64,000 nt of DNA from Apium graveolens. Its lineage: Eukaryota; Streptophyta; Magnoliopsida; Apiales; Apiaceae. Both the position numbers and the translations under genes were made by a program. The notes under the pieces were generated by a model. That model saw only the letters and a program-made list of their open reading frames with translations. It was not told the DNA's origin and made no database searches. Shown in pieces: positions 1-64,000 of this stretch (position 1 is the first letter of the stretch; each line of letters opens with the position of its first letter). Location of the stretch: assembly GCF_009905375.1 (NCBI RefSeq), contig NC_133649.1:236000201-236064200 (forward strand), in the 5' to 3' direction.

Positions 1-200
1 GTATTGATTATGTTGTCATTGAAAGACACCGTCTAGAATCAGAGCTTGGAACATTTAACTCCATAATTATTATTAATTACATTGCATTTTCTTGCATCCT
101 GCTACCAATCCGTACGTATGAAACTGGTCAATATGTCTCCGAGTTTTGTTATAGCAGATTCTAATTTTATTGTTGCGACAAATTTTGTATTATAAAACAG

Positions 201-363
201 ATATTGCTCTGCATCAAAACGTCATCTTCAGTCTGATCTAGGTAACCCTTTCCTTAGTCCCCCCGGACCTTATCAACCCCCCAATTCTTCTACATCACCT
301 CTGACTTCTGAGCAAGTGAGCACACTGCCGCCAAACTCCCCAGCTTTCGGCCTTGTGCCCTAA
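201..363 (+). CDS. Possible last exon fragment of an unidentified host gene
   Basis: The block at about 201-363 is much richer in G+C than its surroundings. It reads as an open Pro/Ser-rich frame of about 53 codons ending in TAA at 361-363, with text such as LGNPFLSPPGPYQPP near its start. It is preceded by AAACAG at 195-200, a possible splice acceptor, and a GTACGT donor-like site sits near 111, giving a plausible 90-bp intron. The upstream exon does not give a convincing continuous frame. I do not recognise the protein. It could be the tail of a real gene running in from the left, a captured gene fragment, or chance. Confidence 0.3.
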
Positions 364-609
364 CTTTCAGAATCTGTTTCTTAACACTAGCATTTATAGG
401 TAGTCCTGATATTTCAGACTTCCAGAGACGGAAAATCGTTAGTACAATTAGGCTTCAAAGTAAGTACATGAAGAAAGAAATGAAATGAAAGTGTGTCATC
501 GCACAATGATGCTGGTAAAAAGAGTTGTTTGGAAAGGAAAAGAGAGGACTTGGCTGAAGAAAACATACATGATTCACCTGACCTGAAAAAAATAAGATTT
601 GGATGACAA

Positions 610-751
610 ATTATGTATCAGGAACTAGGTTTAAAGGAACTGCTCAATACAAATTAGCGTAACTGGGGTATACGCAATTATGTTGGACAAATTTTTTGAA
701 ACAATGTCGAGATACTTTAGATTATGTATCAAGAACTAGGTTTAAATGAAG
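610..751 (+). repeat. Short direct repeat pair in the left flank
   Basis: A segment of about 30 bp around the words ATTATGTATCA and AACTAGGTTTAAA occurs near 610-640 and again near 720-751 with few mismatches. It looks like a local duplication. No mobile element ends were recognised around it. Confidence 0.5.
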
Positions 752-1880
752 AGTAAATTCCATTAACGTGGCTAAAGTATACACACATTTTTAAAATATT
801 GACCGAAATTTCAAATTAATAAAATGGTGGCTGAATTTTCTTTCCGCCTTTCAAAATTGTGTCTGCCGTCAACTTCGTTAAATTTGCTCCGTTAACTTAA
901 TTAACAAAATTTAACTAAAGGGGTATTTAGATAAATACACCTCTATTAGGTTAAAAGCTTAAACATATAAGAAAGGCACACTAAAATCATTTATGTTTCC
1001 TCAATCAATCCTCTACACTGAATCTAATTATACTTTTGTGAAATAAGGGGTGAAAGAATTGAGGGTCTGTGCTATTTTGTGAACTTGGGAGAAAGGTGAG
1101 TCTCGCTGAAGGTCACCATGAGCCACGACGGCAACGACAGTGGTGGTTACTGATCGGAGACGGAGAGGGGAAGAGACTGATTTAACTGTGTTCGTGTTGT
1201 GTTTCTAATTTTCTATGTTTTTTGTTTTTGCCATTTGGAGTGGGTTTTTTTATGAAAAAGATTAATTTTTTTTGGTGGATTTTGATGAGAAACTGTGATC
1301 TAAAAGTTGTGTTTTTGTTGGGTTTGATTCTTAATTAAAGGGGTGAAAATAAAGCGGATCATAGAGAGCTGCTTGTAGTTGTGTGGGTATATTTTGTATG
1401 TCGATTTTTAGTGTCCGATTTCAAAATCGCCGAAAAGTCACCGCCGCTATTTTTGTTAATTTTTCGGATGAAACTCTATTTTTTTGACGATTTATATTCG
1501 TGTATTAGTCTTTACGGACTTAATTATGAATATATGTTAAGTATAATCGAGTTTTGGGTCGATTATGTGATTCCCTATTTCAAAGAACTCACTGGATTTA
1601 ATTATTTAAACATAATTAATGTTAAGGATTCTTTTGTGCTGTGTATTTACAGGCTGATTTGATTTTCTAATTTGTGATATTGTGATATAGTTTAGCTCAC
1701 TGAGGGTTTTGATTTTTGGGGTTGTATAAGATGACGATGGAAAAATAATCAGGAAAACAGAGAAAATGTATGAAGTAGATAAGATGATGATAATTAAAAT
1801 ATATAAAAATATAATTATTATGTTAGGAGCAATTGATGATATCAAACAGAAAATATCAGAAGTTCACTTCAGAACTTATA

Positions 1881-1968
1881 TATCAACGGATGCTGATGAC
1901 ATCAACAGATGATGATATATCAACGGATGATAATTTCGACGGATGATGATGTCAACGGATAATGAAAT
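1881..1968 (+). repeat. Tandem CAACGGATGATGAT-type motif cluster in the U3 of Copia A
   Basis: About five imperfect copies of a 16-20-bp unit with the core CAACGGATGATGAT stand head to tail upstream of the LTR TATA box. Their position in U3 suggests an enhancer-like array. The motif differs from the Copia B array, but the layout (repeats, then TATA) is the same. Confidence 0.6.
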
Positions 1969-2111
1969 CAGTATTTGTCACATTAGTTGATCTTCGATGA
2001 GGAAAAGGAAACAGTAACTCAAGGCGGTGAATGACTTTATCTCAGAAGCAATTGTATAGGTTTACTTGTTGTTAATAGAATATGATTCATTATACATTGG
2101 TAGCTGTGCTC

Positions 2112-2118
2112 TATATAA
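2112..2118 (+). promoter_or_regulatory. TATA box of the Copia A LTR
   Basis: TATATAA sits within CTCTATATAAAGCAC, about 220 bp before the LTR end and after the motif cluster. This is a typical position for the start of the genomic RNA. Confidence 0.6.
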
Positions 2119-2333
2119 AGCACAGATTAGGTTCATGCTAAATGCATTGCGACATTGTTATATCTTTCGCATAACCTAACAGCTCTCAAGGATAATTGTT
2201 TATCCTTTCGAGAGAGTATGTTTGTAATAAGTTTTTATTAGTTAATATAAAAACTGTTGATTCTGTTGAAACTTTATCGAATAGATTGTATTAACTGTAT
2301 TCACCACCTATACAGTTGATTAAGGGACTAACA

Positions 2334-2348
2334 ATTGATATCAGAGCT
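2334..2348 (+). promoter_or_regulatory. Primer binding site of Copia A
   Basis: ATTGATATCAGAGCT directly follows the LTR. It matches the initiator tRNA-Met-complementary consensus TGGTATCAGAGC with one change (GGT to GAT). Confidence 0.65.
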
Positions 2349-2392
2349 TCCTTTAAGGTAAAAACAGTTTAAGATCTGAAAATCAATCTACA

Positions 2393-2460
2393 ATGTTAGA
2401 CAAAAAAGAAGAGACACAGAATCCGAAACTACAACCCCCAGCCACATCACAGATAAGAAG
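2393..2460 (+). pseudogene. gag: Copia A gag, first fragment
   Basis: The ATG at 2393 opens a hydrophilic N-terminal Gag segment of 22 codons plus two bases. It is cut at 2460 by Gypsy A. The last five bases (AGAAG, 2456-2460) recur at 25250-25254 as the target duplication, and the frame continues at 25255. Confidence 0.7.
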
Positions 2461-2776
2461 TGTAACACCCCCAAATCCGGGGTCGGGGATCCGGGTTGTC
2501 ACGAGTTCCATTTCCCTTAATAACACCCAATCTTAATAAACAATCAACTACTCCGTATTGTGACCCCATAATATACACACACACACACCACAAGTTATAG
2601 TTTCAAAGATGAATACCAAAAATAACACAAGTCATTTTATTCCACAATTATAAACCATTTCACCATAAAAAGGGTTTTTGAATAATTTACATATTCTTTG
2701 CCATTATTACAATTCATAAATATACATAAGTCTGGCACAACAAAAGTTGAAAGCCTAGCCTACTGGTAGCTCTTAC

Positions 2777-2860
2777 CTCAGCTACAACGACATCAACGCC
2801 TACAGGAAACTGCAGAACGTTTCCTAACCGCTCACGAATTGGGAGCTCGATCCTGTTCAT
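2777..2860 (-). CDS. Candidate LTR-encoded first exon of a pre-gag gene, Gypsy A (left copy)
   Basis: On the minus strand an ATG at 2860 opens 28 codons that end exactly at GAG|GTAAGA, a near-consensus plant splice donor (GT at 2776-2775). The peptide begins MNRIELPIRERLG and ends in phase 0. Gypsy B has a 27-codon, phase-0 exon at the equivalent place near its LTR end, which is why I take this seriously. The copy in the 5' LTR (21297-21381) has one extra base. The acceptor is not clear: an acidic frame near 11880-12030 starting SGTPNPEVEE is a possible second exon. Splicing is inferred from sequence only. Confidence 0.4.
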
Positions 2861-4385
2861 CTTGTCTATCTGATGTTGTGTGATGAGAGAAGAAAGTAAG
2901 GGTGAGCAACAAGCCCACCAAAATAATATGTATAATGATTAACAATATATGAGCATTCTCATAGTATTCATGAAAGTCTTGGTCAAGAAGAATTGAACCA
3001 AGTTTGTTATCTTAACGCGACCAAGTCGCAAAATATTCAGTATATATACATATATATTTTTCACAATCTTTGAAATCCTCTGACATGTATAATATACACA
3101 GAGTTCCAGATTATAACTGTATAAAAATATCGTTGCAAGGTGATCTCATATATCTAACCTTGTCTCAACGTTTTTCTGAAAATCTTTGACATGCATAAGA
3201 TAATCATGTACTAGATATAAGTTTAAAAGATGAAGTTACAAGATACTCCAATATACTTATATCTTTTCCGAATACTACTTGAACTACCGCCATTCAAGTT
3301 ATAATTAGTTCATCCCATAGATGAAGCTACACGACAAAACTTGTATAGAATTAATCTTTGAGATATCATCAAAATGAAATGAAGTTACGAGATACTTCAT
3401 TTGATGAAAACATCATTTTGAAAACTCGACCCTGACAACACTTAATAATCGCCCAGCCGTAGCCTTTCTATCGAAGTGCTCTGGGTAGTGTTGCAGAAAT
3501 ATCCAACTGGATGATGAACTCATTACGGGAGTTAGCCGCGCTAGGAAGACCACTTACGATGATCAGTCATAGTAGTGCAACCCCACCATTTTCTACATGT
3601 AGAGGAGAACCTGTCGGATTTACTTGTCAACCGAACACTGGACTCCTAAGGAATGGACCGTCTTAGTGGAACTTCCAGGCCAATTGGGCCAATATAATAA
3701 GGCTGGGCCTGCGCCACTCGACCACTTACGCCACTCCTAGTTCAGATGAAATCCATGACTCTGAAACGTAAAGCTCGTCCCCACTTTCCCCAAGTAGAAA
3801 CTTGTTGATACGGTTCCACCAAGAAGTCCTATCCAGTTGGAAAGGAAAACTCACCGATATTTCACAGGCGATGCCTGTTAATGGATTAACTTGTTCCAAG
3901 AATTTTACTTCCCGAGTGTTGGGTAAGTAACCAAAAACTCTTTTATCAAAATAGTAACCTTGTTGCGAATATAAAACACACCACAGAGCCGGATCCCTCA
4001 GGTTTTGAGCGAGTATTTAAATCCCCTTCGAACGGAGGATCTTAAATATAAAAATGAGTTTTGAGATCCGCCCTATCTTTTAAAATCATTTTGAAGACTC
4101 GAAAATATTTTTAAGAATGTTTGGAGTAATGCTGATTTAATAAAATAAATCAGTCCCAATATATTAGAAAATATATGAATATTATTATTTAAATAATATT
4201 CCCATAAAGAATAATCTTTATAAAAATAATTGAAGTAGAAGTTTTAAAACTTATACTCGAAATGAATAATAATAACCAAAGATATACTTATACGAAAGTA
4301 CGATCTTTATTTGAATAATCGAAAATAAGTTTGATTATCGAAACATTATTCTTTAATAAAATAAAGAATATTATTTAGTAAATAA

Positions 4386-4555
4386 GCGGAGTCATAAGTC
4401 CTCGAATGAATATTCAAAAATAATATTCTTTAAATAAAATAAACGGAGTCATATGTCCTCGAATGAATATTCAAAATAATATTCATTAAATAAAATAAAC
4501 GGAGTCATAAGTCCTCGAATGAATATCCTTGATAATATTCATTAAATAAAATAAA
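4386..4555. repeat. Tandem repeat in the Gypsy A LTR (about three copies of 58-62 bp)
   Basis: Units carry CGGAGTCATAAGTCCTCG followed by an ATTCAAAAATAATATTC-like stretch and AAATAAAATAAA. The same array occurs at about 22910-23080 in the other LTR, so it predates insertion of this element. Confidence 0.75.
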
Positions 4556-4589
4556 GTTATCGAATAAACCTTATTCGATTAATACTTTT

Positions 4590-4660
4590 GAAAACTATAT
4601 CTATATATATAAATATATATATATATATTTATATATATATATATATATTATACTCGGGAA
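4590..4660. repeat. TA-rich microsatellite in the Gypsy A LTR
   Basis: This is an alternating TATA tract, also present near 23125-23170 in the partner LTR with different length, as expected from slippage. TATA-like matches here cannot be called promoters on this evidence. Confidence 0.7.
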
Positions 4661-6741
4661 CATCGACTCCCGGTTTTTAGAAAATGTTCACCTTTGGGTC
4701 CCCTATACTAAGGGTATTCGCAACTACTGCTTATCTCTAACATAGGTATTATGCAACTTATAAGCAATGGAATCAACAGATATATATCAAGATTTACAAA
4801 ATAGGCATGCATATAAATATCATATCACATGCTCCAATATATCGCAAGACTTTGCTAATAATAATCATGCACTTATCACAAGATAATGCATATACATATG
4901 TACATCACAACAACAGTATAACGGGTAGAAAACTTGCCTGAGTGTTCCCGGATAGACTTAAGCTTATAGTGGGTCCGATAACCTATGAACAACAACATAA
5001 GTCGGAATTAAACCCCGGTCGCTTAAGAAACTAGACTTTAACCAATTAGAGCCCTAACGTTCGCTTTCGCGCTTAACGATTCACTTAAGTCGCTCGAGTA
5101 CCCTCGGCTCCACCATTTTTAATAAATTAACCATTAAGAGTTTTAAGGCGATTCTTTCGCGAGTACCTTACCAACTGCTTAATCCACTTTACATAAATGT
5201 TTCATACTCCAATTAGTCATTTAAGGTCCTTAAACAATGTTTCAAAGTAAGGCGAGGGGTAATGGTTCGTTCGCGAAACCCCGTTACTTAAAACGGTCGT
5301 TTCTCCTAAACCGTACATCGGATTCAAGCAAACCACATATCAAAACGAAGCTTGAAACATGAACTATCTAATCATGGCAATGATCAAAACCTAACAGTGA
5401 GTTCATGGGTCCTGATGTTAAGAACAAAAACAGTCTAAAGTAAATCGGGCATTACGACGGCTATGTTTACGCTACCAAATTTTATTCTACTCCAAATCAA
5501 CCACAAACCAACCACAATTCAACCATACAACCAAACTCCACCCATACCTCACTACAACAGCCCTAACACCTCAAGTTTTTCCAATTTATATTAATCTCAA
5601 ACATGAACTAAAACTATTCTTAAGTTCTTTAACTAATAACCAAGATTTACAACTCCAAAAACATCACAAAACCAACTAATCTCTACTATACACAACAATC
5701 AAGCCTCTTATGAACTATAATACTCATGCTAAGCTCTTAACATTCAAAACATTGAATAACAAAGCTAGGTTAAGAGATTATACCTTCCTTGAGAGTAGGA
5801 GTAACTAATTAGCTTGGAATCACCCTTGAAAGTCCTTATCCAAGCTTAATCTAAACAAAAACTCAAGAACAAAAAATTAAGTTCTTGAAAAACACTATTC
5901 ACCCTCTTCTTCCATGATTTTTAGGAAGAGATTGTGAATGAATTTGAAGCTCAAACTTATAGGATAGCTATATCTATGCATAAGGAGTATTAGATAATTA
6001 CTTCACTAATTAACAAGGCTTGGATCTTGGATTTTGGATTTTCCTTCTTGAAGAAAAGAGAAAGGTCGAGAGCTTTCTTGAAGAAAATGAAGTCAACTTT
6101 GTGTTTTTGTGATTTTGTGATTTGTTTTGCTTGGTTGCTTGCTTTTGTTTTGATTTATTACTTTTAACCATGGTGAATTTTGTGTGGTTCTTAATCAACC
6201 AACAACACACTTCTCTTTGGTCATGCTTAGGTCATCATGTTATGTCATCCTCCCACACTTGTCCTCTTCTTATTGGTTTGATGACATCACTCTCCACTAA
6301 CCCTTTGATTAACTCCTAATTACTTGGATAATGACCGCTGATCTGTTATACGATTCGCTTAACTTTCATTTTCGTTTATCGTTTGAGGGATCATATCCGG
6401 GATCTTATTACTTGGGTTTCCTTAACCTTTCTCAATACATTATATTCCTTTTATGATCCTCTCTTATACTCATTTAATTTAAATCCTTTTTATCCTGTTA
6501 CCTTATACTCAATTCTTTCGGTATCTGGTGGATTTTCGGGAAAAATCAAAGTGTTCGAATTTGGATTCTGATGATCTTTACATACACTTATTTATCATAT
6601 AGAGTACTAATATGATCTCAGAATAACAATAAAAGAACCCCTACATAGTGTGGCATGAAAAATTTTCTTATTCAGCAATATCAGCAAAAACACTATTCAT
6701 AAGGGTAAAAAAAAATTCAAAATTTTGGGGTTATTACAGTA

Positions 6742-6751
6742 TCCCCTCCTT
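6742..6751 (-). promoter_or_regulatory. Polypurine tract of Gypsy A
   Basis: Read on the minus strand, AAGGAGGGGA lies three bases from the LTR. It is the expected start site for second-strand DNA synthesis and fixes the minus-strand orientation. Confidence 0.75.
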
Positions 6752-6771
6752 AAAAGGATTCCGTCCCGGAA

Positions 6772-7176
6772 TCAAATAGAAAACAAATGGTGGTACTTTT
6801 CTAGCATTGCGCTCTCTAGTTCCCAAGTTGATTCTTCCACATTATGATTCTGCCATAGCACTCTGACTAGCTTGATTACTTTGTTCCGAAGCACCTGCTC
6901 CTTCTTATCCATAATCTTTACTGGTCTTTCCACGTAAGTCAGATCTGGTTGCATATCCACCTGCTCGTACTCCACTATGTGCCTGACATCCCGATGATAC
7001 TTCCTTGGCATTGACACATGGAACACATTATGAACTAGTTGTAGGTTCGGGGGTAAGGCTAGCTCGTAAGCCAACTTCCCAATCCGTCTTAGTATCTCAA
7101 AAGGTCTAATGTATCTTGGGCTTAGCTTTCCTTTCTTTCCGAACCTCATCCATCCTTTCCAAGGGATACCTTTCAC
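6772..7176 (-). pseudogene. Gypsy A integrase C-terminus with chromodomain-type tail
   Basis: This open frame of 134 codons matches the end of chromoviral polyproteins. It contains GKLSPRYIRPFEIL (the GPY/F-like integrase C-terminal region), then LVHNVFHVSMPRKYH, then VLWQNHNVEESTWELES, typical of the chromodomain-containing tail of Tekay/Del-type elements. In such proteins this tail is thought to steer integration towards heterochromatin. The upstream integrase core is broken, so only this part remains open. Confidence 0.75.
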
Positions 7177-8800
7177 ATTACTAGGTCCCCTATTTCCTAT
7201 TCTTTGTCCTTTCGTGTCAAATCAACATACTCCTTATGTCCATCTTGGGCTACTACCAGCCGTCCTCTGATTAGATCTATTATATCTTTGGACTACTGCG
7301 GGTCTGAGCATCTTGCGCTCTACAACTTCATCCTAACATAAGGGAGATCGACATTGTCTTCCCTCAAGGATCTCATAAGACGATACCTCGATACTGACAT
7401 ACGATCTATTATCGTAAGAAAACTCAATCCGCGTTAAGTGATCATTCCAAATACTTTCAAGTCTATTGCACAGACTCTCATCATAGCTTCTAGCACTATA
7501 GCTTTTGCTTCTCGATACTGATTCTTTTCTAGTTCGTAATCATTACTATCCTCCGTACCCATTATTATACTGGTTATACTTTTGCTCGTTAGCGTTCTAT
7601 AACCTTTTAATAATCGCGTCAACCATAGTATCACGAACGCGTTAGAATCGAAATACCACCGTACTTGGTACCACTTCATCTCTAGCTGCCTCCATCTTCG
7701 AAAGCTTGGTCCTTCATTTAGAAGTAAAAGAATTTATTGAGTGATCACTATGATCACAAACACTTGTTCTATTGCATAGTTAGTACAGAAGGTGGCCAGC
7801 CTTTAGTACTTGACAAGCAATTAAACAATAGATGGTATCCTACTAGGCTTCTATCACATAGATAGATAGTCATTCGGCAATACCTCCCCTTCTGGAAGGG
7901 TTGTTCTTCTCAGCTTATATGAAATGAAAAGGAGAGAAAAGAACGAATTGAAGAGAATTGTATATATATAAAATATACTGCCACAAAATATCTGGCTTGG
8001 AATCTACCTCTGAACTATAGAGGTTTATCATAGGAGAACAAATCATATACGTATATATATCAACATCAAGTATTATCGCATCGCATTTCACATGCTTAAT
8101 TATTTTTGCTATTTCGTCGATCATTCTATGGACCCATGCTCTTCTTCGAGCTTATACACAATCACCTTTGAAACTCCCTCGACATCGAAAATCGAATCTG
8201 GGATCTCATTCTATACATCATCGTTACTAGAATTCTATGCTTGCACCGCAACCTTCCTCGTATAGTAATACGACTCTCTATTGATAAGAAGGAATAAGTA
8301 TTCAATAGGTAGATAATACACTTAATTAGTCTATCATGATAACTTATACTCCACCACGACCCGATTAGTGGTACTCACTCTCAACATCCATTCAAATACA
8401 ACTCTCACGGTTGTAAGTAATCGGCTCATTACTCGCAGAATCATTCCTGCATTACTATGGCCCACCGTTGACCTACTATAGTCATTCGTTTTCCATGAAA
8501 TCTTAATTTCTAACCATACAAAGTCCATAGCTATCGTATCCAATTCTTCTAAGGAGTTAACATAATCACCATTCCATGATTCATGAAGAACACTCCAGAT
8601 CCTGACGTACATATGACATGAAGCAGATAAAATTGCAGAAGAGTTTCAATGAAAGCAACGATAGCAGGTTAATACCATTATTAACCATATGTCTTTATTA
8701 GGAGACATGAAGCTCAAAGGTTCATTTAGTCCTTTCGTAACATGGTCCTGGCTTATCTTAAGATATGACCCTCTAAGATAGATAGCCTGCTCACGGTGAT
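7177..8800 (-). pseudogene. Decayed integrase of Gypsy A
   Basis: Only scraps survive. A segment at about 8480-8580 resembles the integrase core around IAMDFV, the region of the first catalytic aspartate. Stops and frame changes occur every few dozen codons. The short open frames here are remnants, not separate genes. Confidence 0.45.
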
Positions 8801-9239
8801 TAAAAAAATTAATCTTTTACCAAACTATTATTACGGTTGGGTATTGCACAGTCATCGGAAGGAATGCCAATCTTCCACACCATAATACAACCTTCACGGC
8901 CTTAACCATTATCACTATATTCCTCTGGCACGGGCGCCTATAATTGTCCTCTTACACTTAAAGTGTCGGTCCACCTCTTTGGCCTTTCTTGATAGTAATA
9001 TTTCCTTACAATCAATGTCATTTTAACCACCTTCACTAAATTTTCTACCTCATTTCCAATCATTGCTTGTGTGAAGATGTTTTCCTTAAAATCTGATGAG
9101 TAAAAAAAATATCACCATTTTTCCATAAGTTATTGCCTCAGTCTTTAGAGGTTAATCATTGTCACTGACTGACTCTCGATCATACTTAGGACATCTTTTA
9201 TCTTAGGTCCTAATTGCCCTGAACAATTTCGACCTTTAC

Positions 9240-10900
9240 TGGTTCGATCCATACTTTCTCGTGGTTTAACACGTGCCCCACCTGGCATTATTATAATTAC
9301 GTTATATTTCCTTTACCAAAGTTTCTACTCTTCAGAACTTTAAATATTACCTTTCTCCTTGTAAAACCTCTAAGGTTATCCGTGAATCGTTCCTCCTGTA
9401 TTCCCTAGATACAGGGCATATCAAAATACCATTTACTAATACTAGAACCATTATCTATGAAGTTCTAAAAACTTTCTCCACTGATCTTTAAAGATTATTG
9501 TTGCTTTAATCCTTCATTCTGTATTACCCAAACTCATAATATCTCTATTAAGGGTGAAATGCCAACCTTTATGCATTCCCCTATGGTTCATCTCAAGTTA
9601 TCGAGGTTCCATCCTTAATTCCACCTTTTAAAAAGGTACTTGCATCCTTCCATAGATAAATCAAGTCATGTATCCCTGATAAGGGTGTCTTATTCAATCA
9701 TTCCCACCTCGATAGTATATGCCTAATTTCACGATAACATCTGCATTCAAAATGAGGTCAATCAATATGGCCTTCAAAAGATAACAACGGTTATCCATTT
9801 TTCTTGCCTGATTTACTAATGATAACAGGGATGTTCTGGAAGATATTGGGCGTGTTCAACCTGAACTTCTTAGTTCTAACTATTCATTTATCTCTGTTAT
9901 TTATCTCAACAGTCATCTCAATGTTGGAATGCCTTTTATACCTAGAGTCTCCCTTTTGTGCATCAAGCCACAGGTGTTACATACACTTCACATTTTTGAA
10001 GGTCACTTCCTTCATCCCATTTTTCTAAATTCTTGTTATCCTGTCTCCTCAGTCCATCCGTATTTCCTTATTAATCCATCGATCTATCTCAAAGTTTCAT
10101 CGAATACTCTCAACTCCAAGGGAATTAACTATACGTATCGCTTACGCCTTCAAACCTTGAATTTATCTCATGATCAGTCGCCATCGCGCTGATGATGACA
10201 CACTTCTCTATATTTATTTCAAGGGTTTCTTAGGGTTTCCCATACCTAACTCCCTTATCACTTTTCAACTCTATTTCCTTTATATCCCTTTATACTCCTT
10301 CCCCTTTCAGTCTTTTATTTTCGTATCTATTACAACCATTACATGAACCAACATAACATAAGCATTGATTTCAAACATCCCGTTATTCTGGATTCGTGTC
10401 CTCATAATGAATCTTGACAACTCTTATAACTTAGATTCATAATTCATCATACTCGTCCACCTTTGTTCTGGCTCTAAAGCTTTTACACTACCTCCATAAC
10501 CTTGGGAAGTACTTTCCCGAAAACAATTGTCTGAACTTTAATCAGTTTATTATAACCTCTTGCTCCGTGACTTTCTTGTCCTTTCACTAACGGGTGGCCT
10601 CTCTCTTAGGAGGGTAAGTGACAAAAACCATCTTTTGTGATTCGTCAATCATTTAGAATCTCAAATGATTCCTATATTTCCTTTAGCCAAGCTTTTGCCT
10701 CGACTGAGTCAACCTGTTCCTTGGAACTCTGAGAGCTTAGCGACTTAAAGGTCATGAAAGAATTTCCTACCGCATTGTTTCCTCAAGGTGGTGGTTGGGG
10801 ATAATAGTCTAAGTTCTATTTAGGCAGGTCCATGAATTGCCCAATAGGAGTACCATCCTGGTTCTCCCTATCTTGTTCGACTTCTGTTTTCTCAGTATGA
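9240..10900 (-). pseudogene. Decayed RT and gag remnants of Gypsy A
   Basis: Around 9300-9560 a broken frame resembles the RT segment after the catalytic loop (ILI...SREY...RITLEVLQGE). Around 9950 there are hints of a zinc-knuckle region. Around 10600-10800 the words QVDSVEAKAWLKEI fit the Gag capsid region of chromoviruses. In transcription order this gives gag, then RT, then integrase as expected, but with heavy decay. Confidence 0.35.
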
Positions 10901-11160
10901 AATGTTTCAACCTTCTCCCATAATCGGGGTTATCTTATACGTTAAAAACTTTGTTTTCCACTCTATTATGTTATGGGTTCCTTCTTTCTTGATGGAGACC
11001 TCCCTGACTATCACATTCAGGGTCTGCCCTAATCTTATTCCTCAACTATGGCTTTCATCCAAGATCTCATCTTTAAGCTCTTGAACGTTTGGAACCCAAG
11101 TTCTGTAGGAATACCTTATTATTCCCTTATCATCTTTCTCGGTATTAATCTCTTCTCTAT

Positions 11161-11760
11161 TCATTGGCTCTCTGCCTTCATTTCTATTTCCATTTTCTCA
11201 AAATCTCTTATAAACTCTCCCAAAGACATTTTCATCTTGAGTCTCTCCTCTCTACTAAGGGCGTTAGCCACCACATTGGCTTTACCTAGCTGATAAATAA
11301 TCTCATAATCATAATCCTTGATTAGCTCTAACCACCTCCTCTGGCGCATGTTGAGCTCTTCCTGCGTGAAAATGTACTAGAGCATTTATGGCTTATGTAA
11401 ATCTCGCACTTCTCTCCATACAAGTAGTGCCTCAAATCTTTAGGGCAAAACTATTGCCATGAGCCCAAGCTCATGGGTGGGGATATCAAATTTTATATTC
11501 CCTTAATTATCTTGACGCGTACGCGATTACCTTGTTGTGCTGTATAAGAAGCACCCTAATTCCTTATGCGAAGCGCCACTACACATCACAAAATCTCCTT
11601 TTCCATCCGGCAACGCCATCATAGGGGCCGTCACCAACCTTTGCTTCAGTTCTTAAAAGCTGTTCTAACATTTCTCTGTCCATTCGAACTTCTCAGTCTT
11701 ACGAGTAAGCCGCGTTAAAGGGGCTACTATCTTTACGAACTTGACCGAACCTCCTGTAGT
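11161..11760 (-). pseudogene. RT thumb and RNase H fragment of Gypsy A, apparently displaced
   Basis: The frame at 11161-11349 reads [17 protein letters not shown] then [14 protein letters not shown], the classic end of Ty3/Gypsy RNase H, and YIFTQEELN can be read just before it. Broken RT-thumb similarity extends to about 11760. RNase H should lie between RT and integrase, yet here it precedes the gag remnants in transcription order. That suggests rearrangement or a second insertion. Confidence 0.55.
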
Positions 11761-11829
11761 GACCGGCCAATCCTACATCTGGTATTCGCTCTAACCATGG
11801 TTATCAATTCCTCAGCGACCATCTCTTCA

Positions 11830-12030
11830 GTCATGTTAGGATCCTCCACGAGATCCTTCTTAGCAACAATCCCTTCCTGGGACAACATCCTCAACCGCTA
11901 TATCCTCAATATTAACATCATCCGGTCCGGCGTTAGGACGCTCTATCGGATCCACAATCTGATCTCCAATAAGTAATAAAACATCATCGCGTTGTTGCTC
12001 CTCAACCTCAGGGTTCGGAGTCCCGCTACC
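11830..12030 (-). pseudogene. Acidic leader/gag N-terminal frame of Gypsy A
   Basis: On the minus strand this reads as a hydrophilic, acidic frame (SGTPNPEVEEQQRDD, then GDQIVDPIERP) that breaks near 11870. It may be the Gag N-terminus or the second exon of the pre-gag gene whose first exon lies in the LTR. The acidic GTP-start style resembles exon 2 in Gypsy B. Confidence 0.35.
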
Positions 12031-12200
12031 TATATACGATAACGAACTACGCTTCTATCACGTTATTTATAAGGGTTCCCATAAGGGTTTTAACTGTCAG
12101 TACTACGTTAGGTAGTCCGACTATGAACTTGGCAAGAGTTCTTATTATCTTAGTGAACTTATTATTTTAACGTCACATCATCTCTGAGGTTTATAACGCT

Positions 12201-12214
12201 TGGCTCTGATACCA
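12201..12214 (-). promoter_or_regulatory. Primer binding site of Gypsy A
   Basis: On the minus strand this is TGGTATCAGAGCCA, a perfect 14-base match to the initiator tRNA-Met site. It lies four bases inside the right LTR and confirms that the right LTR is the 5' LTR. Confidence 0.85.
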
Positions 12215-12218
12215 TTTC

Positions 12219-12424
12219 TGTAACACCCCCAAATCCGGGGTCGGGGATCCGGGTTGTCACGAGTTCCATTTCCCTTAATAACACCAAATCTTAATAAACA
12301 ATCAACTACTCCGTACTGTGACCCCACAATATACACACACACACACACCACAAGTTATAGTCTCAGAGATGAATATCAAAAATAACACAAGTCATTTTAT
12401 TCCGCAATTATAAACCATTTCACC
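12219..12424 (-). repeat. Right (5') LTR of Gypsy A, first part
   Basis: This begins TGTAACACCCCCAAATCC like the left LTR and follows it base for base until the host word TTTCACC, where viral sequence starts. The LTR resumes at 21179. Confidence 0.9.
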
Positions 12425-12474
12425 CATTTCCGGAGAGTCTATTTATTTAAATAATATAGGTACCTTAAACATAT
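12425..12474. repeat. Left copy of the 50-bp terminal direct repeat of the caulimovirid
   Basis: By eye this is identical to 21130-21179. In viral orientation it is the stretch immediately upstream of the primer binding site and shares its last two bases with that site. It contains AATAAA on the minus strand (12442-12447), a possible polyadenylation signal. Confidence 0.85.
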
Positions 12475-13117
12475 TATATATAATATTAGGTTCTCATCAT
12501 CTATTAACCCTAAGGAGGGAAGGAATATAGATGGTATTTTATAATTACACAAAATATTAAATAAAATTAAATTCATTTTTTAATTAAACTTTCCATAATT
12601 TCTAACCAATTCTAATATCATAATCACAAAAATAATTACTTTATCAAAATTATACATAGTAATTTATTAGTTCAGAATATTTACCTTGTAATAGAATTTT
12701 AGATCACCGGAGCTCTCAACTCACCGTTGCTCCTTGTTCCCTTTTCTTGCATCAGCTGTGGGATATTGGCCTCGGCACTAGGAGTACTCAACAGACTTCT
12801 CCAAAATGCTGTTTTAAGATAATATTTCTAACCTAATAAATACTAAATATAATTTCATAATGTAATCTTTCTGATTTTATGATATTGTGCTTGGCTAAAA
12901 TTATGGAAAAGAGAAGTGTTTAGTTACGCATGAGAGAGATATATGAAACTGGAGATTTTTTATAGCAAGTAGCAGATGTCCTTCTTTGTTACAATGAGGC
13001 TCCTTATATAGAGAACCTCTTCATTATTGATACAGTTTCTTCATTATTGATACAGTAGACTTTATTATTGATATAGTAGTACATTATTTCATTACTTTTT
13101 TCTTGTGGTCTTCCAGC
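12475..13117 (-). promoter_or_regulatory. Caulimovirid large intergenic region with TATA box at 13003-13012
   Basis: No coding frame is sustained here. On the minus strand CTATATAAGGAG at about 13001-13012 resembles the TATA region of the 35S-type promoter (TATATAAGGA). The sequence downstream to 12475 would be the start of the pregenomic RNA leader, which in a circular genome continues across the junction to the primer site. Confidence 0.65.
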
Positions 13118-13120
13118 ATG

Positions 13121-13291
13121 CTTTCTTCCTTTATGTCTTTATCTCTGTCGGCCATTGCCTTTTTCGTTTTTGTCTTCTATCATTTCTGCATTTCCAGCTT
13201 GCATTTTCCTTCTTTCTTCCTTTATGTCTTTATCTCTGTCGGCCATTGCATTTTTCTTTTTTGTCTTCTATTATTTCAGCATTTCCAGCTT
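13121..13291. repeat. Duplicated segment of about 80 bp upstream of the viral TATA box
   Basis: The block containing TTTATGTCTTTATCTCTGTC and GGCCATTGC occurs at 13121-13200 and again at 13212-13291 with few changes. It lies upstream of the TATA box on the viral strand, so it may be a duplicated enhancer region. The open frames across it are pyrimidine-tract translations and not genes. Confidence 0.8.
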
Positions 13292-13342
13292 TGTATTTTT
13301 CTTCTTTCTTCGAAATTCTTTTGGGCTTGTAAGTAGTAATAT

Positions 13343-13433
13343 GTTGGGCCTTTTGTAGTAAAACTACATTGGGCTGTAATATGGTATTATTGATGGGCCT
13401 TTTGTAGTAAAACTACATTGGGCTTGTAATATT
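13343..13433. repeat. Pair of about 39-bp repeats between transactivator gene and promoter
   Basis: TTGGGCCTTTTGTAGTAAAA-containing units occur at 13343-13382 and 13394-13432. Each holds the inverted repeat TGTAGT-aaa-ACTACA and two GGGCC/TGGGCT words. The pair ends just past the stop of the last viral gene and could act in 3'-end formation or as promoter elements. Confidence 0.7.
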
Positions 13434-13437
13434 TTTA

Positions 13438-14520
13438 CTATTGGAATGGATCAGTACCTTTTTCTCCTTTTATCTTAATAGGGGTATTATTTGTATTATT
13501 TGTATTAACACTGATCACTGGTCTCTTTCTTGGACTTGTTAAAATGTGATATTGTTCTATGGTTTCTTTTGCATGTGTGTGTTTTAGGTTGATAACTTTG
13601 TCATTCAGCCTTTCTAGCTCGATAGTATCTTGGGACAAAGCTTCATTGTCATAATATAGAGTAATAATTTCTTCAGCTTGTCCTCCTCGACTTGATCCAA
13701 TAATATTAGCTTTTCTTGCTCTCAACATGTCTTGTATCTTGATCTTTAAGGTTATGAGACCAATTGCTCTCTTTGTAGAAATCCATTCTTGGAAATTTTC
13801 TATATTACACGGGATAGGTAGTTTCAAATTTGTATTGTCTCCACTTACTGGTATTTTTCCAGTCTTGAATATTTGACATATGACTATAGGCATTCCCACC
13901 AAATCTGTTGAAGCATCAAATATCTGGATTCCATAAATCCCATTTCCCATGGATTCCATGTAGGCTTTTGTAGATTCCACAATTACTGTAGGTAATTTTG
14001 AAATGCTATATAATGCGTCATCAACTAATATTTTATCAATAAATCCATAGGTAAATAGTTTTTCTACCACATCTGGGTTTGCATTTATTTGGCACAAATA
14101 TCTTGGATATTTACTTGTTTTAATGCCGCGTACTATCTGATCATTTGACTTATAGTCATAATATTTCATAATTTTTTCGTATGCTGTTATAATCTCAGAT
14201 GGAAATTTAACCCTGGCACTCATGGAAATAGGTGGAGATATTTCATGTGAGTTTGAAGAAGAAGGCATAGTTGCAAGTTTAGATGTAAAAATTTGTGATT
14301 TGGCAGAGGGTGTAAGTGGGGTTTGTAGAGTTTTCACTGTTTGTTTGTCTTGTATAGCATCTGATAACTGTTTCAGAAGATGCGTATTTTCTTGGACTAG
14401 AATCTTGATGTCTTTGTCTAACTGGGTGATCGTTTCATATTTTTGGGCTATATCTTCATGATTTTTTGTAATAATTTTTGTAACATCACTGATATACACA
14501 TCAAAGTTGTTAGTCGTCAT
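13438..14520 (-). CDS. Caulimovirid transactivator/viroplasmin-like protein (ORF VI position), open
   Basis: This open frame of 360 codons has a coiled-coil N-terminus (about residues 15-60), a Ser/Thr/Pro-rich linker (about 70-100), and a folded middle containing KYPRYLCQINAN and YGIQIFDASTDLVGMP. That middle has the general look of caulimovirid inclusion-body proteins. It is followed by a Gly/Arg stretch and a helical C-terminus. In the family this protein forms the virus factory and allows reinitiation on polycistronic RNA. It overlaps the end of the RT gene by 11 bases and is the last gene before the promoter, as in ORF VI. It is shorter than the cauliflower mosaic virus protein. Assignment rests on position and general resemblance. 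Confidence 0.65.
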   Translation of the reverse strand: MTTNNFDVYISDVTKIITKNHEDIAQKYETITQLDKDIKILVQENTHLLKQLSDAIQDKQTVKTLQTPLTPSAKSQIFTSKLATMPSSSNSHEISPPISMSARVKFPSEIITAYEKIMKYYDYKSNDQIVRGIKTSKYPRYLCQINANPDVVEKLFTYGFIDKILVDDALYSISKLPTVIVESTKAYMESMGNGIYGIQIFDASTDLVGMPIVICQIFKTGKIPVSGDNTNLKLPIPCNIENFQEWISTKRAIGLITLKIKIQDMLRARKANIIGSSRGGQAEEIITLYYDNEALSQDTIELERLNDKVINLKHTHAKETIEQYHILTSPRKRPVISVNTNNTNNTPIKIKGEKGTDPFQ

Positions 14521-16369
14521 ACTTGTACCTGCTAAGAAAATCAGCTAGAACATTTTTAGTACCAGATATGTTTTTAATAATAAAATCATAACAACAGAAA
14601 AATGACTGCCATTTTCTTCTTCTATTTAGTTCTGGTAACAAATCAATTTTATTTGTAATAAAAGCCTTTACTTGAGTATTGTCTGTTCTAACTATAAACT
14701 TTACTGGTAATAAATGATAATGAAATTTTTTGATTCTAAATTTTACTGCCAATAATTCTTTTTCATTTATATGGTAGTTTAATTCATTTGGTTTCCACGT
14801 TCCTCCTGCATAACCACATATAAGGCGTTTTTCATTGTCAATATCATTATTTTCGTAAGCAATAAGAAGAGCTCCCCATCCTATATCACTAGCATTAGTA
14901 TAAAGTTCTAATTTATCTGTTTCTATTGGTATTCTATGTTTTGGTAAATTACTGACTTTTTCTTTAAGAGTTTTAATAGCTTTATCATGTTCTTCCTTCC
15001 ACTCAAAGGGTTTATTTTTTGTTAATTCTTGTAAGGGTTTTCTTAATTGTGGTAAATTTTTTATATGATCTGCTGCATAATTAATTATTCCTAAAAATTG
15101 TTGGACTTCTTTCTTATTTTCTAGTTTATCTTTAAAATTTTGTATTTTTGAAACTATATGGTTTTGTAATTTTAATCCATCTTTATCTATTATATATCCT
15201 AGATATTCTATTTTATTTTTAAAGACTTCTGATTTCGTTTCAGAAAGTAATATCCCATGCTGTTTTACGGTTGTTATAAATTGTTCTAGGTATTTTATAT
15301 GGCATTCTAAAGTGTCACTATATATCAATATATCGTCTACATATACGATGCAAAAATCTATTAATTTTCTAAAAACTTGGTCCATTCTTCTCTGAAATAT
15401 TTGTGGAGCATTTTTTAATCCAAAGGGTAATACTATCCATTCATAATGTCCTTGCGGTGCACTAAAAGCTCTTAAAGGTCTGGATTCTTCGGTCAGCTTA
15501 ATTTGCCAAAATCCACTTTTACAGTCAAATTTACTAAACCATTTTTTATTTCCAAGTCTATTAATAAGATTTCTTTTATATGGTAAGAAATATCCATCAA
15601 ATATAGTCTTTTTATTTAATTCTCTATAATCTATTACCATTCTAGCCTTGCCTCTTTTTTGTTCACTGTGTTTTCTTACTAAAAAATCTGGACTACTATG
15701 TGGACTTTTACTTTCTTGTATTATTTTTAGTTTTAATAATTCATTTATCTGGATTTCAAATTCTTTTTGGTCCGTTGGGCTATATCTAATAGGTTTTGAT
15801 CTGATTATATCGTTTGGGTTTATTAATTTCACCTCAGCATATATTTTTTCTTTATCCCAGAATTGTACTGGATTTTCTCCAAAATTTGATTTTAGTAGAC
15901 TATGATATTTTTTCGATAATTCTTGTAGATTATTGTTTCTACTTATTATCAAGTTATTTATACTTAATGTGTTTATAGGCATTATTCTTTTTAATATTAT
16001 CCATTTATTGCAAGGTGTTTGCAAACTTAAAGTATTAGAAGTAACAACTTGTGTTTTAAAATGATCTAAAAAATTATTTCCTAATAATATTGGTTGCTTC
16101 ATTTTATTTTCTTGATAGATTAAAGGTAATTTAAATATTGTTTTATTTAATATTATCCTCATGTTTTCAGCTATTGTATCTAATTCTTTTCTTTGTTCAT
16201 TAAATCCTGTTACTTTAGTTCTATGTATTTTAGATTTTTTCCATTTATGCGAGATTAATACTTTCTCTTTTGCCAAGCATAAGTCTGCTCCGCTATCTAT
16301 AAATATTTTTTGTTTTATTAATTTTCCAGGCTTATGTTCTACATAAGCTTCTATATAAATAGCTATCAT
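14510..16369 (-). CDS. Caulimovirid protease-reverse transcriptase-RNase H polyprotein, open
   Basis: 619 codons without interruption. The N-terminus has a retropepsin with FIDSGADLCLA (residues about 24-34) and PILLGNNFL. RT motifs follow: MVIDYRELNKKT, FSKFDCKSGFWQI, FGLKNAPQIFQRRMDQVF and the catalytic YVDDILIYS. RNase H comes next with LYTNASDIGWGALL, then ELLAVKF, then RTDNTQVKAF. The first RNase H aspartate, normally in TDAS, is Asn here, a G-to-A change that should impair RNase H. The start overlaps the stop of the coat-protein/zinc-knuckle frame as TAATG, and the end overlaps the transactivator start, fitting polycistronic translation. Confidence 0.92.
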   Translation of the reverse strand: MIAIYIEAYVEHKPGKLIKQKIFIDSGADLCLAKEKVLISHKWKKSKIHRTKVTGFNEQRKELDTIAENMRIILNKTIFKLPLIYQENKMKQPILLGNNFLDHFKTQVVTSNTLSLQTPCNKWIILKRIMPINTLSINNLIISRNNNLQELSKKYHSLLKSNFGENPVQFWDKEKIYAEVKLINPNDIIRSKPIRYSPTDQKEFEIQINELLKLKIIQESKSPHSSPDFLVRKHSEQKRGKARMVIDYRELNKKTIFDGYFLPYKRNLINRLGNKKWFSKFDCKSGFWQIKLTEESRPLRAFSAPQGHYEWIVLPFGLKNAPQIFQRRMDQVFRKLIDFCIVYVDDILIYSDTLECHIKYLEQFITTVKQHGILLSETKSEVFKNKIEYLGYIIDKDGLKLQNHIVSKIQNFKDKLENKKEVQQFLGIINYAADHIKNLPQLRKPLQELTKNKPFEWKEEHDKAIKTLKEKVSNLPKHRIPIETDKLELYTNASDIGWGALLIAYENNDIDNEKRLICGYAGGTWKPNELNYHINEKELLAVKFRIKKFHYHLLPVKFIVRTDNTQVKAFITNKIDLLPELNRRRKWQSFFCCYDFIIKNISGTKNVLADFLSRYKYDD

Positions 16370-18308
16370 TAATCTGAATAACTTTCACTTGAAGAGTTAT
16401 AAATGAAAGATTCTGATCCACTATCTTTATCAGTTTCACTAACATAAAACTCTTTGTATTCATACCAGTTATTATTATCTTCTTTTATTTGTTCCAGATT
16501 CATTATAAACTGTGATGTATTTATATATTTTACCCCTTTTTCTTTTAATTTAGGGCATTTATTTGCATAATGTCCCTTTTCATTACAATTCCAACATTTG
16601 CATTCACTCAATTTTTCTTTTCCTTTATTGAATGGTTTTCTTCTAAATTTTCTTCTATTCCTAAATCTTTTCTTGTGCCAGAATTATTTCTGAATTTTCT
16701 GAACTTTCTTCGTTTGTATTTGTTATAATATGGATTGTTATTCCGATTGTAGTTTTGTCTTTTATCAAATCTTTTTATGTATTTTTTCTTATATCTCTTA
16801 CTTGGGTTTTTTCTCCTTTCATCATCACATCCAAATACTAATCTTCTTTCAGTAAAACCACATATTTCTCTTAATCCTAGTTTTTTATCCTTTTTAACTG
16901 TTTGTTGAACTCGGTATTCTTCACATTTTATCATAAGATATCCTCTTAATACTCTTATTCTTTCTCCTAAAGTATTTTCTCTTGGTTCTAAATTATTATA
17001 TTCTTTTATTATTTCATTATTATATGGCTTTGGAAGATGATTATAATATAGTTGTTGATAGATTAGGCTTTCTTCGGGTTGAAACCTAGCTTCATAAAAG
17101 AATTTAGTAAAGCTTATAGTATATTCAGGTAGTTTATTTATTTTACAACATTTCATATTATTTAAATTCATTATTATTTCTATTTTTCTTTCTACCAATA
17201 CTTGATCTCTAGCTACTATCCATGGTTCTCCTAAAAATTCTCTTTTCAGTATCATATCAAAGATTTGTAGCATAGATTTCCAATCTCCTACATTACGCAT
17301 TACTTCTGTTTTTAATTGGTATGCTATAGATTCTATCCAAAATGCTACTTTTCCCATTAATGTTTTGGATATTAAATCATAAGTATAATCTAAATTATCA
17401 GTATGTGTGGAACTCATTAGTGCTATATAAGTTCCTAGATTCCAATCTGTAATCCTTCTACTAATTTCTTGTTCTTCGTAGACATTATCTAAATCTAAGA
17501 AATATCCATTAAGGTTAACACCTTGTGACATAGATCCTACAAATTCTTTAAATTCTGCATGATGTCCGATTGGTATATGTTTAGGTATTTTATTACTACT
17601 TCTTGTTATTACTTCTAAATTAACATCCGTTAATTCTTCTTCTGGATAGTCATCAACGTTTTCATTTACAGTTTCCATCTCAGTATCTATAGATTCGTTA
17701 TATTCATCTTGATTGTCACTTTGTGGTTCTTCTTTTATGATAGCATTCACATTTTTCATTTTTCTTAAGACTTGCATTATTTGATTGTTCTCCTTTTCTA
17801 TTTCTGATTTATCTTCATTCTCATATTCTTCTATAAAATTTATTAATTTTTCATTAGAACTGACACTATTACTTGAAGTATCTGAGTTACTTGTACTTTC
17901 AGTAATTTTTTCTTTTTCTTTAATTTTGTTGATTTCTTCTCTTAACATTTCTAAATTTCTTTTGGTTTCTTCTATTTCCTAATGTAACTCCTTTTTCGTT
18001 TGTTTTAGTTCTCTTTTAGTTTCTTTCAAATCTTTTTTAATATTTTCATATTTGTTCTTATATTTTTTATACTTGTCAAACCATTCTTCATTAGTGTTTA
18101 ATTTGAGTTTGCTATTTTCTGCTTTTAATCTTTTCAATTCTTGTTCCTGTATTTCAAACTTTAATTGTATGTATTCTATTTTTTCCTGTTCTATATCTAA
18201 ATTTTTTGATTCCTTTTTCATTGGTTCATATTTATATCTTTCTTTTTCTAGTAGTTCTTTCCCATGATTTTTAAGAAATGTTATTACATTATGCTCTTGT
18301 TTGTCCAT
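16369..18308 (-). pseudogene. Caulimovirid coat protein with zinc knuckle, broken by one stop and one frameshift
   Basis: The frame opens with ATG at 18308. A Lys/Glu-rich coiled-coil region runs to an in-frame stop at 17979-17981, and the same frame continues from 17978 to 16608. This second part is very acidic first, then has the capsid core (EFKEFVGSMSQGVNL, later MGKVAFWIESIAYQL), then a strongly basic tail (KKYIKRFDKRQNYNR). A one-base shift in an A-run near 16612 moves the reading into the next frame, which holds the CCHC knuckle CWNCNEKGHYANKC and an acidic end at 16369. Caulimovirid coat proteins share this acidic-core-basic-knuckle plan. The knuckle binds RNA. Confidence 0.8.
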
Positions 18309-18742
18309 TAGAATTTTCCTTTTTTATGTAACGAAGATAATCCATCTAATTTTTTATCTACAGATTCTGGTATAACGGGTTTCATTTTACTAATATCTAT
18401 CATAACAGGTTCTTTAGTTCTCCTTCAAGCATTTATAGCCACAATTTCTGGTGTTTCTGTGATATCTTCTTTTAGCATTTGTTTATTTTTTGGTTTTTCG
18501 TCTTCTAGATTAGTTAATTTTTCTAATATTAGTTTAAATATTGGTATTTCAGATGCATTCCATAGATTAGTTAATTCTTCTCTTATTATTTGTCTTGTTT
18601 GAGTTTGATCCTTTTTAATCTCATTCATTACTAATGTCATATTTTGAATTTTTTCTTTTATTATGATTTCTTCCCATAAAGCTTCTATTTTTTCATTAGC
18701 CAGTTTTATTAGCTCATTCCTTCCATCCATTTCGCTTTTCAT
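18308..18742 (-). pseudogene. Virion-associated-like small viral protein, one in-frame stop
   Basis: The ATG at 18742 opens 105 codons up to a stop at 18425-18427. The same frame then runs on to a TAA that overlaps the coat-protein ATG (TAATG at 18310-18306). The N-terminal two thirds is helical and Glu/Lys/Ile-rich; the C-terminal part contains SKMKPVIPESVDKK and a basic end. Position before the coat protein, size of about 145 residues and the coiled-coil/basic-tail plan suggest the virion-associated protein (ORF III), which bridges virion and movement protein in related viruses. No diagnostic motif was seen. Confidence 0.45.
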
Positions 18743-18751
18743 TAGTTAGAT

Positions 18752-18964
18752 TTATTCATGTTTTCCATCCATTTCCCATATATATATCCATACTTTTTTA
18801 GTTTCTGAACTTTCTTTTTCTAATTCTTTTATGTCTTTTTCTAATTTTATTTCCTTTTCTCTATATTCTAAATATTTTATTTGTGAATATACACCTTCTT
18901 TTAGAGCGTCTTTTACTTTTTGTAATTTATGTTTTTTGTTTTCTATTTTTTCATGTGTATTCAT
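18752..18964 (-). CDS. Small 70-aa viral ORF, helical and charged, unknown function
   Basis: The start overlaps the stop of the retropepsin-like ORF (ATGA at 18964-18961) and its stop lies about 10 bases before the next ATG. That tight packing supports a real viral gene. It is Lys/Glu-rich and predicted to form helices or a coiled coil. The place corresponds roughly to ORF II of other polycistronic caulimovirids, but I see no specific resemblance. Confidence 0.45.
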   Translation of the reverse strand: MNTHEKIENKKHKLQKVKDALKEGVYSQIKYLEYREKEIKLEKDIKELEKESSETKKVWIYIWEMDGKHE

Positions 18965-19386
18965 ATTTTATTAATAAATCGAATTTTTCCTTGGTCATTT
19001 ATTTCAATGCCTTTATTATTAATTTTATAATTTATCATTGTTAAAAAGTCACTTCCTAATAATAATTCATTAGAACTATCATATTCTATAACTCCTATGT
19101 TTATATTATACTCTAAATCTTGTAGTTTAAATCTTAAGTTTACACTTTTAGTAATTATAATTTCTCTCTCATTTTCAGGATAATTATAAGTTTGTGGTTC
19201 TATTATGGAGCAGTTATTTTCATCAATTTTACTTATGTGTATAAAACATTTAACAGCGCCTGTATTTATTTCAGCTATACAATCTTTTGCTATAATTCCT
19301 TCGAATATTATTACTTTAATTTTTAATCCATCAGTTTTCACATCTATTAAATTTATAGTTTTAGGTAAACTATATTGTCTTGACAT
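18961..19386 (-). CDS. Caulimovirid extra retropepsin-like ORF (141 aa), catalytic Asp replaced
   Basis: This open frame has the sequence layout of a retropepsin domain: a beta-rich lead-in, then CIAEINTGAVKCFI (about residues 43-56), where D-T/S-G would be expected, a middle with flap-like spacing, and NELLLGSDFLTMINY (about 108-122), where the I/L-L-G-x-D motif stands. The Asp of the active site is Asn. The genuine protease (FIDSGADL) is in the RT polyprotein, so this is a second copy of the fold. It overlaps the following ORF by ATGA and follows the movement protein. It may be a natural pseudo-protease, or the Asn may be a decay mutation. Confidence 0.6.
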   Translation of the reverse strand: MSRQYSLPKTINLIDVKTDGLKIKVIIFEGIIAKDCIAEINTGAVKCFIHISKIDENNCSIIEPQTYNYPENEREIIITKSVNLRFKLQDLEYNINIGVIEYDSSNELLLGSDFLTMINYKINNKGIEINDQGKIRFINKI

Positions 19387-20257
19387 AATTGGTTGTTCTC
19401 TAAAACTTAAATGTCTAAATTCTTTTCTAAAACTTAATATAGATCCTTCTAATATTGGTTTAATTCTTTGTGTTGGAATTATTTGTCTATTACTAAAGTC
19501 TATTGTAAATTATTCTGGGATTGTTATTTGAGATTCTTCTTTATGTTCAATTTTTTCTAATATATCATTGCATAATTTTGGTACTATTATTCCTAATTCC
19601 GTTTGTTTCTTCACATGATGGTTTCCAGTCATAGCATAAACTATTTGAGTTTCTATACTAATTACTTTACTTGCATTTTTATTCCATCTAATTTATAATA
19701 TAATGTTAAAGATCTTTCTTTATTTTCATCTCTTAATGATATGCTAAAATCAGGTTGTATTATAAATTTTAATTTCTGATATATCAAGTTTCCCTTTACT
19801 ACTGCTATTAATGAATCTTGTATATTTCCTAATATTCTATCATCTAGTACATATATCTGTATAGGAGTATCGATATTTTTCTGAAAATATGCTTTTATTG
19901 TAAATTCCATTGCTCCAAAATAAATATTTTTTAGTTTATTTGCTTCCTTTTGTTTTATTTTGGATAGTTCTCTTTTTATCAAACCATCTGTTATTAAATT
20001 TATTTTTGCTTTTCCATTTATCGTATCTATATCTATTATATTTTCATGTTTCTGAGCTATATATATCTAACTTCTTTATTTCTTTCAAAATATGATGTTT
20101 TGAATATCTTTTTTATTGTTAGTTCTTCTGGTTCACTTTGGATTTTATTATATATATCCGGTTTAAAACTTAAAGTTTGTGATGTTCCTTTTCCGTATTC
20201 ATCCATTTGATAATATACATCTTGTTTTTCACTTGATTTTTCTAATGACATTTTCAA
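19387..20257 (-). pseudogene. Caulimovirid movement protein (30K superfamily), two frameshifts and one stop
   Basis: The N-terminal part (20257-20057) runs to a stop in an AT dinucleotide run near 20065, where a one-frame change is needed. The second part (to 19662) carries the 30K-type core: YFGAMEFTIKAYF, then DTPIQIYVLDDRILGNIQDS with the conserved Asp, then NLIYQKLKFIIQPDFSISL. A second frame change lies near 19665, and the tail has a stop near 19510 before the next ORF at 19386. Such proteins enlarge plasmodesmata for cell-to-cell spread. The breaks make this copy non-functional as it stands. Confidence 0.75.
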
Positions 20258-20266
20258 ACTGTATTA

Positions 20267-20515
20267 TTATCCAGTTATGTTACTTGATAAAATTATTCTT
20301 TTAAGTCTTTGTATTCTTAGTTTATCATTTCTAAATGTTATTATCATATTTCCAAGTTGTTGATAACATCTTATTATTTCATCCCCATTTTCTCTTGTCC
20401 ATTCAATTTTATTTTTTCTTTCTTGCAATTTTTCTAGTTCTATTTCTAATTTTTCTTGATTTTTTTATTAATTCTTTCTTTTTTCTATTATTTCAAGTTA
20501 TTGCATTTGGATCTA
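20267..20515 (-). pseudogene. Small viral ORF between coiled-coil ORF and movement protein, broken
   Basis: A charged helical frame, Lys/Glu/Gln-rich then LRIQRLKRIIL-like at its end, closes with TAA at 20267-20269 just before the movement protein start. Stops near its beginning break it. It may be the tail of the preceding 108-aa ORF after a frameshift, because both are helical. Function unknown. Confidence 0.35.
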
Positions 20516-20842
20516 TCAAATTCTTTTTTTAATTTTTTGTCTGAAATTATTTATTAATTCATATTGTTCAGTTAATACTTCTTTTAAGTCTTTTATTTGA
20601 ATTTCTAAATTAGTTTCTTTAATAAATTTTTCTCGTTTTATTAAAAGATTTTCTTCTTCCAGTCTTCTAATTTTTTCATCTCTTTCTTTCAACATTGTTT
20701 GTATCGTAGCTATAATATCTAATTTTTCATTTATTATTTGCATACTTATTTTACAACTTTCAATATGTTGATTTATATCTTTATTAAAAGTAAAGTTTTT
20801 ATCTGCTATCATTTTAATACTTTCTAACTTATAGTCTTCCAT
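20516..20842 (-). CDS. First viral ORF: 108-aa coiled-coil protein, unknown function
   Basis: This is the first substantial frame after the primer site. Residues about 45-100 form an obvious coiled coil with runs such as EKIRRLEEENLLIKREK. No motif identifies it. It lies about 280 bases downstream of the primer site on the viral strand, where several caulimovirids carry a small leader-proximal ORF. Confidence 0.45.
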   Translation of the reverse strand: MEDYKLESIKMIADKNFTFNKDINQHIESCKISMQIINEKLDIIATIQTMLKERDEKIRRLEEENLLIKREKFIKETNLEIQIKDLKEVLTEQYELINNFRQKIKKRI

Positions 20843-21117
20843 AAATTAAATATTTATTTATTTATATAAATATATTAACTGTCTATATAGATTTTTCTTA
20901 CACATTTGTTTTGTTTCTTTATTCTCTACTATAAAATAAATTAATAGAGTTGCTATTATTTTAGATTTATAACTTTTATTATTATCTCTTAGTAATTTTG
21001 CTGGAGGTCTCATTTTTATATTTCGTTTCTTACTATTTATATTCGTAATTACTATTCACTTTTTACTATTTGCTATAGTAAATTATTGTTCATCTTCTCG
21101 GCCTATTTTCCTATTAT
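20843..21117 (-). other. Viral leader between primer site and first ORF
   Basis: AT-rich with no sustained frame. Pyrimidine- and A-rich runs occur but I could not establish a stem-loop by eye. Confidence 0.5.
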
Positions 21118-21131
21118 TGGCTCTGATACCA
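21118..21131 (-). promoter_or_regulatory. Primer binding site of the caulimovirid
   Basis: On the minus strand this is TGGTATCAGAGCCA, a full match to the initiator tRNA-Met site used by Caulimoviridae. It defines the conventional origin of the circular map and abuts the terminal direct repeat. Confidence 0.85.
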
Positions 21132-21179
21132 TTTCCGGAGAGTCTATTTATTTAAATAATATAGGTACCTTAAACATAT
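21130..21179. repeat. Right copy of the 50-bp terminal direct repeat of the caulimovirid
   Basis: Identical by eye to 12425-12474. On the viral strand it precedes the primer site. Its last base is shared with the TCACC target duplication, so the exact junction is uncertain by one or two bases. Confidence 0.85.
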
Positions 21180-23126
21180 CACCATAAAAAGGGTTTCTGA
21201 ATAATTTACATATTCTTTGCCATTATTACAATTCATAAATATACATAAGTCTGACACAACAAAAGTTGAAAGCCTAGCCTACTCGGTAGCTCCTACCTCA
21301 GCTACAACGGCATCAACGCCTACAGGAAACTGCAGGAACGTTTCCTAACCGCTCACGAATTGGGAGCTCGATTCTGTTCATCTTGTCTATTTGATGTTGT
21401 GTGATGAGAGAAGAAAGCAAGGGTGAGCAACAAACCCACCAAAATAATATGTACAATGATTAACAATATATGAGCATTCTCATAGTATTCATGAAAGTCT
21501 TGGTCAAGAAGAATTGAACCAAGTTTGTTATCTTAACGCGACCAAGTCGCAAAATATTCAGTATATATACATATATACTTTTCACAATCTTTGAAATCCT
21601 CTGACATGTATAATATACAAAGAGTTTCAAATTATAACTGTATAAAAATATCGTTGCAAGGTGATCTCATATATCTAACCTTGTCTCAACGTTTTTCTGA
21701 AAATCTTTGACATGCATAAGATAATCATTTACTAGATATAAGTTTAAAAGATGAAGTTACAAGATACTCCAATATACTTATATCTTTTCCGAATACTACT
21801 TGAACTACCACCATTCAAGTTATAATTAGTTCATCCCATAGATGAAGCTACACGACAAAACTTGTATAGAATTAATCTTTGAGATATCATCAAAATGAAA
21901 TGAAGTTACAAGATACTTCATTTGATGAAAACATCATTTTGAAAACTAGACCCTGCCAATACTTAATAATCGCCCAGCCGTAGCCTTTCTATCGAAGTGC
22001 TCTGGGAAGTGTTGCAGAAATATCCAACCGGATGATGAACTCATTATGGGAGTTTGTCACGCCAGGAAGACCACTTACGATGATCAGTCGTAGTAGTGCA
22101 ACCCCACCATTTTCTACATATAGAGGAGAACCTGTCGGATTTACTTGTCAACCGAACACTGGACTCCTAAGGAATAGACCGTCTTAGCGGAACTTCCAGG
22201 CCAATTGGGCCAATATAATAAGGCTGGGCCAGCGCCACTCGACCACTTACGCCACTCCTAGTTCAGATGAAATCCATGACTCTGAAACGTAAAGCTCGTC
22301 CCCACTTTCCCCAAGTAGAAACTTGTTGATACGGCTCCACCAAGAAGTCCTATCCAGTTGGAAAGGAAAACTCACCGATATTTCCCAGGCGATGCCTGTT
22401 AATGGATTAACTTGTTCCAAGAATTTTACTTCCCGAGTGTTGGGTAAGTAACCAAAAACTCTTTTATCAAAATAGCAACCTTGTTGCGAATATAAAACAC
22501 ACCACAGAGCCAGATCCCTCAGGTTTTGAGCGAGTATTTAAATCCCCTTCGAACGGAGGATCTTAAATATAAAAATGAGTTTTGGGATCCGCCCCAACTT
22601 TTTAAATCATTTTGAAGACTCGAAAACATTTTTAAGAATATTTGGAGTAATGCTGATTTAATAAAATAAATCAGTCCCAATATATTAGAAAATATCTTAA
22701 TATTATTATTTAAATAATATTCCCATAAAGAATAATCTTTATAAAAATAATTGAAGTAGAAGTTTTAAAACTTTTACTTGAAATGAATAATAAATAACCA
22801 AAGATATACTTATACGAAAGTATGATCTTTATTTGAATAATCGAAAATAAGTTTGATTATTGAAACATTATTCTTTAATAAAATAAAGAATATTATTTAG
22901 TAAATAAGCGGAGTCATAAGTCCTCGAATGAATATTCAAAAATAATATTCATTAAATAAAATAAACGGAGTCATATGTCCTCAAATGAATATTCAAAATA
23001 ATATTCATTAAATAAAATAAACGGAGTCATAAGTCCTCGAATGAATATCTTAGATAATATTCATTAAATAAAATAAAGTTATCGAATAAACCTTATTCGA
23101 TTAATAGTTTTGAAAACTATATCCAT

Positions 23127-23166
<40 letters not shown>

Positions 23167-25249
23167 TATACTCGGGAACATCGACTCCCGGTTTTTAGAA
23201 AATGTTCACCTTTGGGTCCCCTATACTAAGGGTATACGCAACTACCGCTTATCTCTAGCATAGGTATTATGCAACTTATAAGCAGTGGAATCAACAGATA
23301 TATATATCAAGATTTACAAAACAGGCATGCATATAAATATCATATCACATGCTCCAATATATCGCAAGACTTTGCTAATAATAATCATGCACTTATCACA
23401 AGATAATGCATATACATATGTACATCACAACAACAGTATAACGGGTAGAAAACTTGCCTGAGTGTTCCCGGATAGACTTAAGCTTAGAGTGGGTCCGATA
23501 ACCTATGAACAACAATATAAGTCGGAATTAAACCCCGGTCGCTTAAGAAACTAGACTTTAACCAATTAGAGCCCTAACGTTCGCTTTCGCGCTTAACGAT
23601 TCACTTAAGTCGCTCGAGTACCCTCGGCTCCACCATTTTTAATAAATTAACCATTAAGAGTTTTAAGGCGATTCTTTCGCGAGTACCTTACCAACTTCCT
23701 AATACACTTGACATAAATGTTTCATACTCCAATTAGTCATTTAAGGTCTTTAAACAATGTTTCAAAGTAAGGCGAGGGGTAATGGTTCGTTCGTGAAATG
23801 CCGTTATTAAAACGGTCGTTTCTCCTAAACCGTACATCGGATTCAAGCAAACCACATATCAAAACGTAGCTTGAAACATGAACTATCTAATCATGGCAAT
23901 GGTCAAAACCTAAAAGTGAGTTCATGGGTCCTGATGTTAAGAACAAAAACAGTCTAAAGTAAATCGGGCATTACGACGGCTATGTTTATGCGATTACCAA
24001 ATTTTATTCTACTCCAAATCAACCACAAACCAACCACAATTCAACCATAAAACCAAACTCCACCCATACCTCACTACAACAGCCCCAACACCTCAAGTTT
24101 TTCCAATTTATATTAATCTCAAACATGAACTAAAACTATTCTTAAGTTCTTTAACTAATAACCAAGATTTACAACTCCAAAAACATCACAAAACCAACTA
24201 ATCTCTACATACACAACAATCAAGCCTCTTATGAACTATAATACTCACGCTAAGCTCTTAACATTCATTAACAAAGCTAGGTTAAGAGATTATACCTTCC
24301 TTGAGAGTAGGAGTAACTAATTAGCTTGGAATCACCCTTGAAAGTCCTTATCCAAGCTTAATCTAAACAAAAACTCAAGAACAAAAAATTAAGTTCTTGA
24401 AAAACACTATTCACCCTCTTCTTCCATGATTTTTAGGAAGAAATTGTGAATGAATTTGAAGCTCAAACTTATAGGATAGCTATATCTATGCATAAGGAGT
24501 ATTAGATAATTACCTCACTAATTAACAAGGCTTGGATCTTGGATTTTGGATTTTCCTTCTTGAAAAAAAGAGAATGGCCGAGAGCTTTCTTGAAGAAAAT
24601 GAAGTCAACTTTGTGTTTTTGTGATTTTGTGATTTGTTTTGCTTGGTTGCTTGCTTTTGTTTTGATTTATTACTTTTAACCATGGTGAATTTTGTGTGGT
24701 TCTTAATTAACCAACAACACACTTCTCTTTGGTCATGCTTAGGTCATCATGTTATGTCATCCTCCCACACTTGTCCTCTTCTTATTGGTTTGATGACATC
24801 ACTCTCCACTAACCCTTTGATTAACTCCTAATTACTTGGCTAATGACCGCTGATCTGTTATACGGTTCGCTTAACTTTCGTTTTCGTTTATCGTTTGAGG
24901 GATCATACCCGGGATCTTATTACTTGGGTTTCCTTAACCTTTCTCAATACATTATATTCCTTTTATGATCCTCTCTTATAATCCTTTAATTTAAATCCTT
25001 TTTATCCTGTTACCTTATACTCAATTCTTTCGGTATCTGGTGGATTTTCGGGAAAAATCAAAGTGTTCGAATTTGGATTTTGACGATCTTTACATACACT
25101 TATTTATCATATAGAGTACTAATACGATATCAGAATAACAATAAAAGAACCCCTACATAGTGTGGCATGAAAAGTTTTCTTATTCAGCAATATCAGCAAA
25201 AACACTATTCATAAGGGTAAAAAAAATTCAAAATTTTGGGGTTATTACA
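21179..25249 (-). repeat. Right (5') LTR of Gypsy A, second part
   Basis: This resumes at TCACCATAAAAAGGG, exactly where the first part stopped, and continues to GTTATTACA. The two parts total about 4.28 kb, matching the left LTR. It contains the tandem repeat (about 22910-23080), the TA tract (about 23125-23170) and a second copy of the candidate exon (21297-21381), which here has one extra base. Confidence 0.9.
21297..21381 (-). pseudogene. Candidate pre-gag first exon in the 5' LTR of Gypsy A, one-base indel
   Basis: The same ATG (21381) and donor (GAG|GTAGGA, GT at 21296-21295) as in the left LTR, but the span is 85 rather than 84 bases. The extra base changes the frame after codon 14 and brings a stop. 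Either this copy decayed or the left copy lost a base. Confidence 0.35.
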
Positions 25250-25254
25250 AGAAG

Positions 25255-25855
25255 CAACATGAGTAGGTATGAAGCAATCAAGGTGCCTATCCTGAAGATA
25301 CATGAATATCTAATCTGGAAAGTCAGGATGACCATGTGCTTGGAAGCCACGGATCCTGAATACCTAAACAGGATCTATGATGGTCCTCATAAAAAAATGA
25401 AGGTAGTTGTTTCGCTTACATGAGAACTAGATAAGATGATAGACAAAGACATGAAGGATTATACTCCTGAAGATATCTCCTCTATCATGAAGGATGCTAA
25501 GGTTAGACATATCCTGCACAACAATCTTGATAATGTTATGTCCAATAGAGTCATTGGACGTAAAACAACAAAAGAGATATGAGATGCATTAGAAGTAAAG
25601 TGTCAAGGTACAACTGCTATCAAGAAGAGCAGGAGGACAATACTTATTCAAGAATATGAGCACTTTGATTCAAGGGACAATGAGTCCTTAACTAAGATCT
25701 ATGACAGATTTCAGAAGTTGCTGAATGACTTATCCCTTGTCAACAAAGAATATGATTTGGAGGACTCAAACTTGAAGCTCCTACTTGCTCTCCCTGAAAA
25801 GTGGAACTTTAAAGTCTCATCAATCAGGGATAACTATAAACTTAATATAACATCC
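25255..25855 (+). pseudogene. gag: Copia A gag, second fragment
   Basis: This continues the frame cut at 2460. It contains the Copia Gag segment with EYLIWKVRMTMCLEATDPEY, later RTILIQEYEHFDS and LLLALPEKWNFKVS (UBN2/gag-polypeptide type). Stops occur near 25421 and 25580. At 25855 it is cut by Copia B and resumes at 57657. Confidence 0.75.
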
Positions 25856-27165
25856 TGTTGTGCAAGACATGCCTGTACTCTTACAAGACTAAGTCAAATT
25901 GACAACCCTAAGTAAGTTGTATTGAAATCTAAGTTTGCATTTTCTATTGTAACATTTAATTCTGCAAAAATGTAAATAGACTAGACTGAAGTATTTTTCT
26001 GTAAACAGTCTCAAGCCTAAGAATAAGCTCTGGAAGAAGATCATGAAGATCACGCCTCAGAGAAAGTATGAAGAAGTTTGGAGTTGAATAAATCTGTTTT
26101 GTGAAAAACATTATAAGTCAAGAAGTCTACAAGTCACATATTAAGTGTTATAGAGAAGTCATTAGAGAACTCCAGAATGACTTATCGAGAAGTCAAGAAA
26201 AGTTTATAGAGAAGTCTCAGAGATATTGACAATGTCAAATTGAAGACATGAAGATTGGAGATATCGATAAGTCGAAATTATCACTAGAGATCTCAGAGAT
26301 ATCGACAAGTTAAATATCACTAGAGATCTCTAAGATATCGACAATTCATTTCTACATTAGAGAACTCAAAGATATCGACAAGCCAAATTGAAGACATGAA
26401 GATTGGAGATATCGATAAGTCAGTTCTACATGCAGAAATTTAGAGATCTCGACAAGCCAACTTCTCTTATAGAGAACTCAGAGACTTCGAGAAGTCAAAA
26501 CAACTATAGAGTAATGAGATATCTCGATAAGCCAATATACTTATCGAGATGTCAAGCTCCCTATATACCAAACTAGAGATCTCGAGGTAAAACTCAAAGT
26601 ACAAAGTGCAGATCAGTTAAATATCCAAGATTATCAATCAACAAACAATCCAATCAGTTGGATTGACAAGTCTACAAAAAGCAGCTTGAAGAGTACAAGA
26701 TCAAAGGGCAAGATTAACTGGCAAAGTAAAGTCACAGGTTGGCAAGATTAGCAAGATATACTAATCCAGAAATAGAAAGATTTGATTATCCAAAAATAGG
26801 GTTTAGTACATGCTATTGCATGCTATGTAAAAACCAGTATTTACTTTTCTATAAAGTAAACACTGGATGCTTTGTTTCAATGTAATAATTTAGATCAAAA
26901 AAATGTTGTATTCTCTCAAGTAAGAAGCTAAGCTCTTTATCAACAAAGAGCCTAGAAATTTTGTAGCAAGACATTTTTAATTTTAATATAAAATTAAGTG
27001 AGTTTTGAAAGATCTGTGTTCACTATTGTTATATGTTTAATTTCAGTATTAACACATTTCACTGCAAGATTTAATTTACTTTGTTAATCACCATAATTAA
27101 TTCAAGAAAAGTAGAAAAACACAAAAACACATTCACCCCCTCTGTGTGTAATTCATTACCTAACA
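25856..27165 (+). repeat. 5' LTR of Copia B
   Basis: Begins TGTTGTGCAAGACATGCC and ends CATTACCTAACA. It aligns throughout with 56350-57656, with visibly more mismatches than between the LTRs of the two Gypsy elements. U3 holds the TCGATAAGTC-type array (26160-26590) followed by a TATA box at 26572-26578. Confidence 0.9.
26160..26590 (+). promoter_or_regulatory. Palindromic motif array and TATA box in the Copia B LTR
   Basis: At least ten variants of GACTTATCGATAAGTC-like half-sites occur (for example GACTTATCGAGAAGTC at 26179-26194 and GAGATATCGATAAGTC at 26258-26273). The array ends at CCCTATATACC (TATA at 26572-26578). The same array is in the 3' LTR (about 56680-57060) and in the noncoding DNA before the extra 3' gene (50806-51250). 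Confidence 0.7.
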
Positions 27166-27166
27166 A

Positions 27167-27180
27167 GTGGTATCAGAGCA
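27167..27180 (+). promoter_or_regulatory. Primer binding site of Copia B
   Basis: GTGGTATCAGAGCA follows the LTR by one base. Its last 13 bases fit the initiator tRNA-Met site except for the final position. Confidence 0.8.
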
Positions 27181-27216
27181 AAATCTGAAAGTAAATAGAT
27201 TCAAGATCTTGGAAGA

Positions 27217-27414
27217 ATGAAGACACAGAAAATCAGTAGCATCAAAATCTCTACTTTTGATATGACCAACTACACTCTATGGAAAAAGAAAATGTTGCTG
27301 TTTATCAGGATGGCCAATCCACTATACATTTAGATCCTCAAAAACGGGCCCTTCACTCATATGGTAAGAGTTGAGGAATCTACAGATGGAGACATGGTCA
27401 TTCCAGCTCATTAT
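27217..27414 (+). pseudogene. gag: Copia B gag, first fragment
   Basis: The ATG at 27217 opens a Gag N-terminus with FDMTNYTLWKKKMLLF, typical of Copia Gag (tyrosine-x-x-tryptophan-x-x-x-M region). It is cut at 27414 by Gypsy B; the target duplication is ATTAT (27410-27414 and 45181-45185). Confidence 0.7.
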
Positions 27415-27682
27415 TGTGACGCCCTCAATCTCGGGGTTAGAAAATGAGGACTCACACACCTTTAATCTAATAATTAAATAAGCATAAACCCCGATTAACT
27501 ACTAACAGGATCAACATGATAAAGTATGAGACAAGATTACAAATACCAAACATAAAATATAACTTACAACCCCAAAATATTATTAAATAAACATAATCGA
27601 TTCCGGCTGGGGACCGACATATAACCCATTGTATTTTTACAACTATCCTTCTAAGCGCTTGCTCACTCAGAAATACCACTAC

Positions 27683-27763
27683 CTTCTCTAGCAACCGGAA
27701 GCCCTCAACACAATAAGGACCACCAGGTACGCTCTTACGAGCAGTGCGCCTAAGCCTGGCCAT
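27683..27763 (-). CDS. H3-tail-like LTR exon, copy in the 3' LTR of Gypsy B
   Basis: The same 27-codon exon as at 41184-41264, beginning MARLRRTARKSVPGG, with donor AAG|GTAGTG (GT at 27682-27681). It differs from the other copy at three residues near the end but keeps the first 17 unchanged. Being in the 3' LTR it would not normally head a transcript of this element. An out-of-frame ATG lies 19 bases upstream. Confidence 0.5.
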
Positions 27764-30481
27764 CTTCTTGCTTAACTGCCATGGTTAGATTAAAACAAAA
27801 CATATGAGTATAAAACTCAGCAAGTAAGTATATAGCAGTTCTACAATATTAAATCCACAATATACTTTACCAAACTTAGGGAATTCGACTTTATTTGATC
27901 TAGGTGGCAGATTTCCAGCTTTTGGGTTAAGGAAAGGTATTGAAGGAACAATATGGAGCTTTTAAGAAACAGGGCTCAACGTAGGATGAAAGCCGACATT
28001 CATCACAAATCATTAAAGGATCAGAATAGATCTTTCAGAAAGAGGAAAGCAAAGGTATTTCACTATATGGAATCAATTATATGGTCAACAGATTAAAAAA
28101 AAATCAGGGTTCTTGAGCTTTAAGCTTCACACTAACATAATCAACTCTTTTCAAAACAATATAAACCATTCTTCATTTTCAAGAATCAATTTCTGAACAG
28201 GAAATTTCAGTTTCATTTTAGGTAATCAATATAGAACCCTTGATTGGACAACTTTATCGATCAGCCCGTACCGACCTCCATCCGGTCTTTAAGGTACCAT
28301 ACGGCATAATTTCAGCCTTAAACTGGACTAGCCCCGCTAGACTCTTACAATGACTGGACTAGTCCCACTAGCCTCTTACGTCCAATCCAATCCATCAGGA
28401 ATTCGTTTGGAAAACCTTGAGTTGGAAAAAGTAGGTTTTCTAAATTCATTTTTATCATTACCAGGAATATGAAATCATTCGGACTCTTTCGAGTCGAAAC
28501 TCATTCTTAAGTCAAATTTCAAGAAAACAAAGTTTGGGGAGTGATTCAAGACAAGCAAGGAACAACTTTAAGGATTCTTTATCAAGGATAACAAGGTACT
28601 TAAAATAGAAGGATCAACATCTGTTTAGGGATCAATAGTGTGATCAAGAAGTGAGGTATCATTAAATAGGGTTTGCAAGGATAATCATAGGGTTCAATAC
28701 AATTCATGGCTTAATAAATGACTTGAACAGAAAGGACAGGTTACCAAAAGGGTTGAATCAGTAAGCTTATCAATAACAGTGTATCAGAATCAAAACAGGA
28801 TATCTCAAGTCATTAACAGGGGTTCATTATTAACGGTTCCATACTCTTCATGGTATGAACAACACCCTCTCTATAACCATTTTCACAAGTAATGAGAGTT
28901 ACTTGCCTGAATTTGCTTTCCTGAAGGTTGAACTACTGCCACCTAGTATACCCTTTCCTTTCCTCGCCTGAATGCCCTCACGCTCCGGATCTACAATAAA
29001 ACCAAAATCTTAATCAGTTCTCAACTCTCGTTCCCAGAACGATCACTCAATTATGATAGCTCGATTATACTCTTGACTCAAATATACGAGTATAGCTTAT
29101 ACACATAAGCACATAGCACATAACACATTCCTTTCTCGTAACCTTTATATCTTTATATACATATCGATCGACGCGTACTTGCTTAACCTTAACTATTTCT
29201 TAAATCACACCAATATAACTCTTACGAGTACATGATTTATTCACAATTAAACCTTTTAGGACCATAACTGTCACTTATAGTTCTTTAATAACAAACCATT
29301 TAATTCCCTTTTTCTTTTATTCCTTAATTCGAACCATAACAACAACCAATAACACAAATGAATCACATATCTCCTAGGATTTCATATGCAATCACTTAGC
29401 AAGGTATTGGAACCAAATCAGTCGCTTTTCTACTTATATACCATTCGGCCATACACGCAAAACACAACCACGTATACTCAATTTCAATCTCATATAATCA
29501 AACACAAATAATGCAAATCACAAGAGTCATTTACGCAATTAAACTTCATCCTTTTTAATCAAAAATCCAAATCATAATCACATTAGAATCAAAAATCAAC
29601 ACCTTCTTTTAATTATCAAAATTTGAACACAAACATCATCCAATCATTGTCATGCAATCAAGTTCTCACTAGCCACTAAGATATTTAGCAAAAATCAACT
29701 TAATTCTCTTTTTAAGCATAAGACCCATTCGGGTTTTCCAATAATCATGCATGCAAGGATCAATTTTTGACATGCAAAGTTTTATATCATATTTCCAACT
29801 TGTTTTAAACCTTAACTTAGTCTTTTGACTTATTTTCATCAAAATTTTTGAATCACAAACAAAACATCAATAATGACTCGGGCTTTAATCAAATTATTCA
29901 ATCGACAAGCATGCATTCACTTAATCATCAAGTAAATCTCTTCTAGACCCATTTTTTATTCGGCTAAAATCAAGATTCACAACTCAAGGACTAAACATTG
30001 ACATGCATTACTTGTTCTTCTTTAAAACTAACATGCAATCACATTTTTCACTAATTAGGCTTAGCTTTTACTAAGATCAAGTCATCAAATCCAAATCTCC
30101 CTTTTTATTAGTACAAAGCCGAACCAAAATCCCCAACATGCAACCCTCAAACTTAATTTTCTAAACATCAAATCATTTACACACACATCAATAATCAAAA
30201 CAAATCCATTTCCAATCACATACTCAAGTTTTAAAGGAAATACCAAAAACTCTTTTGATCTTTCAAAAACCAAACATGCAAGGCTTAAAATTCATATTAA
30301 CACCTCATTAAAGTTCCACCGGCTCTCCTTAGATCATAGCCGGTGGTGGTCGAACTTAAGAGAGCCCGCAACGGGTCTCCTCTTGAGTTTTAAACCAAAT
30401 AATGCTCTTGAATTTACTCTTATAGTTTTGTATCAAGAAATCAATGTCCTTGAACACAACCATAGAGATCATCCCCAAAAC

Positions 30482-33400
30482 TGTAATATTCGGGATATAT
30501 CGTGTAATTATTTTTTCTAATAAATAATTAATATATGTGTTCCGTATTTTTTCTGTGAATTATTTGTTAAGTGTTAAATGTGTTTGGATGTTTAAAAATA
30601 TTATTAATTGAGTATTTTAATTTTTATATGTCCAAAATAAAATATAGATAATTGTCATATCTTCCTAATTATTTTTATGTTGATTTATGAATTTATAGGA
30701 ATCATATGAATTTTATAATATCTTTTTCCGGGTATTTAAAATCTATTTTATAAAAACGGGAACCAACCGACGTCATCTGTTGTTACGTTTTTAGAACCCG
30801 AAACTCTTCCGAGAACTCCTTCCTAACCCAATTGTAATATTCCGAGCATTTTCCATGTTTTGACTTTTTCGATCCGGCGTACGGTTTGTCCTTCGCGGGT
30901 CCTGGCGCAACATTTTCGATACAATATTCGTTTTGGTAAATCAATAAAACTCGTATTTTCGGTAAACGGGAGCTTTTTATTAAACTATCACAATTATCAC
31001 CTCGTAGTACGTGTAACCAGGCGCTGAGACCAAGACCGCAGTACAAATTGTACTAATTTGGATAATTATCCCGAAAACCGATACCGTTTGGATCAGTTTT
31101 TACAAATAAACGTACCGTTTTATATCCGGAATGATCCAACGGGATACTAATTTTCTGTAATTATAAATAGCCTTTTACCGTATTTTATTTCGTATCAAAA
31201 TCATTTGAAGTCAGCTAAATATATAATTTTTCAGAGAAAAACCTTATATTCATATAATCTTCTGAAAATCAAACCACAAATCGAAGGTGTTATTGATCTC
31301 TGTTTTCAAAGCTTGAGTAACCAAAACGAAGGATTTGAGGAGTACTATCAGATTCTGAGCTTCGTTTTACTGCAGAAATCATGGTTATTTTTCTATATTT
31401 TTATTTAATTTCGATTTTTTTTAAAAAAATATGAATTTATGTTCGGATGATTGTTTGTATGATTTGATGATTGCATGTTGTAGAGCTTGTTTTCCTGATG
31501 ATTTTCATATGTCATACGTCTTATTTGGAGTTCAATAACATGTTCAAAATTGAGTTTAATTTTCGAATTTTGAAATTAGGGTTTATAACCCGTATGAATA
31601 TTTTCAATTGAAATTTGGGCCTTTTTGATTTAGGGGTTATTAGCTGTTGATTTATAGTGGGTTGTGTTCCTTATGAAATTTGTAATCAATTGGTATATAG
31701 CTCGTTAACGGAGGATTAGTGAATCGAAGGGAGTTGTGTTTTGAAGATTTACGATGTTCGCCAGGAAACTAGCGATGTTCTTGGCCAATTTCCGGCCAAG
31801 TCTGGGGTATTGATGTGTTTTGATTGCATGTATAGATTCCTGGTGATATGTAGTTTAATTCTGGAGCTTGTGGTGGTGTGGCTGTACCTGGATCGCCTTC
31901 TCCGGCGAGACAGGGTATTTTCCGGCGAAGTTCGACGGTGAACTTTGCAAAATTTCATTTCAGTCCCTGAGGTTTTGAAAACGAAACAGTTAGGTCCCTG
32001 AGGTTTCTAGAACTTGCAAATTTTGGATTCCTGTTTTAAAAATATTCAAAATCATATTCCCTATTTATTTTTATTATAGAAATTCGATTTTAATTTCTGA
32101 AAATTCCAAAAATTATTATTTTAATTCCAAAAATTATTTTTAATTCAAAAATAAATCTGAATTAATTAGTTAATTAATTTCAGTTAATTTTTAATTGGTT
32201 AATTAGTCAATTAATTCAAAAATTAATTGATTAATTGATTAAATTAATTATTAATTGATTTTAGTTAATTATTTAATTAGATTTAAATATTTAAAAATGA
32301 TTTAAAAATTCTGAAAAATAGTTTCGAGCTTTAAAATATTATTTTAAATTGTTTTCAAGGCTCGATAATTATTATAAAATTGTTTTGAAGCCAGAATTGG
32401 CTAGCCGAACCCTGTTTATTACTCCAAAATTGATCCAACGATCCGTTTTAATTCCGAAAAATATTTTAAAAATCATTTTAAACATCCGAAAGCCTGTTTA
32501 TGACCCGAGACTTCGTTATAAACGTTATATCGTTGATTATGTGACGTGTTATGTGCTATATGTGACTTGTTGGTTAACTGTCGGTCTATATATTCGATGT
32601 TTACTTGTTTATTGCGTAACTTTCAATCCGTTAATCGGATTTGGGTGAAACGAAGGGTAGATAGAAGTATGTGTCGAATAGAATCGTATAAGTTGAATAT
32701 TGATAGATGTTTATGATATGTGAGCAGAAGAGGCAAGGCGTAGGAAAGGGAAACAAGTAGTCGAGGAGTAAGACAGTCGTGACTGAAAGCGAGTGCAGTA
32801 TAATAAGCTAGTACCAGGCAAGTGTTCTGAACTTTCTCGAAATATTGTAGTGATTGATAGTCATGTTTTATATTGCAAGTGCTTTGAAGCACTGAACCCT
32901 AAACCCTGATTCCAGTTATTGATCTTGAGTCGTAAACCTGATTCTTTCTAGACCATTGATTGTTGTATACCCAAATACGAACCTCAAATATACGATACTA
33001 CTCCACAATTACATACAGACTAAATATCAAACACTGAACCAGATTGCTTACATACTCAAACCATTGTATCTTATGCTTTGAAAGGCCAAATCCTTGAAAC
33101 CTTGAAACATTGTTTCCTTTGTTATCCAATTCTTTCACTACCTAGCATCCATACTTTAAAATTGCCATATTGATCCTTATGCAGATTGAAACCATTTTCA
33201 TTATTGAACGTCCAATGTTGTTAATGATTTTGTTTATTGCTTATTACTGTTTATTCTGTTATTATGTTAGAATTGGATTGTTTTTATAAAATTGTGGACC
33301 AGATTCGTGGTCAGACCATATAATGGTCAAGTTAGGCCAATATATGCCTTGGATCCAGTAGTTAGAGCAGTGCTGTGTGCTTTGCTCGGGGTTAGTGCGT

Positions 33401-33928
33401 GACTGATCAGCAGCCTAACCTTGGTTTTTAAAATGAAAATATAATATTCAATTCTAAATCATAATCTATTGTTCACTTGACATCATAACCATATTCACCT
33501 GATGATCATTATTCTCAGTTTTGTCACTATGACTTGCTGAGCTAGTTAGCTCATTTGTGCGATATTGTTTATGTTATTTTCCAGTTAAGAAGGAACCGGT
33601 TGGTACCGAGGATCCCCAGTCCAGCGCGAGAGCTAGGGGTTCAGGTTGATCGAGTTGAGCTAGTAGGCTTCTTCTGGAATAATTTAAGTTTGTAAAAGTT
33701 GTAATATTGTTAATTACTCAGCTCTGAATTGGAATAGTTGGGATTCGAATGTTTGTAATATAAGTAAGTGTGTTTGGCTTATGTGCATACTTTAACCTGT
33801 TGCGGTCCGTGGTAGTTGGTAAGTAGGATCACTGCATATTATTATTATCTTTATTATTGTTATAAGCAGGTTATAAATAGTGTGTGTGTGGACCCCAAAC
33901 TTCTGACCCAGGTTTGGAGGGCGCCACA
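30482..33928 (+). mobile_element. Solo LTR (3.4 kb) of a third chromovirus-like Gypsy family
   Basis: Begins TGTAATATTCGGG and ends GGAGGGCGCCACA, with the perfect duplication AAAAC on both sides (30477-30481 and 33929-33933). No gag-pol, primer site or polypurine tract is present, and no second LTR. Near its right end ACTTGCTGAGCTAGTTAGCTC and CCAGTTAAGAAGG resemble the equivalent part of the Gypsy B LTR on the other strand, so it is a related family in plus orientation. It probably formed by recombination between two LTRs. Confidence 0.8.
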
Positions 33929-35112
33929 AAAACACTTACACAAATACTTACATGCAAATGGAATTTGAGAAGTATACCGAAAATAGCAACTATAGAGAGC
34001 AATATCTTTGAGTTTGAGTGAAGATTAAGTGTTGCATGCAAGAGAGAGATAAGAGAGATGGAGGGAGCCGAGAGAGAGAGAGAGTAGCCGAGAGAGAGTG
34101 AAGAAAAGAAAGAAAAAGAAAAGGGGAAATGGGGTGCACGGGAAAAGAAAAGAAAGGGGGGGGGGAGATGGGTTTATAAACTATCAAAGACAAGGGCAAT
34201 TTAGTAATATACTAAATCCCTTTTATGCTTATTTGATCCTTTCTTTTTACTCAAACATAATAAAAATCAAATATAAAATATATCTCTCTCGGAAAGTCAA
34301 AAATTATTGCAAATGACAATTTTAATACGTAGATCTCGAAATTAGCTTTCCAACCATTACTCATAATAAACTTTTGAGCGAACGGTTGATTTTATATGAA
34401 TTACGCAAGCTCGCCTTAATAATAACATTTTTCCACATAAAAATCAATTTAAAATGCAATGACCACCAAATAAATCTATTCATCATTTTTAAAAAGTCTC
34501 TAGGACTACTATGAAGATAACAAAACAAATCCCATGTTTTTATCTTACTCTGATAATTTTATAAAAATACGCGAAGGTTAAATAAACCTTAATTTAAATC
34601 AAATAATTCCTTTAAATTCATAAAAATATCACAGAGCACATAGTCATGCACACAGATAAGAAATCACACATATACGATCACATAACAACTCAGGTTTGAT
34701 CAGAGAATTTGTCCTTCTTTAATCTTTATCCTTTTTTTATGCGTACCGGGTCACGTTCAGCCTGACGGCGCGACGCTCAGCGTTTCGATTACGCTTCTCA
34801 TTATCATGATCGACCGACACATCACTGAGGACGAAATACTTTATTTACACATTGATTTCATTCAATCACACATAATTCACATTTTATATTCTTTAACTCC
34901 TTATTAGGACGGGTTCCGTTCTACCTTACGGCCCGACAACACAGCTTAACTCCTAAGCTGACTCTTTAAATTGAAACATTTTTATTTACGCTCCTATATT
35001 CTAATATACAGAACAGACAATTAATCAACACTTAATCACATAATTATTATCACATCACATAAAGCATACTTTATTGACTTAATTATGTCATAAAATTCTC
35101 AGTCGTCACAAT

Positions 35113-35123
35113 CTACCCTCCTT
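35113..35123 (-). promoter_or_regulatory. Polypurine tract of Gypsy B
   Basis: On the minus strand TAAGGAGGGTA lies next to the left LTR, closely matching the tract of Gypsy A. Confidence 0.7.
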
Positions 35124-35150
35124 AAAAGGATTCTGTCCCCATAATCTAAT

Positions 35151-35549
35151 CTAAGCAAATAGATGGGGATACTTTTCTTTCATTTCGCTTTCTAATTCCC
35201 AAGTTGATTCTTCAACTAGTGGATTTCTCCACAATACTCTAACTAAAGGTACAACTTTATTCCTGAGTGTCCTCTCTTTTCGGTCCAAAATTCGTACTGG
35301 TTGTTCCACATAAGACAAATCTGGTTGGATTTCCACTGGTTCCAACTCGATCACATGGCTCGCATCAGCATTATACTTTTTCAAAAGAGATTACATGAAA
35401 TACATTGTGCAGATGTTGCATTTGCGGAGGTAGCGCCAACTCATATGCAACTTTCCCAACTCGTCGCAATACTTCAAATGGTCCAATATACCTAGGACTC
35501 AACTTCCCTTTCTTTCTGAATCGGGTTAAACCTTTCCAAGGAGATATCT
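35151..35549 (-). pseudogene. Gypsy B integrase C-terminus with chromodomain-type tail
   Basis: The open part (35151-35384) reads ELEPVEIQPDLSYVEQPVRI, then VLWRNPLVEESTWELESEM, the tail found in Tekay/Del-type chromoviruses and very like that of Gypsy A. The part from 35385 to 35549 holds the GPY/F-like region in a shifted frame. Chromodomain-type tails are linked to targeting of histone-marked chromatin, which is relevant to the H3-like peptide encoded by the same element. Confidence 0.7.
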
Positions 35550-36431
35550 TTATAAGACTTTGTCTCCAGATTCGAATTGCACATCTTTTCGTTCTTGATT
35601 TGCGTACTTTGCTTGGCGATCCTGAGCTGTAATTAATCTTTTTCGAATCATTTCTACCTTTTCCTTTGTTTGTTGAACTAGCTCTGGGCCAATTAATTTG
35701 CGCTCACCAACTTCGTCCCAATATGTTGGGGACCTACATTTTCTTCCATACAACGCCTCATAAGGCGGCATGCCAATACTCGCGTGATAACTGTTGTTGT
35801 AGGAAAATTCAATTAACGGCAAATGATCATCCCAATTTCCTTTGAAATCTATTGCACAGCTTCGCAACATATCTTCAATTGTCTGAATTATCCTTTCATT
35901 TTGTCCGTCCGTCTGTGGATGATATGCCGTACTCATTTTCAACTTAGTTCCCAAATGATCATGGAATTGTCTCTAAAATCTCGAGTTGAACCTTGGATCT
36001 CTATCAGACACGATAAATATAGGAACTCCATGACGCATCACAATCTCATCCAAATACAATTTGACCAACTTTTCCAACAAAAACCTTTCATTTATCGGCA
36101 AGAAATGTGATGACTTTGTCAATCGATCGATTACCACCCAAATCACATCATGATTTGACTTGGTTTTAGGTAATCCTACCACGAAATCCATCGCTATATG
36201 CTCCCATTTCCATTCTGGTATATCCAGGGGCTGAAGCAATCCGCTCGGCCTTTGATGTTCCGCTTTGACTCTTTGGCACGTATAACATTTACTTATCCAT
36301 TCTGCAATTTCCTTCTTCATGTTTGGCCACCAATAACTTTCTTTTAAATCCTGGTACATTTTCGTACTTCCAGGGTGAATTGAAAATCTCGAGTTATGCG
36401 CTTCTTGCAAAATCTCGTGCTTTAGTTCCAC
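35550..36431 (-). pseudogene. Gypsy B integrase, zinc-binding and catalytic core, one stop
   Basis: From 36431: the H2C2 zinc domain ([20 protein letters not shown], then CYTCQRVK), the catalytic core with [11 protein letters not shown] (first Asp), [10 protein letters not shown] (second Asp) and [16 protein letters not shown] (Glu). An in-frame stop at 35973 splits it where a Trp codon would be expected. RNase H lies upstream in the same frame. Confidence 0.85.
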
Positions 36432-36443
36432 GACATTAGGTAT

Positions 36444-37299
36444 CTAAATACGTGAGTTAACACGGTATATTCCTTTTCCATCCTTTTGAGCTTTAATTTC
36501 TTCTCCCGTCAACTTATCCTTTTCGCGATTCATTACTTGCTCTTGACAGCATCGAATCTTTTCCAAAATTTCGGGTTGAAATGACATCGCATATATAGCT
36601 TCACCTCCAAATTCGGGAGTCTGCACCTCTATTTCCATCTTTTCAAAATCCTTGATCAATTCTTCCGATGACGTTAACATATTCAATCTTTCCTTGCGAC
36701 TTAGAGCGTCTACTACCTCATTTGCCTTTCTAGGATGATAGTTTATCGCACAATCATAATCTTTGATCAATTTCAACCACCTTCTTTGTCTCATATTCAA
36801 TTCCTTTTGAGTGAAGATATACTTTAAACTATTATGATCTGTGTAAATCTCGGACTTTTCCCCGTACAAATAATGCCTCCAAATCTTAAGGGCAAACACA
36901 ATTGCTGCCAATTCCAAATCATGCGTTGGATACTTTTGCTCGTGCGGCTTGAGTTTTCTTGACGCATATGCTATTAACTTTCCGTGTTGCATTAACACAC
37001 ATCTAAGTCCTTTATATGAAGCATCACTGTATCTCACAAATTCCACTTTTTCATCTGGTAATACCAATACTGGGGCGGTTACCAACCTTTTCTTTAACTC
37101 TTGAAAACTTTCTTCGCACTTTTCCGTCCATACAAACTTCTCGTTCTTTCCTTGTCAACTTCGTTAACGGGACGAAAATCTTAGTGAAATCTTGCACAAA
37201 CCTCCTGTAATATCTGGCTAATCCCAGAAAACTTCTGACTTCCGTAGGAGTCTTGAGTCTTTCCCAATTCATTACAGCTTCTATCTTGGCTAGGTCCAC
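36444..37299 (-). pseudogene. Gypsy B RT thumb/connection and RNase H
   Basis: 37051-37299 holds the RT thumb (VRSFLGLARYYRRFVQDF) in one frame. 36444-37085 holds RNase H in another: [49 protein letters not shown] and the end [15 protein letters not shown] frameshift joins them. The Asp-Glu-Asp set of RNase H is present. Confidence 0.85.
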
Positions 37300-37315
37300 T
37301 TTGATTCCTTCTTTA

Positions 37316-38200
37316 TTAACTACATGACCTAAGAAATTGCACTTCCTTTAGCCAAAATTCACACTTTGAAAACTTAGCGTACAGCTTCTCTTTTCTCAGA
37401 ATTTCCAAGGAAATCCTCAAATGCTCCTTATGATCTTCTTCTGTCTTGGAGTAAATCAGTATATCGTCGATAAACACAATAACGAACTTATCCAAATATT
37501 GCTTGAACACTCTGTTCATAAGATCCATAAATGCGGCTGGCGCATTCGTCAAGCCAAATGCCATTACCAAAAACTCGTAGTGCCCATATCTCATTCGAAA
37601 TGCTGTCTTGGGTATATCTTTCGCTTTAATCTTTAATTGATGATACCCAGATCTTAAATCAATCTTGGAGAAACACGAAGCTCCTTTTAACTGGTCAAAC
37701 AAGTCATCGATCCGCTGTAGAGGGTACTTATTCTTAATCGTCAATTTATTCAATTCGTGATAATCAATGCACAACCTCATACTTCCATCCTTTTTCTTTA
37801 CAAATAACACCGGTGCGCCCCACGGGGATACACTCGGTCGGATTACTCCTTTGTCCAACAATTCTTGCAACTGAGCTGCCAATTCCTTCATTTCAACTGG
37901 CGCCATGCGATAAGGAGCTTTCGATACTGGTTCCGTTCCAGGAGCCAAATCAATCGTAAACTCGATCTCTCTGTCTGGAGGTAGTCCAGGCAATTCATCA
38001 GGAAATACATCCGAAAAATCTCTTACTATCGGAATATCCTCGATCCTTAAAGATTCCTTCTCCATATCCATGACATGAGCCAAATAAACTTCGCATCCTT
38101 GACGTATTAATCTTCTCGCCTCAATAACCGTTAGGAATTTCTTCTCTTGCCTCTTTCCTTTGAATATCACCTTTGCACCATCCTTGGTTCTTAACTTCAC
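37316..38200 (-). pseudogene. Gypsy B reverse transcriptase palm and fingers
   Basis: 294 open codons. RT motifs in order: [71 protein letters not shown] (catalytic IDD variant of Ty3/Gypsy) and [18 protein letters not shown]. The frame ends by a shift just after that. The N-terminus overlaps the protease frame, so one polyprotein was split by a frame change near 38150-38200. Confidence 0.9.
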
Positions 38201-38900
38201 CTTTACTTTTACATTTTATTTGCGCTTCATGGTTTGACAACCAATCCATTCCTAGTATAACCTGAAATTCTCCTAACTTAAAGGGAATTAAGTCAGCAGA
38301 AAAGTGCCGACCTTTCATAGTCACATCACAATCAGGACAAATCTTATTAACAATAACTTTCTCTTGATTTGCTACCTCTATAATCAAATTAGGTTCCAGA
38401 GGGTACGCAACAAAATTTAACTTATCAAGAATACTTTCAGAGATAAAAGATCTAGTTGCTCCAGAATCCATCAATACTTTTACTTCTACTGAGTTAATAA
38501 CAAGCATACCTGCTACCACGTCCACATCTTGCACCGCATCTTTCATTGTCATATTAAAGGTCCTAGCTCTGGGTTGAGCTGATGGTGCTGGGAGAGACGG
38601 CGGTCCAGCAATCCTGAGAACATTAGCCTTCTGAACAGGCTCTTTACAATTCCTGGCCATATGGCCCACTTTACCACACTTGAAACAAGCCAAATCAAGC
38701 TTCCTCGCTCCACTTAGGCATTCTGAAGAGTAATGCCCCTTCTGGTTGCACTTAAAACACGTCACATCCAACTTATTACACCTTCCCGGGTGTCTCTTTC
38801 CACAATTCTTGCATTCCTGAATCTGAGGTCTGTTATCCTTCCCCGGTTGTCCTATTTTCTTGAAACGATTCTTCTAAGCTCCATTACTGGGTTTAAACTT
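38121..38900 (-). pseudogene. Gypsy B Gag zinc knuckles and protease
   Basis: The open frame 38121-38771 has two CCHC knuckles (CFKCNQKGHYSSEC and CFKCGKVGHMARNC) and the retropepsin VKVLMDSGATRSFIS with FQVILGMDWLSNHEA. A further Cys-rich finger lies just upstream in the same frame, interrupted by stops. Gag and pol appear to share a frame here. Confidence 0.85.
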
Positions 38901-39659
38901 CTGAAACTTTTAGTTCTGACCTCCACCATTTTTGCCAAATTTTCCTCTAAACTTTGAACTCCCTTGCTCTTGCTCTGAGCTTTCAAATTTCCTCTTTCTT
39001 CCTTCATTTTCTCTCCTCGCAGCTTCACGCTCACCTTCCACTATCATTGCCTTTTATACCAAGGAAGCATAATTCTTGATCTCCAACAATGCTACTTGAC
39101 TCCTAACCCACGGCTTAAGTCCCTATTGGAACCTCTTAGCCTTCTTTGCCTCTATATTCACATATTCAGTTACAAATCTAGACAATTCCGAGAACTTCAC
39201 TTCATACTCCGCTACTGACATATCCTCCTGTCTTAAGTCCAGAAATTTCATTTCCAATTGATCTTGCATATAACTCGGAAAATACTTCTCCAGAAATATC
39301 TCAGTGAACTTCTCCCATGTTAAGTCCTTACCTTCCAACAACGCCTTCGAAAACTCCCACCAGAAACTTGCTTCGTCTTTAAGGTAATAACTTGCATACT
39401 GAGCTTTCTTGTCATCCTTAACTTCTGCTAACTCAAAAGCTTTTTCCATTTCTCTCAACCACGAATGAGCTTTGATCGGGTCTGGCAAACCTAAGAATTT
39501 TGGGGGATGAACAGATTGAAAGTGTTTGAAGTTTCCAACTTTAGGGGCCACAGGTTGTTGCAAAAGTTGAGCAAGTCTGCTTATCATGGTGGTTTCTGGG
39601 TTTACTTCTGGGTCTTGGGTTGGAATTTCTTCTTCTTGGTGATCTAGTGAGTTGGCCAT
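38901..39659 (-). pseudogene. gag: Gypsy B Gag capsid region
   Basis: ATG at 39659. 178 codons contain the retrotrans-gag domain (VHPPKFLGLPDPIKAHSWLR, then DEASFWWEF, then FTEIFLEKYFPSYMQ). The stop at 39123-39125 falls at a place where related elements have Gln, and the same frame runs on with further stops at Gln-like places, the pattern expected from cytosine deamination. Gag forms the virus-like particle. Confidence 0.85.
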
Positions 39660-40188
39660 TTCTTACAAACCTGATTGAGCAATTATTTAGTAATATGATA
39701 GCATGGCATATATAACAGTATTTTCTATAAAATCTCTTTTACAGGGTTTTAAGCTTTACCCAATTTTGCACATGCAATCCTATTACTACATAATTCTCAT
39801 ATCAGTGTTGTTTTATCATGGCACAGAATAGGGTATTACGAATTGTACACATGGTGGTATGGAAACATGATATTGAGAATAGTTTATGAGATATTTAAAG
39901 TGCACAATGCAAACAAGACAAAGGATTTATTTAAACAAAGGGTACATAAAGAAAAGTCTGGCTATCACAAGTTTTGAAATAAGGTACAATAATATAGCAG
40001 GGTTAAACAGAGGAAAAAAAACTGGAAAATATCCCCCTATCTACCCCTAACTTCCAACAACTACTACTACAACACAGTTTTAAAATACAACAAGATAAAT
40101 GAAAAAGGGATCCCGATATCTGACCAAGTATCCCAAAGCCTACCGGTGCTGAAAAACAACATTCTACGGGCTCAACCAACAGTCCCGT
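39660..40188 (-). other. Gypsy B leader between pre-gag ORF and gag
   Basis: About 530 bases with no sustained frame on either strand. It would be 5' untranslated sequence for gag. Confidence 0.5.
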
Positions 40189-40679
40189 CTAATCATCTAG
40201 AATCTCTCTCAACACAACCAACATCCAGCGAATGATCTTATGCAGCCTCCGGGCCTCAGCATCAGCTTTACTAGTGGATGGTCCCTCATCCAATCTCCTT
40301 CTGGCAACCTGCTCCACCATCTTCACCCGAACTCGCCACTCATCATCCATAACTAAAGCACTCTGCCTAGACTTTCGGGCTAGCCTATCCACCAAAGCTC
40401 CCAACTCAGGAATACTAGAGTAAACAAAGTCTCGGTCCTGGGCTAACTTGCCACCAACACTGACAGGTACAGTCTTAGGCATCTCAGACTCTGGCTGGCA
40501 GGGGTCTCTGAATCTGGCCTCAAGGGTGAAATCTGCATAGGGATCTCACTACTCTCAGAAGGGTCCTCCTCTGGGTCTGAACTAACATACACAGGCTCCT
40601 ATGGAGAGGGTGGAATGGGGTCCTCTGGGGTACCAGTCAAACTAATATCTAGGTCTGAGTCACTATCACTACTAGGATC
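40189..40679 (-). CDS. Candidate exon 2 of the pre-gag gene of Gypsy B
   Basis: It follows an excellent acceptor, a T-rich tract ending TTTTCTCTCAG, with AG at 40681-40680. In phase 0 from exon 1 it reads an acidic segment DPSSDSDSDLDISLTGTPED, an in-frame TAG at 40601-40599, then more acidic Ser/Glu/Pro sequence. A frameshift near 40500 leads into an open 97-codon frame (40482-40189). That part is basic and helical and contains LVDRLARKSRQSA and EWRVRVKMVEQVARRR before a stop. With exon 1 the product would be about 190 residues. I do not recognise the domain. The stop and shift mean this copy is broken; the splice is predicted, not shown. Confidence 0.5.
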
Positions 40680-41183
40680 CTGAGAGAAAACACAAAACAA
40701 CAACCAAGAAACAATGTTAGGGTTAAATAAAGCTTCCACTCACACCCTAACTCTAGTTTCCAATCTAACTGATACACACTTTTCTTAGACTATACCTAAT
40801 AGTCTAACTCAACTCTATATGAGTTGAACTCTCTCGCGATATACATATACCCAAGATACCCCTTTTTATTCCTAACTTGTCTCAGGGACTAGATCCTGTA
40901 GCTCTGATACCAACTTGTGACGCCCTCAATCTCGGGGTTAGAAAATGAGGACTCACACACCTTTAATCTAATAATTAAATAAGCATAAACCGCGATTAAC
41001 TACTAACATGATCAATAGGATAAAGTATGAGACAAGATTACAACTACCAAACATAAAATATAACTTACAACCCCAAAATATTATTAAATAAACATAATCG
41101 ATTCCGGCTGGGAACCGATAGATAACCCATTGTATCTTTACAACTTTCCTTCTAAGCGCTTGCTCACTCAGAAATACCACTAC
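40680..41183 (-). other. Predicted intron of the Gypsy B pre-gag gene, containing the primer site
   Basis: Donor CAG|GTAGTG at 41184/41183, acceptor CTCTCAG at 40680, length 504 bases, AT-rich with a T-rich 3' end. It spans the end of the 5' LTR (40916) and the primer site (40901-40912). Spliced RNA would therefore lack the primer site and serve only as mRNA. Confidence 0.45.
40901..40912 (-). promoter_or_regulatory. Primer binding site of Gypsy B
   Basis: On the minus strand this is TGGTATCAGAGC, three bases from the right LTR; the initiator tRNA-Met type. Confidence 0.85.
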
Positions 41184-44100
41184 CTGCTCTGGCAACCGGA
41201 AGCCCTCAACGCGATAGGGACCACCAGGTACGCTCTTACGAGCAGTGCGCCTAAGCCTAGCCATCTTCTTGCTTAACTTTCATGGTTAGATTAAAACAAA
41301 ACATATGAGTATAAAACTCAGCAAGTAAGTATATAGCAGTTCTACAATATTAAATCCACAATATACTTTACCAAACTCAGGGCATTCGACTTTATTTGAT
41401 CTAGGTGGCAGATTTCCAGCTTTTGGGTTAAGGAAAGGTTTTGAAGGAACAATATGGAGCTTTAAAGAAACAGGGCTCAACGTAGGACGAAAGCCGACAT
41501 TCATCACAAATCATTAAAGGATCAGAATAGAACTTTCAGAGGAAAGCAAAGGTATTTCACTATATGTAATCAATTATATGATCAACAGATTAAAAAAAAT
41601 CAGGGTACTCGAGCTTTAAGCTTCACATTAACATAATCAACTCTTTTCAAAACAATATAAACCATTCTTCATTTTCAAGAATCAATTTCTGAATAGGAAA
41701 TTTCAGTTTCATTTTAGGTAATCAATATAGAACCCTTGATTGGACAACTTTATCTTTCCATTTCATTATAATACGGGTGATCAGCCCGTACCGACCTCCA
41801 TCCGGTCTTTAAGGTACCATACGGCATAATTTCAGCCTTAAACTAGACTAGCCCCGCTCGCCTCTAACAATGACTAGACTAGTCGCACTAGCCTCTTACG
41901 TCCAATCCAATCCATAAGGAATTCGTTTGGAAAACCTTGAGTTGGAAAAAGTAGGTTTTCTAAATTCATTTTTATCATTACCAGGAATATGAAATCATTC
42001 GGACTTTTTCGAGTCAAAACTCATTCTTAAGTCAAATTTCAAGAAAACAAAGTTTGGGGAGTGATTCAAGACAAGCAAGGAACAACTCTAAGCATTCTGT
42101 ATCAAGGATAACAAGGTACTTAAAATAGAAGGATCAACATCTGTTTAGGGATCAATAGTGTGATCAAGAAGTGAGGTATCATTAAATAGGGTTTGCAAGG
42201 ATAATCATAGGGTTCAATACAATTCATGGCTTAATAAATGACTTGAACAGAAAGGACAGGTTACCAAAAGGGTTGAATCAGTAAGCTTATCAATAACAGT
42301 GTATCAGAATCAAAACAAGATATCTCAAGTCATTAACAGGGGTTCATTAATTAAAAATTCCATACTCTTCATGGTATGAACAACAACCTCTCTATAACCA
42401 ATTTCACAAGTAATGAGAGTTACTTGCCTGAATTTGCTTTCCTGAAGGTTGAACTACTGCCACCTAGTATACCCTTTCCTTTCCTAGCCTGGATGCCCTC
42501 ACGCTCCGGATCTACAATAAAACCAAAATCTTAATCAGTTCTCAACTCTCGTTCCCAGAACGATCACTCAATTACGATAGCTCGATTATACTCTTGACTC
42601 AAATATACGAGTATAGGTTATACACATAAGCACATAGCACATAACACATTCCTTTCTCGTAACCTTTATATCTTTATATACTTATCGATCGACCCGTACT
42701 TGTTTAACCTTAACTATTACTCAAATCACACCAATATAACTCTTACGAGTACATGATTTAGTCACAACTAAACCTTTTGTGACCATAACTGTCACTTATA
42801 GTTCTTTAATAACAAACCATTTAATTCCCTTTTTCTTTTATTCCTTAATTCAAACCATAACAACAACCAATCACACAAATGAATCACATATATCCTAGGA
42901 TTTCACATGCAATCACTTAGCAAGGTATTGGAACCAAATCAGTCACTTTTCTACTTATATACCATTCGGCCATACATGCAAAACACAACCACGTATACTT
43001 AATTTCAATCTCATATAATCAAACACAAATAATGCAAATCACAAGAGTTATTTACGCAATTAAACTTCATCCTTTTTAATCAAAAATCCGAATCATAATC
43101 ACATTAGAATCGAAAGTCAACACCTTCTTTTAATTATCAAAATTCGAACACAAACACCATCCAATCATTGTCATGCAATCAAGTTCTCACTAGCCACTAA
43201 GATATTTAGCAAAAATCAACTTAATTCTCTTTTTAAGCATAAGACCCATTCGGGTTTTACAATAATCATGCATGCAAGGATCAATTTTTGACATGCAAAG
43301 TTTTATATTATATTTCCAACTTGTTTTAAACCTTAACTTAGTATTTTGACTTATTTCATCAAAATTTTCGAATCACAAACAAAACATCAATAATGACTTG
43401 GGCTTTAATCAAATTATTCAATCGACAAGCATGCATTCACTTAATCATGAAGTAAATCTCTTCTAGACCCATTTTCTATTCGGCTAAAATCAAGATTCAC
43501 AACTCAAGGACTAAACGTTGACATGCATTACTTGTTTTTCTTTAAAACTAACATGCAATCACATTTTTCACTAATTAGGCTTAGCTTTTACTAAGATCAA
43601 GTCATCAAATCCAATTCTCCCTTTTAATTAGTATAAAGCCGAACCAAAATCCCTAACATGCAACCCTCAAATTTAATTTTCTAAGTATCAAATCATTTAC
43701 ACACACATCAATAATCAAAACAAATCCATTTCCAATCACATACTCAAGTTTTAAAGGAAATACCAAAAACTCTTTTGATCTTTCAAAAACCAAACATGCA
43801 AGGCTTAAAATTCATATTAACACATCATTAAAGTTCCACCGGCTCTCCTTAGATCATAGCTGGTGGTGGTCGAACTTAAGAGAGCTCGCAACGGGTCTCC
43901 TTTGAGTTTTAAACCACATAATCCTCTTGAATTTACTCTTATAGTTTTGTATCAAGAAATCAATGTCCTTGAACACAACCATAGAGATCATCCCCAAAAC
44001 ACTTACACAAATACTTACATGCAAATGGAATTTGAGAAGTATACCGAAAATAGCAACTATAGAGAGCAATATCTTTGAGTTTGAGTGAAGATTAGGTGTT

Positions 44101-45180
44101 GCATGCAAGAGAGAGAAGAGAGATGGAGGGAGCCGAGAGAGAGAGAGAGTAGCCGAGAGAGAGTGAAGAAAAGAAAGAAAAAGAAAGAGAGAAGGGGAAA
44201 TGGGGTGCACGGGAAAAGAAAAGAAAAGGGGGGGAGATGGGTTTATAAACTATCAAAGACAAGGGCAATTTAGTAATCTACTAAATCCCTTTTATGCTTA
44301 TTTGATCCTTTCTTTTTACTCAAACAAAATAAAAATCAAATATAAAATATATCTCTCTCGAAAAGTCGAAAATTATTGCAAATGACAATTTTAATATGTA
44401 GATCTCGAAATTAGCTTTCTAACCATTACTCATAATAAACTTTTGAGCGAACGGTTGATTTTATATGAATTACGCAATCTCGCCTTAATAATAATATTTT
44501 TCCACATAAAAATCAATTTAAAATGCAATGACCACCAAATAAATCTATTCATCATTTTTAAAAAGTCTCTAGGACTACTATGAAGATAACAAAACAAATC
44601 CCATGTTTTTATCTTACTCTGATAGTTTTGTAAAAATGCGCGAAGGTTAAATAAACCTTAATTTAAATCAAATAATTCCTTTAAATTCATAAAAATGTCA
44701 CAGAGCACATAGTCATGCACACAGATAAGCAATCACACATATACGATCACATAACAACTCAGGTTTGATCAGAGAATTTGTCTTTCTTTAATATTTATCC
44801 TTTTTTTACGCGTACCGGGTCACGTTCAGCCTGACGGCCCGACGCTCAACGTTTCGATTACGCTTCTCATTATCATTATCGACCGACACATCACTGAGGA
44901 CGAAATACTTTATTTACATATTTATTTCATTCAATCACACATAATTCACATTTTATATTCTTTAACTCCTTATTAGGACTGGTTCCGTTCTTCCTGACGG
45001 CCCTGACAACACAGCTTAACTCCTAAGCCGACTCTTTAAATTAGAACGCTTTTATTTACGCTCCTATATTATAATATACAGAAAAGACAATTAATCAAAA
45101 CTTAATCACATAATTATAATCACATCACATAAAGCATACTTTATTGACTTAATTACATCACAAAATTCTCAGTCGTCACA
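40916..45180 (-). repeat. Right (5') LTR of Gypsy B
   Basis: 4265 bp, TGTGACGCCC to CGTCACA, intact and uninterrupted. It matches the left LTR closely. It carries the H3-like exon at 41184-41264 and a GA-rich tract near 44110-44190. A TATA-like GTATATAAAG on the minus strand lies near 42670-42680, about 1.4 kb before the exon, but I cannot place the start site. Confidence 0.92.
41184..41264 (-). CDS. LTR-encoded first exon with histone H3 tail-like N-terminus (Gypsy B, 5' LTR)
   Basis: The ATG at 41264 opens 27 codons ending at the donor CAG|GTAGTG. The peptide begins MARLRRTARKSVPGGPYR. Against histone H3 (MARTKQTARKSTGG) it matches without gaps at Met, Ala1, Arg2, Thr6, Ala7, Arg8, Lys9 and Ser10, has Arg for Lys4, and has a Gly-Gly pair one residue late. 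With Ala second, Met removal would expose Ala-Arg as in H3. Without splicing the frame runs on through hydrophobic LTR translation to 40968, which looks unnatural. The copy in the 3' LTR encodes the same start. An upstream out-of-frame ATG lies 19 bases before. That it is translated is inference. Confidence 0.55.
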
Positions 45181-45185
45181 ATTAT

Positions 45186-46110
45186 GCTCCTAAAATTCTT
45201 CAGAATACACTGAGCCTGAGAAAGAAAAAGTTTCCCTAGATAGTGGCTTGTAGCTGATCTTAATAGAGTCACTTGACAATGCAATGTACAATAACATTGT
45301 CAACTGTGACACTGCTAAGCAGATCTGGGAAAAGATAGAGATGCTTTGTGAAGAAACTGAGGAAGTTAGATCTAATCAAAGAAAGATACTGATTTCACAG
45401 TATGAGGGTTTCATGGCTAAGCCAAAAGAAAGCATTACTGATGTGTTTGAAAGGTTTAACAAGCTGATTAATGACTTGCAGCTGCATGATAAATATTATG
45501 AAGCTGAAGTAGTGAACTTGAAGTTTTTTCTCAAACTCCCTGACCATTTGGAACAGAAAATTTCAGCAATTAGAGAAGGGAGAGACTTGAGCGAATTAAC
45601 TCTGGAAGTTCTATATGGAATCTTAAAAACATATGAATTGGAAATGATTCAAAGGAAATCATTAAGAGCTGGTCAAGGGCATGTTGTAGATGGTTCAAGT
45701 GCTCTTATTGTTAATGAAATCCAAACCTCTAATGATGAGCCAAGATTCCAGACTCCAAGTGTCTCAAATAGTGAGCAAAGAAATAATGATTCACAGGAGC
45801 AAGTCATACTTGAATTGGAGTAAGATGAGTTCTACACCCTGGATGAACTTGATGAGCTAGATCAGTCAATGGCCTATCTGACAAGAAAGTTCTCTAACAT
45901 AAGAGTAACTAAGCCAAGATTCTTCAAGGGAAAAGGATAATCATTCAACAAAGACAGCAGCTAGAAAGGAAAAGGGAAGTACACACTTGATAGCAAAAAT
46001 GGCTACAAAACTAGATCTATTGGCATATCAGGCTGTTTTGCTATAGAATGTAGGAAACCCAATAAATCAAAGAAAGACAAAGCTTATCTTGAACTGGAAG
46101 AAAAGTATGA
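45186..46110 (+). pseudogene. gag: Copia B gag, second fragment
   Basis: Continues the gag cut at 27414. The open frame 45284-45823 has the Copia Gag core: MYNNIVNCDTAKQIWEKIEM, then LISQYEGFMAKPKESITDVF, then LKFFLKLPDHLEQKISAI and LTLEVLYGILKTYELEM. A broken zinc knuckle (GCFAIECRKPNK) follows near 46025-46070. Stops occur at 45823 and later. Confidence 0.8.
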
Positions 46111-47340
46111 AGCTCTTCTGAATAAACAACAAAGCAAAGCCTATATTGCAGAGGGAAATAGTTGGGATGATTCTAATAATGATGAAGATGAGGAAATTGG
46201 AAATTATGCATTTATAGCCTCAGAGCAAGGAGAGTCATCATCATCAAGAACACAAGTACCAACTCTTACCACCATTGATTTAAAAGTGAATCAATATAAG
46301 GACATTGTTGAAAAGATGAGCACAAAAATATTTTACATTCATACAAGTATGGTTGCTGCTAATGAAGAGGTTAGCTGACTGAAAAAGATAAATGAAAAGC
46401 TTGAAAATGAGAAAAAGAAACTGAGTTGTTGATGGTAGAGCTTGAAGCTGTGAAACAAGAAAATGCATATTTGAAGAACAAGCTCAAGTGTGCAAATGCG
46501 ATTGAAGCAGTGTTAAGGGAGAAGCTAAAGAAGAATGAAGTTAAATTAAAGTCCTTCAAGAATGCATCTGAGTTGGTCGGACTATATCATGAGAAAAATA
46601 AACCATGTGCTAACATAGCTATTGGATTTGATTATGAGGCCTTGAACAACAAAAAGAAAGTTGCTGATGACAAATACAAGAACATTGCTAGTGAAGATGT
46701 CCCAGTAATACTGAGAAAAGTTAAGTCACCTATGTTCAAGTCTGGGGAAATTAACTTTAGTGAAAATGAGTTGATAATCAAACATGAGCTAGCAGATGAA
46801 GATGCTGCAAAAACAAATGAAGAAAGCTCTCATGTTACTGAAGTTAAAATGAAGCTCATGGATAACCAAGATTCCAAGACACCTGTCAAGGAAACAAAAA
46901 CTAAAGATGCAAGAAAGAATAAAAAGAATAGAAATGGGAAGATTGGAATAAACAAAAGCAACAATTTTACTTATGTTGCAGATGCTCCAAGGAAGAAATG
47001 TGAAAAGTGTGGCTCTGTGAATCACCTAACTTATCTTTGTAAAAAGGTGGTTAGCAAGCCAGTTGAGGGAGCCTGCAAGTATAATGAAGCCAAGTCAAAT
47101 GATCCCTATTCATTTTGTGATAAGTTTGATTGCATTCCCTGTAATCTAAAACTAATGAAAAGTTACCACAAGCTGATAGTAGATCTCAAAGAATTCAGTA
47201 CTAGGATCTAGCTGCAAGGGAGAATGCACAAACATCTATGCATACTATTCTTTCTGAGACTTCTAACTCTACTTCTTCTAAATTAGTTAACAAGAAGAAA
47301 GTAGCCAACACTGCTTGGGTTACTAAACACACTTAAAACT
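46111..47340 (+). pseudogene. Copia B gag-pol linker with coiled coil and second zinc knuckle
   Basis: A Lys/Glu/Asn-rich coiled-coil stretch (main open frame 46426-47211) is followed by KKCEKCGSVNHLTYLCKK, a CX2CX4HX4C knuckle at about 47000-47050. Such a linker between Gag and protease with an additional knuckle is common in Sirevirus-type Copia elements. A stop at 46376 and a shift near 46420 break it from gag. Confidence 0.65.
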
Positions 47341-47540
47341 CATTGTGTGCAGGGAAAAATGAAGAAGGTCATATGGATCATAGACAGTGGATGCTCCAGG
47401 TATATGACAAGTGATAAGGCCCTGCTATCACAATTTGAGGAGAAGACTAGCCCTTTGGTGACAACAACAAAGGATTTACAATGGGATATGGCAAGATTGT
47501 TTCTGGAAATGTTGTCATTGATATGTAGCATTGGTATCTG
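47341..47540 (+). pseudogene. Copia B protease
   Basis: WIIDSGCSRYMTSDKALLSQ is the Copia protease active site (DSGCSxHMT), here with Tyr in place of the usual His. The frame shifts near 47530 into the integrase frame. Confidence 0.8.
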
Positions 47541-48739
47541 GTCTTGAAGTAAATCTTCTCAGTATCAGCCAGTTTGCAGACAAAGGTTTTAAAGTTCTAT
47601 TTGACAAAGAAGAATCTATCTTCATCAGCAAGAAAACCAATGAAGTTGCTCTAAAAGGAGCAAGGAAAGGAAGCTTGTTTGTTGCAGACTTGGACTCAAC
47701 AAATGAGGATGGAGTTTGTTGCTTCTACACTAAGGCATCCATAGAGCAAAGCAAGTTATGGCATAAGAAACTCTCACATCTAAACTACAAGGCAATCAAC
47801 ACACTGGTCAAGAAAGAGTTGGTGAGAGACATGCCAAAATTAGAATTTGCTCAAATTGAAGTCTGTGAAGCCTGTTAGAAAGGAAATATGAAAAGATCAA
47901 GTCACAAGTTAAAAACTGTGAATTCCATAAGTGCACCATTGCAACTTATTCACATGGACTAGTTTGGGCCAGTAAATGTCTTATCAATTTCAAGAAACAA
48001 ATATGCACTTGTGATGGTGGATGATTTCTCAAGATATACTTGGGTAGAATTTATGCACTCTAAAGATGAAACTTCACACATCATAATAGAGCACATAAAG
48101 AAGATAGAAAAATAGGCTGAAGATCAAAACTGTGTAAAGATATTGAGAAGTGATAATGAGACAAAATTCAGAAATGTAACATTGAGTAAATTCTGCAAAA
48201 ACAAAGGCATTTTTCAAGAATTCTCTGCTTCTAGAACACCTCAACAAAATGGGGTTGTTGAGAGAAAGAACAGAACATTAGTAAAAGCTACAAGGACAAT
48301 GCTGCAAGATGCCAATCTGCCAACCAGTTTTTGGGAAGAAGCTGTTAATACTGCATGTTACACTCAAAACAGATATCTCATTAGCAAGATACATGGAAAA
48401 TCACCTTACTCAATCATGTCTAAAAGAAATCCTACTGTAAAGCATCTTCATGTGTTTGGAAGCAAGTGTTACATTTTAAAAGACAACTATGAATATGTGG
48501 GAAAATTTGACTCAAAGGTTTTTGAAGCAATTAGTCTGGGATATTCATTGGAGAGAACTGCATACAAGGTTTATGTAATTGATCAAAAGAAAATCATGGA
48601 AAGCAAATATGTGAATTTTGATGATGATAAATGTCTAGGCTTGGAATGCATTGATGATAATGAAGCTGAAGCCCTTGCATTTAAAAATCTCAACATTAAC
48701 AGTGATTCTGATGAAGAAGTTAAAGTCAATGCACAATAG
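47541..48739 (+). pseudogene. Copia B integrase
   Basis: HHCC zinc domain: LWHKKLSHLNYKAINTL and later CEAC. Catalytic core: LIHMD (first Asp, followed directly by a stop), KYALVMVDDFSRYTWV, LRSDNETKF (second Asp) and TPQQNGVVERKNRTL (Glu). Stops at about 47876, 47959 and 48113 break the frame; 48143-48739 is open. Ends in an acidic, Asp/Asn-rich stretch before a stop. Confidence 0.88.
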
Positions 48740-49684
48740 ATGATGAATGAAGAGACTAATGAACAGGAAAATCATGGAAATGGAAGCTCATCTCAAACAC
48801 CTGAATTTTATAGCACAAACTCAGTGGGAGAAAGAGAGGAAGGATCTACTAGTCATACCAATAATGATGAAAATGATGAAGGCACCAGTCAACAAACTCA
48901 CACCAGAAAATGGGATAGGAGTCACAATCCAAATGCAATAATTGGTGATCCAAATGCTGGTGTAAGGACTAGAAGTTCAACTGCTAATGAGTGCCTACAT
49001 GCATGCTTTCGATCTCAAGTAGAGCCTAAGAAAACTGAAGAAGCTCTAATAGATCCTAATTGGATATCTGCCATGCAAGAAGAGCTTAATCAGTTTGAAA
49101 GAAACAAAATTTGGGAGTAAGTTCCTGCACCAAAGAATAGAAGTGTAATTGGAACAAAATGGGTGTTCAGGAACAAGATGAATGAAAATGGTATAATTAC
49201 CAGAAACAAGGAAAGGTTGGTTGCAAAAGGTTACTCACAGGAAGATGAAATTGATTATGATGAAACTTTTGCTCCAGTTGCAAGACTTGAAGCAATAAGA
49301 ATTTTTCTAGCATTTAGTGCACATTCAAATTTTAAAGTATATCAAATGGATGTCAAGAGTGCCTTCCTAAATGGTGAGTTAGAAGAAGAAGTTTATGTAT
49401 AATAGCCACCTGGTTTTGAAGACCCAGAATTTCCAGATTTTGTGTTCAAGCTACTCAAGGCTCTATATGGACTAAAGAAAGCACCAATAGCTTGGTATGA
49501 TACATTGTAAGAATTCTTACTTAAACATGGTTTTACTAGAGGTACAATAGATAAGACTCTCTTCTACAAGAAGCATGGTGATGATACGATCCTAGTTCAG
49601 ATCTATGTGGATGATATTATCTTTGGTTCTACAAATGAAAAGATTTGCCAAAGATTCTCTTAGCTTATACATAGTGAATATGAA
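48740..49684 (+). pseudogene. Copia B linker and reverse transcriptase N-terminal part
   Basis: 48740-49120 holds a Gly/Ser/Thr-rich linker and the RT entry region (DPNWISAMQEELNQFERNKI). 49163-49402 holds [27 protein letters not shown] and [19 protein letters not shown]. Two adjacent stops follow, then [14 protein letters not shown] and the catalytic loop YVDDIIFGS at about 49604-49630. Another stop lies near 49662. Confidence 0.88.
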
Positions 49685-50550
49685 ATGAGTATGATGGGGG
49701 AATTAAGTTACTTTCTTGGACTTCAAGTCTGCCAAAGAAGTGATGGGATCTTCATCAGCCAAACTAAGTATGTTAAAGATTTATTGAAAAAGTTTAGCAT
49801 GGTTGATTGTTCACCTGCTTCTACACCTATGTCTACAACAACAAAGTTGGATGAAGATAAAAAGGGCAAGAGTGTGGATATTTCAAGCTATAGAGGAATG
49901 ATTGGATCACTGCTTTACTTAACTGCAAGTAGACTAGACATCATGTTTGTAACATGTCTATGTGCAAGATTTCAAGCCAATCCAAAAGAATCACACTTAT
50001 TGGCTGTGAAGAGAATTTTCAGGTATTTGAAGAGGACTCCAAACTTGGGATTATGGTATCCCAAGGGAACTGGTTTTGAAGCTGTTGGATACACAGATGC
50101 AGATTTTGTTGGATACAGGGTTGACAGAAAGAGTACTAGCGGAAGCTGTCAGTTTCTTGGACAAAGACTTGTATCTTGGCATAGTAAGAAACAACAATCT
50201 GTGTCAACTTCCACAACTGAAGCAAAATACATAGCTACTGGAAGTTGTTGTGCTCAAGTGCTTTGGATTAGAAATCAGATAATGGACTATGGCCTAGTGT
50301 TACACAAAATTTCAATTATGTGTGACAATACCAGTGCTATATCTATTGTGGCTAATCCAGTTAATCATTCTAAGACAAAGCACATTGATGTGAGGTACCA
50401 TTTTCTTAGAGAACATACTGCAAATGGTACCATTGAGCTCATTTTTATTCCAACAGAAAAATAATTAGCTGACATTTTTACTAAACCTTTGGATGAAGCA
50501 ACTTTTACTAGACTTGTAGGTGAAATTGGAATGTTAAATTCTTCATCCTA
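49685..50550 (+). pseudogene. Copia B RT C-terminus and RNase H
   Basis: An open frame of 259 codons: ELSYFLGLQVCQRSDGIFIS, SYRGMIGSLLYLTASRLDIM, then RNase H with GYTDADFVGYRVDRKSTSG (Asp), STTEAKYIA (Glu), CDNTSAISI (Asp) and TKHIDVRYHFLRE. After a stop at 50462 the usual tail ADIFTKPLDEATF can be read. Confidence 0.9.
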
Positions 50551-51431
50551 AGGCAAGAACTCAGCTAATGTGTTGCAGCAGATTAATTTCTAGTAAATCA
50601 AAATTAATTTGATTTTATTAGAAATTAACTGAAATATGAATTTTAAATATTTTAGAAATCTCCGCATATTTATTTTTCAAAAATAAAAATTTAGCTTGGA
50701 AATTTTCAATTCTAAGAAAACTGTCAAAATGTTAATTTACATCTTCAATATGTAAAATCAACTCAAGACAGAATAAAAATTATCAAGAGCATATAGAGAA
50801 CTGATTTCTCGATAAGTCTAATTGACTTATCGACAAGTCATTTTAAGACTTCTCGAGTGAGTTCTTGACAAGTTAATTTTATGACTTCTCGAGGGACTTC
50901 TCGATAAGCTTTATTATGACTTATCGATAAGTCATTGTACAGTTTTCTATAAGTGTTAATTTACAGAGTTCTTTACAAGTACATTTAGACTTATAAATAA
51001 CTCAGAACTGAAGTAATTTAAATTTCAATAAATTATTTTGGTAAATTGCTCTTGATAAATTCATTCTAAATTTATTTGGATTTATTCAAATAAAAAGTAA
51101 AATTAATTCAGTTCATTTTAGGACAAACTGAGTAGTTTATTTGACATTTCGATAAGTTAATTTTAGTTCTCTAAAAGAGTTAATTAAAATGACTTCTTGA
51201 TATGTAATTCCTTTTCAAAATGACTTCTCGATAAGTATACTCCAAATGTCTATTTTTGAGTCCTCCATAAGTCATTTTCTTTGACTATAAATACTCAGAC
51301 ATCTCGATACATATACGTATGCCTTCGAGAACTCTAAGTGACCTAGCTTTTTCAATTCAAAACCGATTTCTCTCTCATTTCAAGTTCTTTCTCACTAATT
51401 TTTCTTACCCATTCACTCTTACTCAACAACA
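50551..51431 (+). promoter_or_regulatory. Noncoding region before the extra 3' gene: palindrome array, TATA box and leader
   Basis: 50806-51250 has many TCGATAAGTC/GACTTATCGA half-sites, including the perfect 16-bp palindrome GACTTATCGATAAGTC at 50918-50933. CTATAAATA stands at 51285-51293. From there to the ATG at 51432 the DNA is CT-rich, and ACAACAATGG is a good plant start context. A short frame beginning at 51319 precedes the main ATG. This reads as an internal promoter for the 3' gene; the array resembles that in the LTR U3. Confidence 0.55.
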
Positions 51432-54400
51432 ATGGCACTCAATATTGTTAGAGCTACAATCCCAGAGAAAGGAACCAACTATCTCGCTTTTACTGATGCT
51501 AATCAACCCCCTGACAGTTTCAAGGGTTTGTGAAATTCTTGTCTGAATGCTATCTTGCAGGTGCTTTAACTGCTAACCCAGTCCTATACTTGGATGTTCT
51601 GCATGGATTTTGGACAACAACTGTGGTGAGAACTGTTATGAATGACAACTCTGTGTCCTTGATGGTAACTTGCACAATTGGAGGCCAACATATAGAGTTC
51701 AATGAGCAAGATGTGAATGTAGCTTTGGGTCTTCCAACTGCAAATCTAGTGGAGATGCCAACACAAGATGAGCTAGCTGAGTTCATGGATTTCATCAATT
51801 ATGGTGGAAGAATCAACCTGGCAAGTTTGAATAGAACAAACCTAAGAAATGAATGGTCCTTTGTGTTTGATTCTATAGTAAGGGCCTTCACATGTAGGAA
51901 GAAAGGGTATGACAACATCTCAAGTGTGGTGCAGAAGCTGGTGTTCTCAATAGCCCACAACAGACATTTGAATGTTGGTCTATTGATCCTGGAAGAACTT
52001 GCCACCAGGCTAACTATGCCCCAGTTTGCTAGAGGTAAGAAAATTTTCTTTCCTAGATTTATTATGTCTACTTTAAATCATAAAGTAACAGACATACATT
52101 TGTTGAATGGTATAGACATCACTAAAATAGGCAATTATAAGCAAGTGTCCAAAATAATATTTGGTTCACTTACTACAAAGAACAAGGTAAATGTGAGTCT
52201 GAACATTACTCCATTCATGATGGAGAGGTTTAAGACTTACCCTTACCCAACGCCTAACATGAGATTAAATGTATAATCTAGTACAACTATGGTCCCTGAA
52301 CCTGTAGAAGTTCAAATACAGGAAAACCAACAGGGGCCTTCCCAAGCTGAGACCACTTCTAAAAAACCAATAGCAGCAAGGAAACCAACCGCTTCATCCT
52401 CTCAAAAGGGTGAAGTGAGTAAAAAGAAGAGAAAGGAGATAACCCTTACTGTAATGAATGAGAGTGGTGAGGTTCAAATACAACTAGAGTCACCCTTGGT
52501 CAGGAAAAATAAAGAAGGCTAAACAAACTGAGTTTACCACTCAAGCCACCTTTGCATCCTCCCAAAAGGATGCAGTTGTATAAATGGGGTCAAAACAGAT
52601 TCTAGAGACATCATCTCAAAATGGTGTTTCTATTGAAAAGAGCATTCTCCCCAATACATCTTGTAATGAGTTTACACCTGCACTAGATCAAATTCTAGTG
52701 TATGAAAGAAGAAATAAGGATGACACACACAGTGAGAGCACATCTATTGAAGCTCCCTCATTTACTCAAGGGGAGCTGCCAACACTCACTCATGATCAAA
52801 CTCTACTTATCTCATAATTTTTTTTTCTCATAATGTGCTTGAATCTAATTCCCAAGTACAACCTCATTCAAGTGACTTGGTTCAAGAAACCTTGCTCACC
52901 ACCCAGGCACCTCATTTAGATGGTGAGAGGCTACCAGTTGGGGTAGACCTTGATGACACCATCAAAACCATGGGGGATTCATCAATTTTTACTAAAGACC
53001 CCATGGAGATCACAAATGCACCTTCATGTACAAATCAGCCTTCACAGGCTATTAGGTTTGAGGGTAGTACTCCTGTGGGGGAGCTATCTAAATCCTCTCC
53101 AATTCAATTGGAGGTTCTTGTTTCAGGAACAACTCCCCTCAAAACCCTGGTTGAAATTGCCTTGACAATTGAAGCTTCGAGTACAATTGCCAATGATCCT
53201 GTCATAGAGGAGGTAAGAATAACACATTTAAGTGACTGTGTGGTGCAAGACACACAAGGGTTTGAGACTGTTGCAAATGACAGTAGCACAGTCAAATCCC
53301 CTCTAATTCAAATGGAGGTTCCCACAACTGGTGAGGAACAACACCCTGTCATAACCATAGTGCAAACTGTGAGTTCAACTGTAACTCCTATCACAGGTGT
53401 TCCTGGCTCCTCACAAATCCATACAACTGAACCCTCAACTTCTCAACAAACTCATCTAGTCTCCAACTGGCTACAAGAAGCTGCACCTCAATCTAATCTT
53501 GAAGATTTCAGGGTTTATCAGCTAGCAGGACTTGCACAGATCCCTCAACAACTCCTAACCTCAGATATGTATAACCATGATTACCAAGCCATAATGCTCT
53601 CATATCAAACAGATGTCCAAGAACAACAAGATAAAATTGTTAATGAAGCTGAACAGGATGGCAACTGTGATGCTTGGCTGAACAAGGACTACAATCTGGA
53701 GATGGAGGGTGTTTTAGCTAAATTCAGGGAGGATTATCTAACCATTTTGGGAAGCAATGCTAAAGCCTTAACTCCTGCTAAAATTTATGGTACAATGAAT
53801 GAAGTTTCCAAAGCCCAACTCAAAGTTTTCCATATCTTTGGAAGAGCTCTGGAACTCAAGTTGATTGGTCATGAAGACAGCGTAAGGAAACTAGTCAATG
53901 AAAAGATGGATGAGATCATACCCTCTCAAATCAAGATCATTTCCAAGTTTAAACATTTTGCTGACCAAATGCAAGGCTAGATCTGTCTACTATGGAAAAA
54001 GATGTAAAAAATCTTAGACATTCTTTCATTGCTCTTCATGAAGTGGTTCAACAACAAATATCAAGCTCCAATGACACAAAGTTAAAGTTGAATCAGCTTC
54101 ACCAAAGCAGGTATGAGCCTTCTGCACTGCTAATGGAGGGTATCAAATAAGCCGTGGAAGATACATTTGGATCTTCTACTTCATCAAAATCTCATCAACC
54201 TGCCTCTACATCTACAAATTTTCAAATTTAGTCTATTCAACAACAAGTCTCAAACTTACAGTCTTCCAATGACCCACTTACAGCTCAAGTGCATGCTCTC
54301 ACCTTATTGGTGCAGAGTCAACAGACAGATATTCAAACCTTGGTAGACCCCCACAGGCACTTACAAATGCAAAATGTTGTGGCTTTTGGAGCTATCATGG

Positions 54401-56215
54401 GCAAGCTTAACATACCTCTGCCTGCACTTCCAGAAGCTGTGAGGCCTGAAATTCCTACTCTCCTTCTCATGCCTGCCAACAAGACTAAGGGAGAGATAGA
54501 GGCTAGGCTATTAAGATCATCTACTCAAACTGTCCAAGCTGTTGACAGGAGCAAATCTCAAGAAGTTGATATTGGAATGGAGAGGTTTATTAGAGCAGCT
54601 GAGGGACCTAGTCTGAGCTAGAAATTTGATGAATTACTCAAGGCTCTCAGGGCTTCTCTCAATAACAATTTCTTCACCTACAAAAAGGCCTTGGATAGGA
54701 CAATAAACTCTATAAGGGTGATCTTAGTCACAAAGGACAACTTTTAAGAGAAAAGAATTGTGATCAACATAAATGACTTAGGGGTAGACAGGTGTATGCA
54801 TGTGTCCCTTAATTATCTTATCTCTAAAAGGGCATCTGAGTTGGACATTCAGATAAATAAAGTCAAAAGAGTGATTCCTGAAGATACTCTCTTGCTAACT
54901 GATTGAAAAATGCTCAAGTGGCTGCTTTTCCTTAAGAATATCTACAACCAAGCAAGGGAGTGACATACATCTGTCCTACCACCAAACATTGCAAACACTT
55001 TCAGATCCATAAGCAATTTGTCATGGCCAACAAAAATCTAATCATGATTCTGGAGACTAAGTTGAAAGTCAAGCAAAATAAGACTGTTGAAGATGAAGAA
55101 ATGATTAAGCTGTTGGGGAGATATCTGAAAAATTCTGAAGCCAACTTGCCTAAAACTCAAATCAATAAGGATAACTTGGATGATGATGAGCAGAAGAAAG
55201 ATGATCAAAAACCTTCAGGCTCAAATCCAAGTCAATCCTCTAAGGCAGTTGGAAGCAAAGATTAAAGAAGGAGGAGAAAAAGAGAGGTGAGGAAAGAAGG
55301 AAGAAGAAGAATGAAGAAAGTTCAGGACCACACCAACAAACCCTAAAAATCCAAATTAATCAAGCTCAACCCTCTATGCCAACATACTCAAACACCAAAC
55401 CACCTCAAACCTCTAAGCCTGAATATTTATACAAACAGACTACTAACTCCTTTCTGAAAATACCAATCACCACAAGTCAAACATTTCTCAAGAAGATCAC
55501 AAACCTACCTTCTGTCAAGCCATCACTCAAAGTTCATTACAAGTATGTTGGGAGGAAACCTAAGAAAGTTCAAGTTACTGAGAGGGCCATCTCGAATTTT
55601 TTCAAGCAAAGCGATTTTCTACCTCTAAACTGGTGCAACTCAAATGAAGACTACTTTCAACAACTAGTTGAGGAAATAGTCAGAGTTTGGGTTGTAACAC
55701 TAAGAGAAGTAAGAATCTACTATGAGGATGGGTCTTTCACATTTCTTGGCTACAACATAATGGATACATTTTCATCCACAGAAATCAAGAGAGTGATAAG
55801 CCTACTAAAGGACAAGGACACTGCAACCAGGGCATGGACATCTGTTTTAGCTGAATGGTTGATTGTAAGGGAGGAAATGAGAGCAAGAAACAAGGTTGAA
55901 TATGAGGAGAGGAAGATGAAGTATGACGAGAAAATAGAGATTTACATTAAAAGATCAGAAGAACTTAAGGCAAAAGGGATGAGCAGAATTTCCAAAGATG
56001 GAAGATTTCTAAATGTCAAAGCTGGAAAATTTTCAAAGTTTAGGATTGATTTGCTGAGTGGTTATCCAAAGCCTGATAGACTCAAACTTGTGGAAGCTCT
56101 AAGAGGGACACCAATAATAGAGGAACTTGAAATTCTTGTATATTTAAAGGACCTCATTAGAGAAGAAACAGGAGATACAATATTTGTCTGTTATGTGTGT
56201 CTGTTTAACTCATGA
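51432..56215 (+). pseudogene. Copia B extra 3' gene (env-position ORF), about 1,590 codons, several breaks
   Basis: ATG at 51432; the frame shifts near 51530 and continues open to 52276. The first 270 codons look like a folded domain (YLDVLHGFWTTTVVRTVMND, IEFNEQDVNVALGLP, ATRLTMPQFARGKKIFFPRF). Then comes a long Ser/Thr/Pro/Gln-rich region (52289-53500), helical stretches (to about 54900), a Lys/Asn/Asp-rich segment, and a conserved-looking C-terminal domain (55376-56215) with VHYKYVGRKPKKVQVTERAI and LSGYPKPDRLKLVEALRGTP. Breaks occur at about 51530, 52276, 52520-52584, 52817, 53980, 54620 and 55265. I see no signal peptide or membrane segment, so envelope function is not supported. Sirevirus-type elements are known to carry an extra ORF here; its function is unknown. 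Confidence 0.65.
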
Positions 56216-56337
56216 AATCATCTGAATGTATAAATGTTGTGTTTATGTCAATTTTATGTATTAGAATAATTTTCCATTGTAGCTTGGGGTTAATCTTGTT
56301 AACATGCATGAACTTGTGATAAGCAATCTTCTCACAA

Positions 56338-56349
56338 ATTGGGGGAGAT
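56338..56349 (+). promoter_or_regulatory. Polypurine tract of Copia B
   Basis: ATTGGGGGAGAT directly precedes the 3' LTR, the usual form in Copia elements. Confidence 0.85.
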
Positions 56350-57656
56350 TGTTGTGCAAGACATGCCTGTACTCTAACAATACTAAGTCAAATTGACAAC
56401 CCTAAGTAAGTTGTATAGAAATCTAAGTTTGCATTTTGTATTGTAACATTTAAGTATGCAAAAATGTAAATAGACTAGACTGGAGTATTTTTCCATAAAC
56501 AGTCTCAAGCCTAAGAATAAGCTCTGGAAGAAGATCATGAAGATCATGCCTCAGAGAAAGTATGAAGAAGCTTGGAGTTGAATAAATCTATTTTGTGAAA
56601 AACATTCTAAGTCAAGAAGTTTACAAGTCACAGATTAAGTGTTATAGAGAATTCATTCGAGAACTCTATAATGACTTATCGAGAATTGAAGAAAAGCTTA
56701 TAGAGAAGTCTCAGAGATATCGACAAGTCAAATTGAAGACATGAAGATTGGAGATATCGACAAGTCAAAATTATCACTAGAGATCTCAGAGATATCGACA
56801 AGTTAAATATCACTAGAGATCTCTGAGATATCGACAAGTCATTTCTACATTAGAGAACTCAAAGATATCGACAAGCCAAATTAAAGACATTAAGATTTGA
56901 GATATCGATAAGTCAGTTCTCCATATATAAATTTAGAGATCTCGACAAGCCAACTTCTCTTATAGAGAACTCAGAGACTTCGAGAAGTCAAAACAACTAT
57001 AGAGTAATGAGAGATCTCGATAAGCCAATATAATTATCGAGATGTCAAGTTCTCTATATACCAAACTAGAGATCTGGAGGTAAAACTCAAAGTACAAAGT
57101 GTAGATCAGTTAAATATCCAAGATTATCAATCAACAAACAATCCAATCAGTTGGATTGACAAGTCTACAAAAAGCAGTTTGAAGAGTACAATATCAAAGG
57201 CCAAGATTAACTGGAAAAGTAAAGTCACAGGCCGACAAGATTAGCAAAGATATACTAAGCCAGAAATAGAAAGATTTGATTATTCAAAAATAGGGTTTAG
57301 TAATGCTATTGCATGCTGTGTAAAAACCAGTGTTTACTGTTATCTAAAGTAAACACTGGATGCTTTGTTTCAATGTAACAATTTAGATAAAAAAAATCTT
57401 GTATACTCTCAAGGAAGAAGATAAGCTCTTTATCAACAAAGAGCCTAGAAATTTTGTAGCAAGACATTCTTAATTTTAATATAAAATTAAGTGACTTTTG
57501 AAAGATTTGTGTACACTATTATTATATGTTTAATTTCAGTATTAACACATTTCACTACAAGATTTAATTTACTTTGTTCATCACCATTAATAATTCAAGA
57601 AAAGTAGAAAAATACAAAAACATATTCACCCCCGTGTGTAATTCATTACCTAACAA
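56350..57656 (+). repeat. 3' LTR of Copia B
   Basis: Matches the 5' LTR end to end, with the same motif array (about 56680-57060) and TATA at about 57054-57060. Mismatches are scattered roughly every 15-20 bases in the parts I compared by eye. Confidence 0.9.
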
Positions 57657-58171
57657 CACCTCTAGATGAGATATATGGAGTTCTGAAAACTCATGAACTA
57701 GAGATGGAGCAAAGAAAGAAGAGGAAAGGATCAAAAGCTAGACCAGTTGCACTCAAGGTTCAAGAGAAGCCAAAGGAGAAAGCTAGGAGGAAAAGCTACT
57801 CCAAAGGGAAAGCCATGATTGCAAAGTCAGATACTGAATCATCAATTTCTGATGATGACTGAAATCCTGATACTGAATCAGATACTGACAGTGATCATAA
57901 TAACAATGAAGATATGGATCAAATGGTTGTCCTACTGGTTAAATATTTCAAGAAGATGGTCTACAAAAACTTCAAGAAAGGGAGAAGATTTTCCAGAAAA
58001 GGTTCCAGTTCCTCAAACTCTGATAAGAGGAACAACATAAGAAATACTGATTGGAAAGAATCTAGATATGGAAAACTTGACAAGTCAAAAGAGAGATGTT
58101 AGAAATGTGATGGACTTGGACACTTTGTAGCTAACTGCAGAAAACCAGAGCTGAGAAGAAGCAAGTTTTGA
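57657..58171 (+). pseudogene. gag: Copia A gag, third fragment with broken zinc knuckle
   Basis: Continues gag from 25855: LDEIYGVLKTHELEMEQRKK is the expected follow-on of the Gag core. A Lys-rich and then Asp/Ser-rich stretch leads to KCDGLGHFVANCRKPE at about 58100-58150, a CCHC knuckle whose first Cys-x-x-Cys spacing is interrupted by a stop. Confidence 0.75.
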
Positions 58172-59361
58172 TCTCAAAGAAGAGAAACTGGGATGATTTA
58201 TTAGACTCAGATGATGGGATCAATTATGCTCTCATGGCGAACGCTAATGCTGACAATGCTGAATTAAAGGTATCTCAGACTACTCTTGCATTTGATACTA
58301 ATGATATCTATGAATTAAGATTATTTCTTAAATCTCTGCATGTTAATTTTAGGGATCAAACATTAGAGAATAATGGAATCAAGAGTGAGAACTCTTGTTA
58401 AAGAAAATGAATGATCACCTAGAAATTGAGTTGCTTTCCATACTAGAAATTTAAAAAGAAAGAGATAATGCTCTTTCTGTTAAAGAAAAATTGTTAGAAA
58501 AACATGCTTATCTAGAAAAGGAGCTAGCTAAAGAAAGAGAAGTCAATAAACTTTGGACTAACTAAGGAAAGTCAACTCAGGAAATCTTAAAAAATGGTTG
58601 TTGGGGATCAGGATTAGGATATTTAGCTAGATCTAATTCTGAAAAGAAAATTGGAGAAGAAACTGAGAAAATAGAACCAATAAAAACTGATAGTCAGGGA
58701 AAATTGAACAAGGTTCAAATAAAAACCATTAAGTTTAATCCAACTGCTTATAATGTTAAATCAATCCATGAGGAAGGTACTACCTCAGCACCTAGATCAA
58801 ACTTAATTACTGAAAAGAGTGAACAAGTTCACACAAATTCAGTAAATATTGGTTCAATGACTCAGAAACAGCTTAAGCAAAAGCGGAAGGACTTACACAT
58901 GAAAGACACGAGAAAAAGGGACAAGGTAGGTTTTAATAAGAATGGGAATTATGTGACTCCTCTTAATGCAACTAGAAAGACCTGTTCAAACTATGGTAGC
59001 ACTAATCAGCTTGCTAATTCTTGCAGGAAGAATAAAGAGATAAAAGCTGTTCCTTCCAAATTAGAGTTTAGGAATAGAACAATTAGATATAAACCACATA
59101 ATCCTTGTTTTCATTGTGGCAGTGTTTGGCACTCTATTTATACATGTAAAGAGTATCTCAGTTTGTATTATGATTTTTATAAACTGAAACCCTCTTTAGT
59201 TAAAGCAAAATCTGTTTCTGCATGTATAAATACTGATAGTAAGAATGTTAACATAAATTCTAATATGAAGTCTTCTGCTGCATATGTTAACAAACTTAAA
59301 AAGGCCAAAGGATCCAAGCAAGTCTGGCTCCTTAAAAACACTAATCGATTCAAATTACTGA
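58172..59361 (+). pseudogene. Copia A gag-pol linker with further zinc knuckles
   Basis: An open part (58168-58401) with NWDDLLDSDDGINYALMAN is followed by a broken coiled-coil stretch. The open frame 58704-59372 contains a decayed knuckle (CSNYGSTNQLANSCRKN, with Cys and His replaced) and a good one (PCFHCGSVWHSIYTCKEY). The plan is the same as in Copia B, so the two belong to related lineages. Confidence 0.65.
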
Positions 59362-59500
59362 TTGCAGGGTGATAGGAGGAATGCTCTAGTCTTGGATAGG
59401 GGATGCTCAGGACATATAACTGGTTATAAATCCTTGTTATCAGAATTTGAGGAGAAGGCTGGCCCAAGTGTTTCTTATGGAGATGGCAACTTAGGAAAAA
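59362..59500 (+). pseudogene. Copia A protease, truncated
   Basis: VLDRGCSGHITGYKSLLSEF is the Copia protease site with Arg replacing Ser in DSG. The frame reaches the words YGDGNLGK and then meets the Copia LTR insertion. About 30 codons of the usual protease-integrase junction are missing on the far side. Confidence 0.75.
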
Positions 59501-59518
59501 GAACAAGAACAAGATCCA

Positions 59519-60945
59519 TGTATAATTGTGGGCAGATTATGGAGATAACGAATCATACCTTTCAAGAGCTTAACTTTCACGAACTCAACGGAGATCCTAG
59601 CTATCACGCTTTGTGTCTACCTCTCGGAGTAACACCTCTATGGTATCCACACGAGCACCTCCAAGAACGTCTCACGAACTTGACTACGGAATGGATGTAC
59701 TAGCCTCCTTCTTGACGATCCGAATTGCCTCTGCCTCTCTTTGCTGCTAGGGTTTTCTCCAAAACGTTACTTGCCTCTTAACCTATCATTATCTATTTAT
59801 AGTGACTGATTAAAAGGCCCATAACAGAAAAGCCCAACCCTAGTAGGTATAGGATTAAATAATAAAAACGAATTTCTATTATTTAATTAATAACTAAGTC
59901 ATACTTAATTATTATGGGCAAAAACATTCCCTTTAATTCGAATTTATATTATCTCAATTAAGTCTTACTTAATTATAATAAAATTCAAATAATCATCAAT
60001 TAATTTAAATCCACAATTTAAATTAACTATTCCATTAAGTGCTCTATTTGTGTTACCCTATAGGCTATTATTTAATTGGCAATAATTTTATTCTCCAATA
60101 AAATTATAAACAATGAGCTGTATGTAGCAATACATCCTTGTTACCCAATTAAACAATAATTAAATCGTGATTAGATAAAACCTTTCATGATTAATGTTTT
60201 TCGTGTAATATAATCCCTTTAACCATACATATTATAGATTAAACTCGAGGCATGTATTTAGTCATCCTCTTCAACATTTAATCCGGGTTTACTTGATCCA
60301 TGAGTAGACTATCAAGACAAATCATTATTTGAGCATGGCCATGCTTTTTATAATCTCACTCAATCAAGAGGCCAATAATATTTCTCCTAATTATAGGAGG
60401 GTTAAATCCTTTATCTATCATTCATATTTCTCATACGACTCATCACCCGATCAAAAGTAACTTTTAATGTAGTCAAAGTATATTAATCCTCGTATAGAAA
60501 TATAATGATTTCAAGTCAAAGGATCGTTACACCATTATCACTGTGAGTCTTTCTTATGACTTTATTAAACATGAAGAATCTCACCGTGGGTCTGTCCAGT
60601 ACCATGTTCTCTCACATGTACCTATGTATTGACTTTAGTATCCCCATACTTATAACTAATGAGATGTGGTTATCTTGTCAAACAACATACTAGTTTATCT
60701 ATGTATTATTATTGTCCTATATAATAATACTCGACTAGGGACCTTTAAGAATATGATATATTATATAATCTCAAGTTTAAGTCATGTACTTAAACTATAC
60801 AATGTGTATCATGATTCTAAGGACATTTATTATGCAAACAAAATATCGCAGTAATTAAGGTCATAATAAATACATTTATTGAATGATCAACTGACATAAA
60901 GATTTAAAAGAATAATGTATTGCCTCTAGGGCACCTACACTAACA
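59519..60945 (-). mobile_element. Copia-type LTR in minus orientation, probably solo, inserted with a deletion in Copia A
   Basis: Read on the minus strand it starts TGTTAGTGTAGGTGCCCTAG at 60945, a common Copia LTR start. It has the TATA-like CTATAAATAGA at 59793-59803 and runs to about 59519. No coding region or primer site accompanies it. The right junction is sharp; the left is uncertain, since 59501-59518 could belong to either side. I found no matching target duplication, and part of the host reading frame is gone, so insertion was followed or accompanied by deletion. Confidence 0.6.
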
Positions 60946-62015
60946 AGGTTACCATATCAATTTTTATGAGGAGCATTGTGAAATTGTCAGTAAGTCTGAT
61001 GGCAAGATCACATTGACTGGTGTAAGACATGGTAGTTTATATGAAGCCAGGGTCTCCACAAGAATTGAAAATTCAGAGGTTTGTCTACTGAATAGAGCAT
61101 CTATGGAAGAAAACTGTAACTGGCATAAAAGACTTTCTCACCTCAACTTCAACAATATCAATGAACTTGTGAGGAAAGATCTTGCAAGAGGATTTCCCAA
61201 TGCAGTGTTTACTCCTGATGGCTTATGTGATTCATGCCAGAAAGCCAAACAAAGGAAGACATCTTTCAAGAGTAAAACTGAATCCTCCATTCTTGAACCA
61301 TATCATCTACTTCATGTTGGTCTCGTTGGTGCAGTGAATGTTATATCAATTGCCAATAAGAGGTATGCACTTGTGATTATTGATGAATATACAAGATACA
61401 CATGGGTGTATTTTCTTCACACCAAGGATGAATCTCCATCCATTCTTCTTGATCATGTGAGGGAACTGGAAGAAGGATCAACATACAAAGTGAAGAACAT
61501 CAGAAGTGATAATGGAACTGAATTTAAGAATAGCTCTATGGAAGAGTCCTGTAAACTCAAGGGGATAAAGCAAGAGTTTTCTACTCCTAGAACTCCACAA
61601 CAAAATAGAATTGTTGAAAGAAAGAATAGAACTCTGATAGAAGCTGCAAGAACCATGCTAGAGGAAGAAAAATTGCCTACCTACTTCTGGGCTGAGGCTG
61701 TGCAAACTTCTTGCTTTACACAAAATGCAACATTGATAAAAAAGCATGGAAAAACACCATTTGAGATGGTGAAAGGAAAGAAACCAAATTTGAAATACTT
61801 TCATATATTTTGTTGTAAGTGTTTTATTCTCAAAACTTATCCAGAGCATCTTACCAAGTTTGATTTAAAAGCCGATGAAGGAATTTTTGTGGAATATCCA
61901 TTGTCTACAAAAGCCTTCAAAGTTTATAATCTAAGAACAAGAACAGTTATGGAATCTATACATGTACCTTTTGATGACAAGAAGATAACAGGTCTAGAAG
62001 ATGTAGATGACCATG
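60946..62015 (+). pseudogene. Copia A integrase
   Basis: Starts with GYHINFYEEHCEIVSKSDGK, then the HHCC domain (WHKRLSHLNFNNINELV, CDSCQKAKQ). In the core the usual HVDLFGP is HVGLVGA, so the first catalytic Asp is lost. The second (IRSDNGTEFKN) and the Glu (QNRIVERKNRTL) are kept. Open for about 340 codons to 62015, where it meets foreign sequence in the middle of the acidic linker to RT. Confidence 0.88.
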
Positions 62016-62692
62016 TGTTATGGATAAAAAGCTAAGGTTATTATTTGCTGTATTTATTACTAAGATTCGGGAGCTCAAGGCCTTTAATGGCTGCTCTCGT
62101 GTTTCGTGACTCAATCTGCCTTTACGAGATGCCTACGTATCTCTGTGAATTAGAGAATCAAGCCAAAAAACGTAGTTCTGATTGGTGGGGGTGAGACCCC
62201 TTATATAGATGTTGGGAGTCCTTGAATTGGACTTGGTATAGGAGACTTGGTGGGTAAGTCTCATAATTAGAATGGACTTCGGAGTCCTAGATAGTAGGAA
62301 ACTGATTCCTTATCCTTTTAGGTCCCCTTGAGGCTAATCTATAAGGATTTATATCCTTATCAGGACTCTTCTCAATAGCTGATTTTTCCCTTATTAATTA
62401 ATTACGAAATTAATTAATAATCAGGGCTTTTGGGCCCTTTTTTTTATTCCACCAGACCTGATCTGGTCCATCAGGTTTAACCTTTCTGGTCTGTATATCA
62501 TACATCTTCTTATTGGGCCTAGCAGCCCATTAATTATAAAATCAGGACTTATTTATCCCTATCATTTGCCCCCCAACTTTTGGGAAACATTGATTAGGTT
62601 TCGCAGAAGTTAAATCTATTCGTTCCCTTACAAGGTTTCGTTTTTGCGTAAAGTGTGGAGCGACCTACACATTTACAACGAATCTTCCTTTT

Positions 62693-63131
62693 ATTCAGAA
62701 ATTATCTTAATTTCCAGGAATTTTTCCCTAATTTTCTGGGATTTATCCTTAATTTTCTGGGATTTATCCTTAATTTCTGGATTTTCCCTTAATTTCTGGA
62801 TTTTTCCCTTAATTTCTGGGATTTATCCTTAATTTCTGGATTTTTCCCTTAATTTCTGGGATTTATCCTTAATTTTCTGGGATTTATCCTTAATTTCTGG
62901 ATTTTCCCTTAATTTCTGGATTTTCCCCTTAATTTCTGGGATTTATCCTTAATTTCTGGATTTTTCCCTTAATTTCTGGGATTTATCCTTAATTTCTGGA
63001 TTTTTCCCTTAATTTCTGGGATTTATCCTTAATTTCTGGATTTTTCCCTTAATTTCTGGGATTTATCCTTAATTTCTGGATTTTTCCCTTAATTTCTGGG
63101 ATTTATCCTTAATTTCTGGATTTATTCCTTA
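62693..63131 (+). repeat. Minisatellite, 40-bp unit made of two similar 20-bp halves, about 10-11 copies
   Basis: The unit contains CCTTAATTTCTGGATTTTTC followed by a similar half with TTTCTGGGATTTATC. In 62941-63120 the period is exactly 40 bp; the flanks are less regular. It lies inside the LTR-like sequence. Confidence 0.9.
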
Positions 63132-63267
63132 TTTCTGAAAATATTAACATTTTTCAGAAACTATTTAAGGAATTTCCTTATTTTTTGTAATTTTCCAGGA
63201 TTTCTTCTTCCCTTTTTCTTCCTTTTTTCTTCCTTTTTTCTCTCTCTCCTTTTTTTTTTTATACAAT

Positions 63268-63690
63268 TTTCGACCAGGAATCCATTCGACCAGGATCCTG
63301 GTCGAATTATCCTCCATATTGCCCTGGTCGACAGCCTTTCGAGCAGGAGTGTTTCGAGCAGAATTCCTGGTCGAATTTCGGCCAGGATTTTTCCTACCCC
63401 TTGTTCTTTTTCGAGCAGGAAATTTTCGGTCAGGATTTTGGGTCAGAATTCTTTGTTTTGACCGAATTAGCCATCATTCTTGTCTTGGTCGAAGCAATTT
63501 CGAGCAGGATCCATTCGACCAGGATCTTGCCTTGCTTTCTGGTCGACAGTTTTTCTGGTTTATTTATTTTCGATCAGAATTCTGATCATTTCGGTCAGGA
63601 ACTAATATTTTGACCGATTTAAGCATCATTTCGTGCCTTGATCGAAGCAATTTCGACCTCTAGTATTTCGACCAGGATTTCCTCATGATT
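63268..63690. repeat. Dispersed TTCGACCAGGA-type repeats with a 22-bp perfect palindrome
   Basis: More than ten variants of TTCGACCAGGA, TTCGAGCAGGA and TTCGGTCAGGA occur, in both orientations. Two meet head to head as a perfect 22-bp palindrome at 63285-63306 centred on GGATCC. Confidence 0.75.
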
Positions 63691-63724
63691 CCTGGTCGAA
63701 TTGGGTCATATTCCTGATCTTTTT

Positions 63725-63860
63725 ATCCACTTTTACCTGGGCTTTATTTTTGGGCCGACATCCACTTTTCCCTGGGCTTTATTTTTGGGCCACCTTCACT
63801 TTTCCCTGGGCTTTATTTTTGGGCCACCTTCTCTTTTCCCTGGGCTTTTATTCTTTTGGC
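63725..63860 (+). repeat. Short tandem repeat with TGGGCTTTATTTTTGGGCC
   Basis: Four imperfect units of about 35 bp, each with TTTCCCTGGGCTTTATTTTT and GGGCC. TGGGCC/T words are known plant promoter elements (site II, TCP factors), but their role here is not shown. Confidence 0.8.
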
Positions 63861-64000
63861 CCGTTATGACTGGATTTTGGCTTATGGGCTTTTAACCTTA
63901 AATACCTGGGCCCTTTTCTGGGCTTTTGTTTTATTGGGCCCATATTCATTCAACTGGGCTTTTATTTTAAGCCCAAGCTCCAAATCTTTCTGGATTTTTC

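Follow-up and report, generated by a model that had tools for sequence, protein, structure and literature searches.

The window, that is the whole stretch of 64,000 nucleotides of celery (Apium graveolens) DNA that was analysed, carries a chromovirus on its minus strand. The 5' LTR (40916..45180, 4265 bp) has the ends TGTGACG...CGTCACA, the 3' LTR (27415..35112) is split by an insertion at 30482-33928, and a 5-bp target duplication, ATTAT, lies at 27410-27414 and 45181-45185. The K2P distance between the two LTRs is 0.032. The gag frame is broken (39123..39659; Retrotrans_gag, E 2.5e-15), and zinc-knuckle/protease, RT, RNase H and integrase form separate broken frames which, with a terminal chromodomain frame, occupy 35151..38771. 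The chromodomain frame (35151-35384) matched Pfam PF00385 with E 1.7e-5 and 25.1 bits, just reaching the cut-off of 25.1. The gag, protease, RT, RNase H, integrase and Chromo domains follow the Ty3/gypsy order with the chromodomain at the integrase end, in accordance with an earlier note on this DNA, which had called the element a chromovirus; it may belong to the Tekay/Del clade. The primer-binding site TGGTATCAGAGC (40901..40912, minus strand) is, by its motif, presumably of tRNA-Met type. The element family is very abundant in celery, with 3,266 to 12,182 first-look candidate places per query, which are not copy counts.

A cassette exon of 93 nt (41184..41276, minus strand) was located in the 5' LTR. 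It is preceded by an AG before 41276 and consists of a 12-nt leader, TTAAGCAAGAAG, and a coding part (41264-41184) in which an ATG at 41264 opens 27 codons for the peptide MARLRRTARKSVPGGPYRVEGFRLPEQ. The donor CAG|GTAGTG begins a phase-0 intron of 504 nt (40680..41183, minus strand, GTAGTG...TCTCAG) that spans the LTR end and the primer-binding site, which is lost in splicing. The acceptor TCTCAG|GATCCT leads into exon 2 (40189..40679, minus strand), an acidic stretch followed by a helical C-terminal domain ending in ...REILDD and a stop codon, about 530 bp ahead of the gag frame. The 27-codon exon, its donor, the acceptor 504 bases on and the phase-0 entry into an acidic frame, all described in the earlier note, were found again in the sequence. 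Exon 2 of the window copy is interrupted twice, by an in-frame TAG near 40600 and by a frameshift near 40497, so this copy is unable to make the whole protein. An acceptor-like AG stands 12 bases ahead of the ATG in 80/82 exon copies and is used by gene models, so the LTR exon can serve as an internal (cassette) exon. A second copy of the coding part, MARLRRTARKSVPGGPYCVEGFRLLEK, lies in the 3' LTR (27683..27763, minus strand) and differs at 6 of 81 bases. The peptide had been said to be kept in both LTRs; residues 1-15 are indeed kept, with one silent difference, while R18C, P25L and Q27K distinguish the other LTR. This agreement is uninformative on selection because the two LTRs are identical at insertion.

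The splice product is present among public gene models. The NCBI celery gene model P0025 (isoform X3, 191 aa) is exactly the LTR-exon/exon-2 product at another locus, L031, which encodes residues 1-27 as well as residues 28-191 letter for letter, with an intron of 511, the donor CAG|GTAGTG, the acceptor CAG|GAT and a closing TAG. Three further models (P0019, P0024, P0044) use the same exon junction. Conserved donor and acceptor, in-phase exons and a matching transcript model thus occur together, the last being a gene model and not reads. The small pre-gag protein proposed earlier, in which splicing places an acidic exon after that of the LTR, is borne out by P0025 and by splice sites kept in most copies. 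An N-terminal extension of gag was rejected, as the product ends at its own stop codon before gag. The predicted structure of P0025 had helices at 105-190 and was otherwise unstructured, the model being poor (pLDDT 56); a fold search with it gave 62 matches at E<=10 and none at E<=0.001. Protein database searches returned named matches from celery only, the remaining matches being fragments, and no relatives were confirmed in viral or in bacterial/archaeal contigs. In further gene models the LTR exon is joined in frame to host genes, the predicted fusions being P0020, P0034 and P0017.

Conservation was analysed on 70 celery loci selected for the similarity of their exon-2 protein, whatever their exon 1. 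An ungapped exon 1 was present at the expected place in 66/70 of them, one of the 66 being plainly misaligned. Of these 66, the ATG was found in 64, the absence of a stop in 63 and the exact MARLRRTARKS in 40. The donor was CAG|GTAGTG or CAG|GTAGTA in 60/66 and the acceptor TCAG|GA in 70/70, and the exon-2 frame, the basis of selection, was open in 60/70. In a second subfamily exon-1 sequence occurred at the predicted position in 18/20 small stretches, one with the last residues only. Most copies, and all subfamilies examined, retain the TARKS block. The earlier note had staked its case on family copies retaining an open frame and this block, and most of the celery copies chosen by exon 2 retain both.

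Variant counts were based on 64 of the 70 rows, each at least 80% identical to the window across exon 1; variants in fewer than 3 copies were classed as rare and the remainder as shared (lineage-level). Sites with rare variants were equally frequent in exon 1 (36/81) and the LTR intron (127/268), while shared-variant sites were fewer in exon 1 (9/81 vs 61/268, P 0.026). Against the first 81 intron bases the counts were 9/81 and 28/81 (P 6e-4), and for shared transversions 1/81 and 15/81 (P 3e-4). The 105 bases before the exon did not differ significantly from exon 1 (19/105 shared, P 0.22; 8/105 transversions, P 0.08), and the non-LTR part of the intron differed little from it by counts (31/231 shared, 11/231 transversions). 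The expectation that the peptide varies more slowly than neutral LTR sequence thus held, for shared variation, against the bases after the donor and not significantly against those before the exon. Diversity was 0.032-0.039 from 41286 to 41179 and rose to 0.167 across the 27 bases that follow; the LTR exon is a low-diversity island with a sharp edge at the donor.

The pattern of these changes bears on what is being conserved. Ordinary neutral LTR sequence, with both the open frame and the resemblance to H3 described below arising by chance, would agree with C>T and G>A being the commonest exon-1 changes among copies (14 each of 49 variants), the pattern that post-insertion decay should leave, and multiple testing may lie behind the earlier choice of H3. 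This reading was rejected as highly improbable in view of the exon in 66/70 loci, its shared variants being fewer than in the LTR intron, the low-diversity island reaching to the donor, the kept splice sites and the exact public gene model. It is less easy to set aside that the exon is constrained as RNA, for its leader, splicing or translation control, with the peptide incidental. The 12-nt leader has the lowest diversity in the profiled region (0.014), and within the main groups constraint is as strong at third positions as at the first two, codon-position diversity being 0.023/0.053/0.040 for positions 1/2/3, without skew, and pN 0.040 against pS 0.046. Also unfavourable to a selected gene, DNA-selected copies with exon 2 downstream had a stop in 6/8 and a pN/pS of 0.95 (6 usable loci). 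Against such an RNA-only constraint, main groups compared with three deep loci, which were chosen by peptide similarity, gave pN 0.077 and pS 0.351, and codons 1-17 of L134, L135 and L136, again peptide-chosen, showed 4, 2 and 7 synonymous and 0 nonsynonymous differences from the main groups. The frame also continues in phase into exon 2, which is long and open. We consider the RNA-only account unlikely, even if it is the strongest of the competing ones. For exon 2 the comparison of subfamilies A and B gave a net dN of about 0.041 and dS of about 0.094, the 3 B rows being too few for this to carry weight.

The peptide was compared with the N-terminal sequence of histone H3. Eight of its first eleven residues are identical without gaps, as the earlier note had counted, with A1-R2 and T6-A7-R8-K9-S10 in register and T3, K4 and Q5 absent. 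Among 2365 ATGs on both strands of the window, only two, that of the LTR exon and that of its 3' LTR counterpart, reached an H3 score of at least 7. In 1,000,000 simulated ATG-starts score 7 occurred in 3 and score 8 in none, values not corrected for the motifs and windows implicitly searched; in 1,000,000 shuffles of residues 2-15 score 7 occurred in 144 and score 8 in 5, which likewise gives no corrected P. The likeness is improbable for one peptide. A captured H3 fragment was not supported by homology: phmmer with the LTR exon against PDB gave no H3 and 0 matches up to E 10, and Pfam gave 0 matches and no H3, a 27-residue query having little power.

It was proposed in the earlier note that the peptide mimics H3K9. 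After removal of Met, A-R-L-R-R-T-A-R-K-S would stand in register with H3 A1-S10, and the K9 equivalent might be methylated by plant H3K9 methyltransferases and recruit or titrate H3K9me2 readers, or the tail might bind the element's own integrase. The exact register, the 8/11 identity that is rare under both nulls and the retention of TARKS speak for it. The peptide also matches the EHMT pattern [GCSAKLN]RK[...], a pattern that, in the excerpt of PMC10611923, occurs in >17,000 proteins, and it keeps 5/6 residues of Q5-S10, which make most animal HP1 contacts according to excerpts of PMC10611923 and PMC6318295. Against it, the plant reader ADCP1 uses R2-K4-K9me2 (PMC6318295, in part), and the celery peptide has R in place of K4; the claim of an ARKS mimic in a virus has been contested (PMC10833455, in part). 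The H3-matching residues were no better conserved than the others (P 0.50), so selection focused on them was not detected; only position 23 was less conserved than A2 (0.83), and conservation spans residues 1-22 and takes in GGPYRVEGF, for which H3 has no equivalent. The mismatching L4-R5-R6 is retained in the three deep loci, which are no more H3-like than the main groups, and phmmer and Pfam saw no H3. We regard the mimic as improbable, more so than constraint on the RNA. Slightly more doubtful still is its extended form, in which the H3(1-10)-like tail would make the splice product a K9-methylated decoy, titrating or diverting either the H3K9me2/CMT3/ADCP1 silencing loop or the chromodomain integrase of the element itself, and fusions with host genes would pass the tail to host proteins.

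From its sequence features, we regard the LTR exon as part of a real gene, unusual and under constraint, whose accessory protein begins within the LTR; the exact gene model, the 66/70 loci, the low-diversity island and the synonymous-only deep loci argue for this. The reading we favour, with a probability of about 0.55, is that the exon supplies the 5' end of the coding sequence of a selected accessory gene of this large celery chromovirus family, whose product is a nuclear accessory or regulatory protein. The 93-nt cassette exon would be spliced across the intron of about 0.5 kb, which holds the LTR end and the primer-binding site, to the pre-gag exon; as it lacks the primer-binding site, the spliced RNA can only be message. 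The predicted product of about 191 aa would begin with a basic tail (1-27), continue through a disordered segment rich in acidic residues and serine (28-104) and end in a helical C-terminal part (105-190). It may act in the nucleus, for example by aiding export or expression of unspliced RNA in a CERV-like manner, with the basic tail as a putative nuclear-targeting and nucleic-acid- or chromatin-contacting end.

Accessory proteins with which retroelements control splicing, export or silencing are familiar from retroviruses but, to our knowledge, have scarcely been described in plants. Celery offers a conserved accessory gene in a sequenced crop, with thousands of candidate places and a defined exon structure, and it indicates that genes of this type can escape surveys that apply size cut-offs or look for genes without splicing. 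Among the literature matches listed, with few subscription journals, there was no LTR exon like this and no H3 mimic in a plant transposon, so that a tail engaging H3K9 readers, if true, would be the first plant-transposon case among them. With the H3 tail and the H3K9 mimics that are EHMT substrates (PMC10611923, in part) the peptide has A1-R2 and T6-A7-R8-K9-S10 in common, the rest being unrelated. The aORF/eORF of plant LTR retrotransposons are likewise conserved extra proteins outside gag-pol in many copies; a review places them most often between pol and the 3' LTR, and a survey counted only frames of at least 250 codons and would thus pass over the celery gene (PMC7264820, PMC6317226), with no LTR-exon case in the portions consulted. 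In Ogre, BARE and EVADE splicing also yields a translated subgenomic RNA, but those splices adjust Gag or Gag-Pol (PMC12786077, PMC3735527, both in part), whereas in celery the exon of the LTR is spliced to a separate pre-gag frame, with loss of the primer-binding site. CERV of Cer1, a C. elegans LTR retrotransposon, is similarly made from a spliced subgenomic mRNA beside Gag and Pol, likewise has no obvious homologues beyond its own group, and is a nuclear protein required for genomic RNA export (PMC10309623). It differs in having 517 aa and five exons, with exons 1-3 in the gag frame, and in being nuclear by experiment (PMC10309623, in part), whereas the coding sequence of the celery gene is divided between two exons, of which the LTR holds the first, and the gene would parallel CERV by layout only.

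The H3-like exon and its splice were re-examined in the window sequence. The 27-codon exon 1 (41184-41264, minus strand), its donor CAG|GTAGTG, the 504-base intron (40680-41183), the acceptor and the phase leading into the acidic exon 2 frame (40189-40679), all proposed in the earlier note, were found again. The two exons likely form a real, selected, spliced accessory gene (probability about 0.9). Exon 1 lies within the 5' LTR (40916-45180, minus strand) of a Ty3/gypsy chromovirus, and downstream of it gag, protease, RT, RNase H, integrase and a terminal chromodomain occur in separate, broken frames; exon 2 of this copy has one stop and one frameshift. The 3' LTR (27415-35112, minus strand) is broken up by an insertion at 30482-33928. 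The target duplication is ATTAT (5 bp), and the K2P between the LTRs is 0.032 (4233 aligned sites), corresponding to about 1.2 million years at a rate of 1.3e-8. The peptide had been claimed for both LTR copies; the 3' copy retains residues 1-15 but carries R18C, P25L and Q27K. The 3.4-kb insertion (TGTAATATTC...GCGCCACA, AAAAC at each side) looks like another LTR element or a solo LTR. The chromovirus itself was inserted in a Ty1/copia gag, and celery model P0035 matches both flanks (27298-27417 and 45200-45553). A second long-LTR pair of about 4.1 kb (2651-6738 and 21171-25249, 97% identical) gave no match to four accessory-gene proteins by tblastn, and self-BLAST revealed a tandem array at 62702-63137 with units of about 40 bp.

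Querying proteins with the LTR frame, left unspliced, gave 22 proteins from 22 candidates. They are celery gene models and fragments without a name, and in many the 27 residues are retained before the sequence diverges at or shortly past the donor. A second search (28 proteins from 60 candidates) included P0025, an NCBI celery model of 191 aa (isoform X3). The splice predicted from the window is annotated in this model at a different copy, since locus L031 of the celery genome encodes P0025 residues 1-27 and 28-191 exactly, on the same strand and 511 bases apart, with splice sites CAG|GTAGTG and CTCTCAG|GATCCC and a TAG directly past the last residue. Among 44 collected proteins, 11 have residues joined upstream of the exon start, mostly at an LSKK/R-M junction. 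The exon is in frame with an apparently complete ribosomal L29-family protein in P0020, whose host part presumably keeps its own start, with an Arf GTPase through a longer read-through in P0034, with a p24/GOLD protein in P0017, with a malic-enzyme piece in P0015 and with an SDG2 C-terminal piece in P0014; in P0020 and P0034 an apparent in-frame 5' leader links it to the complete host protein. These AgCh gene models lie on contigs that differ in length from those examined of the celery genome above, and they may be annotation artefacts; were the fusions genuine, a coding cassette exon would be exported from the LTR.

The genome searched was 3.33 Gb, as PMC8051603 gives for celery. Seventy loci were picked by exon-2 similarity to P0025, disregarding exon 1 (of 12,182 candidates 150 places were scored; the top 30 were taken, plus 40 of the 41 ranked behind them). 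An ungapped exon 1 was present at the expected place in 66 of these, one plainly misaligned, with ATG in 64, no stop in 63 and exact MARLRRTARKS in 40, so that other family copies do keep the open frame and TARKS. The donor was CAG|GTAGTG or CAG|GTAGTA in 60/66 and the acceptor TCAG|GA in 70/70. For a second-subfamily protein (best 150 of 4347 candidates scored), six of the top 26 rows were left out for an exon-2 stop; in the other 20, the 241 bases where exon 1 was predicted were read. Exon-1 sequence was matched in 18/20, one match being limited to the last residues, and one stretch had two stops.

Site variants were counted in the 64 of the 70 rows that aligned well over their whole length (identity to the window no lower than 80% in exon 1 and 75% in the flanks). 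Rare variants (fewer than 3 copies), which accumulate after insertion, were equally common in exon 1 (36/81 sites), upstream (45/105) and the LTR intron (127/268). Shared variants (3 copies or more), which tend to mark the active lineages, affected fewer sites in exon 1, 9/81; the LTR intron had 61/268 (P 0.026) and its opening 81 bases 28/81 (P 6e-4). The difference from upstream, 19/105, was not significant (P 0.22). Shared transversions numbered 1/81 against 30/268 (P 0.003), 15/81 (P 3e-4) and 8/105 (P 0.08), respectively. The non-LTR intron part was close to exon 1 (31/231 shared, 11/231 shared transversions). For shared variants, slower change in exon 1 than in the LTR thus held against sequence past the donor and lacked significance against upstream sequence. 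The 1.96-kb diversity profile gave 0.032-0.039 over 41286-41179 and 0.167 immediately beyond the donor, with further low-diversity blocks elsewhere in the LTR. One of these, 41746-41907 (0.016 at 41881-41907, 0.022 at 41746-41772, 0.035-0.067 between), lies close to a TATTATAAT stretch and is possibly a promoter. The 12-nt leader ahead of exon 1 showed a diversity of 0.014 and is preceded by AG in 80/82 copies; because both are kept, the whole resembles an internal exon of 93 nt.

Within the main groups no codon-position skew was seen in exon 1, and pN (0.040) was close to pS (0.046), as expected if most differences are decay after insertion; the pattern speaks neither for nor against peptide selection. 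A search with public protein P0023 (best 150 of 6972 candidates scored), from which 20 places were hand-picked among top and less similar matches, yielded a third group of 17 and three deeper loci. pN and pS were 0.064 and 0.194 for main groups against third group, 0.077 and 0.351 for main groups against deep loci, and 0.028 and 0.303 for third group against deep loci, the low pN being partly ascertainment, as these loci were selected through peptide similarity. Over codons 1-17, deep loci L134, L135 and L136 differ from the commonest main-group codons by 4, 2 and 7 synonymous and 0 nonsynonymous changes, and their replacements are confined to positions 18-26. An exon-2 search with a divergent piece of P0040, which picks loci independently of the exon-1 peptide, scored the best 150 of 4087 candidates, and the places were located.

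That the conserved tail is an H3 mimic, as first proposed, appears improbable. The 8/11 match is in register with H3 and stands out among the 2365 ATGs of the window, as it does against two nulls, which are uncorrected for the comparisons implicit in the original reading, and TARKS is retained in each subfamily read. Conservation does not follow the resemblance, however: H3-matching residues scored 0.951, residues 4-6 0.935 and residues 12-22 0.977 (P 0.50; 82 of 90 copies fetched for the two main groups), with A2 at just 0.83. Exon 1 retains 5/6 residues of the stretch that animal HP1 contacts, and its K9 context fits the EHMT pattern, but this pattern is present in more than 17,000 proteins (PMC10611923), and the plant reader ADCP1 depends on R2-K4-K9me2 (PMC6318295), where exon 1 has R for K4. 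With exon 1 as query, phmmer against the PDB (up to E 10) and Pfam gave no H3 similarity, at low power for 27 residues. The three deep loci resemble H3 no more closely than the window does, and so show neither an H3 origin nor drift toward H3.

The accessory gene's predicted product has a basic start, an acidic serine-rich part and a helical part (AlphaFold2, mean pLDDT 56, helices 105-190). The LTR end and the primer-binding site both fall within the intron and are lost on splicing; the resulting RNA would thus be a message for the accessory protein with no template role. By analogy, a nuclear regulator is a slightly favoured reading of this protein, whose tail may serve nuclear entry, RNA contact or chromatin contact. 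Separate spliced messages are described for the plant elements BARE and EVADE (PMC3735527, PMC12786077). Among known mechanisms the closest is that of CERV, the spliced-mRNA product of the C. elegans element Cer1, without which unspliced RNA is not exported from the nucleus (PMC10309623); the celery protein, on a parallel drawn from layout, would act as a similar spliced-mRNA regulator.
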